A stretch of 64,000 nt of DNA, taken from contig NZ_JACC01000014.1 in the NCBI RefSeq assembly GCF_000520955.1, positions 1-64,000 on the forward strand, written 5' to 3'. Within the stretch, counting starts at the first letter, position 1. Each line of letters begins with the position of its first letter. This stretch comes from Aquimarina pacifica. GTDB taxonomy: Bacteria > Bacteroidota > Bacteroidia > Flavobacteriales > Flavobacteriaceae. The position numbers were made by a program, and so were the translations under genes. Positions 1 through 64,000 of this stretch are shown in pieces. A model generated the notes under the pieces. The model had not been told where the DNA came from. It made no database searches and saw only the letters and a program-made list of their open reading frames with translations.

Positions 1-2
1 AA

Positions 3-1277
3 GTAGAATTGTTTGTAAGAGGGACAGGATTGAGTGCTACAGAAACCGCTCACTTTTTTATAGACAATGTAGATACCGTGTTTTATTCTGATGGAATAAA
101 AATTGTGGAAGAGAAGAATTATTATCCGTTTGGATTACAACATAAAGGGTACAACGCTGCTATAACAGGCAGATCCCACACCCTTAAATACAACAATACA
201 GAACTTGAAGAAGGACTAGGACTTAATTGGTACGAGATGCCACTACGTTCCTACGACCCTGCCATCGCACGATGGAATCGTATTGACCCGATAGTACATC
301 ATGGGTTATCTACCTATAATGCCTTTGATAATAATCCGATATTTTATAGTGATCCTTCTGGGGGTAATGCCGAAAATGAAACCACCAATGGCGAAGCATC
401 AAAACCAATATCTGAACATGAAGAACGGTATCTAAATCATGATTTTGCTGTAAATGGGATACGTTCATCACCTTGGAGAGGTCCTAATACACGATCTAAT
501 AGAGGTAGAGATTATGCTTCAATGGCTTCTGCAGGAATGTTCGATAATAATGGAGCTAGAAATGGTGGACGTATTACCATAAATTGGGGAAGTATACCCG
601 ATGATCAAGGAGTAACATGGACAAGATCAACAAATCACACCACAGATCCTTACGATGCTAATTTTGCAGAAATGATGTTTGGTAGTAGTAGTGGCACTGG
701 AGGCAGTATGGATACAATGTTAGAATTAGATCCTGTATATGTCAAAGAAGGAGATTTTGCTAGTTATGCAAACGCTGCTTTGGATATTTATGGAGATCTT
801 GAACATCATTACACTGGGTGGAACGATATTTTACTCGGATCAGGTTTGACACAAGTTAGGAGTAGATATAATGGAGGCGGATATAAGTCTATTAATAGAA
901 AATATTACAAAGTATACAAGACGATAAGAAATGCAGGTAGACAATTACCCAAGCCCGGAGTGCAACGACAAACTTTGAAAAGAATTCTTTCTACTAGTAA
1001 ACTGTCTGCAAGCTCTAAACTTATAAGAAGGGCAGGAATTGTAGGGAGTGTTTTAACTGCTGGAAATATATATATAGATGGAATGGATGGTAGTATTAAT
1101 ACATCAAGTCTTGTGGATGCTGGAATATTAGTATTAGCAGGAGCAGCTTCTATTATAGGAGCTCCTGTCGCTGCTGTTGTTGGAGCTGGAATTTTAATAT
1201 ATGGAGTATTAGATTATTCATTTGATATTAGTGGGCAGTTAGATGCAAAATTTGGAGAACATAAAATATTTGATTGA
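3..1277 (+). CDS. Rhs/YD-repeat protein, C-terminal part (5' end outside window)
   Basis: The frame is open to the left edge, so the start is missing. Residues around 40-115 carry the Rhs-associated core seen in Bacteroidota (YYPFGLQHKGY, then GLNWYEMPLRSYDPAIARWNRIDP, then NAFDNNPIFYSDPSG); this segment normally closes the Rhs shell. About 300 residues follow that do not match any toxin I recognise. They include a Gly/Ser-rich stretch, a basic stretch, and a hydrophobic Ala/Gly-rich segment near the C-terminus that could enter membranes. In the family, variable C-termini after the core are often polymorphic toxins. The next gene overlaps this stop codon and encodes a membrane protein, which suits a toxin/immunity pair. 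The Rhs core call is firm; the toxin role is inference. Confidence 0.85.
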   Translation, partial: VELFVRGTGLSATETAHFFIDNVDTVFYSDGIKIVEEKNYYPFGLQHKGYNAAITGRSHTLKYNNTELEEGLGLNWYEMPLRSYDPAIARWNRIDPIVHHGLSTYNAFDNNPIFYSDPSGGNAENETTNGEASKPISEHEERYLNHDFAVNGIRSSPWRGPNTRSNRGRDYASMASAGMFDNNGARNGGRITINWGSIPDDQGVTWTRSTNHTTDPYDANFAEMMFGSSSGTGGSMDTMLELDPVYVKEGDFASYANAALDIYGDLEHHYTGWNDILLGSGLTQVRSRYNGGGYKSINRKYYKVYKTIRNAGRQLPKPGVQRQTLKRILSTSKLSASSKLIRRAGIVGSVLTAGNIYIDGMDGSINTSSLVDAGILVLAGAASIIGAPVAAVVGAGILIYGVLDYSFDISGQLDAKFGEHKIFD

Positions 1278-1672
1278 TGTTAATAATAAAATGGTTAAAA
1301 GTCTGCTATGCAGCAATGATGTTTTCTGAAAAGAGAAAAAGTCCTGAAGGTTGGCAAAATAGAATGGTTTATGTTTTTAATTATTATATATTCTTTATTT
1401 TCGCTTCAATTTTTAGTAATATTCTAATGCATTTTAAAGTTTTTTCAAAAGACGATAAACTTTATATATATGGAGTTATGGGAATTCTTGCGATAGTAAT
1501 TTTTAATAGTAATAAAAAATGGATTCTTAATTATTTAAGAAAAAATGATGTTTCTAAAAATTATAAAAAAAATAAAACCAAGGAACTTTTTTGCCTGATA
1601 CTATTTTTTCTGAGCTTCTTGCTATTTCTAGGTTTATTTATTTTTTCTCACAGAATACAGAATTATATTTAA
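1277..1672 (+). CDS. Small multi-spanning membrane protein, possible Rhs immunity protein
   Basis: About 131 residues. The ATG at 1277 overlaps the TGA of the Rhs gene (TGATG), so the two are translationally coupled; a TTG at 1274 is a less likely start. There are about three hydrophobic segments (around residues 35-50, 65-80 and 105-125) separated by Lys-rich loops, so it should lie in the inner membrane. I recognise no family. A membrane protein directly after an Rhs toxin-like tail is the usual position for an immunity protein that blocks a membrane-active toxin, but that role rests only on position and topology. Confidence 0.6.
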   Translation: MLIIKWLKVCYAAMMFSEKRKSPEGWQNRMVYVFNYYIFFIFASIFSNILMHFKVFSKDDKLYIYGVMGILAIVIFNSNKKWILNYLRKNDVSKNYKKNKTKELFCLILFFLSFLLFLGLFIFSHRIQNYI

Positions 1673-1763
1673 TCTCCCGTTGGAGTATAAGTTATTATAA
1701 CTAGCCCGATGACTCCAGACTCGTACCGATTAAGAGTAATTGGTAAGCGTGATAAAATAGAAT

Positions 1764-1794
1764 CCACACTGGTTGATATACTGGTGTGGTTTTT
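1764..1794 (+). terminator. Rho-independent terminator after the Rhs unit
   Basis: A 9-bp stem (CCACACTGG with CTGGTGTGG, two G-T wobbles) closes an 8-nt loop and is followed by TTTTT. It lies about 90 bp after the membrane-protein gene and would end the Rhs transcript. Confidence 0.7.
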
Positions 1795-1894
1795 ACAAAA
1801 ATACAATAGCTCCATAGTAATTTGGGTGTTCTTGTTTCCTACATAATTTCTCCCATTTTTTCGAAACCATCAAAAAATAAACAAAACATCATTC

Positions 1895-2449
1895 ATGAAA
1901 TCAATACTATATACACTTTTTAGAACAAGAAAAGGCTTAGAACTTCTCGATGACGAATTCGAAGATGATCTGAGAAGAAAAAGCATGGTGATTTTTGCCC
2001 TCTATGGGATGGTGCTATTTCTTTTCTATTTCGACGAAAGTCAAGAAGCGAATACATTTATAATAAACCTAGTACAATTATGTATCTGTATGTTTTTTTG
2101 CATCTTGTTAGGTTTGTTTTATGCTTTTATACTCTTCAAAATTGGACAATGGATTGACGGCAAAGCTAATTATATAGAAGTATTCTCTTTGTTGGCATAT
2201 GTCTTTATACCTCTTATCATTGGGCATATACTGGTTGCATTTTTACAACATCCTAACTTGTCTGGTTATGAATTCAATACCCACAATACACAAACTGCAA
2301 TTATATACCTAGGTAGGTTTGTTGCTTTGAAAATTCTTATTCAGGGACTAATGAAATTTAATCAATATGGATTTAAAAAGCTACTAATTAACATAGCTCC
2401 ATTACTCATATTTTTGATAGGAGGTATAGCTATCAAGGTTCTACAATAG
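1895..2449 (+). CDS. Yip1-like integral membrane protein
   Basis: 184 residues. After a cytoplasmic N-terminus rich in charged residues come about five hydrophobic segments. The layout matches the Yip1 domain proteins of Bacteroidota, including a polar loop (IGQWIDGKANYIEVFSLLAY) and a following proline-containing helix (YVFIPLIIGHIL). The function of bacterial Yip1 proteins is not established. It stands alone between the Rhs unit and the integrated element and is probably the last host gene on the left. Its 3' end lies 25 bp from the first element gene, which is on the opposite strand. Confidence 0.65.
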   Translation: MKSILYTLFRTRKGLELLDDEFEDDLRRKSMVIFALYGMVLFLFYFDESQEANTFIINLVQLCICMFFCILLGLFYAFILFKIGQWIDGKANYIEVFSLLAYVFIPLIIGHILVAFLQHPNLSGYEFNTHNTQTAIIYLGRFVALKILIQGLMKFNQYGFKKLLINIAPLLIFLIGGIAIKVLQ

Positions 2450-2474
2450 TTTGCAAAACCCTATTTGATCTCCG

Positions 2475-2984
2475 CTACACCAACTGAGCATCCATCCACT
2501 TAATTGCTCTATAATAGGTTGATTTGGCGATTCCGAATTCGATACACGTTTTATCCCTATTCACATCCGGGTATTTTTCGATGTATTTTCGCATAAGAAT
2601 GGCTTTCTGGATAGATTCCATTTTTGGCGCTGCAGGCCTTCCTTTAGGTTCTTTCTTTTCTACTTTTTCTTTTTTTAATTCCTCAAAATTAAAGATAGCA
2701 TCATAGTTTTCTAAAAGGCGCATTTCGTTTGGGGTTTTTAATACACGAAATGTCATGGATAGAATTGAATTGTCCGTATGCATTTTGACATGGTTATACA
2801 CATATATCAACACCTTTGGTTTTTTGAAATCCTGCACCAAAACGGAGCCCCTTACTAATCTAAGTACTATATTTTTTTCACTGCTCAGAAAACCTACCAG
2901 TTCTTTAATCTCGCTTTGAGTAGCCAGACGTTGTACAAAATCAAATTTACTTTTTAGACTTTCTTGTTTTTCCTGTTTTCTCAT
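2475..2984 (-). CDS. HTH protein at the left end of the element
   Basis: 169 residues, charged, without membrane segments. The last 45 residues (from about KAILMRKYIEKYPDVNRDKTC to SKSTYYRAIKWMDAQ) have the pattern of a helix-turn-helix in which YxxxIKW follows a short turn. This makes a DNA-binding role likely, for instance a regulator of the neighbouring structural operon. The N-terminal 100 residues match nothing I know. It is the last gene of the minus-strand run and is separated from the adhesin gene by 130 bp, so it may have its own promoter. Confidence 0.5.
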   Translation of the reverse strand: MRKQEKQESLKSKFDFVQRLATQSEIKELVGFLSSEKNIVLRLVRGSVLVQDFKKPKVLIYVYNHVKMHTDNSILSMTFRVLKTPNEMRLLENYDAIFNFEELKKEKVEKKEPKGRPAAPKMESIQKAILMRKYIEKYPDVNRDKTCIEFGIAKSTYYRAIKWMDAQLV

Positions 2985-3114
2985 GAATATACTTTAGGTT
3001 CTATTGCTACAGTAAAATAGAACGCATCCATTTTCTCTACTTAATTGATAAAGCAAAAATACGTACAATGAATATCAGTTTTTGAAACTCCAACTATGAA
3101 ATACTTTATAAATT

Positions 3115-4047
3115 TTATCCAATCTTAAAAGCCGTTAAAAATAAGTTACTGTTATTAACTGCCGACCAATATGGCATTAAAATAGGATCATCGGAAGGAC
3201 AGCTAGACACCCATTCATACAAAAGTTGTATATCAACATCAAAATCATCAGGAGCTACCTCATATATACCAATGAGTGACCCTTCTATTCCAGAGCGATG
3301 AAATTTGAGTTTATAAAACTTTTCATCTTCAAAAGTTAGATCAATTCCGATATTTTGAATCCAATCCACATCCTGTCCTCCTCCATAAAGTTGGGCTGCC
3401 CCACCATTATCATAAAAGAGTTGAATTTCCCCTTTAAAATCTGATTGATTCTCCAGGGCAGATACATCGATATGAGACCCCCCGATACCAAACATACTGA
3501 AGCCAGATCCTAATCCGGTAAATACAAAATTAAATTCCAGTGCATCGGATCGTTTCCATGTATATTTTTTGAACTTTACACCTCGATTCCAGAATGACCC
3601 TTCCCCTCCTGCAAATAAGCCTCTATTAACATCCTGTAATACAAATACTCCTAATGTTTTATCTAATAATTCCGAATCACCAAGGTCAATAGTTCGAAGA
3701 TCAATCCAGACACCATCTTTTACTTCGACAAGATCCTTACCACTGTCTCCTGAGTCCAAGTCATTATTACAAACCACCACAGTGAACAATCCTTCTACAT
3801 CACAAGAGGTAATGACAATATCAATTTGCGTAGGGTTAATAAAGTTTACTTCCGCAATCTCTATACTTTGCTCAACTATTTTAACGGTTGATCCGGGATC
3901 AAAATGATGCCCCTTTATCGTTACGGTTTGTGTAGTGTTTTTGGGTAATCTTCCTCGTATAACTTCTGTTATATAGGGAGATAAAAACAATCCGCTCTGG
4001 GTATTTTGATTCCCTCTTATAAATCGTGCTGTTCTAATCGTTCTCAT
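3115..4047 (-). CDS. Surface adhesin-like protein with IPT/TIG and LamG-like parts
   Basis: 310 residues, no signal peptide or membrane segment. Residues 28-105 resemble an IPT/TIG beta-sandwich, with a PYITEVIRGRL opening and GHHFDPGSTVKI as the conserved middle strand. The rest is beta-rich with many aromatic and Gly residues and resembles a laminin-G/concanavalin-like jelly roll. The start overlaps the stop of the upstream gene by 4 bp, so it belongs to the structural operon. In a virus this is the profile of a receptor-binding or spike protein; absence of a signal peptide fits assembly in the cytoplasm. The domain guesses come from pattern only. Confidence 0.5.
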   Translation of the reverse strand: MRTIRTARFIRGNQNTQSGLFLSPYITEVIRGRLPKNTTQTVTIKGHHFDPGSTVKIVEQSIEIAEVNFINPTQIDIVITSCDVEGLFTVVVCNNDLDSGDSGKDLVEVKDGVWIDLRTIDLGDSELLDKTLGVFVLQDVNRGLFAGGEGSFWNRGVKFKKYTWKRSDALEFNFVFTGLGSGFSMFGIGGSHIDVSALENQSDFKGEIQLFYDNGGAAQLYGGGQDVDWIQNIGIDLTFEDEKFYKLKFHRSGIEGSLIGIYEVAPDDFDVDIQLLYEWVSSCPSDDPILMPYWSAVNNSNLFLTAFKIG

Positions 4048-4484
4048 ATTGATGATGCTGTTTGCGCTGTTGTATAAAATTGTACTCGTAAGAACTGGGT
4101 TAGCTCTGATTCTATGGCAATAACTTTAAAACGCTGTAAATTTTCGTATCCAACGAGTTCAAAAATATCATTATCCCCAAGTGCAAACCCTGAATCAGGA
4201 GTGGGGATGCCAAATTCCTTGAAGCGAACCACTCTAGTTGTGTTTTCCGAAGAAATATTAGCTTCTACCATTATTGTAGCAGAGGTTGCTGCTTCTGGAA
4301 CTGCTAAACTTGCAAAAACAGAAGAAGTCACTTCAAGGTCTTGATATCCCTCCATTTCTTCAGGGATTGGTAGTAAACCCACCTCCTTTGCATTAATCAA
4401 TATTAATTCCTCCAAATAATTTAAAATTGTGGCTGTATTTCCTCTGGGATAGGTACGTTTTTGAATCCGATCTAGATAACTCAT
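4044..4484 (-). CDS. Beta-rich structural-type protein, unknown
   Basis: 146 residues. A short helical N-terminus (YLDRIQKRTYPRGNTATILNYLEEL) is followed by about 90 residues of alternating beta pattern with Ser/Thr and Ala. There is no signal peptide and no membrane segment. It overlaps the adhesin gene by 4 bp and follows the M15-like peptidase gene by 12 bp. This tight coupling to the adhesin suggests a spike base or adaptor, but I recognise no family. Confidence 0.5.
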   Translation of the reverse strand: MSYLDRIQKRTYPRGNTATILNYLEELILINAKEVGLLPIPEEMEGYQDLEVTSSVFASLAVPEAATSATIMVEANISSENTTRVVRFKEFGIPTPDSGFALGDNDIFELVGYENLQRFKVIAIESELTQFLRVQFYTTAQTASSI

Positions 4485-4496
4485 GAACTGTTTTTT

Positions 4497-4997
4497 TTAG
4501 GTAAAAGGATTAATGGGTGGTTTGGTTCCAGAGGGATACCCCCAAGCTACATTTTGGGATTTAGTAGCATCGACATCAAGATGAACAAAGGTATTTGCGA
4601 CACCAATCCGTTTAAAACCTACTAATTTGGCAGCAACTACTAATTTATTTCTAATGGCAAGGGTAGGTGCTTTGATATCTACCGCCATACATTTAGGTGT
4701 TTTATGAGCAGAATTCGACACTCCTCCAACTTTACGATTCCAAAATGGCGTTCTTGCCCCTGAATTGATCATCTCAAAAATGGGAAGTTTGGTGAGCTTT
4801 GCCAACTTGGTCAACATTTCAATCAATCTTTTGTCCATACATATTCCTGATCCCGGACTATCCGGACTATCAAATTTGGTAAGATCAATCTTTGAACGCA
4901 GTTTCATTCTTGAAAGCACAATTGCCCCAATCACCATACAAGAAACAACCCCCAAAGCGTAAAGCATATGTACTTTATTCTTAGTTACCACAACCAC
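4497..4997 (-). CDS. Membrane-anchored M15-like peptidoglycan peptidase
   Basis: Up to 166 residues from a GTG at 4997; an ATG at 4967 (MLYALGVVSCMVIG) is an equally good start. A membrane helix at the N-terminus is followed by Arg/Lys. The rest is a peptidase M15A-type domain: SGARTPFWNRKVGGVSNSAH supplies the first zinc His, KCMAVDI gives the Asp of SxHxxxxAxD, and TFVHLDVD gives the last His. Family members cut D-Ala or cross-bridge bonds in peptidoglycan. With the glucosaminidase at 5419-6045 it would let a virion or lysis complex open the cell wall. Confidence 0.75.
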   Translation of the reverse strand: MVVVTKNKVHMLYALGVVSCMVIGAIVLSRMKLRSKIDLTKFDSPDSPGSGICMDKRLIEMLTKLAKLTKLPIFEMINSGARTPFWNRKVGGVSNSAHKTPKCMAVDIKAPTLAIRNKLVVAAKLVGFKRIGVANTFVHLDVDATKSQNVAWGYPSGTKPPINPFT

Positions 4998-5121
4998 ATT
5001 GTTTGTTATTATTTCTTCTTTTCTGCCAGTCGTAAATTGTGATCCCAGTACGTACCATACTTACCAACAAGAAGGCTCCAAAAATGATATTCATAGTTAT
5101 ATTTCCTTTGTCTGGCTTCAT
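4981..5121 (-). CDS. 46-aa single-span membrane peptide
   Basis: The ATG at 5121 overlaps the TGA of the preceding gene (ATGA), and the stop at 4981-4983 overlaps the peptidase gene start. After eight polar residues comes one hydrophobic helix (MNIIFGAFLLVSMVRTGITIY), then a basic tail ending CGCGN. Coupling on both sides makes it a real gene. It belongs to the set of tiny membrane proteins in this operon and could be a minor virion membrane protein or a holin-like peptide. Confidence 0.6.
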   Translation of the reverse strand: MKPDKGNITMNIIFGAFLLVSMVRTGITIYDWQKRRNNNKQCGCGN

Positions 5122-5426
5122 TGTTGTTGTTTTTGATATTTTTTTAATTCGGCTTCCAACACATTAATTTTTTCTCTTTGCTTCAAGATGATCTGGCGCA
5201 TTTCTTTGTTATCTTTCTCTAACTCTTCTATCCTTTCCTCCATTTTATCTGACCACGTAATCCAATTAGAGATTACTTTGTCATTCGACTGCTCATTAAG
5301 ATTACGGATTTCAGCTTTTTTAAATTTCTTGTTCAACTGATGTTGAAAAAGAAACTCAAGTCCCCTCCAGAATCCCGTTGCACAAAAAAGAGCTATGATT
5401 AATTTTAAATATTCCATTTTATTCAA
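5118..5426 (-). CDS. Single-span protein with long coiled coil
   Basis: 102 residues. An N-terminal hydrophobic helix (LKLIIALFCATGFW) is followed by a charged region. From about residue 50 to the end a Lys/Glu heptad pattern (KMEERIEELEKDNKEMRQII onward) predicts a coiled coil. The arrangement resembles inner-membrane spanin subunits and also small virion membrane proteins that oligomerise. It overlaps the glucosaminidase gene upstream by 8 bp, so a lysis or entry role is plausible. Confidence 0.55.
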   Translation of the reverse strand: MNKMEYLKLIIALFCATGFWRGLEFLFQHQLNKKFKKAEIRNLNEQSNDKVISNWITWSDKMEERIEELEKDNKEMRQIILKQREKINVLEAELKKYQKQQQ

Positions 5427-6045
5427 ACTTTTGTTGCATTACTACCGTCACAATAGCAAGTAGACTAACACCCATGATAAGGAGTGGTAGTATACTATTC
5501 GTATTTCCTTTATTTAGTTTTTTTAGAGCGATAATCTGTTCAATCTCTTTCATAAGCCTTTTAATTTTATCCGCATAATTTGGGTCAGTGGCATATCCAG
5601 CTTTTGCTACTTCTTCAGCGAAGCGATACGGGTTCTTTTTATGCTGCATGGCATATCGATAGCGCACATTATTAACCAACAATCCTGCCCAATCTAAAAA
5701 GGAGTAAAAGGGGGACGGATAGGCACGAAACACATCTTTAATCTTATACTTCCATTTCCCCTTATACTGAATAGGGTATCCTGGATATATAAAAGGATAG
5801 TTTTTTGCAGAAGAGGTTGAATATTCCGTTGTAGTAATTAACTGACTCTGGCCATGTGACCATCCTCCATAATCTCTACCTGAACCTTTTTTAATCCCAA
5901 ACATCATATTTCCTTTGATAGACTTTCCCCAACCAGTCTCTAATGCGCATTGTGCTAGGGCAAAAACCACAGGAATTCCTGATTTTTTAGATGCCTTTTT
6001 TGCATGCGCATAATATTGAATTACAAACCGTTCCTTTATTGTCAT
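5419..6045 (-). CDS. C-terminally membrane-anchored glucosaminidase (lytic enzyme)
   Basis: 208 residues. Residues 5-150 match the N-acetylglucosaminidase family (flagellar FlgJ/mannosyl-glycoprotein endo-beta-GlcNAcase type): AKKASKKSGIPVVFALAQCALETGWGKS contains the catalytic Glu in ALETGWG, and NMMFGIKKGSG and the C-terminal KAGYATDPNYADKI motif are also typical. There is no signal peptide. Instead a hydrophobic segment near the C-terminus (LPLLIMGVSLLAIVTVVM) anchors the protein by its tail. Cell-wall hydrolases carried in a virion membrane show such layouts; a cellular autolysin would normally have a signal peptide. Confidence 0.8.
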   Translation of the reverse strand: MTIKERFVIQYYAHAKKASKKSGIPVVFALAQCALETGWGKSIKGNMMFGIKKGSGRDYGGWSHGQSQLITTTEYSTSSAKNYPFIYPGYPIQYKGKWKYKIKDVFRAYPSPFYSFLDWAGLLVNNVRYRYAMQHKKNPYRFAEEVAKAGYATDPNYADKIKRLMKEIEQIIALKKLNKGNTNSILPLLIMGVSLLAIVTVVMQQKFE

Positions 6046-6048
6046 AAT

Positions 6049-6495
6049 CTAAGGGATATTAAAAGCAGGAACTGTCGCAAATTCCAGTGGAGTTTTTGCA
6101 ATATAGCTCGGGAAATTCAACACGATTTCATCTAGATCAGAGGTCAACTGTCCCTCAATAACAACTATTCCGAAGCTACTCATTCGGCAATAGAATTGAT
6201 TCCCCTCAGTGCTTTGGGTGGTCCATGAAACAAAACCACTTACGCCCTCAGGAGCAGGTAATTTTAAAATAGTTCCTCCTGTTCCAAGAGAACCAAACTC
6301 TCCAGCTCCACCAACTTTTCGCAATCGAATGTCGATACAAGTCACCAAATTCTCATTTACAATTGCATATACATTTTGATCATTGAGGTAAAAGACTTTT
6401 TCTAAATCAATATTCTGATCATCAATCGTAAGAACTTCTTGCTGGTTTCTGCTAACAACCGTGGGTGTTGCATTTTGATTACTTTGATATCCCAT
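6049..6495 (-). CDS. Beta-rich protein, probable virion component
   Basis: 148 residues, no signal peptide, no membrane helix. The sequence alternates hydrophobic and polar residues with several Gly-rich turns (VGGAGEFGSLGTGGTIL), suggesting a beta-sandwich. It ends with a hydrophobic strand (FATVPAFNIP). I recognise no family. Its place between the coiled-coil protein genes and the glucosaminidase gene, and its lack of export signals, point to a structural part assembled in the cytoplasm. Confidence 0.45.
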   Translation of the reverse strand: MGYQSNQNATPTVVSRNQQEVLTIDDQNIDLEKVFYLNDQNVYAIVNENLVTCIDIRLRKVGGAGEFGSLGTGGTILKLPAPEGVSGFVSWTTQSTEGNQFYCRMSSFGIVVIEGQLTSDLDEIVLNFPSYIAKTPLEFATVPAFNIP

Positions 6496-6551
6496 GATTT
6501 TTTAATTAGTATATATTCTAATAAATTATTGTATTTCTGGCAGTACCATAA

Positions 6552-6821
6552 TTAATCCAACCATACTGATTTAGATTGATCTAAAGCGAAGTTTTGTTCT
6601 TCAATAATGAGGATCAAACTATCATTCTGGTGTTGTAAACTTTTCATTTTTGTATCCTGCACCTCATTAATCTCTAGTAACGCCTTTCTTTCTCTTTGCA
6701 ACTCATCTATTTCAATTTGAAACATTCGCTCATTATCTTCTTTGGGAATTAAAAAGAAAAGTGTCATAAACAAGGTTAGGCATAAGAATACTGGTAGCGC
6801 CCATTGATATTTTCGTTTCAT
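6552..6821 (-). CDS. Short single-span coiled-coil protein
   Basis: 89 residues. An N-terminal membrane helix (WALPVFLCLTLFMTLFFLI) follows a KRK start, and the remaining 60 residues form a predicted coiled coil (MFQIEIDELQRERKALLEIN onward). This is the Rz/i-spanin-like layout, also seen at 5118-5426, so the operon holds two proteins of this kind. It overlaps the upstream gene by 4 bp. Confidence 0.5.
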   Translation of the reverse strand: MKRKYQWALPVFLCLTLFMTLFFLIPKEDNERMFQIEIDELQRERKALLEINEVQDTKMKSLQHQNDSLILIIEEQNFALDQSKSVWLD

Positions 6822-7168
6822 AAGATTTCGTCTTCTGGGTATTCTGCATCTTTTCGTTTTCTCCTTAAAAAAGGGTCAAACAGATTCTCTAATAACAATT
6901 TGTGGAATATCATAGCAAACACAAACGATTGAAACAAACGTTGTATTTCCAAAAATTCATAGCCATTGATAAAATAAGTGAGAATTCCATACAAGAAACC
7001 AATGACCACCACTTGATACCTTGTTTGTAAAGAAAAGCCTAATCCATGAGCAATAAACTCACTCACTTTGTAATGCGTAAGGGCATAACTGATTAGAATA
7101 AAAGTCAACATATACGACCAATCTAAGGCTAAGATATATTGCGAAATTGAATAAAAAACTGCTTGCAT
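6818..7168 (-). CDS. Multi-spanning membrane protein, holin-like
   Basis: 116 residues with three or four hydrophobic segments (around residues 18-32, 52-66 and 80-95) and a strongly charged tail (LRRKRKDAEYPEDE). Size, topology and charged C-terminus fit a holin, and the coiled-coil and hydrolase genes lie immediately downstream, as in lysis cassettes. No sequence motif proves this. Confidence 0.45.
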   Translation of the reverse strand: MQAVFYSISQYILALDWSYMLTFILISYALTHYKVSEFIAHGLGFSLQTRYQVVVIGFLYGILTYFINGYEFLEIQRLFQSFVFAMIFHKLLLENLFDPFLRRKRKDAEYPEDEIL

Positions 7169-7171
7169 GCT

Positions 7172-7414
7172 TTATGATTTTAGGGTGTTATGAATACTAC
7201 TAATTTGATTTTGAATTTTTTTTAATTCTTGGTTGGGAAACTGTTTTTTTACCAGTTGAGCAATCACCACCAAACCAATACCACAACCCATGGCTGCAAG
7301 AATAAGTTTGATCAAAGTTTGATCGGTCATGGTGATGGTTACCTCGGTTTTTATACCATCCTTATCCACTAGCGCGTCCAAATAGGTTTTTAAATTTTTC
7401 TTCTTAGTTTCCAT
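7172..7414 (-). CDS. Single-span membrane protein
   Basis: 80 residues from the ATG at 7414, chosen because it overlaps the stop of the upstream gene by 11 bp. A longer in-frame start would lie well inside that gene. After a polar N-terminus (KNLKTYLDALVDKDGIKTEV) comes one Gly-rich helix (LIKLILAAMGCGIGLVVIAQLV), then KKQF and a short amphipathic helix. It belongs to the series of one-helix proteins in this operon. Confidence 0.55.
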   Translation of the reverse strand: METKKKNLKTYLDALVDKDGIKTEVTITMTDQTLIKLILAAMGCGIGLVVIAQLVKKQFPNQELKKIQNQISSIHNTLKS

Positions 7415-7841
7415 AGGTTTGAGCTTTGATCTGTTCGTGGATAGGGACCCCCATTTTATACTTCTGGTAGGTTGTTTTATCAATTCCATTTTGCTTGAAT
7501 ACTTTTCGCACCAGACTCAGGGTTTGATCATCAAAAACTCCAGTAACTTCTCCTTTCCATCCATGATTACGTAGGAGCCAAATTTGTAGGCGTTCTACTT
7601 CCTTACCTGAGCTTCCTGAAGTCAAAAACCATGGGGTCTTTTTAAGGGGTGTAGTTATCGGTTTTTCTGGAGTATTCTTTGTCGTTACATAGGCAAATTC
7701 TTTTTGGGGTGTATTAGGTTCGGCATGCTCTTGAAACTTCTTTCTACTCTTGCCAATCTTGTAGCTTGCAAATGCCAATACCCCTATGCCTATAATACTT
7801 GCGCCAATAATCCATTCTTTTTTTATGTTGCTTATAGTCAT
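7404..7841 (-). CDS. Membrane-anchored peptidoglycan-binding domain protein
   Basis: 145 residues. An N-terminal membrane helix (EWIIGASIIGIGVLAFASYKIG) is followed by KSRKK. After a Thr/Pro-rich linker, residues 70-140 form a PGBD-like domain: SGSSGKEVERLQIWLLRNHG, then GVFDDQTLSLVRKVFKQNG. Positive charges after the helix predict that the C-terminal domain faces the cytoplasm in the producing cell, odd for a wall-binding protein unless it is packed into a virion. The ATG overlaps the upstream stop by 4 bp. The next gene upstream encodes a second protein of the same plan. Confidence 0.65.
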   Translation of the reverse strand: MTISNIKKEWIIGASIIGIGVLAFASYKIGKSRKKFQEHAEPNTPQKEFAYVTTKNTPEKPITTPLKKTPWFLTSGSSGKEVERLQIWLLRNHGWKGEVTGVFDDQTLSLVRKVFKQNGIDKTTYQKYKMGVPIHEQIKAQTYGN

Positions 7842-8311
7842 CGTTTTATAATTTTATTTGCCATCTTCATACTTTCAATATCATTACGTGAAAAGGAGGT
7901 TTTTCCTAAGTATTTTTTAGCTGCTTTATTGGTTTTATTTCCGAACATCCCATCTACACCATTTTTATGGGGTCCCGAACGTCCCAAATCTGCCTGATGT
8001 ACTTTTAGTAAATACTGTTGCAACATCTCCACATCTTTCATACATGTTCCGTATGCAAGTGGATAGTTTTTTCTATTGGTGCATCGAAAACGTCCACCCA
8101 CAGTAGTAGGAGCCGTGGTTCTTTTTGTTAAAGTACTAGTCATTTGACCTAATTCTTTAGATAACAGATCTGTATCGTCCTGACCTCTTTTTTTTCGGTA
8201 ATACCAATACCCTATACCTCCAAGAGCCAAAGCTGTTACTCCCAAATACACCCATGTGTACTTAGGATCTTTTATTGTATTTCCTTTTAAAAGCGTCTTT
8301 TTTGTGTTCAT
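7838..8311 (-). CDS. Membrane-anchored peptidoglycan-binding-like protein
   Basis: 157 residues. A membrane helix (TWVYLGVTALALGGIGYWYY) is followed by RKKRG and a Thr-rich linker. Residues 75-150 resemble a PGBD (MKDVEMLQQYLLKVHQ, then GVDGMFGNKTNKAAKKYLG, keeping the D/N-G-x-F-G-x-x-T core). It contains the pair CTNRKNYPLAYGTC, which could form a disulphide outside the cell. With 7404-7841 it forms a tandem of one-helix wall-binding proteins, good candidates for virion proteins that contact the cell wall at entry. Confidence 0.6.
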   Translation of the reverse strand: MNTKKTLLKGNTIKDPKYTWVYLGVTALALGGIGYWYYRKKRGQDDTDLLSKELGQMTSTLTKRTTAPTTVGGRFRCTNRKNYPLAYGTCMKDVEMLQQYLLKVHQADLGRSGPHKNGVDGMFGNKTNKAAKKYLGKTSFSRNDIESMKMANKIIKR

Positions 8312-8333
8312 AGCTTTATTATTTTTGTAGTAT

Positions 8334-8843
8334 TTATGCGAGTCTATACTTAGGAAGATTTCTCACAGGTTTTTTTACTAAATCAGTCATTTCTGAACTG
8401 CTTAAAAAGGATCTTAAATACTGATACAAGTCTTTTTTGTATTGCACATAAAAAACACGGGATAGATCTGCTACCTGTGTTTTATCCTGTAGTCTTTTGA
8501 ATACTTGTGCTACAGCTTCTTCATCATCATTAAAGCTTCTTTTGGCTTCTTTGATTTGTTTAGCAAACTTTGTTGCCTGTAGTTGTGAAAGACGCACTAT
8601 TGGTTTTCCTTGCAACCATTTTTTGACATCATTTACATAATTCATATCAAATGATGCATTCCAATTGGGTTCTACCAGTGCGGTGGCTCTGCCTCCTTGA
8701 TTGATCTTTACAGGTTTTGCAGTACTCGACATACTTCCTAATGAAATATCCGCTTCCTTTTTAGAGTGTTTGAATAGGAAATATCCCCCTATGGCCAAAC
8801 CTGCAATTCCAATCACCCATCTCATGTCTTTTGATATATTCAT
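8334..8843 (-). CDS. Single-span protein with annexin-repeat-like C-terminus
   Basis: 169 residues. N-terminal helix (MRWVIGIAGLAIGGYFLF), then KHSKK. From about residue 95 the pattern A-x(4)-F-x-DDEEAVAQVFKRLQDKTQVADLSRVFYVQYKKDLYQYLRSFLSSSE looks like an annexin repeat (DE at the start, Q in the middle, then Y-x(3)-DL and L). The next gene upstream (8857-9348) encodes a clear paralogue with the same plan and the same ending (LPKYRLA versus LPSYRIT). Biochemical function is unknown; membrane or scaffold contacts are plausible. Confidence 0.5.
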   Translation of the reverse strand: MNISKDMRWVIGIAGLAIGGYFLFKHSKKEADISLGSMSSTAKPVKINQGGRATALVEPNWNASFDMNYVNDVKKWLQGKPIVRLSQLQATKFAKQIKEAKRSFNDDEEAVAQVFKRLQDKTQVADLSRVFYVQYKKDLYQYLRSFLSSSEMTDLVKKPVRNLPKYRLA

Positions 8844-8856
8844 CCTTATATTGTGT

Positions 8857-9348
8857 TTATGTGATTCTATAGGAAGGCAGTGTCGCTATAATGCTTAAAG
8901 CCGTTTTGATTTCATCACCATCCAATCGATTTTGAAGCTGATCTTTAAGATTCAGTTGATAGCTTTTATGGTATGCTTTTGCGACCTGAGATACCTGTAC
9001 TTTGTCTTTTAGATTCCGCAAAACAGCATAAATTTGATCTTCCTTATCTCCCCCGAAATACCATGCACGAAAAGCATCATGAATTCTTTTGGCATGATTC
9101 CGCGCCATCGCATCATTGAGAAAGAGTACGTTTCCATGTACTTGATTTAAGACCTTGTTCATATAGGCGATATCTAATGCTTCTTCGTTTTCAACTCCTT
9201 TTGTAGGGTTAAGTCTTTTTGATAATTCAGTATATAAATCAGAGGCGAGATGATCACGCTTTCTGTTTCTGATCGCCACAAAACCCGCACTTAAAAAAAG
9301 TACTCCTACCAGTCCTGCTGTGATTTTTAATCCGACTGTTTTTCTCAT
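8857..9348 (-). CDS. Single-span protein, paralogue of 8334-8843
   Basis: 163 residues. N-terminal helix (LKITAGLVGVLFLSAGFVAI) followed by RNRKR. The C-terminal part has the annexin-like pattern A-x(3)-YFGGDKEDQIYAVLRNLKDKVQVSQVAKAYHKSYQLNLKDQL, aligning with its neighbour through DK-x-QV and the final LP-x-YR. The gene overlaps the upstream stop by 4 bp. A duplicated membrane protein pair inside a compact operon suggests two related shell or vertex components. Confidence 0.5.
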   Translation of the reverse strand: MRKTVGLKITAGLVGVLFLSAGFVAIRNRKRDHLASDLYTELSKRLNPTKGVENEEALDIAYMNKVLNQVHGNVLFLNDAMARNHAKRIHDAFRAWYFGGDKEDQIYAVLRNLKDKVQVSQVAKAYHKSYQLNLKDQLQNRLDGDEIKTALSIIATLPSYRIT

Positions 9349-9803
9349 TTGCTTACTACGTTAGTCCCCAAGCTTATAGATCTTCCTACTGGAGTCAACA
9401 TGGCTATATCTGCAACATCTACTTTTTTGGAAGTATTCCATAGAATGACTCCTATGCTTGCCAATATGAGTAAGAGTGTCGCTGGGATAGCCACCGAAGC
9501 TACTTTAGAGAGGTTTTTAGACATCCCCATAAAGTTGCTCCCGATTTCTGTCACATCTGCAATGGCTCTGGTAGCTGCACTAGACACGTCTATGCTATTT
9601 TTCTTCAACCATGTATTAAAATCACCATTGGTAGTGCAGGTAGATGCCCCATTGGATTTCCATGTCAACATCCACAACATGCGCGCATTGGTTATTCCAA
9701 CAGACTTTTTTAGGCTATTGAAATACGCAACCCATACTTCGCAGGGGTCATTAGATTCCGGGACCAAAAATGATAGATTCTTTATTTTTACTTCAATAGG
9801 CAT
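9345..9803 (-). CDS. Membrane protein with internal hydrophobic helix
   Basis: 152 residues. The N-terminal 90 residues look globular (PCEVWVAYFNSLKKSVGIT, then MLWMLTWKSNG). One strong membrane helix lies at about residues 108-130 (VASVAIPATLLLILASIGVIL), followed by a short tail. No family recognised. It overlaps the next gene by 4 bp and is part of the same translationally coupled string. Confidence 0.5.
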   Translation of the reverse strand: MPIEVKIKNLSFLVPESNDPCEVWVAYFNSLKKSVGITNARMLWMLTWKSNGASTCTTNGDFNTWLKKNSIDVSSAATRAIADVTEIGSNFMGMSKNLSKVASVAIPATLLLILASIGVILWNTSKKVDVADIAMLTPVGRSISLGTNVVSK

Positions 9804-9809
9804 ATCGGA

Positions 9810-9998
9810 TCAGGGTTTTAAAATCGATGTACTTGTGATGGAGCTGTCACGCTCTGAAAGCCCTAAATCTTCTAAAGCATCCAACAATCGCTGTTGTATA
9901 CGAGCTTCTCTATCAAGAGCTTCCTTTTTAGTATGATTTAAGTACATATATCGCCCCAATAAGAAGCCTAGCGCAAAGGGGAACACAAAAGTTTTCAT
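9810..9998 (-). CDS. 62-aa single-span membrane protein
   Basis: Starts MKTFVFPFALGFLLGRYMYL, a short Gly-containing membrane helix, then NHTKKEALDREARIQQRLLDALEDLGL, an amphipathic helix. Spacing to both neighbours is under 10 bp, so it is a real operon member. Its plan matches the other one-helix proteins of this module. Confidence 0.55.
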   Translation of the reverse strand: MKTFVFPFALGFLLGRYMYLNHTKKEALDREARIQQRLLDALEDLGLSERDSSITSTSILKP

Positions 9999-10002
9999 AG
10001 GG

Positions 10003-10503
10003 TCAGTCTTTCAGTTTTTTGTAGATATTTTTTTCCTCTACTCCTATTTCTTCAAGATATATCGCTACATCAAAACCAGGGTTTTCACTGCCCGATTTAT
10101 GAGGAGCTTCATCAAAACCTAAAACTTGGATATTCGGAAAGTTCAGGGTATAATACCCTATTAAAATTTCTAATGTTCGTAGTTGCTCATTGGTTCGGGT
10201 ATCTTTAGATTTTGTTTCTTTTTCGGTCCTTCCACCCACAAATGCAATGGTCTTAAAAACACCATTGATCCCTTCTTTACCTTCCGAAAAACCCCATAAG
10301 TCCACATCTGTTATATTGGCATCCGAAATAAGCGTATCTATTGTTCCATCAGGCTGAATAAGGATGTCAATACCGGGACGATTCCAACCCATTCCTCCTT
10401 GCCTGAGATCACTTGTATGAACCATTACAATTTCCTGTGGAGTAACGGATATACCTTCCCCTGTTTCTGTGCTTTGAATGACTAAAAAATCTATCTTTTT
10501 CAT
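10003..10503 (-). CDS. Amidase-2/PGRP-fold protein without zinc ligands
   Basis: 166 residues, no signal peptide or membrane segment. The order of motifs follows N-acetylmuramoyl-L-alanine amidases of the PGRP/T7-lysozyme type: KIDFLVIQSTET, then GWNRPGIDILIQPDGTID, then FVGG, then KDTRTNEQLRTLEILIG, then NPGFDV. The zinc ligands expected in this fold are replaced. The His of IHCSAT is Gln (IQSTET), the His of GHRD is Phe (GFDE), and the Cys-Pro near the end is Asn-Pro. It is therefore probably a non-catalytic wall-binding or structural version of the fold. Confidence 0.65.
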   Translation of the reverse strand: MKKIDFLVIQSTETGEGISVTPQEIVMVHTSDLRQGGMGWNRPGIDILIQPDGTIDTLISDANITDVDLWGFSEGKEGINGVFKTIAFVGGRTEKETKSKDTRTNEQLRTLEILIGYYTLNFPNIQVLGFDEAPHKSGSENPGFDVAIYLEEIGVEEKNIYKKLKD

Positions 10504-10542
10504 GGTCTTATTTTGTTTTTTACGTGTTATACATTGTGTTTT

Positions 10543-12270
10543 TTAATGGCGTGAAACCCTACGAGACGTACTACCGAGTAGCTCTTTTTTATCAAGCTGC
10601 GTATAATAGGTCAGAATAGTAATGGTCTGATAGGCTCCAATTTTGAAAAACCATCCATGCTGCCCATCGATGAGTGATCCTTTCATTTCAAAAACTTCGG
10701 CAACATTGCTAAAATTCTGAGGATGGTAATAATTAGAAAATCCGATGGGGATACTTTCCTTAGTACCTGTACTGTTTTCTTTTTCTAGTTTTAGCACCGT
10801 TAATCGATGCTGCCCCGACATCACAAACTTCACATGTCGAATTCGTGCAGGGTTGTGCATAAAATCCTCGCGTTTTGCATGATACTCTTCATTGATTAAA
10901 ACCGCACTGCTTTCTTCTGCATAACTGATTTGGGTGATATCAGACGATAAAGGATCAGTACTAAACACGGTATTGCTATCAGAATCTATGACAATTCCTG
11001 TTCCCACCTTGCCTAAAGACAAGGTATAAACCACTTGATCCTCGCTAGAGAGGATACTATAGGTGTTATCTCCGCGATTCCCAACATAAAGAAATTGGTT
11101 ATTTGGGTGATATACGATTTGATCCGGTGTGTTCCCAACCGCTATTGCTGTTCGAACTGTATTGCTTCCAAGATCTATAGGAATAACTACATTTTCACTC
11201 GATGATACCACATATAAAGAATTATTCTCAGGGTGATAGGCTGCTGTTGTAAGACCACCTTCAGAAAGTACAATGGTATCTACAATGTCAAATTCATCGC
11301 TGATCACAGTGATACTGTTGTCTTTTGAATTTACAACATACGCAAAGCCTGTCTCTTCAATTGTGGTAATACTAGTGGGGGCTTTCCCCACCACCAATGT
11401 CGCATCCACAGTATGTGTTTCAATATCAATCACACTAATGGTATCATCCCCTATATTGGCAACATATAGTTTCTGAGTAAAGGAATTAAAAGCGATGGTA
11501 ATGGGTCTTCGACCCACCTCAATGGTATCAACCACTTCTAAATCAGTATTAATAACCGTTACGGTATTACCTATACAATTCGCCACGTAGACCCAACCGT
11601 ATTTGGGGGAATTGGCTAACGTAATGGGAACAAGATCTACGGGCGAATCCCCATAGGGGCTACTACTACTAGTAGTAGATATAGGTATGAAGGAAACTAC
11701 TTTCGTCATATGCATCACAGTAATATTATGAGATAATTGGTTTGCGATATAGGTATATCCATTCAATGGGTTTACAATCACCCCTTGGGCATATACGCCT
11801 GTGCCTTGAACTGAGCTTGTCGAAATCGTGGTTATCGTAGCATCTTCTATATCTTCAGGTAGGGTTGGACTAATCGGAGGTTTTTTATTCCCTGCCCACA
11901 GTCTGATGTCTCGCTCAATACCCGATGTATTGGTCAATGTCACTTGGGTGGCTTCATACGACTGTTGTAATTTTTTATAAAATTGCTCTTGCGTTAATTT
12001 TGAAACCGTTTTATATCGGGTGGGTACGGATCTAGGTATTTTCAATGGTCTAGCCTTATGGACACTAGATAAAGAAGAAGGCTTCTTTATTTCCGCCGTG
12101 AAAAAGTCTGTAGTTTCATCGTCCATCACAAATGAATCTTCTCTAGTATCCGGAATGGTTTGTTTCTTCAGAGTTGCCTTTTTGGATGTATCGTACCAAA
12201 GCCACACAGACACTAGCGTCATACCAATGCTTGCAACTGCCATTACTGTTATTTCGGTACTTTTTTTCAT
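10543..12270 (-). CDS. Membrane-anchored YVTN-type beta-propeller
   Basis: 575 residues. A membrane helix at residues 7-25 (ITVMAVASIGMTLVSVWLWY) is followed by SKK. Residues 140-440 hold about seven YVTN-type blades with the repeat GYTYIANQLSHNITV, WVYVANCIGNTVTVI, KLYVANIGDDTISVI and so on. This is the propeller family found in S-layer and surface proteins. The last 120 residues form a separate beta-rich domain. The start overlaps the upstream metalloprotease stop (TAATG). In a virion it would be a large surface or receptor-contact protein; in a cell it would be a surface adhesin, but it has no export or T9SS sorting signal. Confidence 0.7.
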   Translation of the reverse strand: MKKSTEITVMAVASIGMTLVSVWLWYDTSKKATLKKQTIPDTREDSFVMDDETTDFFTAEIKKPSSLSSVHKARPLKIPRSVPTRYKTVSKLTQEQFYKKLQQSYEATQVTLTNTSGIERDIRLWAGNKKPPISPTLPEDIEDATITTISTSSVQGTGVYAQGVIVNPLNGYTYIANQLSHNITVMHMTKVVSFIPISTTSSSSPYGDSPVDLVPITLANSPKYGWVYVANCIGNTVTVINTDLEVVDTIEVGRRPITIAFNSFTQKLYVANIGDDTISVIDIETHTVDATLVVGKAPTSITTIEETGFAYVVNSKDNSITVISDEFDIVDTIVLSEGGLTTAAYHPENNSLYVVSSSENVVIPIDLGSNTVRTAIAVGNTPDQIVYHPNNQFLYVGNRGDNTYSILSSEDQVVYTLSLGKVGTGIVIDSDSNTVFSTDPLSSDITQISYAEESSAVLINEEYHAKREDFMHNPARIRHVKFVMSGQHRLTVLKLEKENSTGTKESIPIGFSNYYHPQNFSNVAEVFEMKGSLIDGQHGWFFKIGAYQTITILTYYTQLDKKELLGSTSRRVSRH

Positions 12271-13022
12271 TAGGCTGCTGTATATTGATCGATGAATTGA
12301 ATAATATCTTTGGTGCGTTGCACTTGCGAAGCACCGACGAATTCTGGGTAACGGTTAAATATTTTTGTAGCTGCATATACCGCTTCAATTTTTGGAAAAC
12401 CATAATCCAAATACTGTCGGATACCGCATAAATCGGCAGTTTTTTGACTACGGGTATTTAAAAACCAATGGCATCCTTCATGGGCAAGAATCACAACACG
12501 AATGGGAATCGAAAATGTTTTAAACATACGCTGTGAGATTTGAACTCTTGGCATCTGCCTATGCGTCCTCGCAGGGGTGATCAATTCTTTTCCATGTTCA
12601 TTGGTAATGGTGGGCAGGTATTGAAATAGAAATTCTTCTTTTGGACTATCATAAAACCCAGGAGGAACATAGCCTGCTTTTTGTGCAAATTGAATGGCAA
12701 AATCCATAAAACGTTCTTGTTCTGGAGTTGCCCAAAATTGGGGAGCTGCCATTTTGATAACGTTAAAATCAATAATCTCTATCCCTTGATCACCTCCTGT
12801 TTTTTTATCATAGATGTCGATTTCTAATTCCTCTGGAGTAACGGGTAAGGAGATATAGATCTTCCTTTTTTGCCCGTCTTCTAAAAAAGCTTTCCTGCGG
12901 AAATAATGGGTATTGGGAACAAAGGGATCATATACCTTAATACCAATAGACATTGCCCAATCAACCTTGATCAGGATGGCAATGGTAAAGCGTTGTTTAT
13001 TAGAGGGTATCGGAATCAGCAT
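12270..13022 (-). CDS. HExxH metalloprotease-like protein
   Basis: 250 residues, no signal peptide. The zinc-binding motif is visible as VVILAHEGCHWFLNTRS (H-E-x-x-H), and TADLCGIRQYLDYGFP about 15 residues later could supply the third ligand (Asp), as in Asp-type zincins. The N-terminal half has no match I know. Gene order places it directly before the propeller gene, which it overlaps. Such a protease could mature virion proteins or act on the host envelope. Catalysis is inferred from the motif only. Confidence 0.6.
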   Translation of the reverse strand: MLIPIPSNKQRFTIAILIKVDWAMSIGIKVYDPFVPNTHYFRRKAFLEDGQKRKIYISLPVTPEELEIDIYDKKTGGDQGIEIIDFNVIKMAAPQFWATPEQERFMDFAIQFAQKAGYVPPGFYDSPKEEFLFQYLPTITNEHGKELITPARTHRQMPRVQISQRMFKTFSIPIRVVILAHEGCHWFLNTRSQKTADLCGIRQYLDYGFPKIEAVYAATKIFNRYPEFVGASQVQRTKDIIQFIDQYTAA

Positions 13023-13030
13023 GATGACCT

Positions 13031-13486
13031 TTAGTTTTTCTGAATGGATATGTATTTGTTTTTTTGAGATTGGTAGATTAATGTTCCTACGCCCCCAACC
13101 ACAAGTATTCCTATCACTCCATATAAAATCAGTGTGGTTGTACTTTTGCCTTTCTTTTGATCTTCTGGTTCTTTGGCACCGATCCCTACTGCATAATCTG
13201 AAGGGGTATTAACAGTAGGTTGACCTTGGATGGGGTCAGAAGTATTCAATAAAGTATCGACCGCACCTCCTATTGCTGTGGCACCACCCAAATCAGTAAC
13301 GGCTTGCCCTATCTTTTGTAGGGTGTCTTTTCTTCTTTTTCGCCGTTCTATTCGCTTGGGAGCATTTCGCCGTAGGGCACGTTTTTCTTGTCTCGCTTTT
13401 TTTCGAGCGGCTCTTTTCTCTTTGTTGCCAAAAATGAAATCATCATATTCTTCATTTAAAAGCATTTCTGTTTCTCCTGCTATCAT
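13031..13486 (-). CDS. Basic protein with C-terminal membrane helix
   Basis: 151 residues from the ATG at 13486 (MIAGETEMLLNEEYDDF). A longer in-frame start at 13519 would overlap the upstream gene. Residues 20-60 are extremely basic (KEKRAARKKARQEKRALRRN onward), which suggests nucleic-acid contact. Near the C-terminus lies one membrane helix (TTLILYGVIGILVVGGVGTLIY). A membrane protein with a DNA-contact segment fits a protein linking the genome to an internal virion membrane. That role is inference. Confidence 0.55.
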   Translation of the reverse strand: MIAGETEMLLNEEYDDFIFGNKEKRAARKKARQEKRALRRNAPKRIERRKRRKDTLQKIGQAVTDLGGATAIGGAVDTLLNTSDPIQGQPTVNTPSDYAVGIGAKEPEDQKKGKSTTTLILYGVIGILVVGGVGTLIYQSQKNKYISIQKN

Positions 13487-13506
13487 GGTAGTAGTTTTAA
13501 AAGTTA

Positions 13507-13734
13507 TTAATAAACACACATTACATAGAGTGTAGAATCTTGTGGATCGAAGGGTTTCTCCGGGTAGGGTTTGCCCACAAACGGATAATCTTTTGCCTCC
13601 CCTGCCTCCAATTCAAGACCATTGACTATGGCAGTGGTCGTTCCCACATTTTTAACAGAAGCATATAAAAAACCCAAGGGGAATACGCCTGATTCTGTAA
13701 ATTCTTGTTCAATTAATTCAGCCAATACGCTCAT
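13507..13734 (-). CDS. Small beta-strand protein
   Basis: 75 residues, no membrane helix. The central part (FLYASVKNVGTTTAIVNGLELEAGEAKDYPFVG) has the alternation of a small Ig-like or beta-barrel domain. Its start lies inside the stop region of a 51-aa membrane peptide gene (overlap 17 bp), showing translational coupling. Possibly a minor capsid or spike protein. Confidence 0.5.
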   Translation of the reverse strand: MSVLAELIEQEFTESGVFPLGFLYASVKNVGTTTAIVNGLELEAGEAKDYPFVGKPYPEKPFDPQDSTLYVMCVY

Positions 13735-13873
13735 TTGCTTTCACTTGTTTGTTCATTAGATACATCACTCCTGTAATAGCCAAAACTGTGATCCCTACAC
13801 CGATACCAATTTTCATCATCTTCGAGGTATCCTTGGGTTGGTTTTGTTCTTCTTTCATTTTTTTGGGTATCAT
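13718..13873 (-). CDS. 51-aa single-span membrane peptide
   Basis: Reads MIPKKMKEEQNQPKDTSKMM, then one Gly-rich membrane helix (KIGIGVGITVLAITGVMYLM), then NKQVKANERIG. It fills the gap between two operon genes, with an overlap downstream and 19 bp upstream, and repeats the plan of its neighbours, so I consider it a real gene. Confidence 0.6.
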   Translation of the reverse strand: MIPKKMKEEQNQPKDTSKMMKIGIGVGITVLAITGVMYLMNKQVKANERIG

Positions 13874-13892
13874 AGAATTATTTTTTTAGGCA

Positions 13893-14615
13893 TTAGGTTG
13901 CCATCATCGGTTGATTAGGCATATAGGTTACTTGAGAGGGTTTTGATCTACTGGTTAAATAAATGGTGCCTCCCACCAGAAAGGTTCCTAAAATCGCTGC
14001 TCCTATAATCATGGTCTTTTTGTTTTTCTGTTTTTCCTTTTCTAAAGCTTTCTTAGCTTGTGCCTGTTTCAGTTTATGTTCCTTTTCCATTTTCCTGCGT
14101 GCTGCCACGGCTGCCACCATTGCGCTACGATTTTTTTTCTCTAAAATTCGGATCTTGTTTTGTAAATCTTTACGAATCTGAGCTGTCTGAGCGATGGCTT
14201 TGGATACTGAATTTGATGAACCGGAAGAAGACTTCCTTCCTTTCTTCCTTCCCTTTCCAATTTTTTTTACACCCTTTTTAATGAGTCCACCAACAGCTTT
14301 CAACCCCACTTTAAGGAGTGAACCAAAAAACTCGTCCTCTCCGTTATCGTGATAGGTGATATAGCCGGATTGCTCCAAACTGATCAGCTCCTTACTTTTT
14401 TGCTGTGCATGAATCGTAATCTGATCCCCTAATTCTTCTATAAAAGCATCACTGGTTTTCATCAGGTGTAAGACCGATTCTACCAATTCATCATTACTAG
14501 GAATGGTCTGGTAGGTAATGCCATGTTTTGCTATTAATCGTGTGATCGCATCGGGTTTGGTTAGAATAATATGGCTTACCAGTTCAATGGTCACGTTATA
14601 TTGTTGCTGTTGCAT
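13893..14615 (-). CDS. Basic coiled-coil protein with C-terminal membrane helix
   Basis: 240 residues. The N-terminal 85 residues are helical and acidic to neutral. Residues 95-135 hold GLIKKGVKKIGKGRKKGRKS, a basic Gly/Lys stretch. Residues 145-195 form a Lys/Glu-rich coiled coil (RKDLQNKIRILEKKNRSAMV onward). A membrane helix (TMIIGAAILGTFLVGGTIYL) ends near the C-terminus with SRSK after it. The combination recurs in 13031-13486. No family recognised; probably a virion membrane protein. Confidence 0.5.
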   Translation of the reverse strand: MQQQQYNVTIELVSHIILTKPDAITRLIAKHGITYQTIPSNDELVESVLHLMKTSDAFIEELGDQITIHAQQKSKELISLEQSGYITYHDNGEDEFFGSLLKVGLKAVGGLIKKGVKKIGKGRKKGRKSSSGSSNSVSKAIAQTAQIRKDLQNKIRILEKKNRSAMVAAVAARRKMEKEHKLKQAQAKKALEKEKQKNKKTMIIGAAILGTFLVGGTIYLTSRSKPSQVTYMPNQPMMAT

Positions 14616-14619
14616 ACGT

Positions 14620-15231
14620 TTACTTTTGAGTTATGCTTTTCATTCCAATAAGATACCCTGAGATAAAAGCCAAAGCAATCACCACATATTCTTCCTTAAA
14701 TAAGTTGGTAAGCCTCCCTTGTACAGTAGGGGCTTGCTTTTCGGGAGTGGTTTGGACTAGTTTTCGTTGTCGTAATTCATTCCATACCATCTGCACCTCA
14801 GATGCCAATTTTTGATCATTCGGGTTAGTATTGGATTTTTTGACGACCTGATTGTAATAACTTTTCACTTCCTGATCAGATGCATCCGAAAACTGATCTA
14901 AAAAAGCATCTTCATCACCAGATCCATTGTAATTAGAATGACCACAGGTACCACAAAAATTATCTTCCTCGTTATACGTATCCTGATTACAGGAATTACA
15001 TTTCTTTGTACTTTTAACAAGCCCTAAAATTGCTTTTTTATCTGGGTGAAGCTGTAATAGTTTAGGAAGTACTTCTTTCCCTTTTTGTCGAATTAATGCC
15101 TTGGTAAGGCTAACCAATTTATGAGGATTGACAGAAGTCTCACTACCGAAGTCATGGAGCATTTCCTGAACTTTTTTAGGATTGCTGTACACCATATAAT
15201 CGATGCTATTCTGGGCAAAGTTATTTCTCAT
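14620..15231 (-). CDS. Zinc-ribbon protein with C-terminal membrane helix
   Basis: 203 residues. A double CxxC zinc ribbon is visible at about residues 78-98 (KKCNSCNQDTYNEEDNFCGT, then CG). It is preceded by a helical region and followed by an acidic linker. A C-terminal membrane helix (EYVVIALAFISGYLIGM) ends in KSITQK. A tail-anchored zinc-ribbon protein in this operon is probably structural; no homologue comes to mind. Confidence 0.55.
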   Translation of the reverse strand: MRNNFAQNSIDYMVYSNPKKVQEMLHDFGSETSVNPHKLVSLTKALIRQKGKEVLPKLLQLHPDKKAILGLVKSTKKCNSCNQDTYNEEDNFCGTCGHSNYNGSGDEDAFLDQFSDASDQEVKSYYNQVVKKSNTNPNDQKLASEVQMVWNELRQRKLVQTTPEKQAPTVQGRLTNLFKEEYVVIALAFISGYLIGMKSITQK

Positions 15232-15327
15232 AGCTATTGTCTTTTAGAAAGAAACAGCCAAAGCTCAGAATGCTTTGCTTTGACTGTTTCATCAGGGAAT
15301 TGGGGTTAAAGAGTAGGAATTATTATA

Positions 15328-16257
15328 TTATCTATATCGTGAACGTCTTCTCCTACCGGCTAAAGACATTGGGTATCTTCGTACTCGCCCTCTGGTACTT
15401 CTTCTTCTGCGAGAGGAAGGTACTCGTCGTCTTACACTGCGCACTCTCCTTGGTTTTATTCCAAATGCAGATGGACGTTTCCGTCTTCTACGTAAGTCAA
15501 TTTGAGGCAATCCGGTGGTTCTGGGAACTCTTGATAATTCCGCCACATTTCTTCCTTTTAGAAGATTCCCCATATTGGCTCTTGCCTTAATTGTGAACGT
15601 AAATACCGCAGTGACGCCAGCATTGATGGTTAGACGTATGGAATTCTGACCCGTAACATCCATCTCAAAACCTTCTGAATCTATTAATTGTTGTGTGAAG
15701 TTTTGAGGTGATGTAGCATTACGTGGCTGAAATACTCTTACTGTATTTGATCCCGCTGCGGTTCTGGTGGTTAACTTAAGAACATTATCAAATTGCAAGG
15801 GGTCACTCACCGAATATTTCATCCCCGAAATCATAAACGGGTTGGATTTCGATTCTTCCCGGACTTCCTTGTGCGAACTTTCCTCCACAGTAACCGTAAC
15901 TCCTGTAGGTTGGGCTGCTTCTTCATTACCTCCAAAAACAATGGCTTCGGCTGATTCTCCTGAAGTGTTTTTAATCACCACCGTTAGGGTACGGTCATTT
16001 GGGTCAATTTTACCGACTGAGGTCGTTCTATAGTCATCATAGGCTTCTTCTGGGTACTCTTCGATATATTCATCTTCATATTCTTCGTCATAATCATCGT
16101 AGGCATCTTCATTGCCTTCGAAACCACTATCGAAATCGTCTTCATCCTCCTGATCATCGTAACCGTCATAGATTTCCATATCACCACTATCATAGTCATC
16201 AAAATGATCTTCTGCATCATTCTGATATCGCATTAATTCATCATTATAATCACTCAT
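15328..16257 (-). CDS. Acidic/beta-rich/Arg-rich protein, candidate capsid or genome-binding protein
   Basis: 309 residues in three parts. Residues 1-80 are extremely acidic (Asp/Glu/Tyr, DDYDSGDMEIYDGYDDQ and similar). Residues 85-235 are a beta-rich domain (LTVVIKNTSGESAEAIVFGG, then NSIRLTINAGVTAVFTFTIK) without Cys. The last 60 residues are an Arg-rich tail (RRVPSSRRRRSTRGRVRR and more). Opposite-charge ends plus a beta core suit a self-assembling shell or genome-condensing protein. It is one of the two first genes of the structural run. It is the best capsid candidate here, but I cannot identify a jelly-roll by eye. Confidence 0.5.
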   Translation of the reverse strand: MSDYNDELMRYQNDAEDHFDDYDSGDMEIYDGYDDQEDEDDFDSGFEGNEDAYDDYDEEYEDEYIEEYPEEAYDDYRTTSVGKIDPNDRTLTVVIKNTSGESAEAIVFGGNEEAAQPTGVTVTVEESSHKEVREESKSNPFMISGMKYSVSDPLQFDNVLKLTTRTAAGSNTVRVFQPRNATSPQNFTQQLIDSEGFEMDVTGQNSIRLTINAGVTAVFTFTIKARANMGNLLKGRNVAELSRVPRTTGLPQIDLRRRRKRPSAFGIKPRRVRSVRRRVPSSRRRRSTRGRVRRYPMSLAGRRRRSRYR

Positions 16258-16351
16258 CTTGTTTTGTGTTTAACTGTTCAGGACAGTGTTTACCTCCAGA
16301 TAACTGGCAGCTCACAACGTAAAGTGGTTTCAACCACACCTGTTCAAAGGG

Positions 16352-16516
16352 TTATGAGGTCTTACCGGATAGTTTATGTTTTGCAGATGCTAACTCTTGT
16401 TTTTTTCTAGCTTGCATTGGTGCTATTCCATAAGTGCCTAACATTGCTCCTATGAAAATACCCATCACTCCAACAGTGATCATGCCACCAAAACTGTAAC
16501 CTTTGGATTTTACCAT
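16352..16516 (-). CDS. 54-aa single-span membrane peptide
   Basis: Reads MVKSKGYSFGGMITVGVMGI, a Gly-rich helix that continues FIGAMLGTYGIAPM, then a basic tail ending GKTS. It has the same composition as the other tiny membrane proteins and is the first gene of the structural run. A longer reading in another frame over the same bases has unlikely composition and was rejected. Confidence 0.55.
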   Translation of the reverse strand: MVKSKGYSFGGMITVGVMGIFIGAMLGTYGIAPMQARKKQELASAKHKLSGKTS

Positions 16517-16778
16517 GTGTCCTATTTGTTTTAAAAATTAATATCAAAAGGTGTCTAAACCTCTGGCTAAATTCAGAAGGTATTTTTACAGTTTTTTGAG
16601 TTCTTGGAAGTGAAAAGTGACGTGGAAATCGTGTTAAAGCAAGGATAGAAGGGAATACGGAATGATTAAAAGGGTACGAATTTTTCCTGTACAAAATTCG
16701 CTAGGTAAAAAGCCAGATATAATACTCCCTATCCTTAGGAAAAGGCTTTACATAGAAGAAGTCAATGTTAGCTGTAGG
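16517..16778 (-). promoter_or_regulatory. Intergenic region upstream of the structural run
   Basis: About 260 bp with no convincing ORF on either strand. It separates the cassette array from the first structural gene and should contain the promoter of the structural operon. I did not find a clean TAnnTTTG element on the minus strand. Confidence 0.3.
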
Positions 16779-16794
16779 TGTTTTATAAAGTTCC
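16779..16794 (-). repeat. Cassette-site copy, degenerate (left end of array)
   Basis: Matches type B at about 10 of 16 positions. The TAA stop of the HEPN-like gene (16783-16785) sits at the same place within the site as in good type-B copies. This supports it as the worn last site. Confidence 0.35.
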
Positions 16795-17364
16795 GTTTAA
16801 CTTGTGGTATTCAGATATTGCATTGCTAACCTGAGTCAGTAGTCTAAATAACTTATTGTTGATTAGAACAACGTCTGCTGTTAAATCCATTATTTTTTCA
16901 TCGTCAATTTCGAACACACTTTTTATTAAGATCTCAGTATTCTTTGTTTTATGTGCACCAAGTTCATTTCTAATATATTTAAAGGTATTAAGGTTTTCAT
17001 TTTTAAAATCGCTGAATTCTTTATTGATAGATTTTGAGACTTCAGCAAGTTCAGTCATATCATTTTTAATAAGTTCCTTTCTTAACTTATTTCCAAGCAA
17101 ATAATTTACGTCAGACAAATATTCAAATACAATAATGGCAGAAATTCGTGAATAAAATTTCTTTTCTATTTCCTCATCGGCAGATTTATAATTCAAAATC
17201 AGTAAGGATAAGTCACTTTGAACTATTTTAGAATGAATCGATAATTCTGCACTTGCTTTATATCTATCTGATTTTTTTGCCTCCAATCCTTTTAGCATAG
17301 CAAAATCAAGGATTAAAGACTCAGGGATTTGTTTGTTAATACTTTTCTTTAATTTATCTAACAT
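16783..17364 (-). CDS. HEPN-like helical protein (last cassette)
   Basis: 193 residues, all helical. The C-terminal half contains YIRNELGAHK, an R-x(5)-H arrangement in a helix as in HEPN domains, whose members are often RNases in toxin, defence and abortive-infection systems (AbiV-like proteins have a similar YIRNxxxAH). The first half (EAKKSDRYKASAELSIHSKIV) would be the other long helix pair. No partner antitoxin or nucleotidyltransferase lies next to it. Unlike other cassettes it has 86 bp between its start and the next site. Function is inferred from the motif. Confidence 0.5.
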   Translation of the reverse strand: MLDKLKKSINKQIPESLILDFAMLKGLEAKKSDRYKASAELSIHSKIVQSDLSLLILNYKSADEEIEKKFYSRISAIIVFEYLSDVNYLLGNKLRKELIKNDMTELAEVSKSINKEFSDFKNENLNTFKYIRNELGAHKTKNTEILIKSVFEIDDEKIMDLTADVVLINNKLFRLLTQVSNAISEYHKLNGTL

Positions 17365-17450
17365 TTATTTTCTATGTCTTATGGTGAACTTATAGCTAAT
17401 AATGGAATAAAGAAAAAGAATATATGTGTTTTAAATTCCATATAACTAAT

Positions 17451-17466
17451 CGTTTATTTGAACTTT
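17451..17466 (-). repeat. Cassette site, A/B hybrid
   Basis: Plus-strand CGTTTATTTGAACTTT: left half as type A, right half as type B. It touches the stop codon of the next ORF (17466-17468). Confidence 0.8.
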
Positions 17467-17933
17467 TAATTATATTCTATTTGAATTCCATATGAATTTT
17501 CCATTTCGAGCATTGATTTGCTCAAATCTGAATAAATTCTGTTACTTTCTTTAGATATTTCAAGTTCTTTTTGCTTAATTTCTTCTTCACTATAAGTTGG
17601 CGCATAAGCTTGTGCCTCCATATTACTCATACCATAATGGAATCCTTTTGGGGGCTCTGTTTTATACACTTCATTTTTAACATGCTCATAAATGAGTTTT
17701 TTTATGTTATCGACGCTTACGATGATAGAAATCTTAATTGTCTGATTTTTTAAAAAGTACCCTAATCTATTATCAAATTCCAAGTAAGGTTGAATTTTTC
17801 TTGGTGAAAGAATTTTATTTATATCTGAAGTATAAGAAACATTGGGGTTGTCCATTTTTAGTTTATTAAGGATAGTACTTTTTATATCATCAATATCTAA
17901 AGCACTTATAATTTTAACTATAACTTCTTCCAT
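17466..17933 (-). CDS. Cassette ORF, unknown soluble protein
   Basis: 155 residues from the ATG at 17933 (MEEVIVKIISALDIDDIKST), chosen because it abuts a site. An in-frame upstream start would run through the site into the neighbouring gene. Mixed alpha/beta with a charged C-terminal helix (EEEIKQKELEISKESNRIYS). No family recognised. The stop codon lies against the site at 17451. Confidence 0.6.
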   Translation of the reverse strand: MEEVIVKIISALDIDDIKSTILNKLKMDNPNVSYTSDINKILSPRKIQPYLEFDNRLGYFLKNQTIKISIIVSVDNIKKLIYEHVKNEVYKTEPPKGFHYGMSNMEAQAYAPTYSEEEIKQKELEISKESNRIYSDLSKSMLEMENSYGIQIEYN

Positions 17934-17949
17934 CGTTTTATTGAACTTT
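17934..17949 (-). repeat. Cassette site, type B (exact)
   Basis: CGTTTTATTGAACTTT. It provides the stop (TAA at 17938-17940, C-terminus KVQ) of the ORF on its right and abuts the ATG of the ORF on its left. Confidence 0.9.
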
Positions 17950-18273
17950 ATTTTTGTATTCCTGATCATAGTATTCGAAAAGTTCTTCTCTATAAATCCT
18001 TATTTTGTCTAAATCCTGGATTTTAAACGATTTTCTACTAACAATCTTAACATATTTAAGATAATACGTAATATAAGTCTCCAGAGGTCTAATAATAGTA
18101 CCCGGTATATTACTATAAAGGTTAATTATTGCTTGGTATTCTTCTTTAGCCATTTCTAACGCCAATTTATTAGTCTCCCTTTTATTGATATATCTTTGGT
18201 TTATTAAATTGGTAAGCAAAGAAATCAGGCCTCCAATCACAACCCCTATAAGCAGATAATATTCCTTAGTCAT
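17938..18273 (-). CDS. Cassette ORF, N-terminally membrane-anchored protein
   Basis: 111 residues. A membrane helix at residues 5-24 (YYLLIGVVIGGLISLLTNLI) is followed by NQRYINKRETNK and a helical cytoplasmic region. The last three residues KVQ and the stop are encoded by the recombination-type site itself. The ATG abuts the next site. The layout resembles small helical anchors found beside phage defence genes, but no family is recognised. Confidence 0.6.
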   Translation of the reverse strand: MTKEYYLLIGVVIGGLISLLTNLINQRYINKRETNKLALEMAKEEYQAIINLYSNIPGTIIRPLETYITYYLKYVKIVSRKSFKIQDLDKIRIYREELFEYYDQEYKNKVQ

Positions 18274-18289
18274 CGTTTATTTATATTTT
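18274..18289 (-). repeat. Cassette site, type A (variant)
   Basis: CGTTTATTTATATTTT, two changes from type A. It abuts the ATG on the left and touches the stop codon of the next ORF (18288-18290). Confidence 0.7.
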
Positions 18290-18530
18290 AATCTCTTTTG
18301 AAATAGTAATTTATATCACTTACTCTTTTTATTTGTTCAGTGATGTGAGCTTCAGAACAATTTCGTGAATTTAAATAGGCTCTATGCATATCTATAAATT
18401 CTTGTTTTCCTATTCCTAATTCATTACACTTTACCAAAGACTTTGCAGCTCTTTCGGTATCGTAAGAGTGTCCTGAAAAAATATGATCTGATTCACCGTA
18501 AGAGAGCCTTATTAAATTTTCTAATTTCAT
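18288..18530 (-). CDS. Cassette ORF, 80-aa soluble protein
   Basis: MKLENLIRLSYGESDHIFSG onward, helical, two Cys, no membrane segment. Stop codon adjoins a site. The ATG at 18530 is 13 bp from the next site. No family recognised. Confidence 0.5.
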   Translation of the reverse strand: MKLENLIRLSYGESDHIFSGHSYDTERAAKSLVKCNELGIGKQEFIDMHRAYLNSRNCSEAHITEQIKRVSDINYYFKRD

Positions 18531-18543
18531 GACTTAAGTTCAT

Positions 18544-18559
18544 CGTTTTATTGAACTTA
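18544..18559 (-). repeat. Cassette site, type B
   Basis: CGTTTTATTGAACTTA. A second partial copy of the right half (AAGTTC on the minus strand) lies directly beside it, between the site and the upstream stop. Confidence 0.85.
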
Positions 18560-18568
18560 TAGAACTTG

Positions 18569-19024
18569 TTACTGTACTCGAAGGGTAGCTGGAAAATCAA
18601 GTTTTACGACTATTGGCTTTCCATTAAAACTGCCTTGGAAAATTTTTGGTAGTGTCGCAAGTACTCTTAGTGCTTCTTTTTCCAAACCTTCTAAATCTGA
18701 TTCTGCATCATAGGCTAAGAGATTTCCTCTTTCATCCACGCTTATTGAATTATTAATAATATAAGTTCCTGAAAGTAACCCCAATTTAGAAATAACTTCA
18801 GTATTAAAAGTTAGATTAAAATGTCGTATTACAGCTTTTCTAGCACATTCTTTAGGAGAATCTTTTTTACGTTTACATTTAATCTCTTTTTCCAGTGAAA
18901 TTTCAACATCACCAAAATTGTAGACTAAAGAATCCTTTTCTTTATTAGATACCTTTAAAGAGTCTTGACCAAATGCTCCAAGATGTAAAATTAGTAATAT
19001 CAATAAAATTGTATATTTCTTCAT
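18569..19024 (-). CDS. Cassette ORF, exported TonB-C-like protein
   Basis: 151 residues. A cleavable signal peptide (KKYTILLILLILHLGAFGQD) predicts export. The C-terminal 60 residues (NNSISVDERGNLLAYDAESD onward, then EALRVLATLPKIFQGSFNGK and PIVVKLDFPA) match the pattern of the TonB C-terminal domain, common in Bacteroidota without an attached membrane anchor. Two Cys (KCKRKKDSPKECA) may form a disulphide. Its ATG abuts a site. Confidence 0.6.
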   Translation of the reverse strand: MKKYTILLILLILHLGAFGQDSLKVSNKEKDSLVYNFGDVEISLEKEIKCKRKKDSPKECARKAVIRHFNLTFNTEVISKLGLLSGTYIINNSISVDERGNLLAYDAESDLEGLEKEALRVLATLPKIFQGSFNGKPIVVKLDFPATLRVQ

Positions 19025-19040
19025 TGTTTTATTGAACTTT
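19025..19040 (-). repeat. Cassette site, type B (1 change)
   Basis: TGTTTTATTGAACTTT. It supplies the stop (19029-19031, C-terminus KVQ) of one ORF and abuts the ATG of the next. Confidence 0.85.
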
Positions 19041-19457
19041 GATTATTGGTCTAATGACCGCAATTAATGTAACAAAGAAATCTCTACATATTATATAAAG
19101 TATATCTGAATCATTATATAAATTCATTTCTTGTACGCTTGTTATTTTATCGTTGAGATTTTCATAGTTATTTTCTATAATTTCCTGAATAGATACAAAT
19201 TCTTCTCCTATCAGTTCTGTATTGTTTATTTTGAATGAACTTTCTCTATTGTACCAAACTTTACATACCACGCCTTCAAAAAAGTCTATTCTCCATGGCT
19301 CACCATTAATTCCACTATATTCATTTTCTTTTTTGTCAACAGAGTTGTCTTTGATTAAACCAGAAGACAAAAGCTCTTTTTTGGAATCGCCTAACTGAAC
19401 AATGGATTCTAATCTAGAAGAATCCCATTTATAAAAATACTTATCTATTTTACTCAA
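19029..19457 (-). CDS. Cassette ORF, unknown 142-aa protein
   Basis: The start is a TTG at 19457, eight bases from the site; no ATG is available nearby. The protein looks soluble (YKWDSSRLESIVQLGDSKKE, then GEPWRIDFFEGVVCKVWYNR), with a hydrophobic C-terminal strand that ends in KVQ encoded by the site. The first 60 residues resemble small beta proteins of polymorphic-immunity type, but I would not name a family. Confidence 0.5.
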   Translation of the reverse strand: MSKIDKYFYKWDSSRLESIVQLGDSKKELLSSGLIKDNSVDKKENEYSGINGEPWRIDFFEGVVCKVWYNRESSFKINNTELIGEEFVSIQEIIENNYENLNDKITSVQEMNLYNDSDILYIICRDFFVTLIAVIRPIIKVQ

Positions 19458-19464
19458 TTGTTAT

Positions 19465-19480
19465 CGTTTATTTAGACTTT
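19465..19480 (-). repeat. Cassette site, type A (exact)
   Basis: CGTTTATTTAGACTTT. It supplies the stop of the ORF on the right (TAA at 19468-19470, C-terminus KSK). Confidence 0.9.
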
Positions 19481-19755
19481 GTTATTTTAAAATTAAATCG
19501 ATTTAGGTGTTTTCTGAAATCATTTAGTTCATTGACAGCTCTAAGAACATCTACAGTTGTATAATTCCTTTTATTTTCTGTTAAAGGACCATGTATTTCA
19601 TTTCTGTATAAAAAACACTCTATAAGATGGCATTCGTCATCATTACAATTGTCTTTAATTGTTACAAAACCGTTTGTGCCTTCCGTATATGAACCCTTAT
19701 CCATTCTTAACCATTGCTGTGCTTCACTATATTCTAATCTATATTCTGTTTCCAT
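19468..19755 (-). CDS. Cassette ORF, 95-aa soluble protein
   Basis: Starts METEYRLEYSEAQQWLRMDK at the ATG abutting a site. A longer in-frame start at 19848 would cross the site and the next ORF and was rejected. The last residues TKSK and the stop are written in the site. It contains the acidic Cys pair DNCNDDECHLIEC. No family recognised. Confidence 0.55.
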   Translation of the reverse strand: METEYRLEYSEAQQWLRMDKGSYTEGTNGFVTIKDNCNDDECHLIECFLYRNEIHGPLTENKRNYTTVDVLRAVNELNDFRKHLNRFNFKITKSK

Positions 19756-19771
19756 CCTTTTATTGAACTTT
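19756..19771 (-). repeat. Cassette site, type B (1 change)
   Basis: CCTTTTATTGAACTTT. It supplies the stop (19760-19762, C-terminus KVQ) of the DUF1737-like ORF and abuts the ATG of the next. Confidence 0.85.
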
Positions 19772-19918
19772 AGTAATTGCTTGAAGAAAGATAATTCCAT
19801 TAGGTGAATTACTATGAGAAACACCACCTTGTAAGTCCCAACCATCATTAATTAAATCATTTACTTCTTCATGGAATCTTGCTATATCTTTTTCCATTAC
19901 CACACTATACTTGTTCAT
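19760..19918 (-). CDS. Cassette ORF, DUF1737-like small protein
   Basis: 52 residues (MNKYSVVMEKDIARFHEEVN, then DLINDGWDLQGGVSHSNSPN). The motif LINDGWDLQGGVS is the hallmark of the DUF1737 family, tiny proteins of unknown function often placed among toxin-immunity genes. Last residues KVQ and stop come from the site. It was missed as a separate long ORF because of its size and lies on one of the shortest cassettes. Confidence 0.7.
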   Translation of the reverse strand: MNKYSVVMEKDIARFHEEVNDLINDGWDLQGGVSHSNSPNGIIFLQAITKVQ

Positions 19919-19939
19919 AATTTTAGGTTTTAAGATTAT

Positions 19940-19955
19940 CGTTTATTTAGACTTT
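19940..19955 (-). repeat. Cassette site, type A (exact)
   Basis: CGTTTATTTAGACTTT, 21 bp upstream of the DUF1737-like ATG. Confidence 0.9.
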
Positions 19956-19973
19956 ACGTATGTTTTATTTATT

Positions 19974-20255
19974 TTATTCATCTAGATAGTTTGCTATTAA
20001 AATATATGCTTGACTACCGATAAAAGACGCCTTTTGTTGATCTTCTAATATTACTGCTTTTGGTACCGAATTAATTGGGCATTCTATACTTAGTAAATCT
20101 TTTTTGAAAGACTGTAATTTGTTTACTATATCTATATTAGATATAATTTCATTAAGCTTTAAGGCTCCTTCAATTCCAACAAGTAAATTGTTTATCATAT
20201 ACCTACTATGTATATTTCTATTTGTTAACTTGTCTTTTATTTCAAACTTTTTCAT
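19974..20255 (-). CDS. Cassette ORF, 93-aa helical protein
   Basis: MKKFEIKDKLTNRNIHSRYM onward, helical, no membrane segment; the ATG abuts a type-B site. Stop is 18 bp before the next site. No family recognised. Confidence 0.5.
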   Translation of the reverse strand: MKKFEIKDKLTNRNIHSRYMINNLLVGIEGALKLNEIISNIDIVNKLQSFKKDLLSIECPINSVPKAVILEDQQKASFIGSQAYILIANYLDE

Positions 20256-20271
20256 CGTTTTATTGAGCTTT
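20256..20271 (-). repeat. Cassette site, type B (1 change)
   Basis: CGTTTTATTGAGCTTT. The single change turns the encoded C-terminus KVQ into KAQ for the ORF on the right (stop 20260-20262). Confidence 0.85.
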
Positions 20272-20715
20272 AGTTTTATAATTTCTTCCTTTCAACATTG
20301 ACAAAATAATATTTATTATGAAAGCAATTTGTCCTGCGATTATGATTATAACACATATCCATATAGATGAATCAGGAACATAAGTGTTGACATAATAACT
20401 ATTACCTAAAAAAAGATTTGTTAAAAGCCTTCTAATACTACTTGCCAATATAATACCAACAGTAAAAATAAGATGCAATGCATTTAGTGAAACTAAAGTG
20501 TTGAAATTAAAATTATCCAAGATCTTATAAATCAGTCCTGTGAACCCAAAAAATCCACTTAAGAGTCCTAGTATTTGTTTTTGGGAAATTACAAAATAAG
20601 TGTCATGTATATTAATGTCTATTGTTTGATCTTCCTGATAAAATGATAAAAGCAATAATAAAGGAACAAAACTCCAAAATACTACATATGGCTTTTTCAA
20701 TAACTTTAATATCAT
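20260..20715 (-). CDS. Cassette ORF, four-helix membrane protein
   Basis: 151 residues with about four membrane helices. The first loop holds DINIHDTYFVI, the HDTYxV motif found in the cytochrome-oxidase subunit I core and in a group of small orphan membrane proteins of Bacteroidota. The remaining heme and copper ligands of oxidases are absent at this length, so it is not an oxidase. It ends KAQ within the site and begins at an ATG abutting a type-A site. Confidence 0.55.
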   Translation of the reverse strand: MILKLLKKPYVVFWSFVPLLLLLSFYQEDQTIDINIHDTYFVISQKQILGLLSGFFGFTGLIYKILDNFNFNTLVSLNALHLIFTVGIILASSIRRLLTNLFLGNSYYVNTYVPDSSIWICVIIIIAGQIAFIINIILSMLKGRNYKTKAQ

Positions 20716-20731
20716 CGTTTATTTAGACTTT
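20716..20731 (-). repeat. Cassette site, type A (exact), with adjacent half copy
   Basis: CGTTTATTTAGACTTT. A type-B right half (CTATTGAACTT) follows at 20740-20750, so two sites appear to be joined here, as if a cassette had been lost between them. Confidence 0.85.
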
Positions 20732-20748
20732 TATTTTTTCTATTGAAC

Positions 20749-21117
20749 TTAACGTAATAGCTTTTTATATGCTTTGTTAACAGTATCTAAATCTATTCCA
20801 AGTTCTTTTATTTGATTATCATCGTAATTTTCTGGACTAAGCCAATATTCTGATTTACCTTGACACCTTTCGGCAAGATCTATGTCGAAATGTCTTAGGG
20901 GTATTGCCGCTGCAGACCAATATTTTACTAACAGACTTTCTCTTTCATCGTTTCTATGGTTCCCTTTACCCAAGTCTCTATAATATAATTGAGTTTCATT
21001 AAGAGCCATAGATATAGCTCTTAAAGCCGTATCTTTTAATTCCCTTCGGTCTTTTGACAAAGTTGCAATCGGTCCTAATATTTTAGTTAGCCCTGATAAT
21101 AAAAAGGATATATCCAT
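20749..21117 (-). CDS. Cassette ORF, 122-aa soluble protein
   Basis: Helical N-terminus (FLLSGLTKILGPIATLSKDR, then RELKDTALRAISMALNETQL), then a region with Trp and charged residues (SEYWLSPENYDDNQIKELGI). No clear membrane segment. Its stop overlaps the half site; its start is 30 bp from the next site. No family recognised. Confidence 0.5.
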   Translation of the reverse strand: MDISFLLSGLTKILGPIATLSKDRRELKDTALRAISMALNETQLYYRDLGKGNHRNDERESLLVKYWSAAAIPLRHFDIDLAERCQGKSEYWLSPENYDDNQIKELGIDLDTVNKAYKKLLR

Positions 21118-21146
21118 TATATTTGTTTTAAGAGTTAATATAGAAT

Positions 21147-21162
21147 CATTTTATTGAACTTT
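21147..21162 (-). repeat. Cassette site, type B (1 change)
   Basis: CATTTTATTGAACTTT, eight bases beyond the stop of the lipoprotein ORF. Confidence 0.8.
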
Positions 21163-21169
21163 TTTATTT

Positions 21170-21604
21170 TTAGAATATCGTCCATGGATCAAATCCTGAG
21201 GCTTGAATCGCTGGTGCAAGTTCTTCTGCAATAAATTCTTTTTCTTCAGTATCCAATTCGTCCCATGGAAGTTCATCGACAATATTTGAAACTTGTTTGA
21301 GCTTAGTTTCTGAAGATTCCTTTGAATTATAAATCTTTTCAAGTTTTTTAAGGAAGTCATTCGTAGCTTTTCTGAGAATCAAAATTACTGATTGTTCAGA
21401 CGGATTTAGTCCACGAGCTTTCCAATTATTTGGGTTTTCGTATATGTCTGAAGTTTTTATTTTTTTTATTATACTTTCAAAATTGCTGTCAGTCATATTA
21501 GTCTTTAAAGTTTTATTGGTCAATTTATCTTTTTCTACATTTTGTCCATTACAAGAGGTCAAAAAAAATGCTATTATAATTATGTGAAAGATGGATTTTA
21601 TCAT
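21170..21604 (-). CDS. Cassette ORF, lipoprotein
   Basis: 144 residues. A lipoprotein signal peptide with lipobox is clear (IFHIIIIAFFLTSCNGQ, Cys at residue 18), so the protein is exported and lipidated. The mature part has a conserved-looking helical stretch (KLKQVSNIVDELPWDELDTE, then EKEFIAEELAPAI) that recalls DUF4844-type proteins of Bacteroidota; that family call is weak. The ATG abuts a type-B site. Confidence 0.6.
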   Translation of the reverse strand: MIKSIFHIIIIAFFLTSCNGQNVEKDKLTNKTLKTNMTDSNFESIIKKIKTSDIYENPNNWKARGLNPSEQSVILILRKATNDFLKKLEKIYNSKESSETKLKQVSNIVDELPWDELDTEEKEFIAEELAPAIQASGFDPWTIF

Positions 21605-21620
21605 CGGTTTATTGAACTTT
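21605..21620 (-). repeat. Cassette site, type B (1 change)
   Basis: CGGTTTATTGAACTTT. On its right, 21621-21718 holds no full gene, only an open 25-codon stub that ends with TAA against the site. It may be the tail of a lost ORF. Confidence 0.8.
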
Positions 21621-21718
21621 TAATTAAGTATAAATTGTTTTCTATCTTTCCATTCTTTTAACCCTTCTACAAATCGATATATTATAGAATGATAAAATTA
21701 TAACTAAATTAAATTCTA

Positions 21719-22663
21719 TCAAGATCTAACACGACGTCCTGTTCGTAATATTTCATCATAACGGCATACTACATAGTTTTCATAAACAGTAAATAAGTAT
21801 GGAGTATCTTCTTTAGGCGGATCTCCCAGAAAGAAAATATATGCTTTCTTTTTAGTCTCTTCATCCTCATCATTTTTTTGTTCAATAGTTGCAAAGACAA
21901 GCTCATTGAGAATTTTCGTCTTTTTATGATTACTTAACTGAATCAAGTCAATTGAAATAGTATAATTATTTTTAGGCTCATTTCTTTCATCATTTTTAAT
22001 CCACTTGTCAAATTCATAAAGTTGAATAAATAATCGATTCTCTCTTTCGATAACATTATCATCGCTCAAAGAAACTCTACCAAAATAAATTTTTCTCCCT
22101 TTATACTGCCCTTCACTTTTTCCCTTGATTCTTTTAAATAAAAATCGATATTCTGAATGTATATTCAAAATTTCCAGAGAATTGTCTCGGTTGTTTGGGA
22201 AATTTAGATAGAAATCAACAATTTGTCCCAAAGCAGTAACTACCCTATTTCTTTTTCTTTCTTCAGATTGAAGATTATCAATTACACCTCTAACATTCTT
22301 AATAATTCTAGGATTCAAATGATCATTCTCTTCTTTATTTGTTTTGATAGTTTTCCTCGAAGGCTTAACCAACTTACTTGGGTATGGAACAGGAAACAAC
22401 CCGTTTACACTAACATCTATAATTCTAGATTGATTCTGAAGCTCCGTATATTGACTAAAAGTGCACTCAAGTGTATGAGTGACCCCTTGTTCAGTTTTAA
22501 AATACGGTCTTGGTTTATGATGTTTTTCAAAAGAACATGGTATTAATCGAATTCTACAATTCACATCAATACACTCATAATTTGCTTTCTCAACAGAAAT
22601 TAGAAGTTTTAATTCCTCAGCTTCTATCTCTTCTCCTGTTAATTTATCTCTTGCAATATTCAT
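21719..22663 (-). CDS. Cassette ORF, 314-aa CoiA-like zinc-binding protein
   Basis: The N-terminal 75 residues contain YECIDVNCRIRLIPCSFEKH, then HKPRPYFKTEQGVTHTLEC. The C-x(4)-C, aromatic-Phe and H-x(3)-C arrangement resembles the zinc domain that opens CoiA-like competence/nuclease proteins. The rest (KSEGQYKGRKIYFGRVSLSD, then NRLFIQLYEFDKWI) is beta-rich, and I see no nuclease motif. It is the longest cassette ORF. The ATG abuts a type-A site. Confidence 0.5.
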   Translation of the reverse strand: MNIARDKLTGEEIEAEELKLLISVEKANYECIDVNCRIRLIPCSFEKHHKPRPYFKTEQGVTHTLECTFSQYTELQNQSRIIDVSVNGLFPVPYPSKLVKPSRKTIKTNKEENDHLNPRIIKNVRGVIDNLQSEERKRNRVVTALGQIVDFYLNFPNNRDNSLEILNIHSEYRFLFKRIKGKSEGQYKGRKIYFGRVSLSDDNVIERENRLFIQLYEFDKWIKNDERNEPKNNYTISIDLIQLSNHKKTKILNELVFATIEQKNDEDEETKKKAYIFFLGDPPKEDTPYLFTVYENYVVCRYDEILRTGRRVRS

Positions 22664-22679
22664 CGTTTACTTAGACTTC
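22664..22679 (-). repeat. Cassette site, type A (variant)
   Basis: CGTTTACTTAGACTTC, two changes. It provides the TAA of a 30-aa ORF at 22671-22673. Confidence 0.8.
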
Positions 22680-22763
22680 AAAATTTCTTCTTAAGGTACT
22701 TGAATTATAAATCATACCATTTATGGTAGCAATTGCGGATTGAATTTGTTTGACTGTATGCAT
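22671..22763 (-). CDS. 30-aa mini-ORF in the cassette array
   Basis: MHTVKQIQSAIATINGMIYN, then SSTLRRNFEV, with its stop inside the site. The ATG begins two bases after the stop of the 262-aa ORF, so both could be translated from one message. It may be a true small gene or a remnant. Confidence 0.35.
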   Translation of the reverse strand: MHTVKQIQSAIATINGMIYNSSTLRRNFEV

Positions 22764-22765
22764 GG

Positions 22766-23554
22766 TTATGGCTTATTTGATTTATCTATTTTTATTTGCT
22801 GGTTTTGATATTTTTTTTCAAAGTCAAATATTTTATCATTATGATATACTTCCATCTTTCTTAGATCTTGTATATCTATGGGACCTACAACAAAATTAAA
22901 AGGCAAACTATCCGTTAAAGTTATAATTACTGTATATAATTGATACTTAGGTGAACCGTAATTAGTTGTCATCATTACCTGAAGTTTGCGAGTAAAGTTT
23001 TCATGAAAAAAAACTCCTGCTGTCTCATGAAAACTTTTTCTTTTGTACCCACTGATAGTTTGGCTGCTAATTTCTAAAACAATTTTTGAATTAAAACCAT
23101 GTTCATATTTATCATCCACATATATATTAGAAAAATCTATAAACTCATTTGTTTCAATTGCTCCAAACGATTTTTTGAAAGGTTTTTGTGAGTTATCTTG
23201 TTGATGTATTCCATAATATCCGAATTTAAAAATACTATCAAATCCCTTGAAATTATTGCCGTTTTCTTGGAAGAATTTTCTGCTTTGAGCTTCGAAGTCC
23301 AGATTGTCTAATATTGGTCTTGATTCATTCAGCTTGTCTCCAATGTTCTGAATTATTTCCTTATTATTATTATCGTTATTATCTATAATTTTATCTGATA
23401 ACGATTCTTGAGATTCTATTATTTTGTTAGAGGTTTTAAAAGAAGATTCTGTTCTAGATTTTTGTATATAATAGTTGCCAATAGCCCCAAAAACTGCCAT
23501 TATTACAACGCCGACTGCAATTATTACGATTCCAAATATCATATTTTTATCCAT
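22766..23554 (-). CDS. Cassette ORF, membrane-anchored coiled-coil protein
   Basis: 262 residues. A membrane helix at residues 6-27 (IFGIVIIAVGVVIMAVFGAI) is followed by a coiled-coil, Asn-rich stretch (ESQESLSDKIIDNNDNNNKE) and a beta-rich globular part (YGIHQQDNSQKPFKKSFGAI onward). No family recognised. The ATG abuts an exact type-A site. Confidence 0.55.
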   Translation of the reverse strand: MDKNMIFGIVIIAVGVVIMAVFGAIGNYYIQKSRTESSFKTSNKIIESQESLSDKIIDNNDNNNKEIIQNIGDKLNESRPILDNLDFEAQSRKFFQENGNNFKGFDSIFKFGYYGIHQQDNSQKPFKKSFGAIETNEFIDFSNIYVDDKYEHGFNSKIVLEISSQTISGYKRKSFHETAGVFFHENFTRKLQVMMTTNYGSPKYQLYTVIITLTDSLPFNFVVGPIDIQDLRKMEVYHNDKIFDFEKKYQNQQIKIDKSNKP

Positions 23555-23570
23555 CGTTTATTTAGACTTT
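23555..23570 (-). repeat. Cassette site, type A (exact)
   Basis: CGTTTATTTAGACTTT. It abuts the ATG at 23554 and overlaps by two bases the stop of the ORF on the right. Confidence 0.9.
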
Positions 23571-23766
23571 AGTTAATAGCACCTTGATTAAGAAGTATGT
23601 ATTTTTGTTTTTTCTCACTAAAAGGAGAAATCATTTCTTTTTCTTTTACTCTTATTTCTTTAAAGTAGACGGAAACGTCACTATTACTAGTATTGTTATT
23701 TAATAGCACATAATGATCTCTTGGCATTTTTTCTAACTCCTTAATTAGTTGTTCTACTGTTGTCAT
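23569..23766 (-). CDS. Cassette ORF, 65-aa soluble protein
   Basis: MTTVEQLIKELEKMPRDHYV onward. The pattern VEQLIKELEKMPRDHYVLL is like a short protein class common in phages (LIxxLxxMPxDxxVxI), whose function is unknown. The stop overlaps a site. Confidence 0.55.
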   Translation of the reverse strand: MTTVEQLIKELEKMPRDHYVLLNNNTSNSDVSVYFKEIRVKEKEMISPFSEKKQKYILLNQGAIN

Positions 23767-23775
23767 AATATCAAT

Positions 23776-23791
23776 AGTTTATATGAATTTT
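23776..23791 (-). repeat. Cassette site, degenerate
   Basis: AGTTTATATGAATTTT keeps the spacing of the site with several changes. It lies nine bases upstream of the ATG at 23766, and a better copy follows 15 bp away. Confidence 0.4.
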
Positions 23792-23805
23792 GCTTATTAT
23801 TGAAT

Positions 23806-23821
23806 GGTTTATTTAGACTTT
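23806..23821 (-). repeat. Cassette site, type A (1 change)
   Basis: GGTTTATTTAGACTTT, about ten bases beyond the stop of the 49-aa ORF. Confidence 0.85.
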
Positions 23822-23832
23822 TACCAATTACT

Positions 23833-23982
23833 CTATTTCGTATTGATTCCAATTCTGATAGCATCTTCAATGACCATTTTTAAACAGTGTTCATCTTTGG
23901 GGTCTAACTTAACCGATAGTTTGTCTTTAATGGTTTCATTAAAAATCTTTTTAGCGGCATCTTTAATATTTGTATTAGTCAT
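23833..23982 (-). CDS. Cassette ORF, 49-aa protein
   Basis: MTNTNIKDAAKKIFNETIKD, then KLSVKLDPKDEHCLKMVIED and AIRIGINTK. It lies between two type-A sites and is the only minus-strand ORF there. An antisense ORF over the same bases has a membrane-like composition and was rejected. Confidence 0.5.
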   Translation of the reverse strand: MTNTNIKDAAKKIFNETIKDKLSVKLDPKDEHCLKMVIEDAIRIGINTK

Positions 23983-23999
23983 TCTTTTATCTTTTGAAT

Positions 24000-24015
24000 C
24001 GTTTATTTAGACTTT
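24000..24015 (-). repeat. Cassette site, type A (exact)
   Basis: CGTTTATTTAGACTTT. It encodes the C-terminus KSK and the stop (24003-24005) of the ORF on its right. Confidence 0.9.
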
Positions 24016-24146
24016 AGTTTTTTATAAATAACTTTCATTATTGATTCCCTTTTCTGAAACTCCTTTCCGCATCCTTCACATAATAGAGGTAAAGGATCTG
24101 GTACCATTCCAAATTTTTCAGCAAATGATTTACAAAATAGAGCCAT
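24003..24146 (-). CDS. Cassette ORF, 47-aa CxxC protein
   Basis: MALFCKSFAEKFGMVPDPLP, then LLCEGCGKEFQKRESIMKVI and YKKLKSK. CEGCGKEF is half of a zinc ribbon. The end KSK and stop are written in the site; the ATG abuts a degenerate site. It is the first cassette after the recombinase gene. Confidence 0.55.
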   Translation of the reverse strand: MALFCKSFAEKFGMVPDPLPLLCEGCGKEFQKRESIMKVIYKKLKSK

Positions 24147-24162
24147 CATTTTATTGCAAATG
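24147..24162 (-). repeat. Cassette site, degenerate type B
   Basis: CATTTTATTGCAAATG: the first ten bases match type B closely, the right half does not. It abuts the ATG at 24146. Confidence 0.55.
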
Positions 24163-24378
24163 ACAAAATTCATATTCACTAAAATTCAACAAAAAAACCA
24201 TACGGTTTTTACGGTTTTCCTCAGAAACAAATACTTTTCGATTAAATACAAAAAAAACTGGCGATTAACCTGATTTTCAACTAACAACACAAATGCTAAA
24301 TAGAACCAATAATTTAATCTAATGGGAAAATCAATGGAGCCTTTTAGAATATTGTATTTTTGTAGTTCCATTTTCATA

Positions 24379-24391
24379 GTCTATAATAGAC
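24379..24391. repeat. Perfect palindrome at the recombinase 3' end
   Basis: GTCTATAATAGAC, two inverted 6-mers around one base, five bases past the recombinase stop. Its half TAGAC is the right half of type-A sites, so it could be a more symmetric binding site for the same recombinase. The rest of 24163-24396 shows no supported gene. Confidence 0.4.
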
Positions 24392-24396
24392 CCCAA

Positions 24397-25060
24397 TTAT
24401 TTTATGTGTCTTTTGCAATTAGCATTATCGACATCTTGATCGTTATCCCAAAACATCGCTTTGCAAACCTTACAATTCCTCCGACCTCGATGAGCTAAAT
24501 ATTTGTATAAAGTGGCTTTGGAATTAATATCGACTAATTTCATAATTTCAGTGATAGAAAGCTGATTTTTTTTGTCTCGGTAATCGTTTTCTGCTAAAAT
24601 GGCTTGTGCTTCAGCTTTTTTACTTAGCCCTTTTCGTCTGCCAATTACAGCACCTCTTCTTCTGGCACTTTCCTGTCCAGCTAATGTTCTTTCTACAATA
24701 ATATTGCGCTCCATTTCGGCAACTGCACTAAAAATAGTAAGCACAAATTTTCCATGAGCAGAGGTTGTATCAATAAATGGCTCTTGTAAACTTCTAAATC
24801 CTACTTCCAATTGTTCAAATTCATCTACAAGCTTTAGCATATGAGAAACACTTCGAGCGATTCGATCCATCTTCCAAACAATGACTACATCTTCTTCACG
24901 TAACTTACTTAAAAGTGAATCAAGGTTTTTTCTATTTGTTTTCGCGCCGGAAGAAACATCTTTATAAATATTCTTTTCTTTTACTCCTGCTTTTAACAAA
25001 GCATCAATTTGCAAATCAAACTTTTGGGAAGGTACTAATTCGTGCATATCCAAATAACAT
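24397..25060 (-). pseudogene. Small serine recombinase (resolvase/invertase family), frameshifted at the N-terminus
   Basis: The 218-codon frame ending at 24397 contains most of a small serine recombinase: DLQIDALLKAGVKEKNIYKD, the catalytic-Arg segment VIVWKMDRIARSVSHML, FVLTIFSAVAEMERNIIVERT, GRRKG and a C-terminal HTH (SITEIMKLVDINSKATLYKYL), then CKVCKAMF. The conserved start with the catalytic Ser (MLFGYARIST) lies in another frame beginning at an ATG at 25060 and reaching a TGA at 25016-25018. Joining the two needs a +1 (or -2) shift at about 25016-25034. The rest of the gene is undamaged, so the lesion is recent, a sequencing error, or recoding at the GTT TGA T site. It resembles gamma-delta resolvase in layout. 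Cassette sites lie on both sides. Confidence 0.85.
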
Positions 25061-25103
25061 AATAGTTCATTTAAGTGTTAAATTATAAACTTATAAAATG
25101 AAC

Positions 25104-25119
25104 CGTTTTATTGAACTCG
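25104..25119 (-). repeat. Cassette site, type B, upstream of the recombinase gene
   Basis: CGTTTTATTGAACTCG; the first 14 bases are exact. It lies about 44 bp upstream of the recombinase ATG in the same direction as all other copies. A weaker look-alike (TTTAGACT) is at 25241-25248. The rest of 25120-25400 contains no supported gene. Confidence 0.8.
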
Positions 25120-25400
25120 GTAGGTTTTACTCTTCGGCTTTTAACTAATCGTTCAATTTAATGACCAGAATGGGAGTCAACATCCATAGAATATCCACAA
25201 GTTTGTGGATTATGAAAATATGATAAGTATCAATACGAGTTTAGACTCTTTCCATATCATCCTTAGTAATATCCTTAAATGTTATATTAATAATGGTTAA
25301 GTAAAGAAAAGATATTTGTGGTTTTTTTTCAAATGATTAATTGCTATCAAATTTATCAAGGCATCCAAAATGATTAAATTGCCTCATAGCGATTCTATAA

Positions 25401-25619
25401 TTAAAAAGGATTTTCTTGATCTTCTTTTTCGTCAAAGTCTTCTAAAACAGTAAATTCATATGAATTCATTTTTTTGTAAAAAGTATATGAATAATTTGTA
25501 ATGGCAAAGGAATCAATTTCGCTGAAGTAATGTTTTTTGAACCTAAATTCTGCTTGGGTTAATCCTTTTGCGAATCCTCCAATACCAGAAAACAGGCCTA
25601 ATAATACGAGTTCCTTCAT
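25401..25619 (-). pseudogene. Truncated C5-cytosine DNA methyltransferase, N-terminal fragment
   Basis: 72 residues. MKELVLLGLFSGIGGFAKGL holds motif I (LFSGIGGF) of C5-cytosine methyltransferases, and SEIDSFAI follows as motif II. Real enzymes have 300 or more residues with the PCQ and ENV motifs, all missing here; the last 30 residues look unrelated. This is a remnant of a lost modification gene next to the recombinase, or less likely a small protein that reuses the SAM-binding start. Confidence 0.6.
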
Positions 25620-25718
25620 AATTTACTTTCTTCAGAATTGGGAGTAATTATAAGAATGCTATTTCTTCTGATTTCTTGTTGATTCGGTTTGGTTCTTTGT
25701 AATTATTATGAAGATAGA

Positions 25719-25749
25719 TTGACAAAAGGGAATTTATGGTTTACATTTG
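25719..25749 (+). promoter_or_regulatory. Bacteroidota-type promoter for the ExoVII/Schlafen unit
   Basis: TTGAC at 25719-25723 and TACATTTG at 25742-25749, 18 bp apart, fit the -33 TTG / -7 TAnnTTTG pattern of this phylum. The start codon of the first gene is 46 bp downstream. Confidence 0.6.
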
Positions 25750-25795
25750 AGTAGCCCTGTTTACATATAAATTCATAACAGATCAATCAAATCGT

Positions 25796-26866
25796 ATGGC
25801 TATTACAAAACACTTACCAGATACAATTCAAACAAATATTCCTGAATTATTGGTCTTATTTAGGGATAGTCTAATTTCAAATTTGAACGGTCATACCTTT
25901 ACATTTAATGGTATTTATGAAAGTGTAAGTTCTCAGGCATATCATAATAATATGTTTTATTATGACCGGGTTATTGATAAAGACACTCGGAAACATATTA
26001 CTTTGTTTCTACACAAAAAATTCAAGAAACACCTTAAAAATAGGGAGCCTTATGAATTTACCGGAAAACTTCAATTGCATAGAGAAATCCGATCTGGTTC
26101 AATAGATATACTGTTGTATGTTTCCAATATTGATGTGAGCAAAGATGAAAAGCAGTTTATTACAGAGAGTGAGTATAATCTGGTTAAAACTAGATATGAT
26201 AAAGGCTTTTTTGATGTTGAAGGGGATATAAGTAATAAATTGTATAACAATGTAAATCCTGTAATTCTAGTGTTAACAGGAAAAACAGCTAAAATTCAAG
26301 GGGATTACCAACAAGCTTTGCATCATCCGGAGTATTACCAGATAGAAACGGTAAAAACAAATTTTTCTAATAAGAACCAATTCTTTAAAACACTTGAAAA
26401 TATTGATAGTTCTTACGATTACTTGGCTATTGTTCGTGGAGGAGGCAGTGGATTAGGTTTTTTTGACCAGGAAGATGTTTGTAAAAAAGTATTGGAAACT
26501 AACATTCCTTTCATAACCGCAATTGGTCATGAATCAGATAAAACAATGTTAGAAAAAGCTGCGGATAAAGCATACACAACACCCACGGCTTTTGGTAATG
26601 CATTGGAACAACTGGTGCAAAAAGATATGAGCTATAAAAGTCATATGATTGCTCTTGAAAATGAAATCACACAGAAAGGCAAAGAGTTTACTACCAAATT
26701 AAAAGAAGTGCATACGGACAATGAAAAACGATTGGCACAAGAACATAAAAGCTTTGAAGAAAAAATGAATGCCTTTAAACTTCGGAAAAGAAAAGAACAA
26801 AATATATTTATATCTGTTATTTTAGGGCTTCTCCTACTATTGATTATTTTTTACTTTATTAAATAA
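25796..26866 (+). CDS. Exonuclease VII large-subunit homologue with C-terminal membrane anchor
   Basis: 356 residues. Residues 35-115 look like the OB-fold of XseA (FNGIYESVSSQAYHNNMFYY, later YEFTGKLQLHREIRSGSIDI). Residues 150-280 carry the family core: NPVILVLTGKTAKIQGDYQQAL, LAIVRGGGSGLGFFDQEDVC, IPFITAIGHESDKTMLEKAA and YTTPTAFGNAL. A coiled coil follows, then a hydrophobic C-terminal anchor (ISVILGLLLLLIIFYFI). Bacterial XseA works with XseB and is soluble; here no XseB gene is near and the membrane anchor is unusual. It is the first gene of a two-gene plus-strand unit inside a minus-strand element. A role as an envelope-tethered defence nuclease is inferred. Confidence 0.8.
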   Translation: MAITKHLPDTIQTNIPELLVLFRDSLISNLNGHTFTFNGIYESVSSQAYHNNMFYYDRVIDKDTRKHITLFLHKKFKKHLKNREPYEFTGKLQLHREIRSGSIDILLYVSNIDVSKDEKQFITESEYNLVKTRYDKGFFDVEGDISNKLYNNVNPVILVLTGKTAKIQGDYQQALHHPEYYQIETVKTNFSNKNQFFKTLENIDSSYDYLAIVRGGGSGLGFFDQEDVCKKVLETNIPFITAIGHESDKTMLEKAADKAYTTPTAFGNALEQLVQKDMSYKSHMIALENEITQKGKEFTTKLKEVHTDNEKRLAQEHKSFEEKMNAFKLRKRKEQNIFISVILGLLLLLIIFYFIK

Positions 26867-26884
26867 TTTTAGAAGAATCAAAAG

Positions 26885-27811
26885 ATGCGTTATTCAGAAA
26901 AGTTTTTCGGTAAACCACTAGAACAGGTTACATTCGATGATGTTGTTAGATTTTGTGACAAAGAACCAGAAGAAAGGTTACATCTAGAGTTTAAGAGTAG
27001 CACAAATAAAGTTAAGGATGATATTTCAAAATTAACCAAAGATGTTTGTGCTTTTTTAAACACTGAAGGAGGGTTGTTAATTTATGGTGCTCCAAGGGAT
27101 AAAGATAATAAGCCTAAAGGCCCCTTTTTTTTTACTAAAATGATTGTTAATGATTTATCTAAAAGTTTATCCGATACATTAGACCCCTATCATATCGACA
27201 TTCGATGTCATCAGATTGAAATTGAAGGAGGGAATGTTATTTTAATTGATGTGCCAAAAAGTGATGAACTTCATCAAATAGTAACTAAAGGATTTTATAT
27301 AAGGGTAGGGGAACAAAGCAAGCCGGCATCTACTAAATTAATAGAATCCAGATTACAAAAAAACTTAATTCCAGATTTAGAAATTAAATATAAAATCACC
27401 AAAATACCATTCTATAATTTGTTGTCATTTGACAAGGGCTTTGAATTGAAAATAGAAATTCATAACCATTCGACAACTACTACAAAAAATCTTAGAATTC
27501 TGACTACTTTATTTAATATCTCCAGAAGTAAAATAGGAGATAGATTTATTCAACTGTCAGAGAAATATAAAAAGGCTAAGGTTTTTACACTTGATTATCC
27601 TTCCGGTGAAATATCAAAAGGGATGAAAAGTTATCATAATATAGAGTTTTCCTGTTCAAAAACTTGCTTGATTCATATAAAGGCCTTTACCCAAAATAAT
27701 GGTCATGTTGAAAAACTTATTCTTTTTAATCCTAAACATCAAAAAACAATACAAGAGAAGGATAATGAAGGGCTGCTATACAGTAGATTTGAAGAGGTTT
27801 TGAACCTGTAG
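26885..27811 (+). CDS. Schlafen AlbA_2 domain protein
   Basis: 308 residues. Residues 15-150 match the AlbA_2/Schlafen fold: ERLHLEFKSSTNKVKDDISK, VCAFLNTEGGLLIYGAPRD (typical EFK and NTxGGxLxxGV motifs) and GFYIRVGEQSKPAS. The C-terminal half is beta-rich, with no HTH as in transcription-factor members. It follows the ExoVII homologue by 18 bp and is probably co-transcribed. Prokaryotic AlbA_2 proteins often sit in phage-defence contexts, sometimes as nucleases. The target is unknown. Confidence 0.75.
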   Translation: MRYSEKFFGKPLEQVTFDDVVRFCDKEPEERLHLEFKSSTNKVKDDISKLTKDVCAFLNTEGGLLIYGAPRDKDNKPKGPFFFTKMIVNDLSKSLSDTLDPYHIDIRCHQIEIEGGNVILIDVPKSDELHQIVTKGFYIRVGEQSKPASTKLIESRLQKNLIPDLEIKYKITKIPFYNLLSFDKGFELKIEIHNHSTTTTKNLRILTTLFNISRSKIGDRFIQLSEKYKKAKVFTLDYPSGEISKGMKSYHNIEFSCSKTCLIHIKAFTQNNGHVEKLILFNPKHQKTIQEKDNEGLLYSRFEEVLNL

Positions 27812-27839
27812 CTCATTCGCATAAAGAATAATAACTCAT

Positions 27840-27855
27840 ACAACTGATAAGTTGT
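27840..27855 (+). terminator. Weak hairpin after the AlbA_2 gene
   Basis: ACAACTGATAAGTTGT, six-base stem with GATA loop, then TCTT. It would end the plus-strand defence-like unit; the U-tract is poor. Confidence 0.35.
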
Positions 27856-27857
27856 TC

Positions 27858-28138
27858 TTACTCAAACAAATCTCCAGAAGCGTTTTTATTTTGAATATAA
27901 CTAGTAACATCACTATTAGTTGGGTATGCTACTATTTTGCCTTTTTTAGTTCCTTTCTTACAATCGCAGTTTTAGAACAAAATCGCTTTGGAATATAATT
28001 TGAAGAAAAAAAAGAGGTCTGCAGCTCCTGTTCATAAGCTTCTAATTCTTTAATCCGATCTAGACAGAATTTCAAGATTTGTTTTACTTCTGTATGGCTC
28101 CATAACTTTTTGAGGCTATATGTTTTTTTAAAACCGTA
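27858..28138 (-). pseudogene. Decayed reading frame with at least one frameshift
   Basis: Two overlapping minus-strand frames look protein-coding but lack starts. One is open from 28138 to a stop at 27932 (YSLKKLWSHTEVKQILKFCL, then DRIKELEAYEQELQTSFFSS). The other carries on to a stop at 27858 (CDCKKGTKKGKIVAYPTNSD, then VTSYIQNKNASGDLFE). They meet around the repeated-looking Cys segment, so one gene appears to have been broken by a frameshift and to have lost its start. Confidence 0.4.
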
Positions 28139-28142
28139 TTAA

Positions 28143-28343
28143 CTATTTCCTCCTTATTAACATATTTAAATTCCTTATCTTTTTTTGAATAGTTTCAATG
28201 CGTCTTTGGGCTACACTAATTTTAGAATAAGGTGTTTCCCTGAGGATTCCTATGAAATTGACCCGGGTATTCCTGTTTAAATAGCGCATAGTAAAACAGT
28301 TCCCAAAAGCGTATTTATTTAGGTCCTTGCGTACGTCCATCAT
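28143..28343 (-). CDS. Small basic protein, uncertain
   Basis: 66 residues if started at 28343 inside the end of the ATPase gene. MRYLNRNTRVNFIGILRETP (from 28289) is a more natural start. Arg/Lys-rich and helical (SVAQRRIETIQKKIRNLNML). It follows the packaging-ATPase candidate and may belong to the same decaying segment as 27858-28138. Confidence 0.35.
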   Translation of the reverse strand: MMDVRKDLNKYAFGNCFTMRYLNRNTRVNFIGILRETPYSKISVAQRRIETIQKKIRNLNMLIRRK

Positions 28344-29244
28344 GATAGAGTGTATACTCGCAAATCATTTTAACGATGGCTGCATTTCGGTCTTTATAGG
28401 TATGATTTCCTTTAAAGTCTCTTTCCTGTAGTAACATTCTGATTTTTTTACCTTCTTCCTGATCGATATAGCGTTTGCACCCTCTTATAAATGCTGCCCG
28501 CGTACACCCCATAATTTTACGCTGTCTCATATTGACATAGACAAAGTAGCTTTTCCGAATTTTATATTCTTTCTCAGAAATTTCACCAAGCGCAAAGGCA
28601 CGGGAACACAGGTCATATTGTTCATCAACGATTAGTTGTGCAATACGCACCATTTGATACTTCGGAATTCGATCGCGGTATCGGGTTACATCATCGACCT
28701 GATGATGCAATCGCAACCAAGTACAGTTTTGCCATTCTGAGGTGGTGATTTTAGCCACCGATTGATGCGTAAGCAGCACATCAATTCCTTTATGTCTGAC
28801 GGTACATAAAGCACCGATCATTGATTGTCCTTTTGCACCTGCCATATAATGATCAATATCATCCAATACGATCATTCCATTTTTAAAATTCTTCAGGATT
28901 TTATCAACTACTTCTTTTTTGTCATTGTCATCCATAGCTGTGCCATCCGAATTAAAAGGACGAATGCGACGTGCAGCTACTTTGGAGAGTGCTCTTAAAT
29001 AGTTCGGGTTTACGGTTTGAAATTCTGGATAATCATCATCATTGGTATCAAAGGCTAATACTTTACGCCCTTTCTTGCCTGATGGCATATGATCCGTCAT
29101 ATACCTATATATTTCAAGCTTGTTACGAAATGTTTTCCCAACTCCTGTTTCTCCACAAACAAGCATGATCATGGGCTGTCGTTCTGATGCTTCCTTTTGA
29201 TAATTTATAGGTGTTCTTTGGGGAACTTTCTTTTTTGGTGCCAT
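28315..29244 (-). CDS. P-loop ATPase, candidate genome-packaging ATPase
   Basis: 309 residues. Walker A is MLVCGETGVGKTFRNKLEI (residues 26-44). Walker B is GMIVLDDIDHYMAG, with hydrophobic residues before DD. A later LLTHQSVAKIT segment has the Gln at the position used as sensor in FtsK/HerA and A32/P9-type packaging ATPases. The size of about 300 residues equals that of packaging ATPases of tailless membrane viruses; terminase large subunits are longer and carry a nuclease. A Zot-like or plasmid-transfer ATPase is the main alternative. It heads the left end of the replication block, transcribed toward the array. Confidence 0.6.
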   Translation of the reverse strand: MAPKKKVPQRTPINYQKEASERQPMIMLVCGETGVGKTFRNKLEIYRYMTDHMPSGKKGRKVLAFDTNDDDYPEFQTVNPNYLRALSKVAARRIRPFNSDGTAMDDNDKKEVVDKILKNFKNGMIVLDDIDHYMAGAKGQSMIGALCTVRHKGIDVLLTHQSVAKITTSEWQNCTWLRLHHQVDDVTRYRDRIPKYQMVRIAQLIVDEQYDLCSRAFALGEISEKEYKIRKSYFVYVNMRQRKIMGCTRAAFIRGCKRYIDQEEGKKIRMLLQERDFKGNHTYKDRNAAIVKMICEYTLYHDGRTQGPK

Positions 29245-29256
29245 TTACATTGTAGA

Positions 29257-30135
29257 TTAGGGGTTCATAGTCTCTGGAAGGTCAATGGGGTCATATTCAT
29301 CGGTAAGTAGGCTGTCATTATCTTCAGGGGCGCTTGCAACATAGGAGTCCTGAGATTTTGTGAATTCCAGATCCCCGTCGTCATGTAAAATAGTAGCAAC
29401 GGCGTCTTCTTTTTTGTCTGTTTGCTGTTCTTCTTCTCGAATAATATCCCGCATTCGCTCGGTTAAGAGCTGATTTTCTGCTCGAACTTCCATAACCACT
29501 TGTATTTTTTTCATTGCAATGGACATAATGGCTCCTGTTAATTGTTGCTCTGGAGTCAACTTTTTTGCTTTTTGCTTGAGTATGGCAACAATCAGAGGTT
29601 TCAGCATGGCTTTATCCTCTTTGTCTAATTTTAGCCGATCAACATTTTTTTGATTTTGTTGATCAATAAGTTCAATGATCTCTTCATATTTAAAGAACTC
29701 CTGATGCTTTCCAATTTTTATAAAATACCCACCCCCAACGGCTAATACATTATTGGTCATTCCCAGAATGGTATCAGCCGCCTGTTTTGCCGTTGCGGTA
29801 GGCAATTCAAATTCCGGTTCTTTTTCCACGGATTCTGTTGAGTTGTGCTGTTGCGAACCTACGTCCTGTTCCGGTGCATCGAGGGGTGGTACTTCCTTGA
29901 ATTTTGGTGTTTGGGTTGTTGTTTCATCCTCAATCGTAGCGGTGGATTCACCAGCTTGCTCATGGATGGATTCCGGTTTCCAGGGATTCCAATTTGCAGG
30001 GTCATCCGCAGCATCTCCTTTCTCTATGACCGCTTGATTTAGAGGGCTAAATTCTTCAGGTTGCGGGGACTCAAAATCAACGTGCTGACGATCATTACTG
30101 AGCACATGAATTACTTCTTGTTCTATATCTTTCAT
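29257..30135 (-). CDS. Hydrophilic Glu/Gln/Thr-rich protein
   Basis: 292 residues, very acidic at both ends, with one folded-looking central helical part (ELPTATAKQAADTILGMTNN, then EKDAMLKPLIVAILKQKAKK-like helices). It precedes the ATPase gene by 12 bp and follows the DnaA-like gene by 4 bp. Low complexity suggests a scaffold or adaptor. No family recognised. Confidence 0.45.
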   Translation of the reverse strand: MKDIEQEVIHVLSNDRQHVDFESPQPEEFSPLNQAVIEKGDAADDPANWNPWKPESIHEQAGESTATIEDETTTQTPKFKEVPPLDAPEQDVGSQQHNSTESVEKEPEFELPTATAKQAADTILGMTNNVLAVGGGYFIKIGKHQEFFKYEEIIELIDQQNQKNVDRLKLDKEDKAMLKPLIVAILKQKAKKLTPEQQLTGAIMSIAMKKIQVVMEVRAENQLLTERMRDIIREEEQQTDKKEDAVATILHDDGDLEFTKSQDSYVASAPEDNDSLLTDEYDPIDLPETMNP

Positions 30136-30139
30136 GGTG

Positions 30140-30595
30140 TTACGCTTGTTTGGCTATAAAGTGTATGATGCTTTTCTCCAGTGCATTGAATCGTTGCATA
30201 AACTCCTTATAGTATTGGGGAACCGTAAGGAGTTCCTTGCATTTGTTATAATGGTGAATCACAGCTCTTTTGGATTGGCCAAAGGGTCTGCCCATTTTTT
30301 CATGACTCATTTTCTGATATTTTCGAATCATATAATAGGCAGCCATTCGAGCATCATTAAATTCTTTAGAGACTGGGATTTTACTGCCGATTTCCTCGCA
30401 AGAAAACTGGCGCTGACTCTCCGAGATGATGTAGGCTGTCAGCATCTGTGCTTTTTGTTTCCGATTGAGGGGTCGTTGCGCACTTTTAGCAAGTACACGG
30501 ATCATCTGAATAGAGGAAGTCATCCCAAATTCTTGAATCAATGCCTGTATTTCTTCTTGCAGTTCTATATGAGGTATCTTATCAACATTTGCCAT
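30140..30595 (-). CDS. DnaA domain-IV-like DNA-binding protein
   Basis: 151 residues. The C-terminal part (ARMAAYYMIRKYQKMSHEKM, then GRPFGQSKRAVIHHYNKCKELL) follows the pattern of DnaA domain IV: an A-x-YxxRKY helix, a G-x-x-FG turn and the basic HTH helix with a His before the ending. Phage and plasmid proteins with only this domain bind origins or act as regulators. The N-terminal half (ELQEEIQALIQEFGMTSSIQ) is helical. It fits an origin-binding protein of the element. Confidence 0.55.
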   Translation of the reverse strand: MANVDKIPHIELQEEIQALIQEFGMTSSIQMIRVLAKSAQRPLNRKQKAQMLTAYIISESQRQFSCEEIGSKIPVSKEFNDARMAAYYMIRKYQKMSHEKMGRPFGQSKRAVIHHYNKCKELLTVPQYYKEFMQRFNALEKSIIHFIAKQA

Positions 30596-30599
30596 ATAA

Positions 30600-31115
30600 T
30601 CATCCTATGCGTTCTTGATCTTCTCTTTCCGGTGTTGGTTTCCCATTGGTAATTTTCATTTCTTTAGAAATCGGATCATATGTCAACTGTTTTCCTATGG
30701 GAACTATAAAGTAATGGGTGCCAAAATCATCAGGACGCACTAATTTTAATTTACCAAGTATGGTAGTGTTCCAAAATAAAGAGGCAGTCAGCCCCATGGC
30801 TCTTAATTCCTTTTGCTGTATATTTTTTGTCCATCGTACTTTTTTAAGCATGGCTAGAATTTCGATATCATCGGTCGCTTTACTTTTTACCTTTTCGATT
30901 AATACGCCTTTAATAGTACGTAGAAGTTGCTGGTCTTTATCCTCCAGACCTTTCCATTGGCTTGAATTTTGTTGTAGTTCCTTTGGGGTTTCCTGATACA
31001 AAAAAAAGGTTTGCCAATAGTGCGCAATTGATTTTTTTACCTCTTTAGGAAGATGATAGGTTACAATCTGGTTGGATTCTATAAATTTTTTAAATCTAAT
31101 GCTGGTGGGTGTCAT
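30600..31115 (-). CDS. Conserved-type element protein, paralogue of the next gene
   Basis: 171 residues, no membrane segment. It has an N-terminal IRFKKFIESNQIVTYHLPKE segment and a C-terminal HTH-like region (DIEILAMLKKVRWTKNIQQK, then ELRAMGLTASLFWNTTILG). The same order occurs in 31166-31651, indicating a tandem duplication. A DNA-binding role is possible. No family name known. Confidence 0.5.
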   Translation of the reverse strand: MTPTSIRFKKFIESNQIVTYHLPKEVKKSIAHYWQTFFLYQETPKELQQNSSQWKGLEDKDQQLLRTIKGVLIEKVKSKATDDIEILAMLKKVRWTKNIQQKELRAMGLTASLFWNTTILGKLKLVRPDDFGTHYFIVPIGKQLTYDPISKEMKITNGKPTPEREDQERIG

Positions 31116-31165
31116 GTATTCCGTTCGTTTTTTGATGTATTGATGATTGACGTTGGGATGCTGTA

Positions 31166-31651
31166 TTAGTGATCGTTTTGAGGAATAATATTATAGGTAT
31201 AGTACCAAAAGGAGTTTTGAAGTACCGTATATTTCCCGATAGCTGTTCTCCTCCCCAAATCTTGTGTAAACCCAAGTTTTTGAAGCTCATCCCAAGAAAT
31301 ATTTCGAGTTCTTTTTATGGCTACCAGTTGATCCAGAATCTGTTCATCAGATTTCTTTGTTTCTTTTGCTTGATCTTTGATCACCTTTGGAATGGCTGGA
31401 GACTTGATTAGGGACTCCAGACGATCATTATTTTGAAGCTCATCCTCATATTCCTCTTCGATAGCTCCCAGAATTTCATAGTCCAACTGTTCTAACTGAT
31501 CGAGGAGTTCTTGCCTATCTGAATCCTGAATATTTTGAAGAATATTATGGAGTTTCCAGAACAAGACCATCTTATCCAGAAGAGGTTTTGGCAGTTCAGA
31601 CCTTTTAAGACGATTGGTTTTTAAAAATTGTTGAAACTTTATTTTCTTCAT
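31166..31651 (-). CDS. Conserved-type element protein, tandem paralogue
   Basis: 161 residues. The N-terminus IKFQQFLKTNRLKRSELPKP aligns with the previous gene (IRFKKFIESNQIVTYHLPKE), and the C-terminus DEQILDQLVAIKRTRNISWD, then ELQKLGFTQDLGRRTAIGK, aligns with its DIEILAMLKKVRWTKNIQQK block. The centre is acidic. Together the two could form a heterodimer. Confidence 0.5.
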   Translation of the reverse strand: MKKIKFQQFLKTNRLKRSELPKPLLDKMVLFWKLHNILQNIQDSDRQELLDQLEQLDYEILGAIEEEYEDELQNNDRLESLIKSPAIPKVIKDQAKETKKSDEQILDQLVAIKRTRNISWDELQKLGFTQDLGRRTAIGKYTVLQNSFWYYTYNIIPQNDH

Positions 31652-31665
31652 TGTTACATATTTGG

Positions 31666-31917
31666 TTAAGCAAGGGATAGGTTGGACACTGTTTTTTGAT
31701 CTAACGTTTTCTCTATATAACTAGAGAGTTGTGCAGTGAGGATAGAAGTAAGCACCACCATCCCAAGTGTTTTTAGTGCTTCTGCACCTTTGGGTGTCTG
31801 AATTCTAAAATCATCACTCTTTTCATTTTTTCCGATATTGTAAAATACCAATGCTTCTGCTACTCCGATGGTAAATCCTGCTGCAGTGGTGATTAAAAAT
31901 TTTTGTTTTGTCGTCAT
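31666..31917 (-). CDS. 83-aa membrane protein
   Basis: Two hydrophobic segments (LITTAAGFTIGVAEALVFYN and ALKTLGMVVLTSILTAQLSS) around a polar loop. Structural-type membrane proteins are otherwise confined to the 2.5-16.5 kb module, so this one is an outlier within the replication block. No family recognised. Confidence 0.5.
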   Translation of the reverse strand: MTTKQKFLITTAAGFTIGVAEALVFYNIGKNEKSDDFRIQTPKGAEALKTLGMVVLTSILTAQLSSYIEKTLDQKTVSNLSLA

Positions 31918-31932
31918 GGTTCAGGGTGGTTT

Positions 31933-32586
31933 TTAGGTGTCTAGTTTTTCTTCAATTTTTTTAAAGCCTTCTTCGATTTGTTTTTTCCCTCTATCTATTT
32001 CCCGTAGAGAGGTCATTTCAAAGTTTTCCAGAATTTCACGATGAAAGCGCATCAAGGTTTTCTTATTTTTTTTTTGCGCTTCGGGTTTGTTTTTAAGTCC
32101 GTTAGGAATCAGTTTACCAATGGCAATAATGTGTTTTCTAATTTTTGCATAGCGTGTTGGTGGTGGTTTTTGTGGAAGCACTTTTCTGCGTTCCGCTCGA
32201 AATGCTTTTAATTCCCGATCACATTTTTTTAATTCTTCATTCATTTCATAGGCATCTTCTTTAGTTTTGGTTTTTTCTTTTTTTGGAGTCTTCTTTTTAG
32301 GTGCCTTGGAAGGCGTGCGTTCTTTTTTTAGTACTGCCTTTGGTTTGGGAATTGCCTCTTTTTGATCCGAACAAGGGCTTTTCCCCTTTGAATTTTCAAA
32401 TAGCTGCGCTTCATGTTCCTGTAGAAGCTCCCATAAGGAGTCCATAATGGGTTGAAATTCTTCAATAAAAAATTCCTTGTCCTGTGTCCCTTTGTAATCT
32501 TCAAGAGTTAATTCAATCTCCTTTTTAAGACTGGGGGTGTTGATCTTGTTAATGTCTAACTGTTGTAAATCCTGTATTGTAATCAT
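31933..32586 (-). CDS. Lys/Glu-rich coiled-coil protein
   Basis: 217 residues. Folded N-terminal 70 residues (QLDINKINTPSLKKEIELTL), a Lys/Pro-rich linker (KKERTPSKAPKKKTPKKEKT), then helical coiled coil to the end. The basic linker could bind DNA. No family recognised. Confidence 0.45.
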   Translation of the reverse strand: MITIQDLQQLDINKINTPSLKKEIELTLEDYKGTQDKEFFIEEFQPIMDSLWELLQEHEAQLFENSKGKSPCSDQKEAIPKPKAVLKKERTPSKAPKKKTPKKEKTKTKEDAYEMNEELKKCDRELKAFRAERRKVLPQKPPPTRYAKIRKHIIAIGKLIPNGLKNKPEAQKKNKKTLMRFHREILENFEMTSLREIDRGKKQIEEGFKKIEEKLDT

Positions 32587-32600
32587 AGTAGTGGTGGGTG

Positions 32601-33146
32601 TTATGCGCTTATTTTTTGTTTTTTTAAGGCAAGTTCTATCTTGATAAGTCGTAGTCTACTTTCTTGCTTTTTTCGTTTAATTTGTAAGGCTTCTTTGGAT
32701 AAATTTCTAGAAGGGTCTCTCTTCTTTTTTACTTCTTTCTTTATGGCATCCGGAATTCCAAACAGTTCCCATTGCTCAAAATCTTCCTGTTGGGTAATGA
32801 GATGTTCGGTCTCTTCGGTGGTATTCAGGGCAAATACTTGCTCTTTTTTCTTAAAGCGCTTTTTTGCTTCTTTCTTTGACAGTACTGTAAAAGAAAAACC
32901 ATCGGAAAAAACAATACGATTCTCCGTTTCAATTGGAGAAGCCTCGCCCTTATAGATTGCCCATAAATACGCATCTGCACGTTCTGCTTTGGCATTTGGG
33001 ATGGTAAAATCTTTGGAGCGCTGTTTTATCAATTCATGGACGGCTACCAAATCTAATTCTCCTTGGGTATACTGACGAATATAGTCCTGATTATGAAGAG
33101 TGACATTCCGTAGTTCTTTATGCGTTAATTTTTTGGTTTTATACAT
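32601..33146 (-). CDS. Basic helical protein, unknown
   Basis: 181 residues: TKKLTHKELRNVTLHNQDYI at the start, a beta-like middle (ENRIVFSDGFSFTVLSKKEA) and a Lys-rich helical end (RKKQESRLRLIKIELALKKQ). Sits 4 bp before the next gene, 14 bp after the previous one. No family recognised. Confidence 0.45.
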   Translation of the reverse strand: MYKTKKLTHKELRNVTLHNQDYIRQYTQGELDLVAVHELIKQRSKDFTIPNAKAERADAYLWAIYKGEASPIETENRIVFSDGFSFTVLSKKEAKKRFKKKEQVFALNTTEETEHLITQQEDFEQWELFGIPDAIKKEVKKKRDPSRNLSKEALQIKRKKQESRLRLIKIELALKKQKISA

Positions 33147-33149
33147 AGT

Positions 33150-33488
33150 TTACAGTTTATGATCAATGGCGAATTCCTGAGTGTATACACTACTCAATCC
33201 CTTAAAAAATCTATTGGCTTCCTCTTGATTGGCGTAATGAATCGAACAGTGTTGGGGTCGCCCATCGCTATAAAAACATTCGTATCGATAATATTGTAAT
33301 GGTCGATCCGGGTCACTAATATCTATAGAGGTCCATCGTAGGAGTAAGGTATCGGGATGACTGCCAGAGGTCATAATGTTAAAATCGACACACTGCTCTT
33401 TACAGTTTTTTTGAATTTCTACGGCTCTATCCATCATGTTATGAATCACCGTGGTTTCAATGGGAAGGTTTTCTTTGGCTGTTTTCAT
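33150..33488 (-). CDS. 112-aa soluble protein, unknown
   Basis: Contains four Cys and a mixed alpha/beta pattern (CVDFNIMTSGSHPDTLLLRW, then YRYECFYSDGRPQHCSIHYA). It is placed between the 335-aa partner of the AAA ATPase and the basic protein, with gaps of 3-5 bp. No family recognised. Confidence 0.45.
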   Translation of the reverse strand: MKTAKENLPIETTVIHNMMDRAVEIQKNCKEQCVDFNIMTSGSHPDTLLLRWTSIDISDPDRPLQYYRYECFYSDGRPQHCSIHYANQEEANRFFKGLSSVYTQEFAIDHKL

Positions 33489-33493
33489 AGGCT

Positions 33494-34501
33494 TTATTGT
33501 TTTAGTTTTGTTGCATAGGTTTTAATAATTTGAGCGACTTCCTGAACAGCGGCATCCAGCGAATAGCTGTTTTCAAATACGAATCCTTTTGGATTTAGTA
33601 CCTGAACAATCTCTTTTCCGATGTCTTTCACTTGAGTTCCTAGAGCTTGATCGATGGGTGTTTTGAAATAATTACTGAGTGCAATAATGCCCTGAAACCC
33701 TCGATACCTGAAATATCTTGGATCACAACTGATCAGTAAGAGTTGGTTTTTATCCAGTGGGTGATGGAAGGGTTTGACCGTAATGATTCCAACTCGGTAG
33801 CTCGTATCGTAAAACGTTTCTAAAATGACATTTACCTGAACAGGAATTCCTCGTACTTCCATAAATTCCACAAGGGCGGCGCACCCCAAGCCAACATATA
33901 CCAGTTCATCTCCCTTTGTTTTTGCGTTGGCGCCTGCTACAATATATACTTGTAAAGAAGGGTGTGAGGCAGCGTGATTCGATCGATGACCATATACTTT
34001 TTTCGTTAGCGTACATTTATTTTCACGATCTAATTCAATTTTCATCTGGGAGATATGCTTTTGAATCGGAGGGGTTATAGCGGTAGGTTGCATTCGAAAC
34101 AATCCGGTTGCCGCCCGATCAAATGAAAATACCCCCAAACCTTTATCGTTATACACTACGGTGGGTTTCTCAATAATTTGATCCTCTAGCATTCGTAGAT
34201 ATCCTTCCAGTGCCGTATTAATTTTTGACTGAACTTCCTGAAGGTATTGCATCCCTAAAAATTGCTGGTGTGCTACTAATTCATCGATTGTTTTGGGGGG
34301 CGGGGTTCCAAACCAATCAGAATGATTTCGTATACGATTTTCAGCCCGTTTATGAATTGCGGCCCTTATTTTTGCATGAGCAGGCGTTAATTTTTCCAAT
34401 TGCAAATCCACGAATTCATGAAAAGCATGTACGCTATCAAAAAGGCTGTAATACACAGTTCCTGAGGGGACTGCTATGGTATGTATTTTTGGTGCGATCA
34501 T
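33494..34501 (-). CDS. Partner of the MoxR-like ATPase (phage DUF7192-like)
   Basis: 335 residues. Overlaps the AAA ATPase gene by 4 bp. The N-terminal part (VYYSLFDSVHAFHEFVDLQL, then NRIRNHSDWFGTPPPKTIDEL) and the C-terminal domain (YVGLGCAALVEFMEVRGIPV onward, then ISCDPRYFRYRGFQGIIAL) recall proteins that sit next to CobS/MoxR-like ATPases in phages. Those are thought to be VWA-like partners. MoxR ATPases usually work with a VWA partner, so this pair may remodel a protein complex. The family call is tentative. Confidence 0.45.
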   Translation of the reverse strand: MIAPKIHTIAVPSGTVYYSLFDSVHAFHEFVDLQLEKLTPAHAKIRAAIHKRAENRIRNHSDWFGTPPPKTIDELVAHQQFLGMQYLQEVQSKINTALEGYLRMLEDQIIEKPTVVYNDKGLGVFSFDRAATGLFRMQPTAITPPIQKHISQMKIELDRENKCTLTKKVYGHRSNHAASHPSLQVYIVAGANAKTKGDELVYVGLGCAALVEFMEVRGIPVQVNVILETFYDTSYRVGIITVKPFHHPLDKNQLLLISCDPRYFRYRGFQGIIALSNYFKTPIDQALGTQVKDIGKEIVQVLNPKGFVFENSYSLDAAVQEVAQIIKTYATKLKQ

Positions 34502-35466
34502 CTGGTAGTACGTCCATTTCTTCGTAAATACTCCGTGATAAATTCATTTTTCATCTCCAACCCCCGATAATTATTCAAAAAGGTGGATACATCAGTTTCT
34601 TGTTTAATGTGTGTGGCTTTCTCGGTATTGATGACCAGAAAGTAGCTATCCATACAATCCTTGAGCGTTTTGCCGTTTTGAACCCTTTCCAGACGACGTC
34701 CTGCCTCATTCTTGATTCCTGTTTCTCGCAACATTTCCTGAAGATAGATACGTTGAAAATTCAGCATGGTTCGCAGGGTCATAATATCATCCATATCCGA
34801 AGTACTTTGATTTTTTCCTTCCCATGCCAATATGGAATTCCGGATTTTAATGCATTGATTCACCAGCGCAGGATACACCAGTGCGCGTTCCAGACGTTCA
34901 TTAAAACCAATTTCATAAATGCTTCCACTAAAACGATCTAATAAGGAGCTGTCTTGTTTGTTATTTCCGATGTAATTACTACTCATGGCTTTTCCTGTAA
35001 CATTCCCTGTTACGATGCACCCAAAGTCAGGATGCTTTACAATAGGCTCATTGCGTCCATTAAAAGTAATCGCCTCTTCTTTGGCAGTTTTTGCCAGCGG
35101 ATCATTTAATAATCCTGCGGTATTGGGATCGAGCTTGGGGAGCTCATCAATGATTAAAATTTTTCCATCTCTCCAAGCCTCGATAAGCCCTCCTTCTTTG
35201 TAGCCACTCATCGTTTGTCCTCCTTTAATATCAATAGGAGAGGTATACTGATTACAGCTTATAATCACAAAAGGCAGTTCTTTTTTATCATTTTCTTTTC
35301 TTCCAAAATATGCATAGGCAACTTTTTCGGCAAGGGTTGTTTTTCCGGTTCCGGCAATGCCCTTTAAAAAAACATTGTTACCAACATGCAAATCATCCAA
35401 TATTTTCATAAAATGTGGAATTTGAATGATCTCTGGAATGTCTAATGTAGGTGTATATCTATTCAT
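34498..35466 (-). CDS. MoxR/CobS-like AAA ATPase
   Basis: 322 residues. Walker A FLKGIAGTGKTTLAEKVAYA, Walker B ILIIDELPKLDP, a sensor-type CIVTGNVTGKAMSSNYIGN, then an SLLDRFSGSIYEIGF motif as in AAA_5/dynein-related ATPases. Like CobS and MoxR it should form a hexamer that pulls on a substrate together with a partner, here probably the protein of the overlapping gene. It lies directly downstream of the helicase gene (4-bp gap). Phage-borne copies are widespread but their targets are unknown. Confidence 0.75.
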   Translation of the reverse strand: MNRYTPTLDIPEIIQIPHFMKILDDLHVGNNVFLKGIAGTGKTTLAEKVAYAYFGRKENDKKELPFVIISCNQYTSPIDIKGGQTMSGYKEGGLIEAWRDGKILIIDELPKLDPNTAGLLNDPLAKTAKEEAITFNGRNEPIVKHPDFGCIVTGNVTGKAMSSNYIGNNKQDSSLLDRFSGSIYEIGFNERLERALVYPALVNQCIKIRNSILAWEGKNQSTSDMDDIMTLRTMLNFQRIYLQEMLRETGIKNEAGRRLERVQNGKTLKDCMDSYFLVINTEKATHIKQETDVSTFLNNYRGLEMKNEFITEYLRRNGRTTR

Positions 35467-35470
35467 GTAT

Positions 35471-38400
35471 CTATGCGTTTGGTACTCGTGTATATGTTGT
35501 AGTTTTCAATTCCTGATAGAGTTGCATTCTATCCAGTAGTATGTCTATAGGTTCAATGGGGGTGATCATATCCTCGTATAAGGCTTCCCCAAATTCTTGT
35601 GGGGTATACCTTCCAAAGACAAATTCCGGATTCCCATTTTCATGTGGATGATTAAAGACAAAATAACCCAATCGTTCTATCGCTTTGTGGAGCGGTAAGG
35701 CGGCTACCTCTTTAAGGGTGTTTTTGAGTTCTTTTGCAATAGGACTGCTTTTAATGGCACTTTTCCACGCCAATACAGGGATGGCAATATTTTTAAAAAC
35801 AGGGATTAGAGAAAAAGTATACTTTTCTTTATCGCGTAAAGACCGATTATAACTGACCCTTCCATAAGGAAAGGTGGCATCAGGTTCTTTATAATCAATA
35901 AATCCATCAACGGGATTACTACCATTTCCATAAGCACGCCCCAATTCATAGGTGTAGATAACCTCTTCTCCTCCAGTTCGTTTGTTCCAGTCGATCTGAT
36001 TCTCAATTTCCCAATCCTCTAATTCTTCTGCTTTGCCTTGAATTTTGATTCCAAACCCATCTAATGCTTTCAAAAAGGCAAAAAGACGATCCATGGATAA
36101 CACGGCAGTCATATCTCCACCATTTTGAATAAATTCAGCCAGTTCATCCGGGCTTTGTCCTTCTTGTTGTAAAATGAGTCTGCGCAAGGACGGTTCGATG
36201 GCTAACAAATAGTTTGATTTCTTATTGATGTATACTTGCAGGTGTTGTTCACCGATACGTTTAAATTTGATTTTGAGGGTATGATCTTCAAAAACAGTAT
36301 CGGTTTCCAATGCTCTAATTTTTGTAATCCCCTCTGAAATAGGCACCAGTGCATAGTGCCCCCCTTCTTTTCCAAATTCCCGCGCCATCAGAATCCCATT
36401 CTTAAGAGTTCCTTGGGTCGTATTATATTTGATAAGCCTATTATGCGCATCTATTTCACCAGAGACAGCAAGTATATTCTCTGTTAAAATAAATCGTTTC
36501 TCCCGTTTTACACTGGCGTTTTTAATCAGGGCATTCCATGTAGTAGGAACCGTTTCCCGTTCTTGTTGGGTAATCTCTTTACTCTCGGCGTAAATGGTAC
36601 TCAAATAATCGACCCCATTTTTTAGATCATACGTAATGGTTTTGCGCCCGTCAGCGACTGCAAAAATGAAGGATATATTACTCAAGGTATAAGGATTTGC
36701 ACTCGCGCCCATTTTAAACCCTAAGAAAATACCCCAAGATGCTTCCATCATAGATCCAACAAAAGGAACCTTAACCACTTCACCCACGACCCAATATCCT
36801 GCATAGCGTTTGATCTTTTTATAAATGGATTCCAGTTCAAGAAGATAGGTGGTAAGGGAAACACGTTTTTGATCAATTCGGTCTTGCTGCCGTTCTCTAA
36901 AAAGCGCTATTTTTTCATTTTCCTCTTCCGAATCTGCAGCACCGATCTCCGGCATTTCCTCCAGTTCTTGGGTCATTTGCTCAATAACTCCCCTGCGTTT
37001 TTCTTTTCGTTGTGCTATGAGTTTGGGATATGCTTCTTCTAATGCTTCCAGAAATTGAGTTTTTATGACCTCTGGGGTTCCTTGTTCTAATGTTTTTTGA
37101 AGCCGCTCCTGAATTTGAGCCTGCGTAAAGGGACGATTTAGATTATTAATAATCGTCTGATCTCGTATGGCATCTCTTCCGAAGGGCGTTTTTCCACCCG
37201 TTCCTCGATACTGTAAAAAGCGTTTTTGAATGTCTGCATCAAGAGGGAGAAATTCGGTTTCTAAATCATAGGTGCCTTGTTGTTTTTCTAGGGTGATGCG
37301 ATGCGTATAACGCGCTAACAAATCATTGAATAAAACATCCTGATCTTCCACTTTTAAAAGTCCTGCTCGTCCTGTTAATTGACGAATTGCTCCTTTTTTA
37401 CTGTCTTTACGGACTAATTCTCCACCCCAGTTTCTCGAATAGGTAGGGTGTCCAAGCTTTTCCGTAAGCATCGGGTTTTCATCTACCCATTCAAAAGCTA
37501 CCTGATCCCCGTATTTATTAAAAAGATCCGGGCTTTTAAAAGTAGTATCACTTGTATTTTGAGATCCCGTCGTATTAGCATCCAGAGATTTTAATTTTCC
37601 CTTTAGCATGGTCATTAAACGGACTTCCATCGGAATATCACTGGCGATATAGAGATAGGCAGGCAACTGTACTTGTCCGGTTCTATTGATGCGTCCAATC
37701 TTTTGAATTTCAATATTTATATCCAACTCAAACTGGTGGCTAATCATGATCCGTTGTCGTTGGTCTTTAAACTCCTTGGATGCGTGTGCTGAAGCTCCTG
37801 TGCTTCCGCTTTGATTGATTAACAACACATCAAAGGTTCCGTTGTTAAATAGACGAAAGGATTCCTCAGTATCGCTTTTAAATGCGCCAACCACGGCAGT
37901 ATCTTCTTCAAAGTACAAGCGTTGTTTTCTTCCGGTAACTTCGGCAACCTTAAAAAAAGCACCATCATGCCCTCCCAAATGGGGAGGTTTGGTTTCTCCC
38001 TGAAGCAACCTTATGAGTTGATCAATAGGACTTATGGTAAGCCCTGTACTTTCTAACTCCATATTTTTTTTGATCCGTTTGTACTCTAACAATGCAGCTT
38101 TTGGTAAGCCATGCAGGTCCACTTTTCGATGACTCTTTTTCCCTGCTATGTCCGTGTAGGTATACCCCAGAATACTCTCCAATCCTTTAATTAGGGTACG
38201 ACTGAAATCCAACTCCTTCTTTTCCAAGATATCCCCACTTGCCACATTCATATCTTTTAAAAAGGCACCCATCGTTGATTTAAAGGCAATGACTACTTTT
38301 TTGTCTTGTCGCAATAATTCAAGGGTCTTTTTAGCGACTTCTTCTACTTTGAGGGCAAACAATAATTGATCGATGATATTGAACACTCTCGAAAAATAGG

Positions 38401-39790
38401 GAGCCTGTTTCACCCCCAATCCCGAGGGTTTTTTGCTAATGGTTTCATCAACTTGTTGTGCTTCCCGATGTATCTCTTGTAACTCCGCTGTGATATAGTT
38501 TTTCTCAAAATCAACCACATCGTTCATTAGCCCTATAATGCGATTGACACGTTCCCGATTGCGACTACGGGCAGGTTCCTGATCAAGGATCATATAGTCT
38601 ACTTGTACTCCTTTGTTTGAGCGTTGTCGCAGTACTAGCTGTCCAGATTCTGAAAGGTTGGGGGCAATAATTTCCTGAAGGGCTAAGCCTCCGTTTGTCA
38701 TTGCATCTACCAATTCCTCATCACTGAGTCCTGCTTCCATCATGGCCGTCTTTTTAGCATAAAAGGGCATGACTTTCGGGTTTTTGGCAAAAGTGGCACT
38801 TAAGAAACAACAAGACTTGACATGGGGCAATACCCCTCGCATCCAAATCCCTATTTTGGAGTCATAGCCCCCAGCAATGTGAGATTCATCAAGAACGAAT
38901 ACTACTTTTTTATATTTTTTTGACCCTTCCACACCATTTTTAATGACCTTTTCCAGCCATGTTCTTTTGTAAGGGTGCGCACTTTGTATTTGAGAGTAGG
39001 TAGTAAAAATACAATCATAGTCATGTTGGAGATACTCCTTTGTTCTGATGATAGTGGTCTGTGGAACTTCCTCGGGATCTGGGTAGGGCAATCCCATCTC
39101 TTTATACCAGGCAATCGCCTCCGGACTTTCGGTTGGATATACCTCTGAATAGGTGAGCAGTTCATACTGCGCTTTGGCAGATAAAGGACGAAACACCACT
39201 TGTCCCTCTGTATCACGCACATCTGCATTGGTAGTATTGAGTATAAAGGGGTTGATATCGGTGGTCTGAATGGCTTTTAGATCCCGATACATATCGGTGT
39301 ATAAATTTGCGGACTTGGTAAAAAATACAGGTAAATATCCCTGCATTTTTGCATGCCTGATAATGGCGGCTGCCTGTCTTCCTTTACCTATACCCGTTTG
39401 ATCTGCGATAATGAGTCCCTGTCCGCGCTCAAATTGTTGTAAATACAATCCAATCCCATCTATTTGTTCTTTAGAGAATGCTTTCCATAAAATGGCAGTA
39501 GAAATATATTTTAACTCGTTTCGGACATAGTTATCTATAGTCCCTTTTTCCTTGACAAGCGCATTTAGGGATTTTTGCACCTCGAAAGCAATGTTTCGGG
39601 GAATCAAGGTATGCATCTGAAAGGTCGCCTGTGACTTGGGGAGATACGGGACTAATGCGGTTTGTTGGGCTGCCATTTTAGCCAGTTGGTCAGCATCTTG
39701 TGTGAATACTTCTTGTTCAGATATGATTGCTTGGTCTTCCATAGGTATCGTTTTGTAAGGGATTGAGAACTCCTTAGTGGCGTTGATCAA
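35471..39790 (-). CDS. Strawberry-notch-type SF2 helicase
   Basis: 1439 residues, one of the two core enzymes. Motif I is LIIADQTGIGKGRQAAAIIR, motif II VVFVLDESHIAGG, motif III CCFLSATFAKNP. The C-terminal helicase part has INQSGSTGASAHASKEFKDQ and motif VI IEIQKIGRINRTGQVQLPAY. These match the AAA_34/Helicase_C_4 (Strawberry notch) family, known from phage P1 DarB and many plasmids and phages, where it sits with a methyltransferase in antirestriction or replication. The long C-terminal third (after about residue 850) has no clear family. It overlaps the 139-aa gene upstream by 17 bp. Confidence 0.85.
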   Translation of the reverse strand: MINATKEFSIPYKTIPMEDQAIISEQEVFTQDADQLAKMAAQQTALVPYLPKSQATFQMHTLIPRNIAFEVQKSLNALVKEKGTIDNYVRNELKYISTAILWKAFSKEQIDGIGLYLQQFERGQGLIIADQTGIGKGRQAAAIIRHAKMQGYLPVFFTKSANLYTDMYRDLKAIQTTDINPFILNTTNADVRDTEGQVVFRPLSAKAQYELLTYSEVYPTESPEAIAWYKEMGLPYPDPEEVPQTTIIRTKEYLQHDYDCIFTTYSQIQSAHPYKRTWLEKVIKNGVEGSKKYKKVVFVLDESHIAGGYDSKIGIWMRGVLPHVKSCCFLSATFAKNPKVMPFYAKKTAMMEAGLSDEELVDAMTNGGLALQEIIAPNLSESGQLVLRQRSNKGVQVDYMILDQEPARSRNRERVNRIIGLMNDVVDFEKNYITAELQEIHREAQQVDETISKKPSGLGVKQAPYFSRVFNIIDQLLFALKVEEVAKKTLELLRQDKKVVIAFKSTMGAFLKDMNVASGDILEKKELDFSRTLIKGLESILGYTYTDIAGKKSHRKVDLHGLPKAALLEYKRIKKNMELESTGLTISPIDQLIRLLQGETKPPHLGGHDGAFFKVAEVTGRKQRLYFEEDTAVVGAFKSDTEESFRLFNNGTFDVLLINQSGSTGASAHASKEFKDQRQRIMISHQFELDINIEIQKIGRINRTGQVQLPAYLYIASDIPMEVRLMTMLKGKLKSLDANTTGSQNTSDTTFKSPDLFNKYGDQVAFEWVDENPMLTEKLGHPTYSRNWGGELVRKDSKKGAIRQLTGRAGLLKVEDQDVLFNDLLARYTHRITLEKQQGTYDLETEFLPLDADIQKRFLQYRGTGGKTPFGRDAIRDQTIINNLNRPFTQAQIQERLQKTLEQGTPEVIKTQFLEALEEAYPKLIAQRKEKRRGVIEQMTQELEEMPEIGAADSEEENEKIALFRERQQDRIDQKRVSLTTYLLELESIYKKIKRYAGYWVVGEVVKVPFVGSMMEASWGIFLGFKMGASANPYTLSNISFIFAVADGRKTITYDLKNGVDYLSTIYAESKEITQQERETVPTTWNALIKNASVKREKRFILTENILAVSGEIDAHNRLIKYNTTQGTLKNGILMAREFGKEGGHYALVPISEGITKIRALETDTVFEDHTLKIKFKRIGEQHLQVYINKKSNYLLAIEPSLRRLILQQEGQSPDELAEFIQNGGDMTAVLSMDRLFAFLKALDGFGIKIQGKAEELEDWEIENQIDWNKRTGGEEVIYTYELGRAYGNGSNPVDGFIDYKEPDATFPYGRVSYNRSLRDKEKYTFSLIPVFKNIAIPVLAWKSAIKSSPIAKELKNTLKEVAALPLHKAIERLGYFVFNHPHENGNPEFVFGRYTPQEFGEALYEDMITPIEPIDILLDRMQLYQELKTTTYTRVPNA

Positions 39791-40193
39791 GCAATGCTTC
39801 TAAATAACTTCTCAGGGTGATCTCACTATATAATCGTGTTACGTCTTCTTTTGGGAGTCCCCCAAACATTTTTGAGTCGGCAGGCAGGCTTTGATCCATA
39901 TCTTCCCAATAGTGCTGTAGTGCCCAAAGATTGTTGACCATAACATCTGTTTGTATCAGAAAAGAGGCGATTTCCTCTACACTGTCCCCATCGGTATAAC
40001 TGATTTCTAAGTAGCCTTCAATAAGGGCAATGGGATCTTCTCCTTCTTCAAAAGCCTGTGCAATCAGTTGATGTAATTTGAGATATATTGCTGCCTCATG
40101 ATCCTTGTATCTTGTAAAAGGTTCCGGATGGGTAACCATATACAATATGGCTTCTTGTGGACTGGTCATCAGTTGGTTGTTATAAAATATCAT
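39774..40193 (-). CDS. Small acidic protein linking methyltransferase and helicase genes
   Basis: 139 residues, acidic and helical (DHEAAIYLKLHQLIAQAFEE, then GEDPIALIEGYLEISYTDGD). It overlaps the methyltransferase gene by 14 bp and the helicase gene by 17 bp, so the three are made together. Possibly a small subunit or adaptor of the helicase-methyltransferase set. Confidence 0.5.
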   Translation of the reverse strand: MIFYNNQLMTSPQEAILYMVTHPEPFTRYKDHEAAIYLKLHQLIAQAFEEGEDPIALIEGYLEISYTDGDSVEEIASFLIQTDVMVNNLWALQHYWEDMDQSLPADSKMFGGLPKEDVTRLYSEITLRSYLEALLDQRH

Positions 40194-42873
40194 AGCCGAG
40201 TTCTAATTTTAATTGTTGAATACAGTGTTCTATCGGACTTTTTATGTGGGAGCGTACCCGTTGCCAAAGCCCTTCAAAGGAGTCAATGATTTGATCCAAA
40301 ACACCCGCTTCTTTTCTTTGCGGTGCAATAGTCGTATTGGAAGGGTTGTGTCTTCTTCCACTGATAAGGACTAACATCAGTTTCGGAGTAGCGCCTTGTT
40401 TATTGTATAGCGTATATCCGTTTAGATTAATTATATCATCGACACGATAGTGCATATACAACCAGTTAAAGAAGGGACGATGCTTGGCGAATCGTCCCTG
40501 ATCGTCAAAATACACATGCCCCATAAGAAGAAGTGCTGCTTTGCCATTGTCTTTTAAGGTGTGTAATGCAATACCGGACATCAAATGTTCCAACCGCAGA
40601 CGGTTTTTGTCCAATCGACGGTACTTATTGAAATATTTCGCGACCATCCGTTTTTTATCAAAGGCATCCGCACTCCAACTGGCAAAAGGAGGATTGGTAA
40701 CCATAACCTCAAAAGACCGATCTAATTCCTCAGGGATCGGTGCAGCAGCATTAAAATGCGTACGGGTCTTAAAACCTTGATAGGCTAAAGAAGCGCTTCT
40801 GTTTTTATCTATTTCATTGACATGTGTTTTTTCCGGATTGGCGCCTAGTACTAATAGCCCATTCCCTGCACTGGGTTCAAATACAGAATTGGCATTTTTC
40901 ATATCGGTATACTCCGCAATAATAGCCGCAATGGGACAGGGGGTAGAATATTGTTTGTAAAGTTCCTTGCTACTATCAGAATACGCATATGTCGGTTGCA
41001 CCGTCTTCCAAAATTGAATCATGATCCTTAACCGATTTTCAAAAGAATCATCAGCATCGTAAAACATTTTATACCAGAGGAGCCAACTTAATTCTACAGC
41101 CTCCCAAAGCATTCCCATGTTTGGAACGCCCGCTTCTTCTTTGATCTTTTCGATTTGTTTTCGCGACAAACGTCGGGCTTGCATATAGTGATCTTGCATA
41201 ATAGCAATCACTTTACTCAGGTAGTCATTTGGGTTATTGGAGGGCAGCCGTAACGTTTCTGTATCACCAAAATGGTCTTCTATCACCATCTGAACAACCG
41301 TATTGAGGGGAATGCTTCGATGATTTTCGGTGAGATGTGTTCCAAAAATAGCATTTAGCACTTTTGATTTAAGCGCTTCTTGCCCAGACTTGGTAGGCTC
41401 ATGCCCCTGTGCGATTGCTTTTTTTTCAACGATAGCCCAAAGCTCATTTTTAAAGCGTTGCTGTTCTTTCGCTACTAAAGCTGTTACTTCCTTGATGTCG
41501 GATTGAAACCTCGCTATTTGCTCTTTTCTGGAAAGGATATTTTTTTTGTTTTTAAGTTCCTTTCGTTCTTCTAATGTAGCAATCTCCAGTTCCAGAATTC
41601 CAATCCGCTTTTGATACTCATTTTTAATGAGTTCTTTAAGGCGTACTTCCATATGCCGGAATCGAATGATACAATCCTTACTGGTCAAATGCCTTTTGAA
41701 CGCTTGCTCCGCAGTGAAGGAGGGCGTAAATCCATAGCTCAATAATTGTTCTCGGATTTCTTGCGGACTTGTTCCTTTTGCTAAAACAGGAGAAGGAATC
41801 AGGCTCGTATCCACTTCGGATTTATGCTGTAAATCGGAAGACTCAATACGATCAATCTCTTTCTTTTTATCAACGATTGTATCCGATGCACTCTTTTGAT
41901 CGACAACAGGTTTTTCCTCCGACGATGTAGCAGTATGCTCCGCTAAAGAAAGTCCTTGATCCTTGGCGAATATCTTGATCGCTTCTAACGCCTTTTGTAG
42001 TTTACTGTCTTTTATCTTCTGATTGGAAAGTATGTTATCCGGGTTTTCAAGGTGTTTGTTTGTCTGAAGTATGACATTTTCCAGAGCCAAGCCTAACGCT
42101 TCCAAGCGAGAGGATGCCAGCGCACTGGAATGACTAATGGGTTGGGAACTACCACTATGATCTCCAAATTCCTTGGATACTGAAGTAGCATATCGATACT
42201 GATCATTTTCATCACGCACGATACGAATTTCAACGCTGTACTGTGCCGATGCGGGGATCGGAATGTTGATCTGCTCTAACCGATCTCCTGCGAATGCTTT
42301 GGTATATACCCCAAAGGCATTGGTCAACACCTGTTCTTGTAGTAAGGTTTGTTCCGAAGGTCCCTTTTTTTCAAGGGGCACTAAAGGAGGAATTACCTGT
42401 CCTTTTGCCAAGAGTTGCCGAGCAGCTCTTTTCTGCAATCGAGGCGCAGCTTCTACGGACTTTAATTGCTCCTTATACACCTCTTTACCATATTGAAACG
42501 CAATGGCTTCTGCGATTTTCTTATATTGATCAAAAACAACAAAATTCTTTTTTTCAATACCACTGGAAGTGGCATAGGTAATGGTGACATAACTAAATTT
42601 ATTGTGTACAATATTGGCGACATCCGCAGTGTGTGAGGGTCGAATAGGAATATCGAGATACCTGCCGTTCTTTGCTAAACTTGCTTTTAAATCGAGTCCG
42701 AAAAATTGGTAAGCATCATGTTTTGGCGCATAAAATAACGCCAAATTCCTTGGGTGAAACCGAAACCCTAACGATTCCAAATAGTCCGACAAATCTTTAT
42801 GGGGCGTACTGTCAAAGTGCAGTTCCCATCGATTTAATTCGGGATGTAAGCGTATCTGTAAACGATTTTGCAT
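40180..42873 (-). CDS. N6-adenine DNA methyltransferase-domain protein
   Basis: 897 residues. The methyltransferase core lies at about residues 665-830. SAM-binding motif I is SVFEPSAGNGLLVLGANPEK, followed by HVNEIDKNRSASL, and catalytic motif IV is VMVTNPPFASWSADAF. Acidic HYRVDDIINLNGYTLYN follows, as in Eco57I/N-6 types. The first 600 residues contain coiled-coil regions and no nuclease motif that I can see. With the Strawberry-notch helicase this is the DarB-like pairing, split into separate genes. A role in methylating incoming element DNA (antirestriction) or in replication is inferred from such systems. Confidence 0.75.
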   Translation of the reverse strand: MQNRLQIRLHPELNRWELHFDSTPHKDLSDYLESLGFRFHPRNLALFYAPKHDAYQFFGLDLKASLAKNGRYLDIPIRPSHTADVANIVHNKFSYVTITYATSSGIEKKNFVVFDQYKKIAEAIAFQYGKEVYKEQLKSVEAAPRLQKRAARQLLAKGQVIPPLVPLEKKGPSEQTLLQEQVLTNAFGVYTKAFAGDRLEQINIPIPASAQYSVEIRIVRDENDQYRYATSVSKEFGDHSGSSQPISHSSALASSRLEALGLALENVILQTNKHLENPDNILSNQKIKDSKLQKALEAIKIFAKDQGLSLAEHTATSSEEKPVVDQKSASDTIVDKKKEIDRIESSDLQHKSEVDTSLIPSPVLAKGTSPQEIREQLLSYGFTPSFTAEQAFKRHLTSKDCIIRFRHMEVRLKELIKNEYQKRIGILELEIATLEERKELKNKKNILSRKEQIARFQSDIKEVTALVAKEQQRFKNELWAIVEKKAIAQGHEPTKSGQEALKSKVLNAIFGTHLTENHRSIPLNTVVQMVIEDHFGDTETLRLPSNNPNDYLSKVIAIMQDHYMQARRLSRKQIEKIKEEAGVPNMGMLWEAVELSWLLWYKMFYDADDSFENRLRIMIQFWKTVQPTYAYSDSSKELYKQYSTPCPIAAIIAEYTDMKNANSVFEPSAGNGLLVLGANPEKTHVNEIDKNRSASLAYQGFKTRTHFNAAAPIPEELDRSFEVMVTNPPFASWSADAFDKKRMVAKYFNKYRRLDKNRLRLEHLMSGIALHTLKDNGKAALLLMGHVYFDDQGRFAKHRPFFNWLYMHYRVDDIINLNGYTLYNKQGATPKLMLVLISGRRHNPSNTTIAPQRKEAGVLDQIIDSFEGLWQRVRSHIKSPIEHCIQQLKLELGYDIL

Positions 42874-43170
42874 GCGTATTCATTTTTGATTAGAACCCAA
42901 GACATACGTCTTTTTCTTAGATAAATACCCCGATAGTGTGGCTTGTTTGCTGGTAGATAATGGGTAGCCATCGGCTTTGGTGAAAAAGCAGTCGTACTGA
43001 CACAGGTATCGTACACTACCTGAGGAACTGCAATGTTCACGCGCCTTGTTACCACGATCAAAAAGTTCTTTGTTTAAAAGTCACTTTTTACTACACACCC
43101 ACCTGGGTTTTCTAAAAGTTTTGTTGTTATGGTGTCTGCTTATTGGAGCAATGAGCAAATTAGATGGGTA

Positions 43171-43194
43171 GGTTCTTCCTTTTCAAAAGTCACC
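43171..43194. repeat. 24-bp direct repeat, copy 1
   Basis: Begins GGTTCTTCCTTTTC and ends AAAGTCACC. Copy 2 at 43267-43290 differs at one position, and a diverged third copy lies at about 43065-43086. The spacing of copies 1 and 2 is 96 bp. Possible operator or iteron set before the replication operon. Confidence 0.6.
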
Positions 43195-43266
43195 CATACC
43201 GTTGTGAGATGAATAAGCAAGTCGTAACGGTGAATATCTCAGGACTCTTTGGAGATGTAGTGTGTT

Positions 43267-43290
43267 GGTTCTTCCTTTTCGAAAGTCACC
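43267..43290. repeat. 24-bp direct repeat, copy 2
   Basis: Same block as at 43171 with one difference in the centre (TTTCGAAAG instead of TTTCAAAAG), which makes the middle palindromic. Confidence 0.6.
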
Positions 43291-43570
43291 AGAGCCCGTA
43301 TTATTGTATACTACAGAAGGGGTATCCCTAATTTTTGGTGTGTCTACCTGAAAAAAAGCAATCTAATTTCTGTAAATGATATCGTAAATGTACTACTATT
43401 TTTGGTACTTTTTAAAGGTAGATCCATCTAAAAAGGTACGTAATCGTATCGCGTATCAACACTACAAATATTTGAAATTAAGAACAATACACTACGTATT
43501 ATTGAGTGTATGGGGTATTTGAAATAGGTACGAAATTAGATGAATATACCTATAGATCGAAATAGGGATA

Positions 43571-43912
43571 CTAAGAAGCCATCATATATCCATGATCCGT
43601 AATGACCAGAGAATTAATAATACCGTTTTCTCCCACTTCCCAAGTACGTTGTTCTACCATCCAATAATGTTCTTTCTCTATCCATTCAAATACATTATAG
43701 GTGCGATCATTATAGGTAAACAGTTCCGAAGGATCGAACATAACATCTTTTAGGTCTACTAGCACATTGGTGCCCATAAATTTGGAGAGCTTCACAAAAT
43801 CATTTACACTGGGTAAATCGGGGTAATTCCATTCAAGATTTTCGATACGACGCTCGCCTGAGTCGTACCACGGTGTCTCACCCCATTGGATTGTGACATT
43901 GATTTTCCTCAT
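43571..43912 (-). CDS. 113-aa soluble protein, unknown
   Basis: MRKINVTIQWGETPWYDSGE onward, Trp-rich and acidic, mixed alpha/beta (VLVDLKDVMFDPSELFTYND). No membrane segment. It stands alone with about 360 bp upstream. No family recognised. Confidence 0.5.
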   Translation of the reverse strand: MRKINVTIQWGETPWYDSGERRIENLEWNYPDLPSVNDFVKLSKFMGTNVLVDLKDVMFDPSELFTYNDRTYNVFEWIEKEHYWMVEQRTWEVGENGIINSLVITDHGYMMAS

Positions 43913-44020
43913 AAATTGGTTTAAATTTCTAGTTCATTCGTGATGTTTTTTAATATAGGGGTATGCAATTAATTGAATGCTATTGTACAGGGTGTGTTTC
44001 TGTGCTAAAATACATTATTG

Positions 44021-44043
44021 AAACCGTATTTTATGTACGGTTT
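44021..44043. repeat. Inverted repeat, possible operator
   Basis: AAACCGTA, seven bases, TACGGTTT; a further AACCGTA follows at 44044. It lies in a gene-free stretch (43913-44271) where the only ORFs have unlikely composition. Its ACCGTA half recurs near 48205 and 51882. Confidence 0.5.
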
Positions 44044-44271
44044 AACCGTAAATGTTGTTTGAAACGACCATCCATTGATCAATACATTGATATTCATTTT
44101 GTTATAAATACAAATTTTCCTGTTTTTTTATGGGGATTTCAATTATTTAAAAAAAAATTCAGGAAAAATTTTAGGGATAGGTATTTTTTCATTGCTTAAC
44201 TGTATAGTCAATAAATTATTGTATTCTTTTTCAAAAAATTACCTGTTTTAGGGGATTCATCTTGAAAAGGG

Positions 44272-45441
44272 TTATATAAAGACCTCTGCAAAGTAGTTTT
44301 TTTGTTCCTCTGTAAAACTATGAAATTCCCAGACCATTTTTGCCGCAGCTTCTCCTATTCGTTTTCGCTCCTCGGGTTTTTCAATATAGCGGCTGACCGC
44401 AGTCTCCCATTCCGTATCCGTATGGGCTAACACCCCTGTTTTGTTGTCTTCTATCACCTCGCTGTAGATGGAATCTTTAGCAGCCACTACAGGAATTCCG
44501 AGGGAGGCTGCTTCCAGATATGTTCGTTCCGATTGAAATGTATTGATGATACGGGATTGCAGAGGCAATAAAAGGATATCCAACTGTAGATCCACTAATT
44601 TTTGAAAATAGTGCATAATACCCACCTCTTTATGATATTCTATCGGGAGCCCTTCGAAAGGTTGGGTTCCATCACTCAATACACCATCCCATCCATAGAC
44701 CACAAAAACAAGGGTGTCCTGATAAGTGGTGTGAATATGTTGTAACACAGGCAAGATACGGAGCATATCCGATGCCGTTCGTAAATTTCCTAATAAACCA
44801 ATACGTACTGCGTGTGTATTTTCTGATTCAGGATAGACCAAGCCTTCGTATCCCAGATACGAGATGAGTAACGGAAGCATGACCAAAGAAGGAGTGAGCA
44901 CCCCAAACTTTTTTTTGAGTGCTCGCTCATAGGCATCTAATATCCTTTCATTGTGAGACACAATAAGATCCGCATGATTCATGTTTTCCTCTAAATAAGT
45001 CAACATTTGAGGCGTGATTTTCTTTTTTAACGGATCATCGGTATCCAAATAATGAAAGACTTGCCGAATAAACATGACAATCTCAAGATCTGGATTGATA
45101 GTTTTAAGTGCCTTAAAAAAGTAGCTACACCGTTCAGTAATTTCAGGGAAAATTACATAGTCTGCCCATAATATCCATGAATCCAATAATGGGAATTTCG
45201 GAAGATCAAACGGCAGCGTAAAATTTTCCTTGGTGATCTCAAGCAAATGTATTGAAAATCGAGGATCGGTTGTCAATTCTAAATAAGGTAAGAACATACT
45301 ATAATAGTCTGTAACATTTATTTTGGGAGCTATAAATAATAAATGAACGCTGGTATCCATCTCTTTGGAGGAAGCATTTAGAATCTGCGTTGCTGTGGTT
45401 GGATTCAAATTATCTTTTACAAGTTTTTCTAAAATTTGCAT
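44272..45441 (-). CDS. GT4-like glycosyltransferase
   Basis: 389 residues. The second half follows the GT-B pattern: VRIGLLGNLRTASDMLRILP, VFVVYGWDGVLSDG, then FQSERTYLEAASLGIPVVAA and SEVIEDNKTGVLAHTDTEWE (the E-x(7)-E region of GT4 enzymes). The N-terminal half (LLFIAPKINVTDYYSMFLPY) is a Rossmann-like acceptor domain. No membrane segment or signal peptide. Within an integrated element it could glycosylate DNA, a virion protein or a host surface polymer. No sugar-synthesis genes accompany it, so it would use host nucleotide sugars. Confidence 0.65.
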   Translation of the reverse strand: MQILEKLVKDNLNPTTATQILNASSKEMDTSVHLLFIAPKINVTDYYSMFLPYLELTTDPRFSIHLLEITKENFTLPFDLPKFPLLDSWILWADYVIFPEITERCSYFFKALKTINPDLEIVMFIRQVFHYLDTDDPLKKKITPQMLTYLEENMNHADLIVSHNERILDAYERALKKKFGVLTPSLVMLPLLISYLGYEGLVYPESENTHAVRIGLLGNLRTASDMLRILPVLQHIHTTYQDTLVFVVYGWDGVLSDGTQPFEGLPIEYHKEVGIMHYFQKLVDLQLDILLLPLQSRIINTFQSERTYLEAASLGIPVVAAKDSIYSEVIEDNKTGVLAHTDTEWETAVSRYIEKPEERKRIGEAAAKMVWEFHSFTEEQKNYFAEVFI

Positions 45442-45502
45442 ACTGTGCTATAGGTGTTTGTAAATAAAGTGTTTAAAATGTGTGTATTACAGGTGTTTCT
45501 TA

Positions 45503-45784
45503 TCAAATAGACACTTGCCGTCCACGTATGTATTTCGCGATAAGTGTGTCTGAGGCTCTATGATACACCAAGACAGTTCGTGCCGTAACTCCCCATTCTT
45601 CAATCATTTTCTGATAATTGGTCATCCCAATGGAAGGGTGATAGTTGTGCTTGGCATAAGAAGAAGACCATTCCCGTGAATAGAAGGTTCTTTTTCGACC
45701 ATCCTGAAAATATACACGCATGACATAGTTGGAATCACGAATCAATTTATAATGACCATAGTCCTTTTTTTTTGGGGTACTCAT
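45503..45784 (-). CDS. Basic 93-aa protein
   Basis: Start at the ATG at 45784 (MSTPKKKDYGHYKLIRDSNY), chosen because it overlaps the TGA of the upstream gene (ATGA); a longer in-frame start lies inside that gene. Basic, Tyr-rich (SREWSSSYAKHNYHPSIGMT). May bind nucleic acid. No family recognised. Confidence 0.5.
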   Translation of the reverse strand: MSTPKKKDYGHYKLIRDSNYVMRVYFQDGRKRTFYSREWSSSYAKHNYHPSIGMTNYQKMIEEWGVTARTVLVYHRASDTLIAKYIRGRQVSI

Positions 45785-46257
45785 TGTGTAAAATGCTGTA
45801 TTAATACGCGTAATGGAATGACTGCAACACATTGGGTCTGATAGCATCCTTGTATGGTCACGCTATTATGTTCTACAGAGATACAGATGTGCAGGGAAGC
45901 GATTGGAATGTGATGCTCCTGAGCAAAGGAAGTAAAGAAGGAGTGAATTCCATTTTTTACTTTGTCTTCAACTCCCGGAAGCGGATGGCTGTTGGTAAAC
46001 AAAAGAATCAATTCCCGCATAGGGATCTCTCTAAATATACATCCTTGGTTGTAGATTCTTGCATGGATTTCATATTCAGAGGTAAAAATGCGTACCAGAA
46101 TTTTTTCTTTATTCCAATGCATCGTTTTTGAAAGTTGTTCGAAATACCCTAAAATATTGGTGGTCGTTGTTTTCTCATATCCAAAAACATCTACGTGAAG
46201 GGTTTGGATGGCTTCTTTGATTTTTTGTCCTAATACCGGACGTTTTTTACGTTGCAT
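45781..46257 (-). CDS. 158-aa soluble protein, unknown
   Basis: Mixed alpha/beta (LHVDVFGYEKTTTTNILGYF, then ILVRIFTSEYEIHARIYNQG). Overlaps the next gene by 4 bp and follows the winged-helix protein gene by 20 bp, so probably one operon with it. No family recognised. Confidence 0.45.
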   Translation of the reverse strand: MQRKKRPVLGQKIKEAIQTLHVDVFGYEKTTTTNILGYFEQLSKTMHWNKEKILVRIFTSEYEIHARIYNQGCIFREIPMRELILLFTNSHPLPGVEDKVKNGIHSFFTSFAQEHHIPIASLHICISVEHNSVTIQGCYQTQCVAVIPLRVLIQHFTQ

Positions 46258-46277
46258 ACTGTGAATGATTTTCTAAA

Positions 46278-47549
46278 TTAATGATGTAATATGTGATATA
46301 CGGCTTTTGAAAATTGCTCCGTATATATTGGGTTCTGGAGCTGTTCAATGCGTTTTTTGCATTCCAATAGTACTTGAATTCGGGGTCTTGCAACTCCGGT
46401 GTCTAGTCGTTCATTTCGTTTGAACTTTTGAATTTGAGCATGTACAATGCGCTGAATGGCTACTGATTTTCGATGTTTTTTTTCTAGGGTATACCACTTT
46501 TTTGTGCCTCTAAAACCTGTTAGATTTTGTATATCGAAATAGATATGGGGTAGCGGAATAAATCTTTTTTCAGGGCATTTGCCAACATATTTTGCGGCCA
46601 GTAGTATCCGCTCTTTATATTCCTCATGTGCTTTTTTAAGGGATGTTGTGGCTACAGTATTGTACCACCCATAGAGCAATTGCGTAGCGATGGTGTGTTG
46701 ATAGGGTGTCAGAAAGGTATCTTTATAGAGTTTTTTTCGCGCAAAATCCCACAGCTGATCTGCGTACGAACGCATGAAAGTATGGCGAGCAGACGTATCA
46801 GAGCAGGTTGATGCTTTGATACAAGGTATTTTGGAAGGCACTTTAATGTGCGCATTCCCCTCAATGTGCCTGCTCACCTCTTTCAATTGTGTACTATCAA
46901 GCGACGTATCGCACCTTTGAAGGTCTTTCAATTGTGTGTATCCTGCAAAATTACTGGAAGTCGTTTGCGGTAGCAAACTCCTTTGTTTTTTTGAAGTCTT
47001 AGGATGAAATCTTTCATTTTTGATGATGGGCTGTTGAGACTTATCAACAGCTATTAGTATATTATTTTTACTTTTAGCTAAGTTTCTAGCATCTTTAGGT
47101 GGACACTTTGACACTTTACTTTTTTTAAACATCTGATTTACAGTGTTTAAAAATTTAGAGGCTGCTTCCTCATTTTTCGGAGTTATTAACCCATTTATAC
47201 ACAATATATCAGGGTTTATCCACAGGTCAAAATTACGCTCTCGACCTCGAAATATCTTTTTGATAATAACCCCTGCTTCTTGCAATCGACACAGATGTCT
47301 TCGAATTGTACGTTCACTTAATTGGGTCAGTTTGGCCAGATACGGGTTATTAATCCGCAGCTGTGGAATGGTATCACGAGTCATTTTAGAGGCCTTGTGA
47401 TGAAAGTTCTTTTTTCCATATACCCGGATGAGCTCTTTAGCAGTTAATAAGTGCGCTCCTCGGATTTTATGCGCCTTATCGACGCTTTTATTATAATTTG
47501 AAATGTAGGTGTCCAAAGAAAGAAGGGACACAGAATAATCGATAAACAT
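46278..47549 (-). CDS. Winged-helix protein, possible replication initiator or regulator
   Basis: 423 residues. Residues 60-105 hold a clear winged HTH (NPYLAKLTQLSERTIRRHLC, then RLQEAGVIIKKIFRGRERNF with a basic wing). A disordered Ser/Lys-rich middle follows, then a helical basic C-terminal domain (CPEKRFIPLPHIYFDIQNL, then RKSVAIQRIVHAQIQKFKRN). Plasmid and phage initiators in Bacteroidota often have such a start, but no Rep catalytic motif is visible. A transcription regulator is the alternative. Confidence 0.5.
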   Translation of the reverse strand: MFIDYSVSLLSLDTYISNYNKSVDKAHKIRGAHLLTAKELIRVYGKKNFHHKASKMTRDTIPQLRINNPYLAKLTQLSERTIRRHLCRLQEAGVIIKKIFRGRERNFDLWINPDILCINGLITPKNEEAASKFLNTVNQMFKKSKVSKCPPKDARNLAKSKNNILIAVDKSQQPIIKNERFHPKTSKKQRSLLPQTTSSNFAGYTQLKDLQRCDTSLDSTQLKEVSRHIEGNAHIKVPSKIPCIKASTCSDTSARHTFMRSYADQLWDFARKKLYKDTFLTPYQHTIATQLLYGWYNTVATTSLKKAHEEYKERILLAAKYVGKCPEKRFIPLPHIYFDIQNLTGFRGTKKWYTLEKKHRKSVAIQRIVHAQIQKFKRNERLDTGVARPRIQVLLECKKRIEQLQNPIYTEQFSKAVYHILHH

Positions 47550-47628
47550 ATACTGTTCGTTTTTTGATGATGAAAAAAATGAGGGGTGTAATTTGTATCA
47601 GGAGTGATGAGTTCCTGTGAGACCAATG

Positions 47629-47787
47629 TTAGACAGGAGCTTGTTCTCCGGAAACATGAAAAATATACACGCTATGAACGGGTATGGAAGGAGGTTGTTT
47701 TTTAATAGATTGATGCTGGTCTATAGTGCTTTTAATAGTGGCAAGGACTTCTTTTGCCCGGGTTGTTTTTATAACAGTGAGTTTCAT
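47629..47787 (-). CDS. 52-aa small protein
   Basis: MKLTVIKTTRAKEVLATIKS, then TIDQHQSIKKQPPSIPVHSV and YIFHVSGEQAPV. Start at 47787 chosen since the longer frame reaches into the regulator gene upstream with unlikely residues. Unknown function; placed between the winged-helix gene and the small regulator gene. Confidence 0.4.
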   Translation of the reverse strand: MKLTVIKTTRAKEVLATIKSTIDQHQSIKKQPPSIPVHSVYIFHVSGEQAPV

Positions 47788-47845
47788 TTGATGATACGTG
47801 AGAATAAGGTGAATAAAAAGGATGTAATCGATGGATGAAAAAGTG

Positions 47846-48100
47846 CTATGGTGTTTTAGATTCAATGATACTATGGTATTTCTCCTCGATGGACCGCGCA
47901 TCGGTATCAAACTGCTGTATGATATCCAGTGCGGCATTAAAAAGAAGTGCCTGATTCTCTTCTTTTATTGACTTCCCAATTAAAAATCGGTATACCGTAG
48001 TCCGGGATAAGCCTGTTTTCTTTTGTAATTTGATAGAAGGTTCGGGTACATTTTTCTTGAGTACCTCAATGGTTTTGGTGATGTGTTCTTTACTTGGCAT
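47846..48100 (-). CDS. Small HTH regulator
   Basis: 84 residues from the ATG at 48100 (MPSKEHITKTIEVLKKNVPE). The sequence SIKLQKKTGLSRTTVYRFLIGKSIKEENQA is a compact HTH of the Cro/TetR-like kind, followed by a short dimerisation helix. It is divergent from 48475-49152; the palindromes between them (48187-48224) are candidate operators. Confidence 0.6.
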   Translation of the reverse strand: MPSKEHITKTIEVLKKNVPEPSIKLQKKTGLSRTTVYRFLIGKSIKEENQALLFNAALDIIQQFDTDARSIEEKYHSIIESKTP

Positions 48101-48186
48101 AATTTTCCAATACTTTAATTTTATTAATTTTTCATACGAAATAGATATCCCCATATCTATTTGCATGCTTTAAAACAAACATAAAT

Positions 48187-48224
48187 AAGGTTTAACCTTT
48201 GTTATTTTACGGTATTCCGTAAAA
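48187..48224. promoter_or_regulatory. Palindromic operators between divergent regulators
   Basis: AAGGT-TTA-ACCTT at 48187-48199 and TTTTACGG-TATT-CCGTAAAA at 48205-48224 are perfect inverted repeats. They lie in the 375-bp divergent region (48101-48474) that also has three GAAAC blocks at 48282, 48292 and 48303. No gene is supported there. Confidence 0.6.
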
Positions 48225-48474
48225 AAAGTAGGTGCAACCATACTTAGTTCTGTTTTTTTTAACTACTTTTGAATCAGTTCTGAAACATGTTGAAACGTTA
48301 TAGAAACATCTGATAAACAGATATTTGATAACATTTACAAGTCAAAACTAAGTAAAATAATTTTAACTTTAAGCTATTTATTTTCATTTATTGCTTAAAA
48401 AATAAGTAATTTTACTGTAATTTATTGATACACAATAATTAATAGTTGCTAATAAAATTAAACTCCTACCCTTA

Positions 48475-49152
48475 ATGAAAAGCAATCCTATATTAGAATG
48501 TATCGATCGGCAGCTTATTAGAGCGATTGATATCATTCGGGAAACGCATAGAAAACACAAAATAAAACCGCCTACTGATTCCAGTATAGGACGGATCATT
48601 TACACCAATAATTATCATGTGGTCTTGCAAGTGCGAGAAGGTAAAAAACACATTCCACATTTGGCAGTGGTTGCCTTTGCCAAACACTACCAAATCGATA
48701 TGAATTATTTTTATAATGAAGATTTAGTATTTCATTTCGATCTGGAAGATGGCATGCCCTTAAGTACCGTCGGGCAAAAAAGCAGAGAACCCCTACGCCA
48801 ACATATAGAAAAGAAACTCACTGCCTACATAGAAACCCTAGCGGATCATGGGGTGGTGCTCGATGATAAAAGTAGGCAACAACTGTTTTCAGGCAAAGAT
48901 GAACTTATCAAAGTCCTTGAGGGGTTTATGATCAAGGATGCAAGAAAGATTCTCAATAACTGGTGTGATGTCCTCTTTGATTGTCTGAAAGGACAACATA
49001 ACGCCTTTCCTGATGATAGGCAAAAAACGGAGATGCCACCCACTAATGTTGCATTATACGAATCGATTATTGAGGCAAACCGAATCGCAATTGAGGCGAA
49101 AGCTGCGGAGATTGAAACCTTAAAAAAGTACATTGCTCATCTGGAAAAATGA
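48475..49152 (+). CDS. XRE-like regulator with C-terminal coiled coil
   Basis: 225 residues. The first 90 residues read like a phage-type HTH regulator (CIDRQLIRAIDIIRETHRKH, then PPTDSSIGRIIYTNNYHVVL, then PHLAVVAFAKHYQIDMNYFY, a typical XRE end with the Y-x(3)-DMNYF pattern). The C-terminal 30 residues are a coiled coil (ANRIAIEAKAAEIETLKKYI), as in many Bacteroidota repressors. Together with the divergent small regulator it should form the switch of the element. Confidence 0.6.
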   Translation: MKSNPILECIDRQLIRAIDIIRETHRKHKIKPPTDSSIGRIIYTNNYHVVLQVREGKKHIPHLAVVAFAKHYQIDMNYFYNEDLVFHFDLEDGMPLSTVGQKSREPLRQHIEKKLTAYIETLADHGVVLDDKSRQQLFSGKDELIKVLEGFMIKDARKILNNWCDVLFDCLKGQHNAFPDDRQKTEMPPTNVALYESIIEANRIAIEAKAAEIETLKKYIAHLEK

Positions 49153-49269
49153 GAAACGCAGTACATAACACACTATAATATAGAGCGCTCCAATAAAAAT
49201 AAGAGCGCTTCTTTTTAGGGATACTTATTAAAAACAACGTTAAATTACCGATAGCGAATTAAAATTATT

Positions 49270-49277
49270 TATATTTG
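49270..49277 (+). promoter_or_regulatory. -7 element of a Bacteroidota promoter
   Basis: TATATTTG matches TAnnTTTG and lies 37 bp before the MerR-like gene. No good -33 TTG is seen. Confidence 0.4.
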
Positions 49278-49306
49278 AACCTATATTAATCAATATATTT
49301 TCAGAT

Positions 49307-50071
49307 TTGGATATAAAAAAAATGGACGTTGCTACCTATCACGTCTTACTTAACGAAAAGTTATTTCAAGTAAAACATAACAAGAATATTACCATACGAG
49401 CCTTGCATAGTTGGCGGGCTAATGGATTATTAGAGGACAGCAGACAAGATACAGGTTCGGGTAATCGAAATTACTTTAGTGCTATAGATTTAGTATGGGT
49501 AAGTACCATTGCAGATATGCGCGACATGAAAGTGGAGAGAACACGAATTCAACAATTACGAGAAGGCATATTTCGTTCCATGGACATTGGACATTCCGAA
49601 AAATACCCAGCTATAGAATACTATATGATGCATATTTTTGAATGGAATATTCCCATTTTTATGCTTTTAACCGATAAAAATGAGGTGCTCTTACTTGATG
49701 ACAAAGCCTATTTTGATCGATTGGCTTCTGGGGAATTACAGAATCATATTTGTATCTCATTAAACAAGCAAATCAAAGATACCCTTCATGAGATTTATCT
49801 CCCTCCTGATTTTCGGGAATTTTCAGGATTAACGGATCAGGAGAAACAAGTATTATTCACCCTACGTGCAAAGCGATTCAAATATGTAAACATCACCCTA
49901 ACCAATGGAGAGATACGACGTTTAGAAGGAACAGAAGAAGTGCCTCTTGAGATGGATATAGGGAATTTACTCAAACAAGGGAATTATCAAAACATAGAAA
50001 TCAAACAACACAACGGAAAAGTCATGTGTATCAATAGAACATTGAGAAAGAATTTTGGTAAGAAATCTTAA
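49307..50071 (+). CDS. MerR-like N-terminal regulator
   Basis: 254 residues from TTG at 49307; the ATG at 49322 (MDVATYHVLLNEKLFQVKHN) is also possible. Residues 25-80 fit a MerR wHTH (TIRALHSWRANGLLEDSRQD, then YFSAIDLVWVSTIADMRDMK, with VERTRIQQLREG as the usual helix). The rest is a mixed domain without known ligand motifs. It is the first of three co-directed genes leading to the integrase, so it may control excision. Confidence 0.6.
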   Translation: MDIKKMDVATYHVLLNEKLFQVKHNKNITIRALHSWRANGLLEDSRQDTGSGNRNYFSAIDLVWVSTIADMRDMKVERTRIQQLREGIFRSMDIGHSEKYPAIEYYMMHIFEWNIPIFMLLTDKNEVLLLDDKAYFDRLASGELQNHICISLNKQIKDTLHEIYLPPDFREFSGLTDQEKQVLFTLRAKRFKYVNITLTNGEIRRLEGTEEVPLEMDIGNLLKQGNYQNIEIKQHNGKVMCINRTLRKNFGKKS

Positions 50072-50151
50072 TTTTTTTATACAAAATACTCAAAAGTACC
50101 GACTCGCAAAATGACTGCCGATGAAGCAGAATGGAGCACTTTTAATATTAA

Positions 50152-50511
50152 ATGCAAAAACAATATGAAAAATTTATGGAGTTGTCAGAATTATGCAAAC
50201 TGTTGCATGTAAAAGACACCAAGACGGCTCTTAAGTGGTGTAAAAAACACAAAATCCCAACCATACTAATTAGCAACAAATTAATGACGTATACATTTTT
50301 TGTGAATGCAGTGGTAGATCGTAAAGTGATCAGTACCCTCAAAGAACAAGACCCAACGCATTGGAGAGAACTGTATAAATACTATATGACCAATGATCGA
50401 TATGGATACGTTGTAGCAACAGAGTGCGTAAAAGAAGAAGAACCTATTAAAATGACTTCGTATCGAAGACCGAAGTCAGACTTGGCAAAAAATTTTGCTA
50501 AAGGTTTATAA
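50152..50511 (+). CDS. Candidate excisionase / recombination directionality factor
   Basis: 119 residues. The start (QKQYEKFMELSELCKLLHVK, then DTKTALKWCKKHKIPTILIS) follows the pattern of a small MerR-related HTH as in AlpA/Xis (a K-x-L-h helix, then W-C-K-K-H-K-I-P). A basic C-terminus follows. It sits 25 bp before the integrase gene on the same strand, the usual place of an excisionase. Confidence 0.55.
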   Translation: MQKQYEKFMELSELCKLLHVKDTKTALKWCKKHKIPTILISNKLMTYTFFVNAVVDRKVISTLKEQDPTHWRELYKYYMTNDRYGYVVATECVKEEEPIKMTSYRRPKSDLAKNFAKGL

Positions 50512-50536
50512 TGTTTAACTTAAAAAACCAAGAATT

Positions 50537-51868
50537 ATGAGAAGAAAAAAACTTCCCCAAAACAAGCACAAGGGAATGTTTATTTATTGTAGCCAGTGCT
50601 GTAAATATTTTTCTTACACACAAAAAAAGGTAGACGGCAAACCCGTAGAGCCTATATGTGGCGATAGTGGAAAGCGATATTCGACCTGTAAGTCCCCTGA
50701 AAAACAAAAATACAAGGTGCGAGTGCATATCCCGTTCAGTGGCAAGACAACCACCAGTAAAACTCTGGAGGCAGACAAATATGAAAATGCAGTGATCGAA
50801 GCTATAGAGTTTTCTGCTAACTTCAGTAGTGAGATCAAAGAGATGAATAAAGTTACAACAAATGAAAAACGAAGCATGTATTTGTTTGATGCGCAGTTAG
50901 ATTACTTAGATTTTTATGCAGATATCGGTGTCCCTGAACATAAAAAAAAGAACATTTCTAAAGATCAGCAGCAAGCAGTAGCAAGAGCGTTAAAACTATT
51001 CAATGAGGCTTTGAAGGTAAATAATATTGATAAAGGATTGCTTAGGGTAGATCGTATAAACGATACGCATGTAGGGTATTTTCATAAGTATTTAGGTGAT
51101 TATGCAGCCAATACCTATAATAGAATGATGTACGCTTTAGGTGGTTTTTATAAGTGGATATTACAAACATACCGCCTCAATAGCATAAATCCTTTTGAGT
51201 CTTTTGAGAAAAAAGTTACCGTATATAAAAAAGAAACGATCACTGAAGAAGAATTTGAAGGCTTGCTTAAACAAATTACTCCAGAAAACGGAAAGGCGGA
51301 AAAGATCACAAAAAGTAGAATCCAAAAATTAAACTGGTATACCCCGTATCTTAAAGATGCATTTAGGCTGGCTATACACACTGGAGGCAGACGCGAAGAG
51401 ATTTATGCCTTAAAATGGAATATGATTAAAGAAAGTAATGGGGAACCGATATTTATTGAAATTCCAAACTTAAAAGTCATGCGAAATCCTAAATTTAAAA
51501 ACAAAGTGGTCCCTCCCAAAATCATACCGATAACCAAAGGTTTCAATGATGTAATTGATCAATTGGGATATCAAGAGTATAAAGGATCGGACGAGTACCT
51601 TATTTTCCAAGATAGGAAAAAACCTATTTCGACTTGGATGAAAGAACGATTATCCGGCGGTTTTTCTCATTTCTATAAACAACTCAATACAGGCAAGGAG
51701 TTGGACTTTAAATGCCTTAGAAAAACACACCTTACCTATCTGAAAAAAGCGATGAAAGGGGATGCAAGGTTATTGTCTTCACACTCCACAAATGAAGTTT
51801 TAGATAAACACTATGTAGATCATAGAATAATAGATAAAGCAATTAAAGAGTTTCAGATTTTCTCTTAA
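50537..51868 (+). CDS. Tyrosine recombinase (integrase) of the element
   Basis: 443 residues. An N-terminal Cys cluster (YCSQCCKYFSYTQKK, then CGDSGKRYSTC) looks like a zinc finger. A SAM-like core-binding region follows (DQQQAVARALKLFNEALKVN). Catalytic domain: Arg I in AIHTGGRREEIYALKWN, the Arg II box as DFKCLRKTHLTYLKKA, the H/Y part as LLSSHSTNEVLDKHYVDH with nucleophile Tyr. The usual His of HxLR is Lys here (KCLR). It is the rightmost gene of the element, as expected for an integrase beside its attachment site. Confidence 0.85.
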   Translation: MRRKKLPQNKHKGMFIYCSQCCKYFSYTQKKVDGKPVEPICGDSGKRYSTCKSPEKQKYKVRVHIPFSGKTTTSKTLEADKYENAVIEAIEFSANFSSEIKEMNKVTTNEKRSMYLFDAQLDYLDFYADIGVPEHKKKNISKDQQQAVARALKLFNEALKVNNIDKGLLRVDRINDTHVGYFHKYLGDYAANTYNRMMYALGGFYKWILQTYRLNSINPFESFEKKVTVYKKETITEEEFEGLLKQITPENGKAEKITKSRIQKLNWYTPYLKDAFRLAIHTGGRREEIYALKWNMIKESNGEPIFIEIPNLKVMRNPKFKNKVVPPKIIPITKGFNDVIDQLGYQEYKGSDEYLIFQDRKKPISTWMKERLSGGFSHFYKQLNTGKELDFKCLRKTHLTYLKKAMKGDARLLSSHSTNEVLDKHYVDHRIIDKAIKEFQIFS

Positions 51869-51881
51869 ATTCTATTACAAT

Positions 51882-51921
51882 ACCGTACTTTGGAACCGTA
51901 CTTTACAGGTTTTTAAAGTAC
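51882..51921 (+). other. Repeats beside the integrase, candidate attachment or arm site
   Basis: ACCGTACTTT occurs twice (51882-51891 and 51895-51904). GTACTTT at 51898-51904 is answered by AAAGTAC at 51915-51921. Such short repeats next to an integrase fit arm sites or a terminator. The rest of 51869-52058 has only the short ACAGG...CCTG leader-type repeat before the permease gene. Confidence 0.4.
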
Positions 51922-52058
51922 AATTCAAAAATTGAAATACTTCACAAATTACTCATATTGAGTTATTTAAACTTAATTTTCATGTCTTTAAAAGAAAAAA
52001 CCCTACAGGCTTCTAAAACCTGACAGGTCTTGGTTAATCAATCAAAAAAGAAAGAGTT

Positions 52059-54473
52059 ATGTTTAAGAACCATATCAAAATAGCATTAAGAAATTTAGTT
52101 AAAAATAAAGGTTTTACTTTTATTAATATTATTGGTCTTTCTGTTGCTTTTGGGGTTGCAATCCTTTTGAGCATGACTGCGTTTTTCGAATTGTCGTATG
52201 ATCAATTTCATGAAAACAAAGGGTCAATTTATCAAATATATACGACTGAGCAAACTACCAAAGAACCTCAGGTAAGTCTTTCTAATCCAGTGCCTTTGGC
52301 GCCTAGTCTGCAAGAAGAAATACCCGGGATTGACAAAATATCGAGACAATTAGAAGAAAAAATAATACTTTCTTTTAATGATAAGCAATTCAATTTAGAT
52401 ATCAGCTGGGTGGATCAGGATTTCTTTTCTATTTTTTCATTTCCCATAGTAGAAGGCAACAAAAATCACCCTCTCAAAGAGTTGTCGTCTGTTGTTATTA
52501 CCCAAGAGACAGCTAAGAATATTTTTGGAGCTCAGGATGCCATAGGTAAAACAGTACTGTTACAAATTAATCAAAAAGAAGAACCTTTTGTGATATCAGC
52601 AATTGCTGAAGACAATAAACCCAACAGTAGTATTGAGTTTGACATTGCAGTTAATTTTGTTAGACATAGTAAATATCAACAAAATAAAGACGCTTGGGAT
52701 ACCAAAAACCATCAAGTATATATTCAGTTAGACAAAGAAGTATCTGTTGCAAATTTTGAAAAAAGTACCGCAGCATTTACTAATCTTCACTATAAAGAAG
52801 AAATAGACAAACTAAAGCGTGATGGAGTACTACCTGATCAGAATAATCAATACATGCAATTACACCTTTTCCCGTTCGAGGATAATCATTTTTTGAGCTT
52901 TCCGGCTGGTAAGGCTAATGTTAGTAAAACCTTACCTTATTTGGTTTTGGGTGTTGCGTTTTTAATACTTCTTATTGCTTGTGTCAATTTTGTAAATATG
53001 AACATTGCTAAAAGCAGTACAAGATTAAAAGAAATAGGTATGCGAAAAACGCTAGGCGCTACCAAAAAACATGTGTTTTTTCAGTTTTGGTTCGAGAGTA
53101 TTTTAATTTTTTTGACCACTATTATCATTGGGGTCGGTATGAGTGTTCTTTTACTAGATCCTTTTAAGACACTTTTTAATACCGAAGCCTCTTTGGGTTC
53201 AACAATAACGCCAGTAATAGGTTTTGGTTTTATTTTGGCTTTTTTTATGATAACTCTATTGGCGGGTGGATATCCAGCTTTACTTCTCAGTAAATTAGGA
53301 ACCCTACAGGTACTTAAAGGGAAACTAAATGGTAAAGGGCGTAATCATGTACGTGATGTTCTTATCATCATACAATTTGCTATTGTTATTTTATTGACCA
53401 GTGGTGCTTTTGTTTTATGGGGTCAGTTAGATTATATGCGTAGTAAAGATTTAGGATTTAATAAAGAGCATGTAATTTCTTTTCCGCTTAACGGAAAACG
53501 AAATAGCTATGAGGCAATACAACTTATACGAGAAGAATTAGAGCGTCAGCCCAATATTGTTAGTGTCACAGGGTCTGATAATAATTTGGGAATAGGTAAA
53601 GACGGAAGTGTGTATCAAAGTATTTTAGGTTTTGATCATAAAGGAAAAGGAGTAAAAACTAATATGCTGGTTGTAGATTATGATTATCCAGAAACTTTGG
53701 ATATTGAGCTTAAGGCAGGGCGAACTTTTAACAGAAGTTTTCCAAACGATAGTAAATCTATTTTGATCAATGAAGCTATGGCAAAGGAACTCGAAGAAAG
53801 TGACCCAATAAATAAGCAAATTATGATGGATGATTCGATTAAGTATACCATTATAGGAGTCATTAAGGATTATAATTTTAGAAAATTAAATAAAAAAATA
53901 GATCCTATTACCCTATTTATGGATACCGAGTGGGATTTGTACTACGGATACGTAAAAATCGCTCCCACAAATATTATAGAATCATACGATAATATAAAAA
54001 GTATATGGCAAAAAATAGAGCCTCAAGCAGCGTTTTTGGGTTCCTTTCTTGATGAAAATATTGATAGAACCTTCAGGAGTGAAAAGATTATGATTACGAT
54101 TATCACTAGCGGAGCCATCGTTGCGGTAATCTTAAGTTGCATAGGCTTATTGGCAATTTCTCTCTTGGTAGTCAACCAAAGAACAAAAGAAATTGGTGTG
54201 CGTAAGGTGATTGGCGCAAGTGTATCTTCTATTACGATTTTGTTAGCCAAAGATTTTATAAAGCTTGTGCTTATTGCCTTTGCCTGCAGTGTACCTATAG
54301 CTTGGTGGTCAACTAGTAATTGGTTAGAAAACTATTCCTATCATATTGATCTAACGCTATGGTTTTTTGTGATATCAGGAATCCTAGCTATTTTGATTGC
54401 ATTAGCTACAATAAGTGTAGGCACCATTAAGGCAGCAATGCAAAATCCAGTAAAAAGTTTGAGAACAGAATAA
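52059..54473 (+). CDS. MacB/FtsX-type ABC transporter permease
   Basis: 804 residues. Four FtsX-type membrane helix groups: one helix after a short N-terminus (NKGFTFINIIGLSVAFGVAI), then a large periplasmic MacB_PCD domain, three helices around residues 295-420, a second periplasmic domain, and the end with KEIGVRKVIGASVSSITILL as the conserved MacB coupling motif. This Bacteroidota class carries two FtsX units in one protein. The partner ATPase is at 56987. Such systems work in lipoprotein sorting, antibiotic efflux or envelope stress. First host gene right of the element. Confidence 0.8.
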   Translation: MFKNHIKIALRNLVKNKGFTFINIIGLSVAFGVAILLSMTAFFELSYDQFHENKGSIYQIYTTEQTTKEPQVSLSNPVPLAPSLQEEIPGIDKISRQLEEKIILSFNDKQFNLDISWVDQDFFSIFSFPIVEGNKNHPLKELSSVVITQETAKNIFGAQDAIGKTVLLQINQKEEPFVISAIAEDNKPNSSIEFDIAVNFVRHSKYQQNKDAWDTKNHQVYIQLDKEVSVANFEKSTAAFTNLHYKEEIDKLKRDGVLPDQNNQYMQLHLFPFEDNHFLSFPAGKANVSKTLPYLVLGVAFLILLIACVNFVNMNIAKSSTRLKEIGMRKTLGATKKHVFFQFWFESILIFLTTIIIGVGMSVLLLDPFKTLFNTEASLGSTITPVIGFGFILAFFMITLLAGGYPALLLSKLGTLQVLKGKLNGKGRNHVRDVLIIIQFAIVILLTSGAFVLWGQLDYMRSKDLGFNKEHVISFPLNGKRNSYEAIQLIREELERQPNIVSVTGSDNNLGIGKDGSVYQSILGFDHKGKGVKTNMLVVDYDYPETLDIELKAGRTFNRSFPNDSKSILINEAMAKELEESDPINKQIMMDDSIKYTIIGVIKDYNFRKLNKKIDPITLFMDTEWDLYYGYVKIAPTNIIESYDNIKSIWQKIEPQAAFLGSFLDENIDRTFRSEKIMITIITSGAIVAVILSCIGLLAISLLVVNQRTKEIGVRKVIGASVSSITILLAKDFIKLVLIAFACSVPIAWWSTSNWLENYSYHIDLTLWFFVISGILAILIALATISVGTIKAAMQNPVKSLRTE

Positions 54474-54512
54474 AATTAAACAGACCTGTTAGGTCTATAA
54501 AAACAAAAAGTT

Positions 54513-56933
54513 ATGTTTAGGAACCATATCAAAATAGCGTTGCGTAACATTACAAAAGATAAAATGTTTACGGCCATCAAAATAGGTGGTTTTGCAATAG
54601 GTATTGCTGCATGTTTACTTATAACACTTTTTATAAGAGATGAATTGAGTTACGATACTCATTATAAAAATAAAGATAGAATTTATAGGGTAGTTGTTGA
54701 GTTTAATATCGAGGGAGAACGTATAAAAAATGTACATTTTCAGCTGCCGTTTGCTGAGGCGTTGGTATCAGATTTTCCAGAAATTATAAAATCCGGAAAA
54801 TATAACTCAGGAGCACTTTTTGGAGCAGGAGATAAATCACTAAGACTAGAAGGAGAAACACAAAATAGACTTGAAAAAGGTTTTGTTTTTATGGATTCTG
54901 GGTTATTAGAAGTACTAGAGATTCCCTTAATACAAGGAAACCCCAAAAATGCATTAGATGAACCGAATAGTCTCATTATAACTAAAGAAAAGGCCGATCA
55001 ATATTATCCTAATGGAGATGCGATGGGTAACGTATTGATCTTAGATAATAATACCGAAATGCCCTATCGAATTACAGGTGTTATGGATAATACAGGCCTA
55101 AAAACTCACTTTCAGTATGATTTTTTGATGGGTATTTCTGATCAAAATGCTAGTTGGATGAATAGCAATTATATGACCTATGTTTTGGTTGATGAACATA
55201 CTGATATTGCGCTATTAGAAAAAAAAATGGCATCGGTTATAGAAAAATATATAGTTCCTGCATTGAAGGATGCAGGAAGAGATAGTGATTCCTTTAATAC
55301 GCTTAGGAAGAGTACATTCGAGTTGCAACCTGTAGCCGATATTTATTTAAAAACCGACAACCAAATACAAGACCGATTATCCCATGGTGATATCCGTTTT
55401 GTTTGGCTGTTTGCAGCAATAGCACTGTTTATTTTAGGTTTGGCGGGAATTAACTTTATTAACCTATCAACAGCAAAATCTGCTAATCGAGCTAAAGAAG
55501 TAGGGTTAAGAAAAACAGTTGGTGCATTTAGACGTAACCTTATTTCTCAATTTTTAGCAGAGTCTATCATATTCAGTATATTATCATTTGTTTTAGGATT
55601 ATTTTTTGCGTGGCTATTATTACCATATTTCAATGCTATTGCTGATAAAGCGGTGCTCTTTCCCTTGAATAGTTGGTGGTTTCTACCTCTTATTTTATTT
55701 TCAGCATTTTTAATTGGTATTATAGCAGGGATATACCCTGCATTTTACTTATCAGCATTTAAACCAATAAACGTGCTCAAAGGTAGATTGAGCATCGGAA
55801 GTAAAAGTGGTAAAATACGAAGTGGGTTGGTGGTTTTTCAATTTTCAATTTCTATTATTTTGATTATTGGTACCTTAATCATTTACAGACAAATGGATTA
55901 TATCCTTACCAAGGATCTTGGGTATACCAAAGAACAGGTTATGCTTATAGAAGGTGCAAATGCATTGGGTAATAGAACGCAATCTTTTAAGAAACAAATA
56001 CAGTACATGTCATCTGTGCAACAAGTTTCTGTAAGTGATTATTTGCCTATTGAAGGAAAAAAACGAAACGGTAATTCTTTTAAAAAAGCAGGAGAGGGTT
56101 ATCAAATTGGAGGAGTTGGATTAGCGAGCCAGATTTGGAGAGTAGATTATGACTACAACAGGACATTAGGAATAAAAATAAAAGAAGGTCGAGATTTTTT
56201 TATAGAAAGAGCTTCTGATTCTATTAATTCAATCATCGTGAATGAAATGATGGTAAAGAAACTGGGGCTTAGCGAACCGATTGGCAAAAAGATATCCAAT
56301 GGTTTTGATTGGACCATCATAGGAGTTGTTGAGGATTTTCATTTTAACTCCTTAAAAATAGGGATTGAGCCACTTGCTTTGGTAATAGGAAATAGCCCTG
56401 AGACTATTTCTGTAAAATTAAATTCTTCTGATATTAACAGTTCAATTGAAGCCATTAAGAAGATCTGGGATACAAGTGTACCAAATCAAGCATTTCAATA
56501 TACCTTTTTGGATCAGGATTTTGCCATGATGCATAAAGATGTAAAGCGTATGGGAATTATTTTCAACAGCTTTGCCCTGTTTGCAATTCTTGTAGCGTGT
56601 CTTGGCCTATTTGCACTTTCTGCTTTTATGGTAGAACAACGAAAAAAGGAAATCAGTATCCGCTTAGTTTTGGGAGCTTCGTTTAAAAATATTTATAGAC
56701 TTTTAACTATAAATTTTCTAAAATTAGTTCTTGTTTCTATTTGTATTGCCGTACCGATTGGCTGGTATATAATGCAACGTTGGTTAGAGGATTTTGCTTA
56801 TCGTATAGAACTGAGCTGGCAGATATTTGTAATTGCGGGAATTCTGGCATTGGGAACAGCAATATTTACTATTAGTTATCAGTCTATTAGTGTTGCATTT
56901 ATAAAGCCATTGAAGAATTTGCGAACAGAATAA
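54513..56933 (+). CDS. MacB/FtsX-type ABC transporter permease (paralogue)
   Basis: 806 residues with the same plan as 52059-54473: N-terminal helix (KMFTAIKIGGFAIGIAACLL), periplasmic domain, FtsX helices with AKEVGLRKTVGAFRRNLISQ, second half ending with KKEISIRLVLGASFKNIYRL and KPLKNLRTE. The two probably pair in a heteromeric complex, as in other two-permease clusters of flavobacteria. A 39-bp gap with the short leader palindrome GACCTGTTAGGTC precedes it. Confidence 0.8.
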   Translation: MFRNHIKIALRNITKDKMFTAIKIGGFAIGIAACLLITLFIRDELSYDTHYKNKDRIYRVVVEFNIEGERIKNVHFQLPFAEALVSDFPEIIKSGKYNSGALFGAGDKSLRLEGETQNRLEKGFVFMDSGLLEVLEIPLIQGNPKNALDEPNSLIITKEKADQYYPNGDAMGNVLILDNNTEMPYRITGVMDNTGLKTHFQYDFLMGISDQNASWMNSNYMTYVLVDEHTDIALLEKKMASVIEKYIVPALKDAGRDSDSFNTLRKSTFELQPVADIYLKTDNQIQDRLSHGDIRFVWLFAAIALFILGLAGINFINLSTAKSANRAKEVGLRKTVGAFRRNLISQFLAESIIFSILSFVLGLFFAWLLLPYFNAIADKAVLFPLNSWWFLPLILFSAFLIGIIAGIYPAFYLSAFKPINVLKGRLSIGSKSGKIRSGLVVFQFSISIILIIGTLIIYRQMDYILTKDLGYTKEQVMLIEGANALGNRTQSFKKQIQYMSSVQQVSVSDYLPIEGKKRNGNSFKKAGEGYQIGGVGLASQIWRVDYDYNRTLGIKIKEGRDFFIERASDSINSIIVNEMMVKKLGLSEPIGKKISNGFDWTIIGVVEDFHFNSLKIGIEPLALVIGNSPETISVKLNSSDINSSIEAIKKIWDTSVPNQAFQYTFLDQDFAMMHKDVKRMGIIFNSFALFAILVACLGLFALSAFMVEQRKKEISIRLVLGASFKNIYRLLTINFLKLVLVSICIAVPIGWYIMQRWLEDFAYRIELSWQIFVIAGILALGTAIFTISYQSISVAFIKPLKNLRTE

Positions 56934-56986
56934 ATTTTTTTATAATACGCCCTAGGTATTGATCCGAAGGGCTGAAAAAAGTAAAT

Positions 56987-57649
56987 ATGTTACTACAACT
57001 AAAAAATGTATCAAAATGGGTCCAATCTGGTGGACAACGAGTATTTCTTTTAAAGGATATTAACTTTTGGGTAAATGAAGGCGATTTTATTTCGATTATG
57101 GGCCCATCGGGATCAGGAAAGTCAACGTTGCTTAATGGCATAGGGATGTTAGATGCTTTTAGCGCCGGAGAATATGCTTTTTTGGATCAACCAGTGCATA
57201 CCATAAAAGAAAAGCAACGTGCAAAATTATATAAAGAACACATCGGATTTGTGTTTCAATCATATCATTTGATTGATGAACTAACCGTAAAAGAAAACCT
57301 TGAGATGCCATTGTTATATAAAAAGTATAAATCATCCCAAATTAAAGCCTTGGTTGCTGATACACTAGATCGTTTTAATATTGTGGGTAAAAAGGATCTT
57401 TTTCCCTCACAGTTAAGCGGTGGCCAGCAACAACTAGTTGGTATTGCAAGGGCGTTGATTGCAAGTCCAAAACTAATTCTTGCAGATGAACCTACTGGAA
57501 ATCTGAATTCAAAACAAGGAGAAGAGATTATGGAAACCTTTACACAACTTAACAAAGTGGGAGTTACCATTATACAAGTAACACACTCAGAAAAAAATAT
57601 GGCATACGGTTCTCGAGTAATTAATCTTTTAGACGGACATATTGTTTAA
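56987..57649 (+). CDS. ABC transporter ATPase (LolD/MacB family)
   Basis: 220 residues with all ABC motifs: Walker A MGPSGSGKSTLLNGIGMLDA, Q-loop FVFQSYHLIDELTVKENLEM, signature QLSGGQQQLVGIARALI, Walker B LILADEPTGNLNSK, and H-loop VTIIQVTHSEKNMAYGSRV. It would energise the two permeases immediately upstream. Confidence 0.9.
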   Translation: MLLQLKNVSKWVQSGGQRVFLLKDINFWVNEGDFISIMGPSGSGKSTLLNGIGMLDAFSAGEYAFLDQPVHTIKEKQRAKLYKEHIGFVFQSYHLIDELTVKENLEMPLLYKKYKSSQIKALVADTLDRFNIVGKKDLFPSQLSGGQQQLVGIARALIASPKLILADEPTGNLNSKQGEEIMETFTQLNKVGVTIIQVTHSEKNMAYGSRVINLLDGHIV

Positions 57650-57707
57650 TTCCTGTAGAACTTATTTCTAGAATAAACGTGTAATTTTGACTATCTATAT
57701 GTTACGT

Positions 57708-58910
57708 ATGAAAAAAATAACAGTATTGCTTTTCTGCCTTTTGTTATGTGACGCATTTGCTCAAACCAATGATTCGATTTCAAATATGCTTACTAAAGAA
57801 TTAGAACATATCTATTCTCGAGGTCATATCAATGGGTTTTCTGTTGCAATCGTTAATGAATCAGGAGGTTTGTATACCAAGGGATTTGGGTACGCAAATG
57901 TTAATGAGAAAAAGAAGTACACAAAAAATACTATTCAAAATATAGGTTCTATATCAAAAACACTTATTGGGGTAGCATTACTAAAAGCTCAGGAGTTAGG
58001 AAAACTACATCTTGATGATCCCATAAATACATTTCTACCGTTTGAAATTAGCAATCCGAATTTTCCTGATAGTGATATTACAATAAGGCATTTGACGACG
58101 CATACATCATCAATTACTGATTCTCCTAAGTATTATAAAAATGGGTATGTTTTAAAGGCAAAAGAAAATCCAGGAGTTAAGGTGAATACTAATTTTCGTT
58201 CTCCAGATGAAATAATCTCACTTTCAGTTTTTTTTGAACGCATTCTAAGCAAACCAGGAGATTGGTATTGCAAAAAGGATTTCTTAAAAAAGAAACCAGG
58301 TACTTTTTTTAAATATTCTAACGTTGCTGCGGGATTAGCAGCATATATTTTGGAACAAGCAACAGGACAATCTTTTTCTACATTTACTAAAACACATATT
58401 TTTGATCCTCTAGAGATGTCTAATACAGGATGGTCATTTAGTGAGATTGATTTTTCTAAACATAGTAGACTTTATAGTGAGCCTACGAACGAATTGGCTT
58501 TTTATAAATTAGTAAATTATCCAGATGGGGGATTATTGACTTCTTCTGATGATTTACAGAAATATTTGTTTGAGTTGATCAAAGGATATGAAGGAAATGG
58601 AGGAATTTTAAAAAAGGAGAGTTTTGAAGAACTTTTTACCCCTCGATTAGAGGAGATCAACTTTGACAAAAGAAGTACAGGAAGTTTTAGTGATGATTAT
58701 AATATGGGGGTGTTCATGGGGTTTTCTGCCAAAGGATATGTTGGTCATACAGGATCAGATCCAGGGATTGGATCTTTTATGTTTTTTGACCCTAAAACAA
58801 AGATTGGGAAGTTATTGATAGTGAATACCGAATTAAAAAAAGAAGGGGTTGCCGAGTTTAAGGATATATGGAAAAAACTTCAAGAGTATGAGCATAAACT
58901 TAAACTATAG
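57708..58910 (+). CDS. Secreted serine beta-lactamase/esterase-like hydrolase
   Basis: 400 residues from the ATG at 57708, which gives a good signal peptide (KKITVLLFCLLLCDAFAQTN); a TTG further upstream is less likely. Class C/S12 motifs are visible: the SxxK box in NIGSISKTLIGVAL, the YxN box in FFKYSNVAAGLAAY, and the HTG box as VGHTGSDPG. Enzymes of this family include esterases, D-amino peptidases and beta-lactamases. It follows the ABC genes and may act in the periplasm on a transported product or the wall. Confidence 0.8.
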   Translation: MKKITVLLFCLLLCDAFAQTNDSISNMLTKELEHIYSRGHINGFSVAIVNESGGLYTKGFGYANVNEKKKYTKNTIQNIGSISKTLIGVALLKAQELGKLHLDDPINTFLPFEISNPNFPDSDITIRHLTTHTSSITDSPKYYKNGYVLKAKENPGVKVNTNFRSPDEIISLSVFFERILSKPGDWYCKKDFLKKKPGTFFKYSNVAAGLAAYILEQATGQSFSTFTKTHIFDPLEMSNTGWSFSEIDFSKHSRLYSEPTNELAFYKLVNYPDGGLLTSSDDLQKYLFELIKGYEGNGGILKKESFEELFTPRLEEINFDKRSTGSFSDDYNMGVFMGFSAKGYVGHTGSDPGIGSFMFFDPKTKIGKLLIVNTELKKEGVAEFKDIWKKLQEYEHKLKL

Positions 58911-59553
58911 AGGCAGGTTACTTTTGTGATCGATAAATTCTAAAATAATAGTAAAGAGTTAGGAACTTGTTTCTTGAAGATACTAAATAGTTTTTTTTAC
59001 TTATTTTAGTGGCATTGTATACAATAGTGTTAATTTATAATTTTACCAACAGCTTATAAATTAAATAACATCTGACCTCATTTTCTAATTGATTTTGAAA
59101 ATGTAATATCCTTTACAAAGAGGGATATTTAAATGTAATAGAATTTTTTTGTAATCTCTTAAACCTAAAGCAAACCTAAAACCACACCTAATCACGTATA
59201 ATTCCCTGATTTTTTTTAGAATATCTCCGAAACTGAATTTTTGTTAGTTTAGATCGATATGGGCTATAAAATAATTAGAGGTTGTCTTTACTTTAAGATA
59301 ATTTCTAGAATTTTTTATGATCAGTTTTTGAATAAGGGTTTAATTTTCAAAGACATTTTTTCGATTTTTCAGGTGCGGTTTACCGCATATAACAGGTAAT
59401 TTTCTATCAACTATTATATCCGTCTTAATTTAACCATTGGCTCTTATAATATAAGTGTTTCTGAGATAATTATTGGCGGTCCATTTTATACGGGATTTCT
59501 TCTCTAAAAAACACTCTTAAAATCGTAATTACTAATCACTAAATTAATTTTTC
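58911..59553. other. Gene-free host intergenic region
   Basis: 640 bp, very AT-rich, without an ORF of plausible composition and without a clear hairpin terminator or TAnnTTTG promoter that I can point to. It should contain the promoter of the subtilisin gene. Confidence 0.4.
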
Positions 59554-62493
59554 ATGGAAAATACCAACGTATCCAGAAAGAAAAGTGCATTTATAGCACT
59601 ACAACTACCCTTTTTTTTATTTTTTTCACTCTTTTTTTGCAAAGCACAAGCTCAGGAGTATTATGAAGCCGGTAAATTAAGACTAAAGCTTACCGAAGAA
59701 ATGGCAACAACCTTTGAGTCCTCACCTTTGCAGAAAACATCATCAGGGGCTATTAAAGTAGGTTCTACAGAGCTCAATACATTACATTCGAAGTATAATG
59801 CAACCAAATACAAAAGAGTTTTTCCATATGCAGGGAAATACGAAAAAAAACACCGCAAATACGGTCTTCATCTTTGGTATGAAATAGAGATGGGTACTAA
59901 TCAAGATGTGATAGAAGCCGTTCAGGGGTATAACAATACTTCAGGAGTTCAACTAGCAGAGCCTATCTACAAAACCGAAAGTTTTGAAAATATTGAAAAC
60001 CAACCAGAAAACTTAATGAGCTCTTCAAAGGCAAGTTCAAATGACACTTTTTTTAATCTTCAATGGGGAGCAGAAAATACCGGACAGTCTGGAGGTACAG
60101 CAGGAGCGGATATTAGCTTGCTAGAAGCTTGGGATATCCAAACAGGGAGTACTGATGTAGTCGTAGCAATACTTGATAGTGGTGTTGATTTTGATCATCA
60201 GGATCTGGCGGCTAATATGTGGACTAATACTGATGAAATCCCCGGTAATGGGATTGATGATGATGATAATGGGTATGTCGATGATGTATATGGATATAAT
60301 TTTGCTGATGACACAGGTGCTATTTTTGTCGGGGATCATGGTACGCATGTAGCTGGTATTGTAGCAGCCGTTTCTAATAATAGTACAGGAATCGCTGGAA
60401 TAGCCGGGGGTAATGGTTCTGGTGATGGGGTTCGACTTATGTCGTGTGCAGTATACGGCGACGGTTCGGCAAATGGTTTTTCGACAGGTTTTGTATATGC
60501 AGCCGATAATGGGGCTATAATTGCTCAGAGTAGCTGGGGGTATGGTTCTGGATTCTACCCTGAATTTGTTAAAGAGGCGATAGCATATTTTATAGCCGAA
60601 GCAGGATATGACGAAAATGGTAATGCAATAGGACCAATGCAAGGAGGATTGGCAGTTTTTTCTGCCGGTAATCAAGCAACTTTTTCACCTCAGTATCCAG
60701 CTGCAGATCCAGCCGTTATGGCCATTGGTTCTACAGATGATAACGATGACCCATCTGTATTTTCGAATAGAGGGGATTGGGTAGAGGTATCAGCTCCAGG
60801 GACTGCTATATTCAGTACATTTCCTGATAATACATATTCATATTGGAGCGGTACTTCTTTTTCTTGTCCTCAAGTTTCTGGTGTTGCTGCCTTGCTTGTT
60901 TCAGAATTTGCCGGAAATATAACTCCAGATGAGGTACGATCAAAAATTGTCGATAGTGCCGATCCATTAGAGGTTACTTATTTAGGTAGTGGTCGTCTTA
61001 ATGCTTTTGCGGCATTGCAAGGAGATATTAATGTTAACACTCCTCCGATCGCGTTATTAACAGCTACTCCCATTTCTGGCGATGCACCACTAGAGGTTAG
61101 TTTTGATGCTTCTGGATCTACAGATGCAGATGGTGATACATTGTCATATAGTATTGATTATGGTGATGGCACTTCAGGAAGTAGTGCTGTATCGACACAT
61201 ACGTATGTAGCAGGAGAGTATACCGCTACGGTTACGGTTACCGATGGTAATGGTGGGTCTGATACTGCCTCTGTACTAATTACTGTCGATGAGGTTGATG
61301 TTAACACCCCTCCAGTAGCTGATTTAGTAGTGACTCCTATTTCTGGAAATGAACCACTAGAGGTTAGTTTTGATGCTTCTGGATCTACAGATGCAGATGG
61401 TGATGCATTATCATATTTTATTGATTATGGTGATGGTACGACAGGAACAGCTGCGATTTCAACACATACTTATTTGGCAGGGAATTATACAGTCACGCTT
61501 ATGGTTACCGATGGTAATGGTGGATCTGATTCGGTTATGGTTTCGATTTCAGTAGAAGGAGATACCAATACCCTTCCAGTTGCTGATTTAGTAGTGACTC
61601 CTATTTCTGGTGATGCACCGCTAGAGGTTAGTTTTGATGCTTCTGGATCTACAGATGCAGATGGTGATGCATTGTCATATAGTATTGATTATGGTGATGG
61701 TACGACAGGAACAGAAGCTATCTCAACACATACTTATTTGGCAGGAGAGTATACAGTCACACTTATGGTTACCGATGGTAAAGGTGGATCTGATATTGCC
61801 TCCCAGGTTATCACAGTATCATCAGTTGGGGATAATGATTGTACATTTAACACACCGATAGAAACTGGTTTGTCTAGCACAGGATATATGCCTTATAAAA
61901 ATATTCATGTTCTAGGAACTGGTGGACCTGATCTTAGTAATGTAACCGATTTTACAATAAATTGGGATCTTGCAAATAATGGTTTATACCAATTTTCTAT
62001 GCTAACAAACAATGGTAGGCCAAGCTGGTGGAATAATTTATTATCTAAAGTAACACATACTTTTGGATCCGCACAACCAGCAGTTACAATTTCAGGATCT
62101 GGATTTACGGGCTTAGATGGTAGCTATTATGCTGCAAAAGATGGAGATAATTTTGTTTTAGTATCGATTGATGCAGATTTTACAATTTATTTTTCTAATA
62201 ATTCTGTTCCTCCTAGTTGTGATAATTCTAAATCTCAAGAATTGGCAAAAGCTAGTCTCGAAGTAAAGCCTTTTTCTTTGCCCAATCCAGTAAAAAGTAA
62301 ACTTACTTTGTTTAATTTAGGAGAAGTAAGTCAAATAACGATTACTGATATGCTAGGAAAAACGATTCTCACTGAAGAAAATCCTTTAGAAACCCAAGCC
62401 ATTAATTTAGAGGGGTATAAATCAGGATTGTATGTAATTAGTTATTATAGAACTAATAAGGGTACCGTACGATCTACATTTATTAAAGAATAG
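59554..62493 (+). CDS. T9SS-exported subtilisin-like protease with PKD repeats
   Basis: 979 residues. Signal peptide (FIALQLPFFLFFSLFFCKAQ, cut after AQA). Peptidase S8 domain with Asp in VVVAILDSGVDFDHQDL, His in GDHGTHVAGIVAAV and Ser in SGTSFSCPQVSGVAALL. Three PKD repeats follow (each starts ISGDAPLEVSFDASGSTDAD and holds YTVTLMVTDGNGGSD). A beta-rich domain comes next, and a type IX sorting domain (FSLPNPVKSKLTLFNLGEVS, then KSGLYVISYYRTNKGTVRST) ends the protein. It is an outer-membrane-exported protease of the host. Confidence 0.9.
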   Translation: MENTNVSRKKSAFIALQLPFFLFFSLFFCKAQAQEYYEAGKLRLKLTEEMATTFESSPLQKTSSGAIKVGSTELNTLHSKYNATKYKRVFPYAGKYEKKHRKYGLHLWYEIEMGTNQDVIEAVQGYNNTSGVQLAEPIYKTESFENIENQPENLMSSSKASSNDTFFNLQWGAENTGQSGGTAGADISLLEAWDIQTGSTDVVVAILDSGVDFDHQDLAANMWTNTDEIPGNGIDDDDNGYVDDVYGYNFADDTGAIFVGDHGTHVAGIVAAVSNNSTGIAGIAGGNGSGDGVRLMSCAVYGDGSANGFSTGFVYAADNGAIIAQSSWGYGSGFYPEFVKEAIAYFIAEAGYDENGNAIGPMQGGLAVFSAGNQATFSPQYPAADPAVMAIGSTDDNDDPSVFSNRGDWVEVSAPGTAIFSTFPDNTYSYWSGTSFSCPQVSGVAALLVSEFAGNITPDEVRSKIVDSADPLEVTYLGSGRLNAFAALQGDINVNTPPIALLTATPISGDAPLEVSFDASGSTDADGDTLSYSIDYGDGTSGSSAVSTHTYVAGEYTATVTVTDGNGGSDTASVLITVDEVDVNTPPVADLVVTPISGNEPLEVSFDASGSTDADGDALSYFIDYGDGTTGTAAISTHTYLAGNYTVTLMVTDGNGGSDSVMVSISVEGDTNTLPVADLVVTPISGDAPLEVSFDASGSTDADGDALSYSIDYGDGTTGTEAISTHTYLAGEYTVTLMVTDGKGGSDIASQVITVSSVGDNDCTFNTPIETGLSSTGYMPYKNIHVLGTGGPDLSNVTDFTINWDLANNGLYQFSMLTNNGRPSWWNNLLSKVTHTFGSAQPAVTISGSGFTGLDGSYYAAKDGDNFVLVSIDADFTIYFSNNSVPPSCDNSKSQELAKASLEVKPFSLPNPVKSKLTLFNLGEVSQITITDMLGKTILTEENPLETQAINLEGYKSGLYVISYYRTNKGTVRSTFIKE
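61072..61875 (+). repeat. Three in-frame PKD-coding tandem repeats
   Basis: Copies start at 61072, 61339 and 61613 (distances 267 and 274 bp) and share long identical stretches such as the one around GATGCTTCTGGATCTACAGA. Recent duplication is suggested by the near identity at DNA level. Confidence 0.7.
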
Positions 62494-62505
62494 ATAGTAT
62501 AAGAT

Positions 62506-62560
62506 AATTTACCCTGTTTTGTGAAAAAGTAAAAACCTAATACGCAAAATGGGGTAAATT
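62506..62560. terminator. Bidirectional terminator between convergent genes
   Basis: Two arms AATTTACCCTGTTTTG (62506-62521) and CAAAATGGGGTAAATT (62545-62560) pair over 16 bp with two wobbles, leaving a 23-nt loop. It lies between the subtilisin gene and the oppositely directed last gene. Confidence 0.7.
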
Positions 62561-62773
62561 AAATTGCTTCAATAGTGTTTTTTTTGGCAGATAAGAATTA
62601 TTGACGATTTTTTAGATTGTGACTTCCAATAAGTAGATAAATACTAATTAACTTTCCATTTTCTTGCTAATTTTTATGCAATATGCAGTTGTCGATTGAA
62701 AGCAAGGATAAAGGTATAAATAACGAACATTGATGTTTATTATTCAGAAATAGTAGAGTATATATACCTTAAT

Positions 62774-64000
62774 TTACAATTCATTTTCCGAAGCAGCGGT
62801 AAACTCTCTTATGGCGGCATTGGGTTCTATAATAGAATATCCTTTCCAGAATTCGGGGTTATATCTCGACAAATATTCGGGTTCTATAGTTGTGTTCTCT
62901 TTTTGATTGGTATAGTCATTTTCTGGTAAGGACCTCGAATCAAAGATCACAACTTCATATGTACTGGTGCTATGTATTGCTGCATCAATATCCAGAGATA
63001 GTTCATTCTGTTTACGCTTTCCTTTAACATGTTTGTTTTTTTCGATCACCTTAAGAGGTCGGTCAATTCCAAAAGTATTTCCGATGTTATTTTTTAGATA
63101 CTTTAATACATAAGAATTGTCTGAACCTTTTGTAAAAATCATCTTTCCCGAATATAGGTGTTCTTTATAAGTAAGCCCCAAAAGTTTAAAGTTTCTTAGT
63201 GGTTTTATATTCTTATAATCCATACGCATGATTGCAAAATCTTGTGTGTTTATATATAGGGTTCCCTCGAAGTCCTCTTTGTTTTTTGGTTTGAAAGTAA
63301 TAATGTAAACACTTTGATCATCAATCTCTGTATAATCGACAAATTCAAAAAGGTATCTGCCGGATTTTCGAATCATGTTTAATTTGGACTTATCGTTAAA
63401 AAATAGGTTTTTAAAAAGCCAATTCAATGTCATTCGTCTATATTTTGAAAATTGGCTTTTTATATCTTTTTTTTGAGAAGCTAATTCGTCTTTGGCGGCA
63501 GACATTTCCTCATTATTTTCAAGTATAGAATCTACCTGTATCTTGGTGCCAAATATTCCTGACTTAATTTTTAAATAAGAATCGGGTTTCACATTTTCTG
63601 TAAATATTTTTTCTAAACGATCAGAAAGTGCATCCATAGAGCCCAAATTATTTTTGTCATATAATTCTGCTGCTTTGGTAATATAAATTTTGTTTTTTTC
63701 CTGATTTCCGTAATAATCACATAGGGTCTCAATGTAATATTCTGATTTTTTTGGGATTAAACGGGTGACACTATCTACGAATTTCTTGTTTAATTCTTTT
63801 ATGGTCGATTTCTTAAAATCAACATTGAGTTTTTTTATAGATGTAAAGTCAGATTGTCTAAAAAACAAATTTTTTTGAGTCATATTAGACGTATAATTTT
63901 TATCAAGTTGCTCCTTGACTTTTTCTATAATTTCTGAAGCGGTCAAGTTCTCATCCGAAACAAAAACACTGGTAAGCTCTACCGTTTTCGGTTCGATAAA
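62774..64000 (-). CDS. Carboxypeptidase-regulatory-like protein, C-terminal part (5' end outside window)
   Basis: The frame is open to the right edge: the 18 codons before the first TTG still read as protein (PKTVELTSVFVSDENLTASE). The segment LTSVFVSDENLTASEIIEKV is typical of the join after a CarboxypepD_reg-like domain in flavobacterial DUF5686-type proteins, and the following 390 residues are the long beta-rich C-terminal part. No membrane segment seen. Role unknown; probably an outer-membrane-associated protein. Confidence 0.55.
   Translation of the reverse strand, partial: FIEPKTVELTSVFVSDENLTASEIIEKVKEQLDKNYTSNMTQKNLFFRQSDFTSIKKLNVDFKKSTIKELNKKFVDSVTRLIPKKSEYYIETLCDYYGNQEKNKIYITKAAELYDKNNLGSMDALSDRLEKIFTENVKPDSYLKIKSGIFGTKIQVDSILENNEEMSAAKDELASQKKDIKSQFSKYRRMTLNWLFKNLFFNDKSKLNMIRKSGRYLFEFVDYTEIDDQSVYIITFKPKNKEDFEGTLYINTQDFAIMRMDYKNIKPLRNFKLLGLTYKEHLYSGKMIFTKGSDNSYVLKYLKNNIGNTFGIDRPLKVIEKNKHVKGKRKQNELSLDIDAAIHSTSTYEVVIFDSRSLPENDYTNQKENTTIEPEYLSRYNPEFWKGYSIIEPNAAIREFTAASENEL

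Follow-up and report, generated by a model that had tools for sequence, protein, structure and literature searches.

A family of gene-cassette arrays in flavobacteria, probably run by a small serine recombinase

The array in Aquimarina pacifica

The window, by which we mean the whole 64,000-nucleotide stretch of Aquimarina pacifica DNA analysed, carries on its minus strand, from 17449 to 24015, 16 array sites lying between mostly single-gene units. Each site consists of 18 bp, a 16-bp half-site (AAAGTTCAAATAAA[C/G]G or a variant) followed by the core AT. All were found by a search with 18-bp variants as well as by a weight matrix, which was made later from these and other sites and keeps the same 16 at a threshold of at least 13 bits. 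An earlier note on this DNA had described about 17 short sites in one direction between minus-strand ORFs, and five identical copies among them; both descriptions hold, the exact copies of CGTTTATTTAGACTTT standing at 19465, 19940, 20716, 23555 and 24000.

The sites and the listed ORFs, all on the minus strand, alternate as follows from the recombinase side. The first site of the array, 23998..24015, is an exact copy of AAAGTCTAAATAAACGAT, as are those at 23553..23570, 20714..20731, 19938..19955 and 19463..19480. It is followed by a small cassette ORF (23833..23982), a site with one mismatch (23804..23821) and an ORF at 23572..23766. Beyond the second exact copy come two larger ORFs without a Pfam match above the cut-off (22769..23554 and 21722..22663), between which lies a diverged site (22662..22679, 16.3 bits). 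The next site, 21603..21620, has its core AT at 21603-21604, and the ORF 21173..21604 has its start codon at the site core. After the site at 21145..21162 stands the ORF 20752..21117, which has 255 protein-database relatives, one of them (75% amino acid identity) directly ahead of the first site of a Maribacter arenosus array. Past the third exact copy, the ORF 20263..20715, with hydrophobic stretches by eye, has a relative of 58.7% amino acid identity at locus L155 of Aquimarina amphilecti. A site at 20254..20271 then precedes an ORF that starts at a site (19977..20255), and the fourth exact copy precedes a small ORF (19760..19918) that ends inside a site (KVQ, stop). Another ORF starting at a site (19471..19755) lies between the site 19754..19771 and the fifth exact copy. 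The remainder comprises two ORFs without a Pfam match, 19029..19457 (listed with a TTG start) and 18572..19024, separated by the site 19023..19040; the site 18542..18559 and the ORF 18291..18530; a diverged site at 18272..18289 (16.5 bits) and the ORF 17941..18273; and the site 17932..17949, whose AT core forms a start codon, with the ORF 17469..17933 (no Pfam match in a scan of 17466-17945). The last site, AAAGTTCAAATAAACGAT, is at 17449..17466 (29.8 bits).

Allowing up to three mismatches to the three 18-bp variants yields 18 places, all on the minus strand between 17449 and 25119, and none elsewhere on either strand of the window; one of them, 23774, is a weak match only, and another, 25102-25119, belongs to the recombinase leader. 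With up to two mismatches 16 places are observed, versus 0 in every one of 30 Markov-2 simulations. The 16-mer CGTTTATTTAGACTTT alone, with up to three mismatches, has 11 matches in the window versus 1.93 expected, two of which, at 5507 (+) and 7101 (-), fall outside the array. Across 163 sites, the base that follows the 18-bp block carries 0.40 bits of information, and no other position within 40 bp on either side exceeds 0.15 bits. Read in the direction of the genes, the conserved block of 18 bp ends in AT, frequently followed by G, so that the site can provide a start codon.

The recombinase gene and its leader

At 24397..25060 of the minus strand lies the gene of a small serine recombinase, of type 1 with a cysteine-rich tail. 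As the earlier note had it, the enzyme belongs to the resolvase/invertase family (PF00239, E 2e-35); its helix-turn-helix match is below the Pfam cut-off. A resolvase catalytic domain with a C-terminal DNA-binding helix-turn-helix marks the small serine recombinases, and profile A1, of the window enzyme and nine others, agrees with this build. Its best matches among solved structures are the DNA-invertases 4m6f and 3uj3 (Gin), along with gamma-delta resolvase; the match spans positions 2-187 with the resolvase and 1-154 with 4m6f. A frameshift interrupts the window gene in about its first twelve codons, one frame reading MLFGYARISTFPKV and then a stop, with the remainder in another frame. The motif Y[AV]R[VI]ST, whose serine is the catalytic one, stands near the N terminus of the nine other A1 members and is cut off by the frameshift in the window copy. 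Given this lesion, the window array is probably frozen, without activity by itself, and the earlier suggestion that its recombinase was active until recently is not borne out for this copy.

Upstream of the recombinase gene stands a res-like leader with sub-sites in both orientations. In the window, a direct half-site with core GT, a leader sub-site and not an array site, occupies 25102..25119 (minus strand, 11.5 bits), and sub-site I, inverted and with core AC on the plus strand, occupies 25148..25165, where its matrix score of -1.6 means that it is recognised only via alignment to Aquimarina algiphila. Sub-site I is found at -100 to -112, inverted relative to the array, in 48 of 63 loci. More half-site-like stretches are visible by eye in the leader alignment. 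A second half-site that outscores 99% of random positions occurs in 26 of 52 leaders (in 11 of them it outscores 99.9%) versus 3 of 267 array sites, and the most fitting description of the array site is a half-site with a 2-bp core. That core is AT in 255 of 267 array sites, with a matrix that itself favours AT, while the 52 leader cores are AC in 45 cases, GT in six and GC in one. Under the usual rule that 2-bp cores must match, recombination between leader and array is thus unsupported. Cassettes do not accumulate at the leader. Its sequence suggests that the leader probably binds the recombinase, controlling both the gene and synapsis.

Recurrence beside one recombinase subfamily

The earlier note had proposed looking in Flavobacteriaceae for arrays with different ORFs beside related serine recombinases. 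Such arrays do recur, with sites at 54 of the 62 related-recombinase loci that have at least 2 kb of downstream sequence. In the 580 kb downstream of 68 subfamily loci there are 269 sites on the recombinase strand versus 2 on the opposite strand; the corresponding numbers for 564 kb of upstream sequence, leader excluded, are 5 and 1. Leaving out seven loci from genomes examined earlier gives 237 versus 2 sites, with 48 of 55 loci bearing one. Downstream of recombinases outside the subfamily no site occurs at any of 12 loci, a group set apart only after earlier results were known and including one locus, L150 (54% identical), that is no more distant than the lowest-ranking loci retained. A 299-genome draw from the family gave 35 genomes with sites; of their 30 PF00239 matches, 13 are followed within 20 kb downstream by a site on the same strand, and none is followed by one on the opposite strand.

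Eight of the 62 loci show no site within the 10 kb examined downstream. Genome G016 has none in 8.5 kb, and its recombinase scores 169.9 bits against that of the window, a comparison in which type 2 members with arrays score 157-180 bits. As a side observation, one of the eight siteless loci, L090, is the same gene as that on G172 C3, whose sites start 13.6 kb downstream.

It is extremely improbable that these loci are phase-variation systems in which an invertase uses leader and array sites as inverted partners. The inverted orientation of leader sub-site I and the DNA-invertases among the best structural matches would suit such a system, but repeated inversion would scramble arrays in which 269 of 271 downstream sites share one orientation, and leader and array cores differ.

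In the 5.26-Mb home genome, all seven exact matches to the degenerate site form fall inside the window array, and an exact consensus form was found in the home genome alone among 395 genomes drawn from across the phylum. Together with the 13 of 30 PF00239 matches above, these counts speak against a general intergenic motif without link to a recombinase, which the earlier note had weighed. They also bear on a related and very unlikely reading, that the 18-mer is an expression signal, a translation start region or promoter needed by each gene, with the genes assembled by other means. The 338 units between sites, from 57 sources and mostly of one gene each, have a median length of 526 bp; the longest ORF is on the array strand in 298, on the opposite strand in 18, and absent at 40 amino acids in 22. 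Among the 298, the ORF starts exactly at the AT in 74, and the motif is A-rich, as are translation starts in Bacteroidota. On the other hand, in 73 the start lies 16-60 bases past the site and in 87 at a distance of more than 60, no exact match stands before other genes of the home genome, inverted copies occur in the recombinase leader, and exchanged cassettes have their ends at the site. The site may well have an additional function in expression.

The earlier note had placed the array in an integrated virus-like element built up by the recombinase. Of this, the array built by a serine recombinase is supported, and the viral surroundings seem incidental: other arrays are on chromosome-size contigs of 3.9-4.8 Mb (G080, G215, G227), and the exact 19-bp site form is found in only three viral contigs.

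Several arrays lack an intact adjoining serine recombinase: three in G120 and a single one in each of G172 (where it lies at a contig end), G217 and G289; recombinase remnants lie close to the G120 C3 and G217 arrays. One might therefore suppose that a tyrosine recombinase or transposase moves the cassettes in trans, the serine recombinase being a resolvase that rides along. The G120, G217 and G289 arrays would fit, as would the likeness of the leader to a res site and a tyrosine recombinase within some kilobases of two arrays (G258 C20:201544 and G289 C20:11223). Yet the strand- and side-specific link, computed for serine recombinases only, is to one serine recombinase subfamily, whose leader carries the same half-site. 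Tyrosine recombinases, at 5-17 per genome in the nine genomes searched, use 6-8 bp overlaps, and the 2-bp core fits serine enzymes. We consider action in trans unlikely.

Exchange of cassettes and breakpoints

Different species have single cassettes in common that are up to 99.5% identical and end at sites. In 15 whole-cassette pairs, two of them within one genome, the 20 bp flanking each side look unrelated in every case (9-19 of 20 differ), and the right-hand neighbour is kept in none of 24 testable pairs of shared cassettes. At L094 and L095, loci of two species whose recombinase regions are 88.9% identical, two common cassettes (99.5% and 96.0% identical) stand in reversed order; this is the reordering between relatives that the earlier note had suggested seeking, and with the changed neighbours it argues against a fixed gene order. 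Genomes G172 and G217, of different genera, have one cassette in common (91.9%). Of 83 homologous stretches, only 18 have a site at both ends. That a cassette takes its downstream half-site along is favoured by six pairs and opposed by two, with seven ties.

In two Arenibacter genomes an array half-site is joined at AT to unrelated DNA. The breakpoint reads ...AAAAAGCC-AT-AATTTGCG at L135 versus ...AAAGTTCAAATAAAGG-AT-AATTTGCG at L154, and the two are 99.4% identical over 4550 bp. Similar breakpoints occur in the G050/L115 comparison and at window site 21603, from whose core AT an 88.9% identity begins to a siteless stretch of the Aquimarina macrocephali locus.

Shuffling by homologous recombination between short identical repeats is highly improbable. 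The sites are indeed direct repeats, and one duplication internal to G120 is 98.7% identical, but 18 bp with mismatches is very short for RecA-dependent exchange, the L154 breakpoint joins a site to a siteless place, and the side-specific recombinase link would be left unexplained.

Related modules are alike until the first array site and then differ in L088/L089 and in L094/L100/L101. In L095, L097, L098 and L099, likeness stops within about 135 bp of the gene, where there is no site.

Proposed mechanism and significance

The best account, to which we give a probability of roughly 0.8, is that the window array belongs to a family of mobile gene-cassette arrays driven by a serine recombinase of the small resolvase/invertase type. 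Subfamily linkage, shared cassettes and AT breakpoints all support the earlier proposal that such an enzyme built the array. Because the arrangement recurs in many flavobacteria with different, exchanged genes, it looks like a gene-collecting system, integron-like in its working but made of unrelated parts. A cassette would comprise one gene, closed on the 3' side, judging from the breakpoints, by a single 16-bp half-site for the recombinase; along the array a half-site, AT and the next gene follow one another, gene after gene. The serine recombinase, as the presumed acting enzyme, would recombine array sites at the 2-bp core AT; single cassettes would be cut out as circles and join other arrays in a fixed orientation, and the leader sub-sites would bind the enzyme for control of the recombinase gene and of synapsis.

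A search of open-access papers found no system of such form. It is conceivable, if somewhat doubtful, that integron-like capture here had an independent origin in a serine recombinase for which one specific 16-bp half-site with AT suffices on the array side, while the opposite partner may be almost any AT. An enzyme so permissive on its second side could turn arbitrary genes into cassettes, often at their ATG start codon.

The natural platform on which single-gene cassettes are collected and shuffled is taken to be the integron, which needs a tyrosine recombinase and folded single-stranded sites. If our reading is right, gene-cassette collecting arose more than once, the second platform using a serine enzyme and an 18-bp site; flavobacterial uptake of unknown accessory genes would have a named route, and the compact site could be used for DNA assembly.

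Comparison with known systems

Integrons have the tyrosine recombinase IntI, attI, and attC sites with the core GTTRRRY and a foldable stem. As in integrons and CALIN, the cassettes here are tandem, single-gene, one-way and exchangeable, with a recombination site between them and a recombinase gene at one end; many genes are of unknown kind, some of toxin and resistance type, and recombinase-less arrays exist. Here, in contrast, the link is to a serine recombinase of family PF00239, transcribed toward the array, and each site measures 18 bp, half-site and AT together, in surroundings with hardly any conserved letters. The 18-mer variants contain GTTCAAA, GTTCAAT or GTCTAAA and not GTTRRRY, which agrees, as does the scant flanking conservation, with the earlier remark that the attC core is lacking. 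No attI-like insertion point was found in the comparison of related modules. As judged from sequence, the system is best explained as an integron analogue without IntI or attC, its activity being presumed.

Tn3/gamma-delta resolvase with res and the Gin/Hin invertases share with it the PF00239 family, a half-site-like group upstream of the gene and a 2-bp core; they differ in that many single half-sites lie downstream here and bound cassettes. The pdif sites of dif modules alternate in orientation. On Acinetobacter plasmids, dif modules are discrete gene modules that undergo Xer recombination at pdif sites (PMC13141974), alike in that short recombination sites bound modules shuffled between replicons, and different from the one-way sites and dedicated serine recombinase here.

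Also among the closest known systems, and likewise in Bacteroidota, are the rAID arrays of Bacteroidales, where a tyrosine recombinase lies upstream of co-directional short orphan immunity genes (PMC12247911); common to both are a recombinase upstream of co-oriented short genes and a conserved intergenic motif. Our system, with its serine recombinase and mixed family-matching genes, bears on a question raised by rAID arrays (PMC12247911), how such arrays gain genes. A Pfam scan of 148 cassette ORFs matched 86 families; among the 25 listed, SUKH and Imm families are absent, and ParE, beta-lactamase, esterase, Abi_alpha and methyltransferases are present.

The site array and its recombinase

The window holds 16 array sites of 18 bp, all in one orientation on the minus strand from 24015 down to 17449, each matching AAAGTTCAAATAAACGAT, AAAGTCTAAATAAACGAT or AAAGTTCAATAAAACGAT with no more than two changes. 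At this stringency no match arose in 30 Markov-2 sequences, and the comparison of window with simulation rules out a chance origin for the sites. Allowing three changes adds two places: a weak match at 23774, and 25102, which is part of the recombinase leader (the stretch upstream of the recombinase gene) and so not an array site. The earlier estimate of about 17 same-direction sites holds as to orientation; the array proper has 16. Across 163 sites from 11 genomes, the information is confined to the 18 bp save for 0.40 bits at the next base, and hardly any conserved letters on either side speak for a longer hidden site around the 18-mer. As a rule, one gene lies in each site-to-site unit of the window; the site's terminal AT often supplies the first two bases of the next gene's ATG, and the stop codon of the preceding gene often overlaps the site. 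Ten window ORFs were searched against Pfam (eight cassette ORFs, one past the last site, and the recombinase), and none save the recombinase gave a match above cut-off.

That recombinase, assigned by Pfam to the serine recombinases (PF00239; 24397-25060, minus strand), confirms the earlier placing of such a gene beside the array, though not as an evidently intact one. Its N-terminal frame reads MLFGYARISTFPKV and then meets a stop, and the main ORF lacks those residues, so that either the gene is broken or the assembly is in error; the array in the window is probably frozen, or else depends on an enzyme supplied in trans. DNA relatives over at least 600 bp occur at seven Aquimarina loci, six of them 84.7-91.3% identical and the seventh 76.7%, which points to Aquimarina or close kin as the probable source of the window. 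The best solved matches of the recombinase profile are two DNA-invertase entries and the gamma-delta resolvase, and NCBIfam matches fall far below the curated cut-offs for any named family. An alignment of ten array recombinases separates two types that differ in a cysteine-rich tail at the C terminus, present in type 1 and absent from type 2; the tail follows the pattern CKECG..FWD..C..H, as at L065:1444-2100. Type 2 remnants were seen in two genomes, at G120 C3:673459-673746 (locus L053) and G217 C19:50588-50760 (locus L039), close to arrays lacking an intact recombinase. At 50537-51868 of the window, 25 kb from the array, there is a weak tyrosine-recombinase match (PF00589, below cut-off).

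Linkage of the site to a recombinase subfamily

The earlier note had raised the prospect that the site is a general intergenic motif, unlinked to recombinase genes. Scans of the home genome, the family and the phylum rule this out: a phylum-wide draw of 395 genomes yields the consensus in a single genome, which is the home genome (control, 4), and sites are linked to recombinase genes, lying downstream of them on the same strand. Within the family, the exact 19-bp form of the site occurs in 11 of 299 genomes (reversed-pattern control, 0) and a wider 18-bp form in 35 of them, with 120 matches (reversed-pattern control, 12); single sites in this wide scan may be chance matches. Of the 30 PF00239 matches listed for these 35 site-bearing genomes, 13 are followed within 20 kb by a site on the same strand, and none by one on the opposite strand; upstream, the same 30 show no same-strand site and one opposite-strand site. 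This count used 107 of the 120 sites.

A scan of named genomes for relatives of the recombinase, in which 80 loci were kept of at least 519 relatives, extends the picture. Among the matches listed are Flagellimonas, Muricauda, Allomuricauda, Euzebyella, Pareuzebyella, Maribacter, Arenibacter, Aquimarina, Robiginitalea, Pseudozobellia, Cerina and metagenome bins. Twelve of the 80 loci (46-54% identical; Bacillus and relatives, Dyadobacter, Lachnospiraceae, Nitrosomonas, an Anaerolineaceae bin and others) were set apart as outside recombinases post hoc, after the comparison had been seen; the remaining 68 include two labelled as outside the family, Cytophaga sp. FL35 (L132) and an Oleispira bin (L108). 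Among the matches listed, the 580 kb downstream of these 68 loci hold 269 sites on the recombinase strand versus two on the opposite strand, and the 564 kb upstream, outside the leader, hold five versus one. The 12 outside loci show no downstream site in 108 kb and one upstream. Consistent with the proposal that such arrays recur beside related serine recombinases in Flavobacteriaceae, at least one site is present in 54 of the 62 listed subfamily loci with at least 2 kb of downstream sequence; without seven loci from genomes already in earlier sets, the figures are 237 versus two sites and 48 of 55 loci.

No site lies in the 10 kb downstream at L090, L103, L109, L111, L125, L128, L132 and L159; at L090 (Euzebyella marina), sites begin 13.6 kb downstream (G172 C3). 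Downstream, the modules of L090 and L103 (Flavobacterium sp. ASW18X) share stretches of 4280 and 2833 bp that are 87-88% identical. Genome G016 (L075) counts against the recombinase-site link, having a similar recombinase (169.9 bits) yet no site in the 8.5 kb downstream. It is one of eleven PF00239 loci (L073-L083) with 0 sites each, eight of which were chosen for the absence of listed sites nearby.

Exchange of cassettes between arrays

We compared 338 site-to-site units of 60-2500 bp from 57 sources, the seven duplicate and 12 outside loci having been dropped. The mostly single-gene units described for the window recur here: the longest ORF lies on the array strand in 298 units and on the opposite strand in 18, and is shorter than 40 aa in 22, the median unit being 526 bp long. 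By family, 284 units are singletons and the other 54 fall into 22 families of two or more members. A fixed gene order, the other outcome that would have spoken against a cassette array, was not found: among 24 shared-cassette pairs from different sources with both neighbours known, the right-hand neighbour is kept in none. The clearest exchange case is Flagellimonas amoyensis L094 versus [Muricauda] yonaguniensis L095 (genus labels that may be synonyms), in which cassettes 99.5% (737 bp) and 96.0% (747 bp) identical stand in opposite order and the recombinase regions are 88.9% identical. Intergeneric sharing is seen at 91.9% (G172/G217) and 82.9% (G120/G258).

The limits of likeness often fall at the sites. 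Outside the recombinase there are 83 stretches of homology 100 bp or longer; 33 of them have the left end at a site and 32 the right end (about 4.5% expected), and 18 have both ends there. In all 15 whole-cassette pairs, two of them intragenomic, the 20 bp on each side look unrelated. L088 and L089 share 96.7% identity between -150 and the first site and no likeness beyond it, and likeness likewise stops at the first site in L094, L100 and L101; in L095, L097, L098 and L099 it is gone within about 135 bp past the gene, where no site is seen. These sequence comparisons indicate that cassettes move as units.

Breakpoint, core and leader

The recombinase gene of Arenibacter L135 reads ...CAACAAAAAGCC-AT-AATTTGCGAACAG, and L154 is 99.4% identical to this locus over 4550 bp, with ...AAAGTTCAAATAAAGG-AT standing before the shared part; AT is thus where an array half-site became attached to a place lacking a site. 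Breakpoints of like kind lie between genome G050 and L115, and between the window at 21603-21604 and Aquimarina macrocephali L115 (88.9% over 126 bp, to the contig end). The core is AT in 255 of 267 array sites, a count in which AT is favoured by the search matrix itself. Across the 15 cassette pairs, half-site differences average 1.27 bases downstream and 2.33 upstream, the downstream half-site being closer in six pairs and the upstream one in two, with seven ties; this is as expected if the cassette unit were AT-gene-half-site, as we propose. From the sequence we infer circles, an active enzyme and the direction in which events ran.

The leader has a different organization. Site I, an inverted half-site, occupies -100 to -112 in 48 of 63 loci, and more stretches resembling half-sites come after it before the start codon, an arrangement that we take to resemble a res site. 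The site I half-sites present in 52 leaders have the core AC (45), GT (six) or GC (one). Across this core, 26 of the 52 show a second half-site scoring above the 99th percentile of random positions, and 11 one above the 99.9th. Applied to the right side of array sites, the same 99th-percentile test is passed in three of 267 cases, the chance level, from which it follows that roughly one leader in two contains a dyad, whereas array sites are half-sites. That the leader core is unlike the array core argues against simple leader-by-array exchange, and a role for site I as attI is not supported, since cassettes sit downstream of the gene rather than at the leader and the cores differ. Among the matches listed, likeness of related recombinase modules often begins at or near site I, sometimes further out; the leader would be regulatory, or the end of the module.

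A second genome of the same genus (G177), in which no PF00239 match was found, carries two solo leader copies (L169:1501-1584 and L170:1501-1575) at loci with no recombinase gene. A 4-kb DNA query for the orthologous locus there returned only two 81-bp leader matches (40 of 147 candidates scored). The same genome has a two-site mini-array (L168:9312 and 9743), both site variants of which are also present in the window.

Known systems, cargo and carriers

Integrons, as outlined in PMC8618304, employ the tyrosine recombinase IntI with attI and attC. The flavobacterial arrays differ from them in enzyme and site and share their array behaviour; among the open-access papers listed, judged from titles and abstract openings and with few preprints covered, none describes a serine-recombinase cassette array. 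We thus class the system as an integron analogue, not an integron. A search of the open-access literature for the site letters returned one paper, unrelated. In rAID arrays (PMC12247911) a tyrosine recombinase accompanies short co-oriented genes, immunity genes among them, with conserved motifs between the genes, and the route of gene acquisition is still unclear; dif modules of Acinetobacter plasmids are shuffled at pdif sites (PMC13141974).

Of 250 cassette ORFs found, 148 were scanned for cargo. Pfam assigns 86 families, the commonest among the 25 listed being ParE toxin (four) and a beta-lactamase family (three), followed by families seen in pairs, for instance Abi_alpha, esterase, S41 peptidase, glyoxalase and methyltransferases; PADLOC gives 74 families for the cassette ORFs, and the 25 listed include RmrA and several candidate defence proteins. 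By these annotations the cargo looks like mixed accessory genes, as in chromosomal integrons.

With one type 1 recombinase as query, no match of at least 60% identity was found in the phage collection or among the best 5000 plasmid records. The exact 19-bp site form occurs in only three viral contigs, with one strong site each and one weak one. In the window, virus-like or other mobile genes lie on both sides of the array (3115-16516 and 25796-47549), including a glucosaminidase (5419-6045), an ExoVII-like gene (25796-26866), a Schlafen/AlbA_2 gene (26885-27811), a terminase-like ATPase (28315-29244), a Strawberry-notch helicase (35471-39790), an N6 methylase (40180-42873) and a replication-initiator-like gene (46278-47549).
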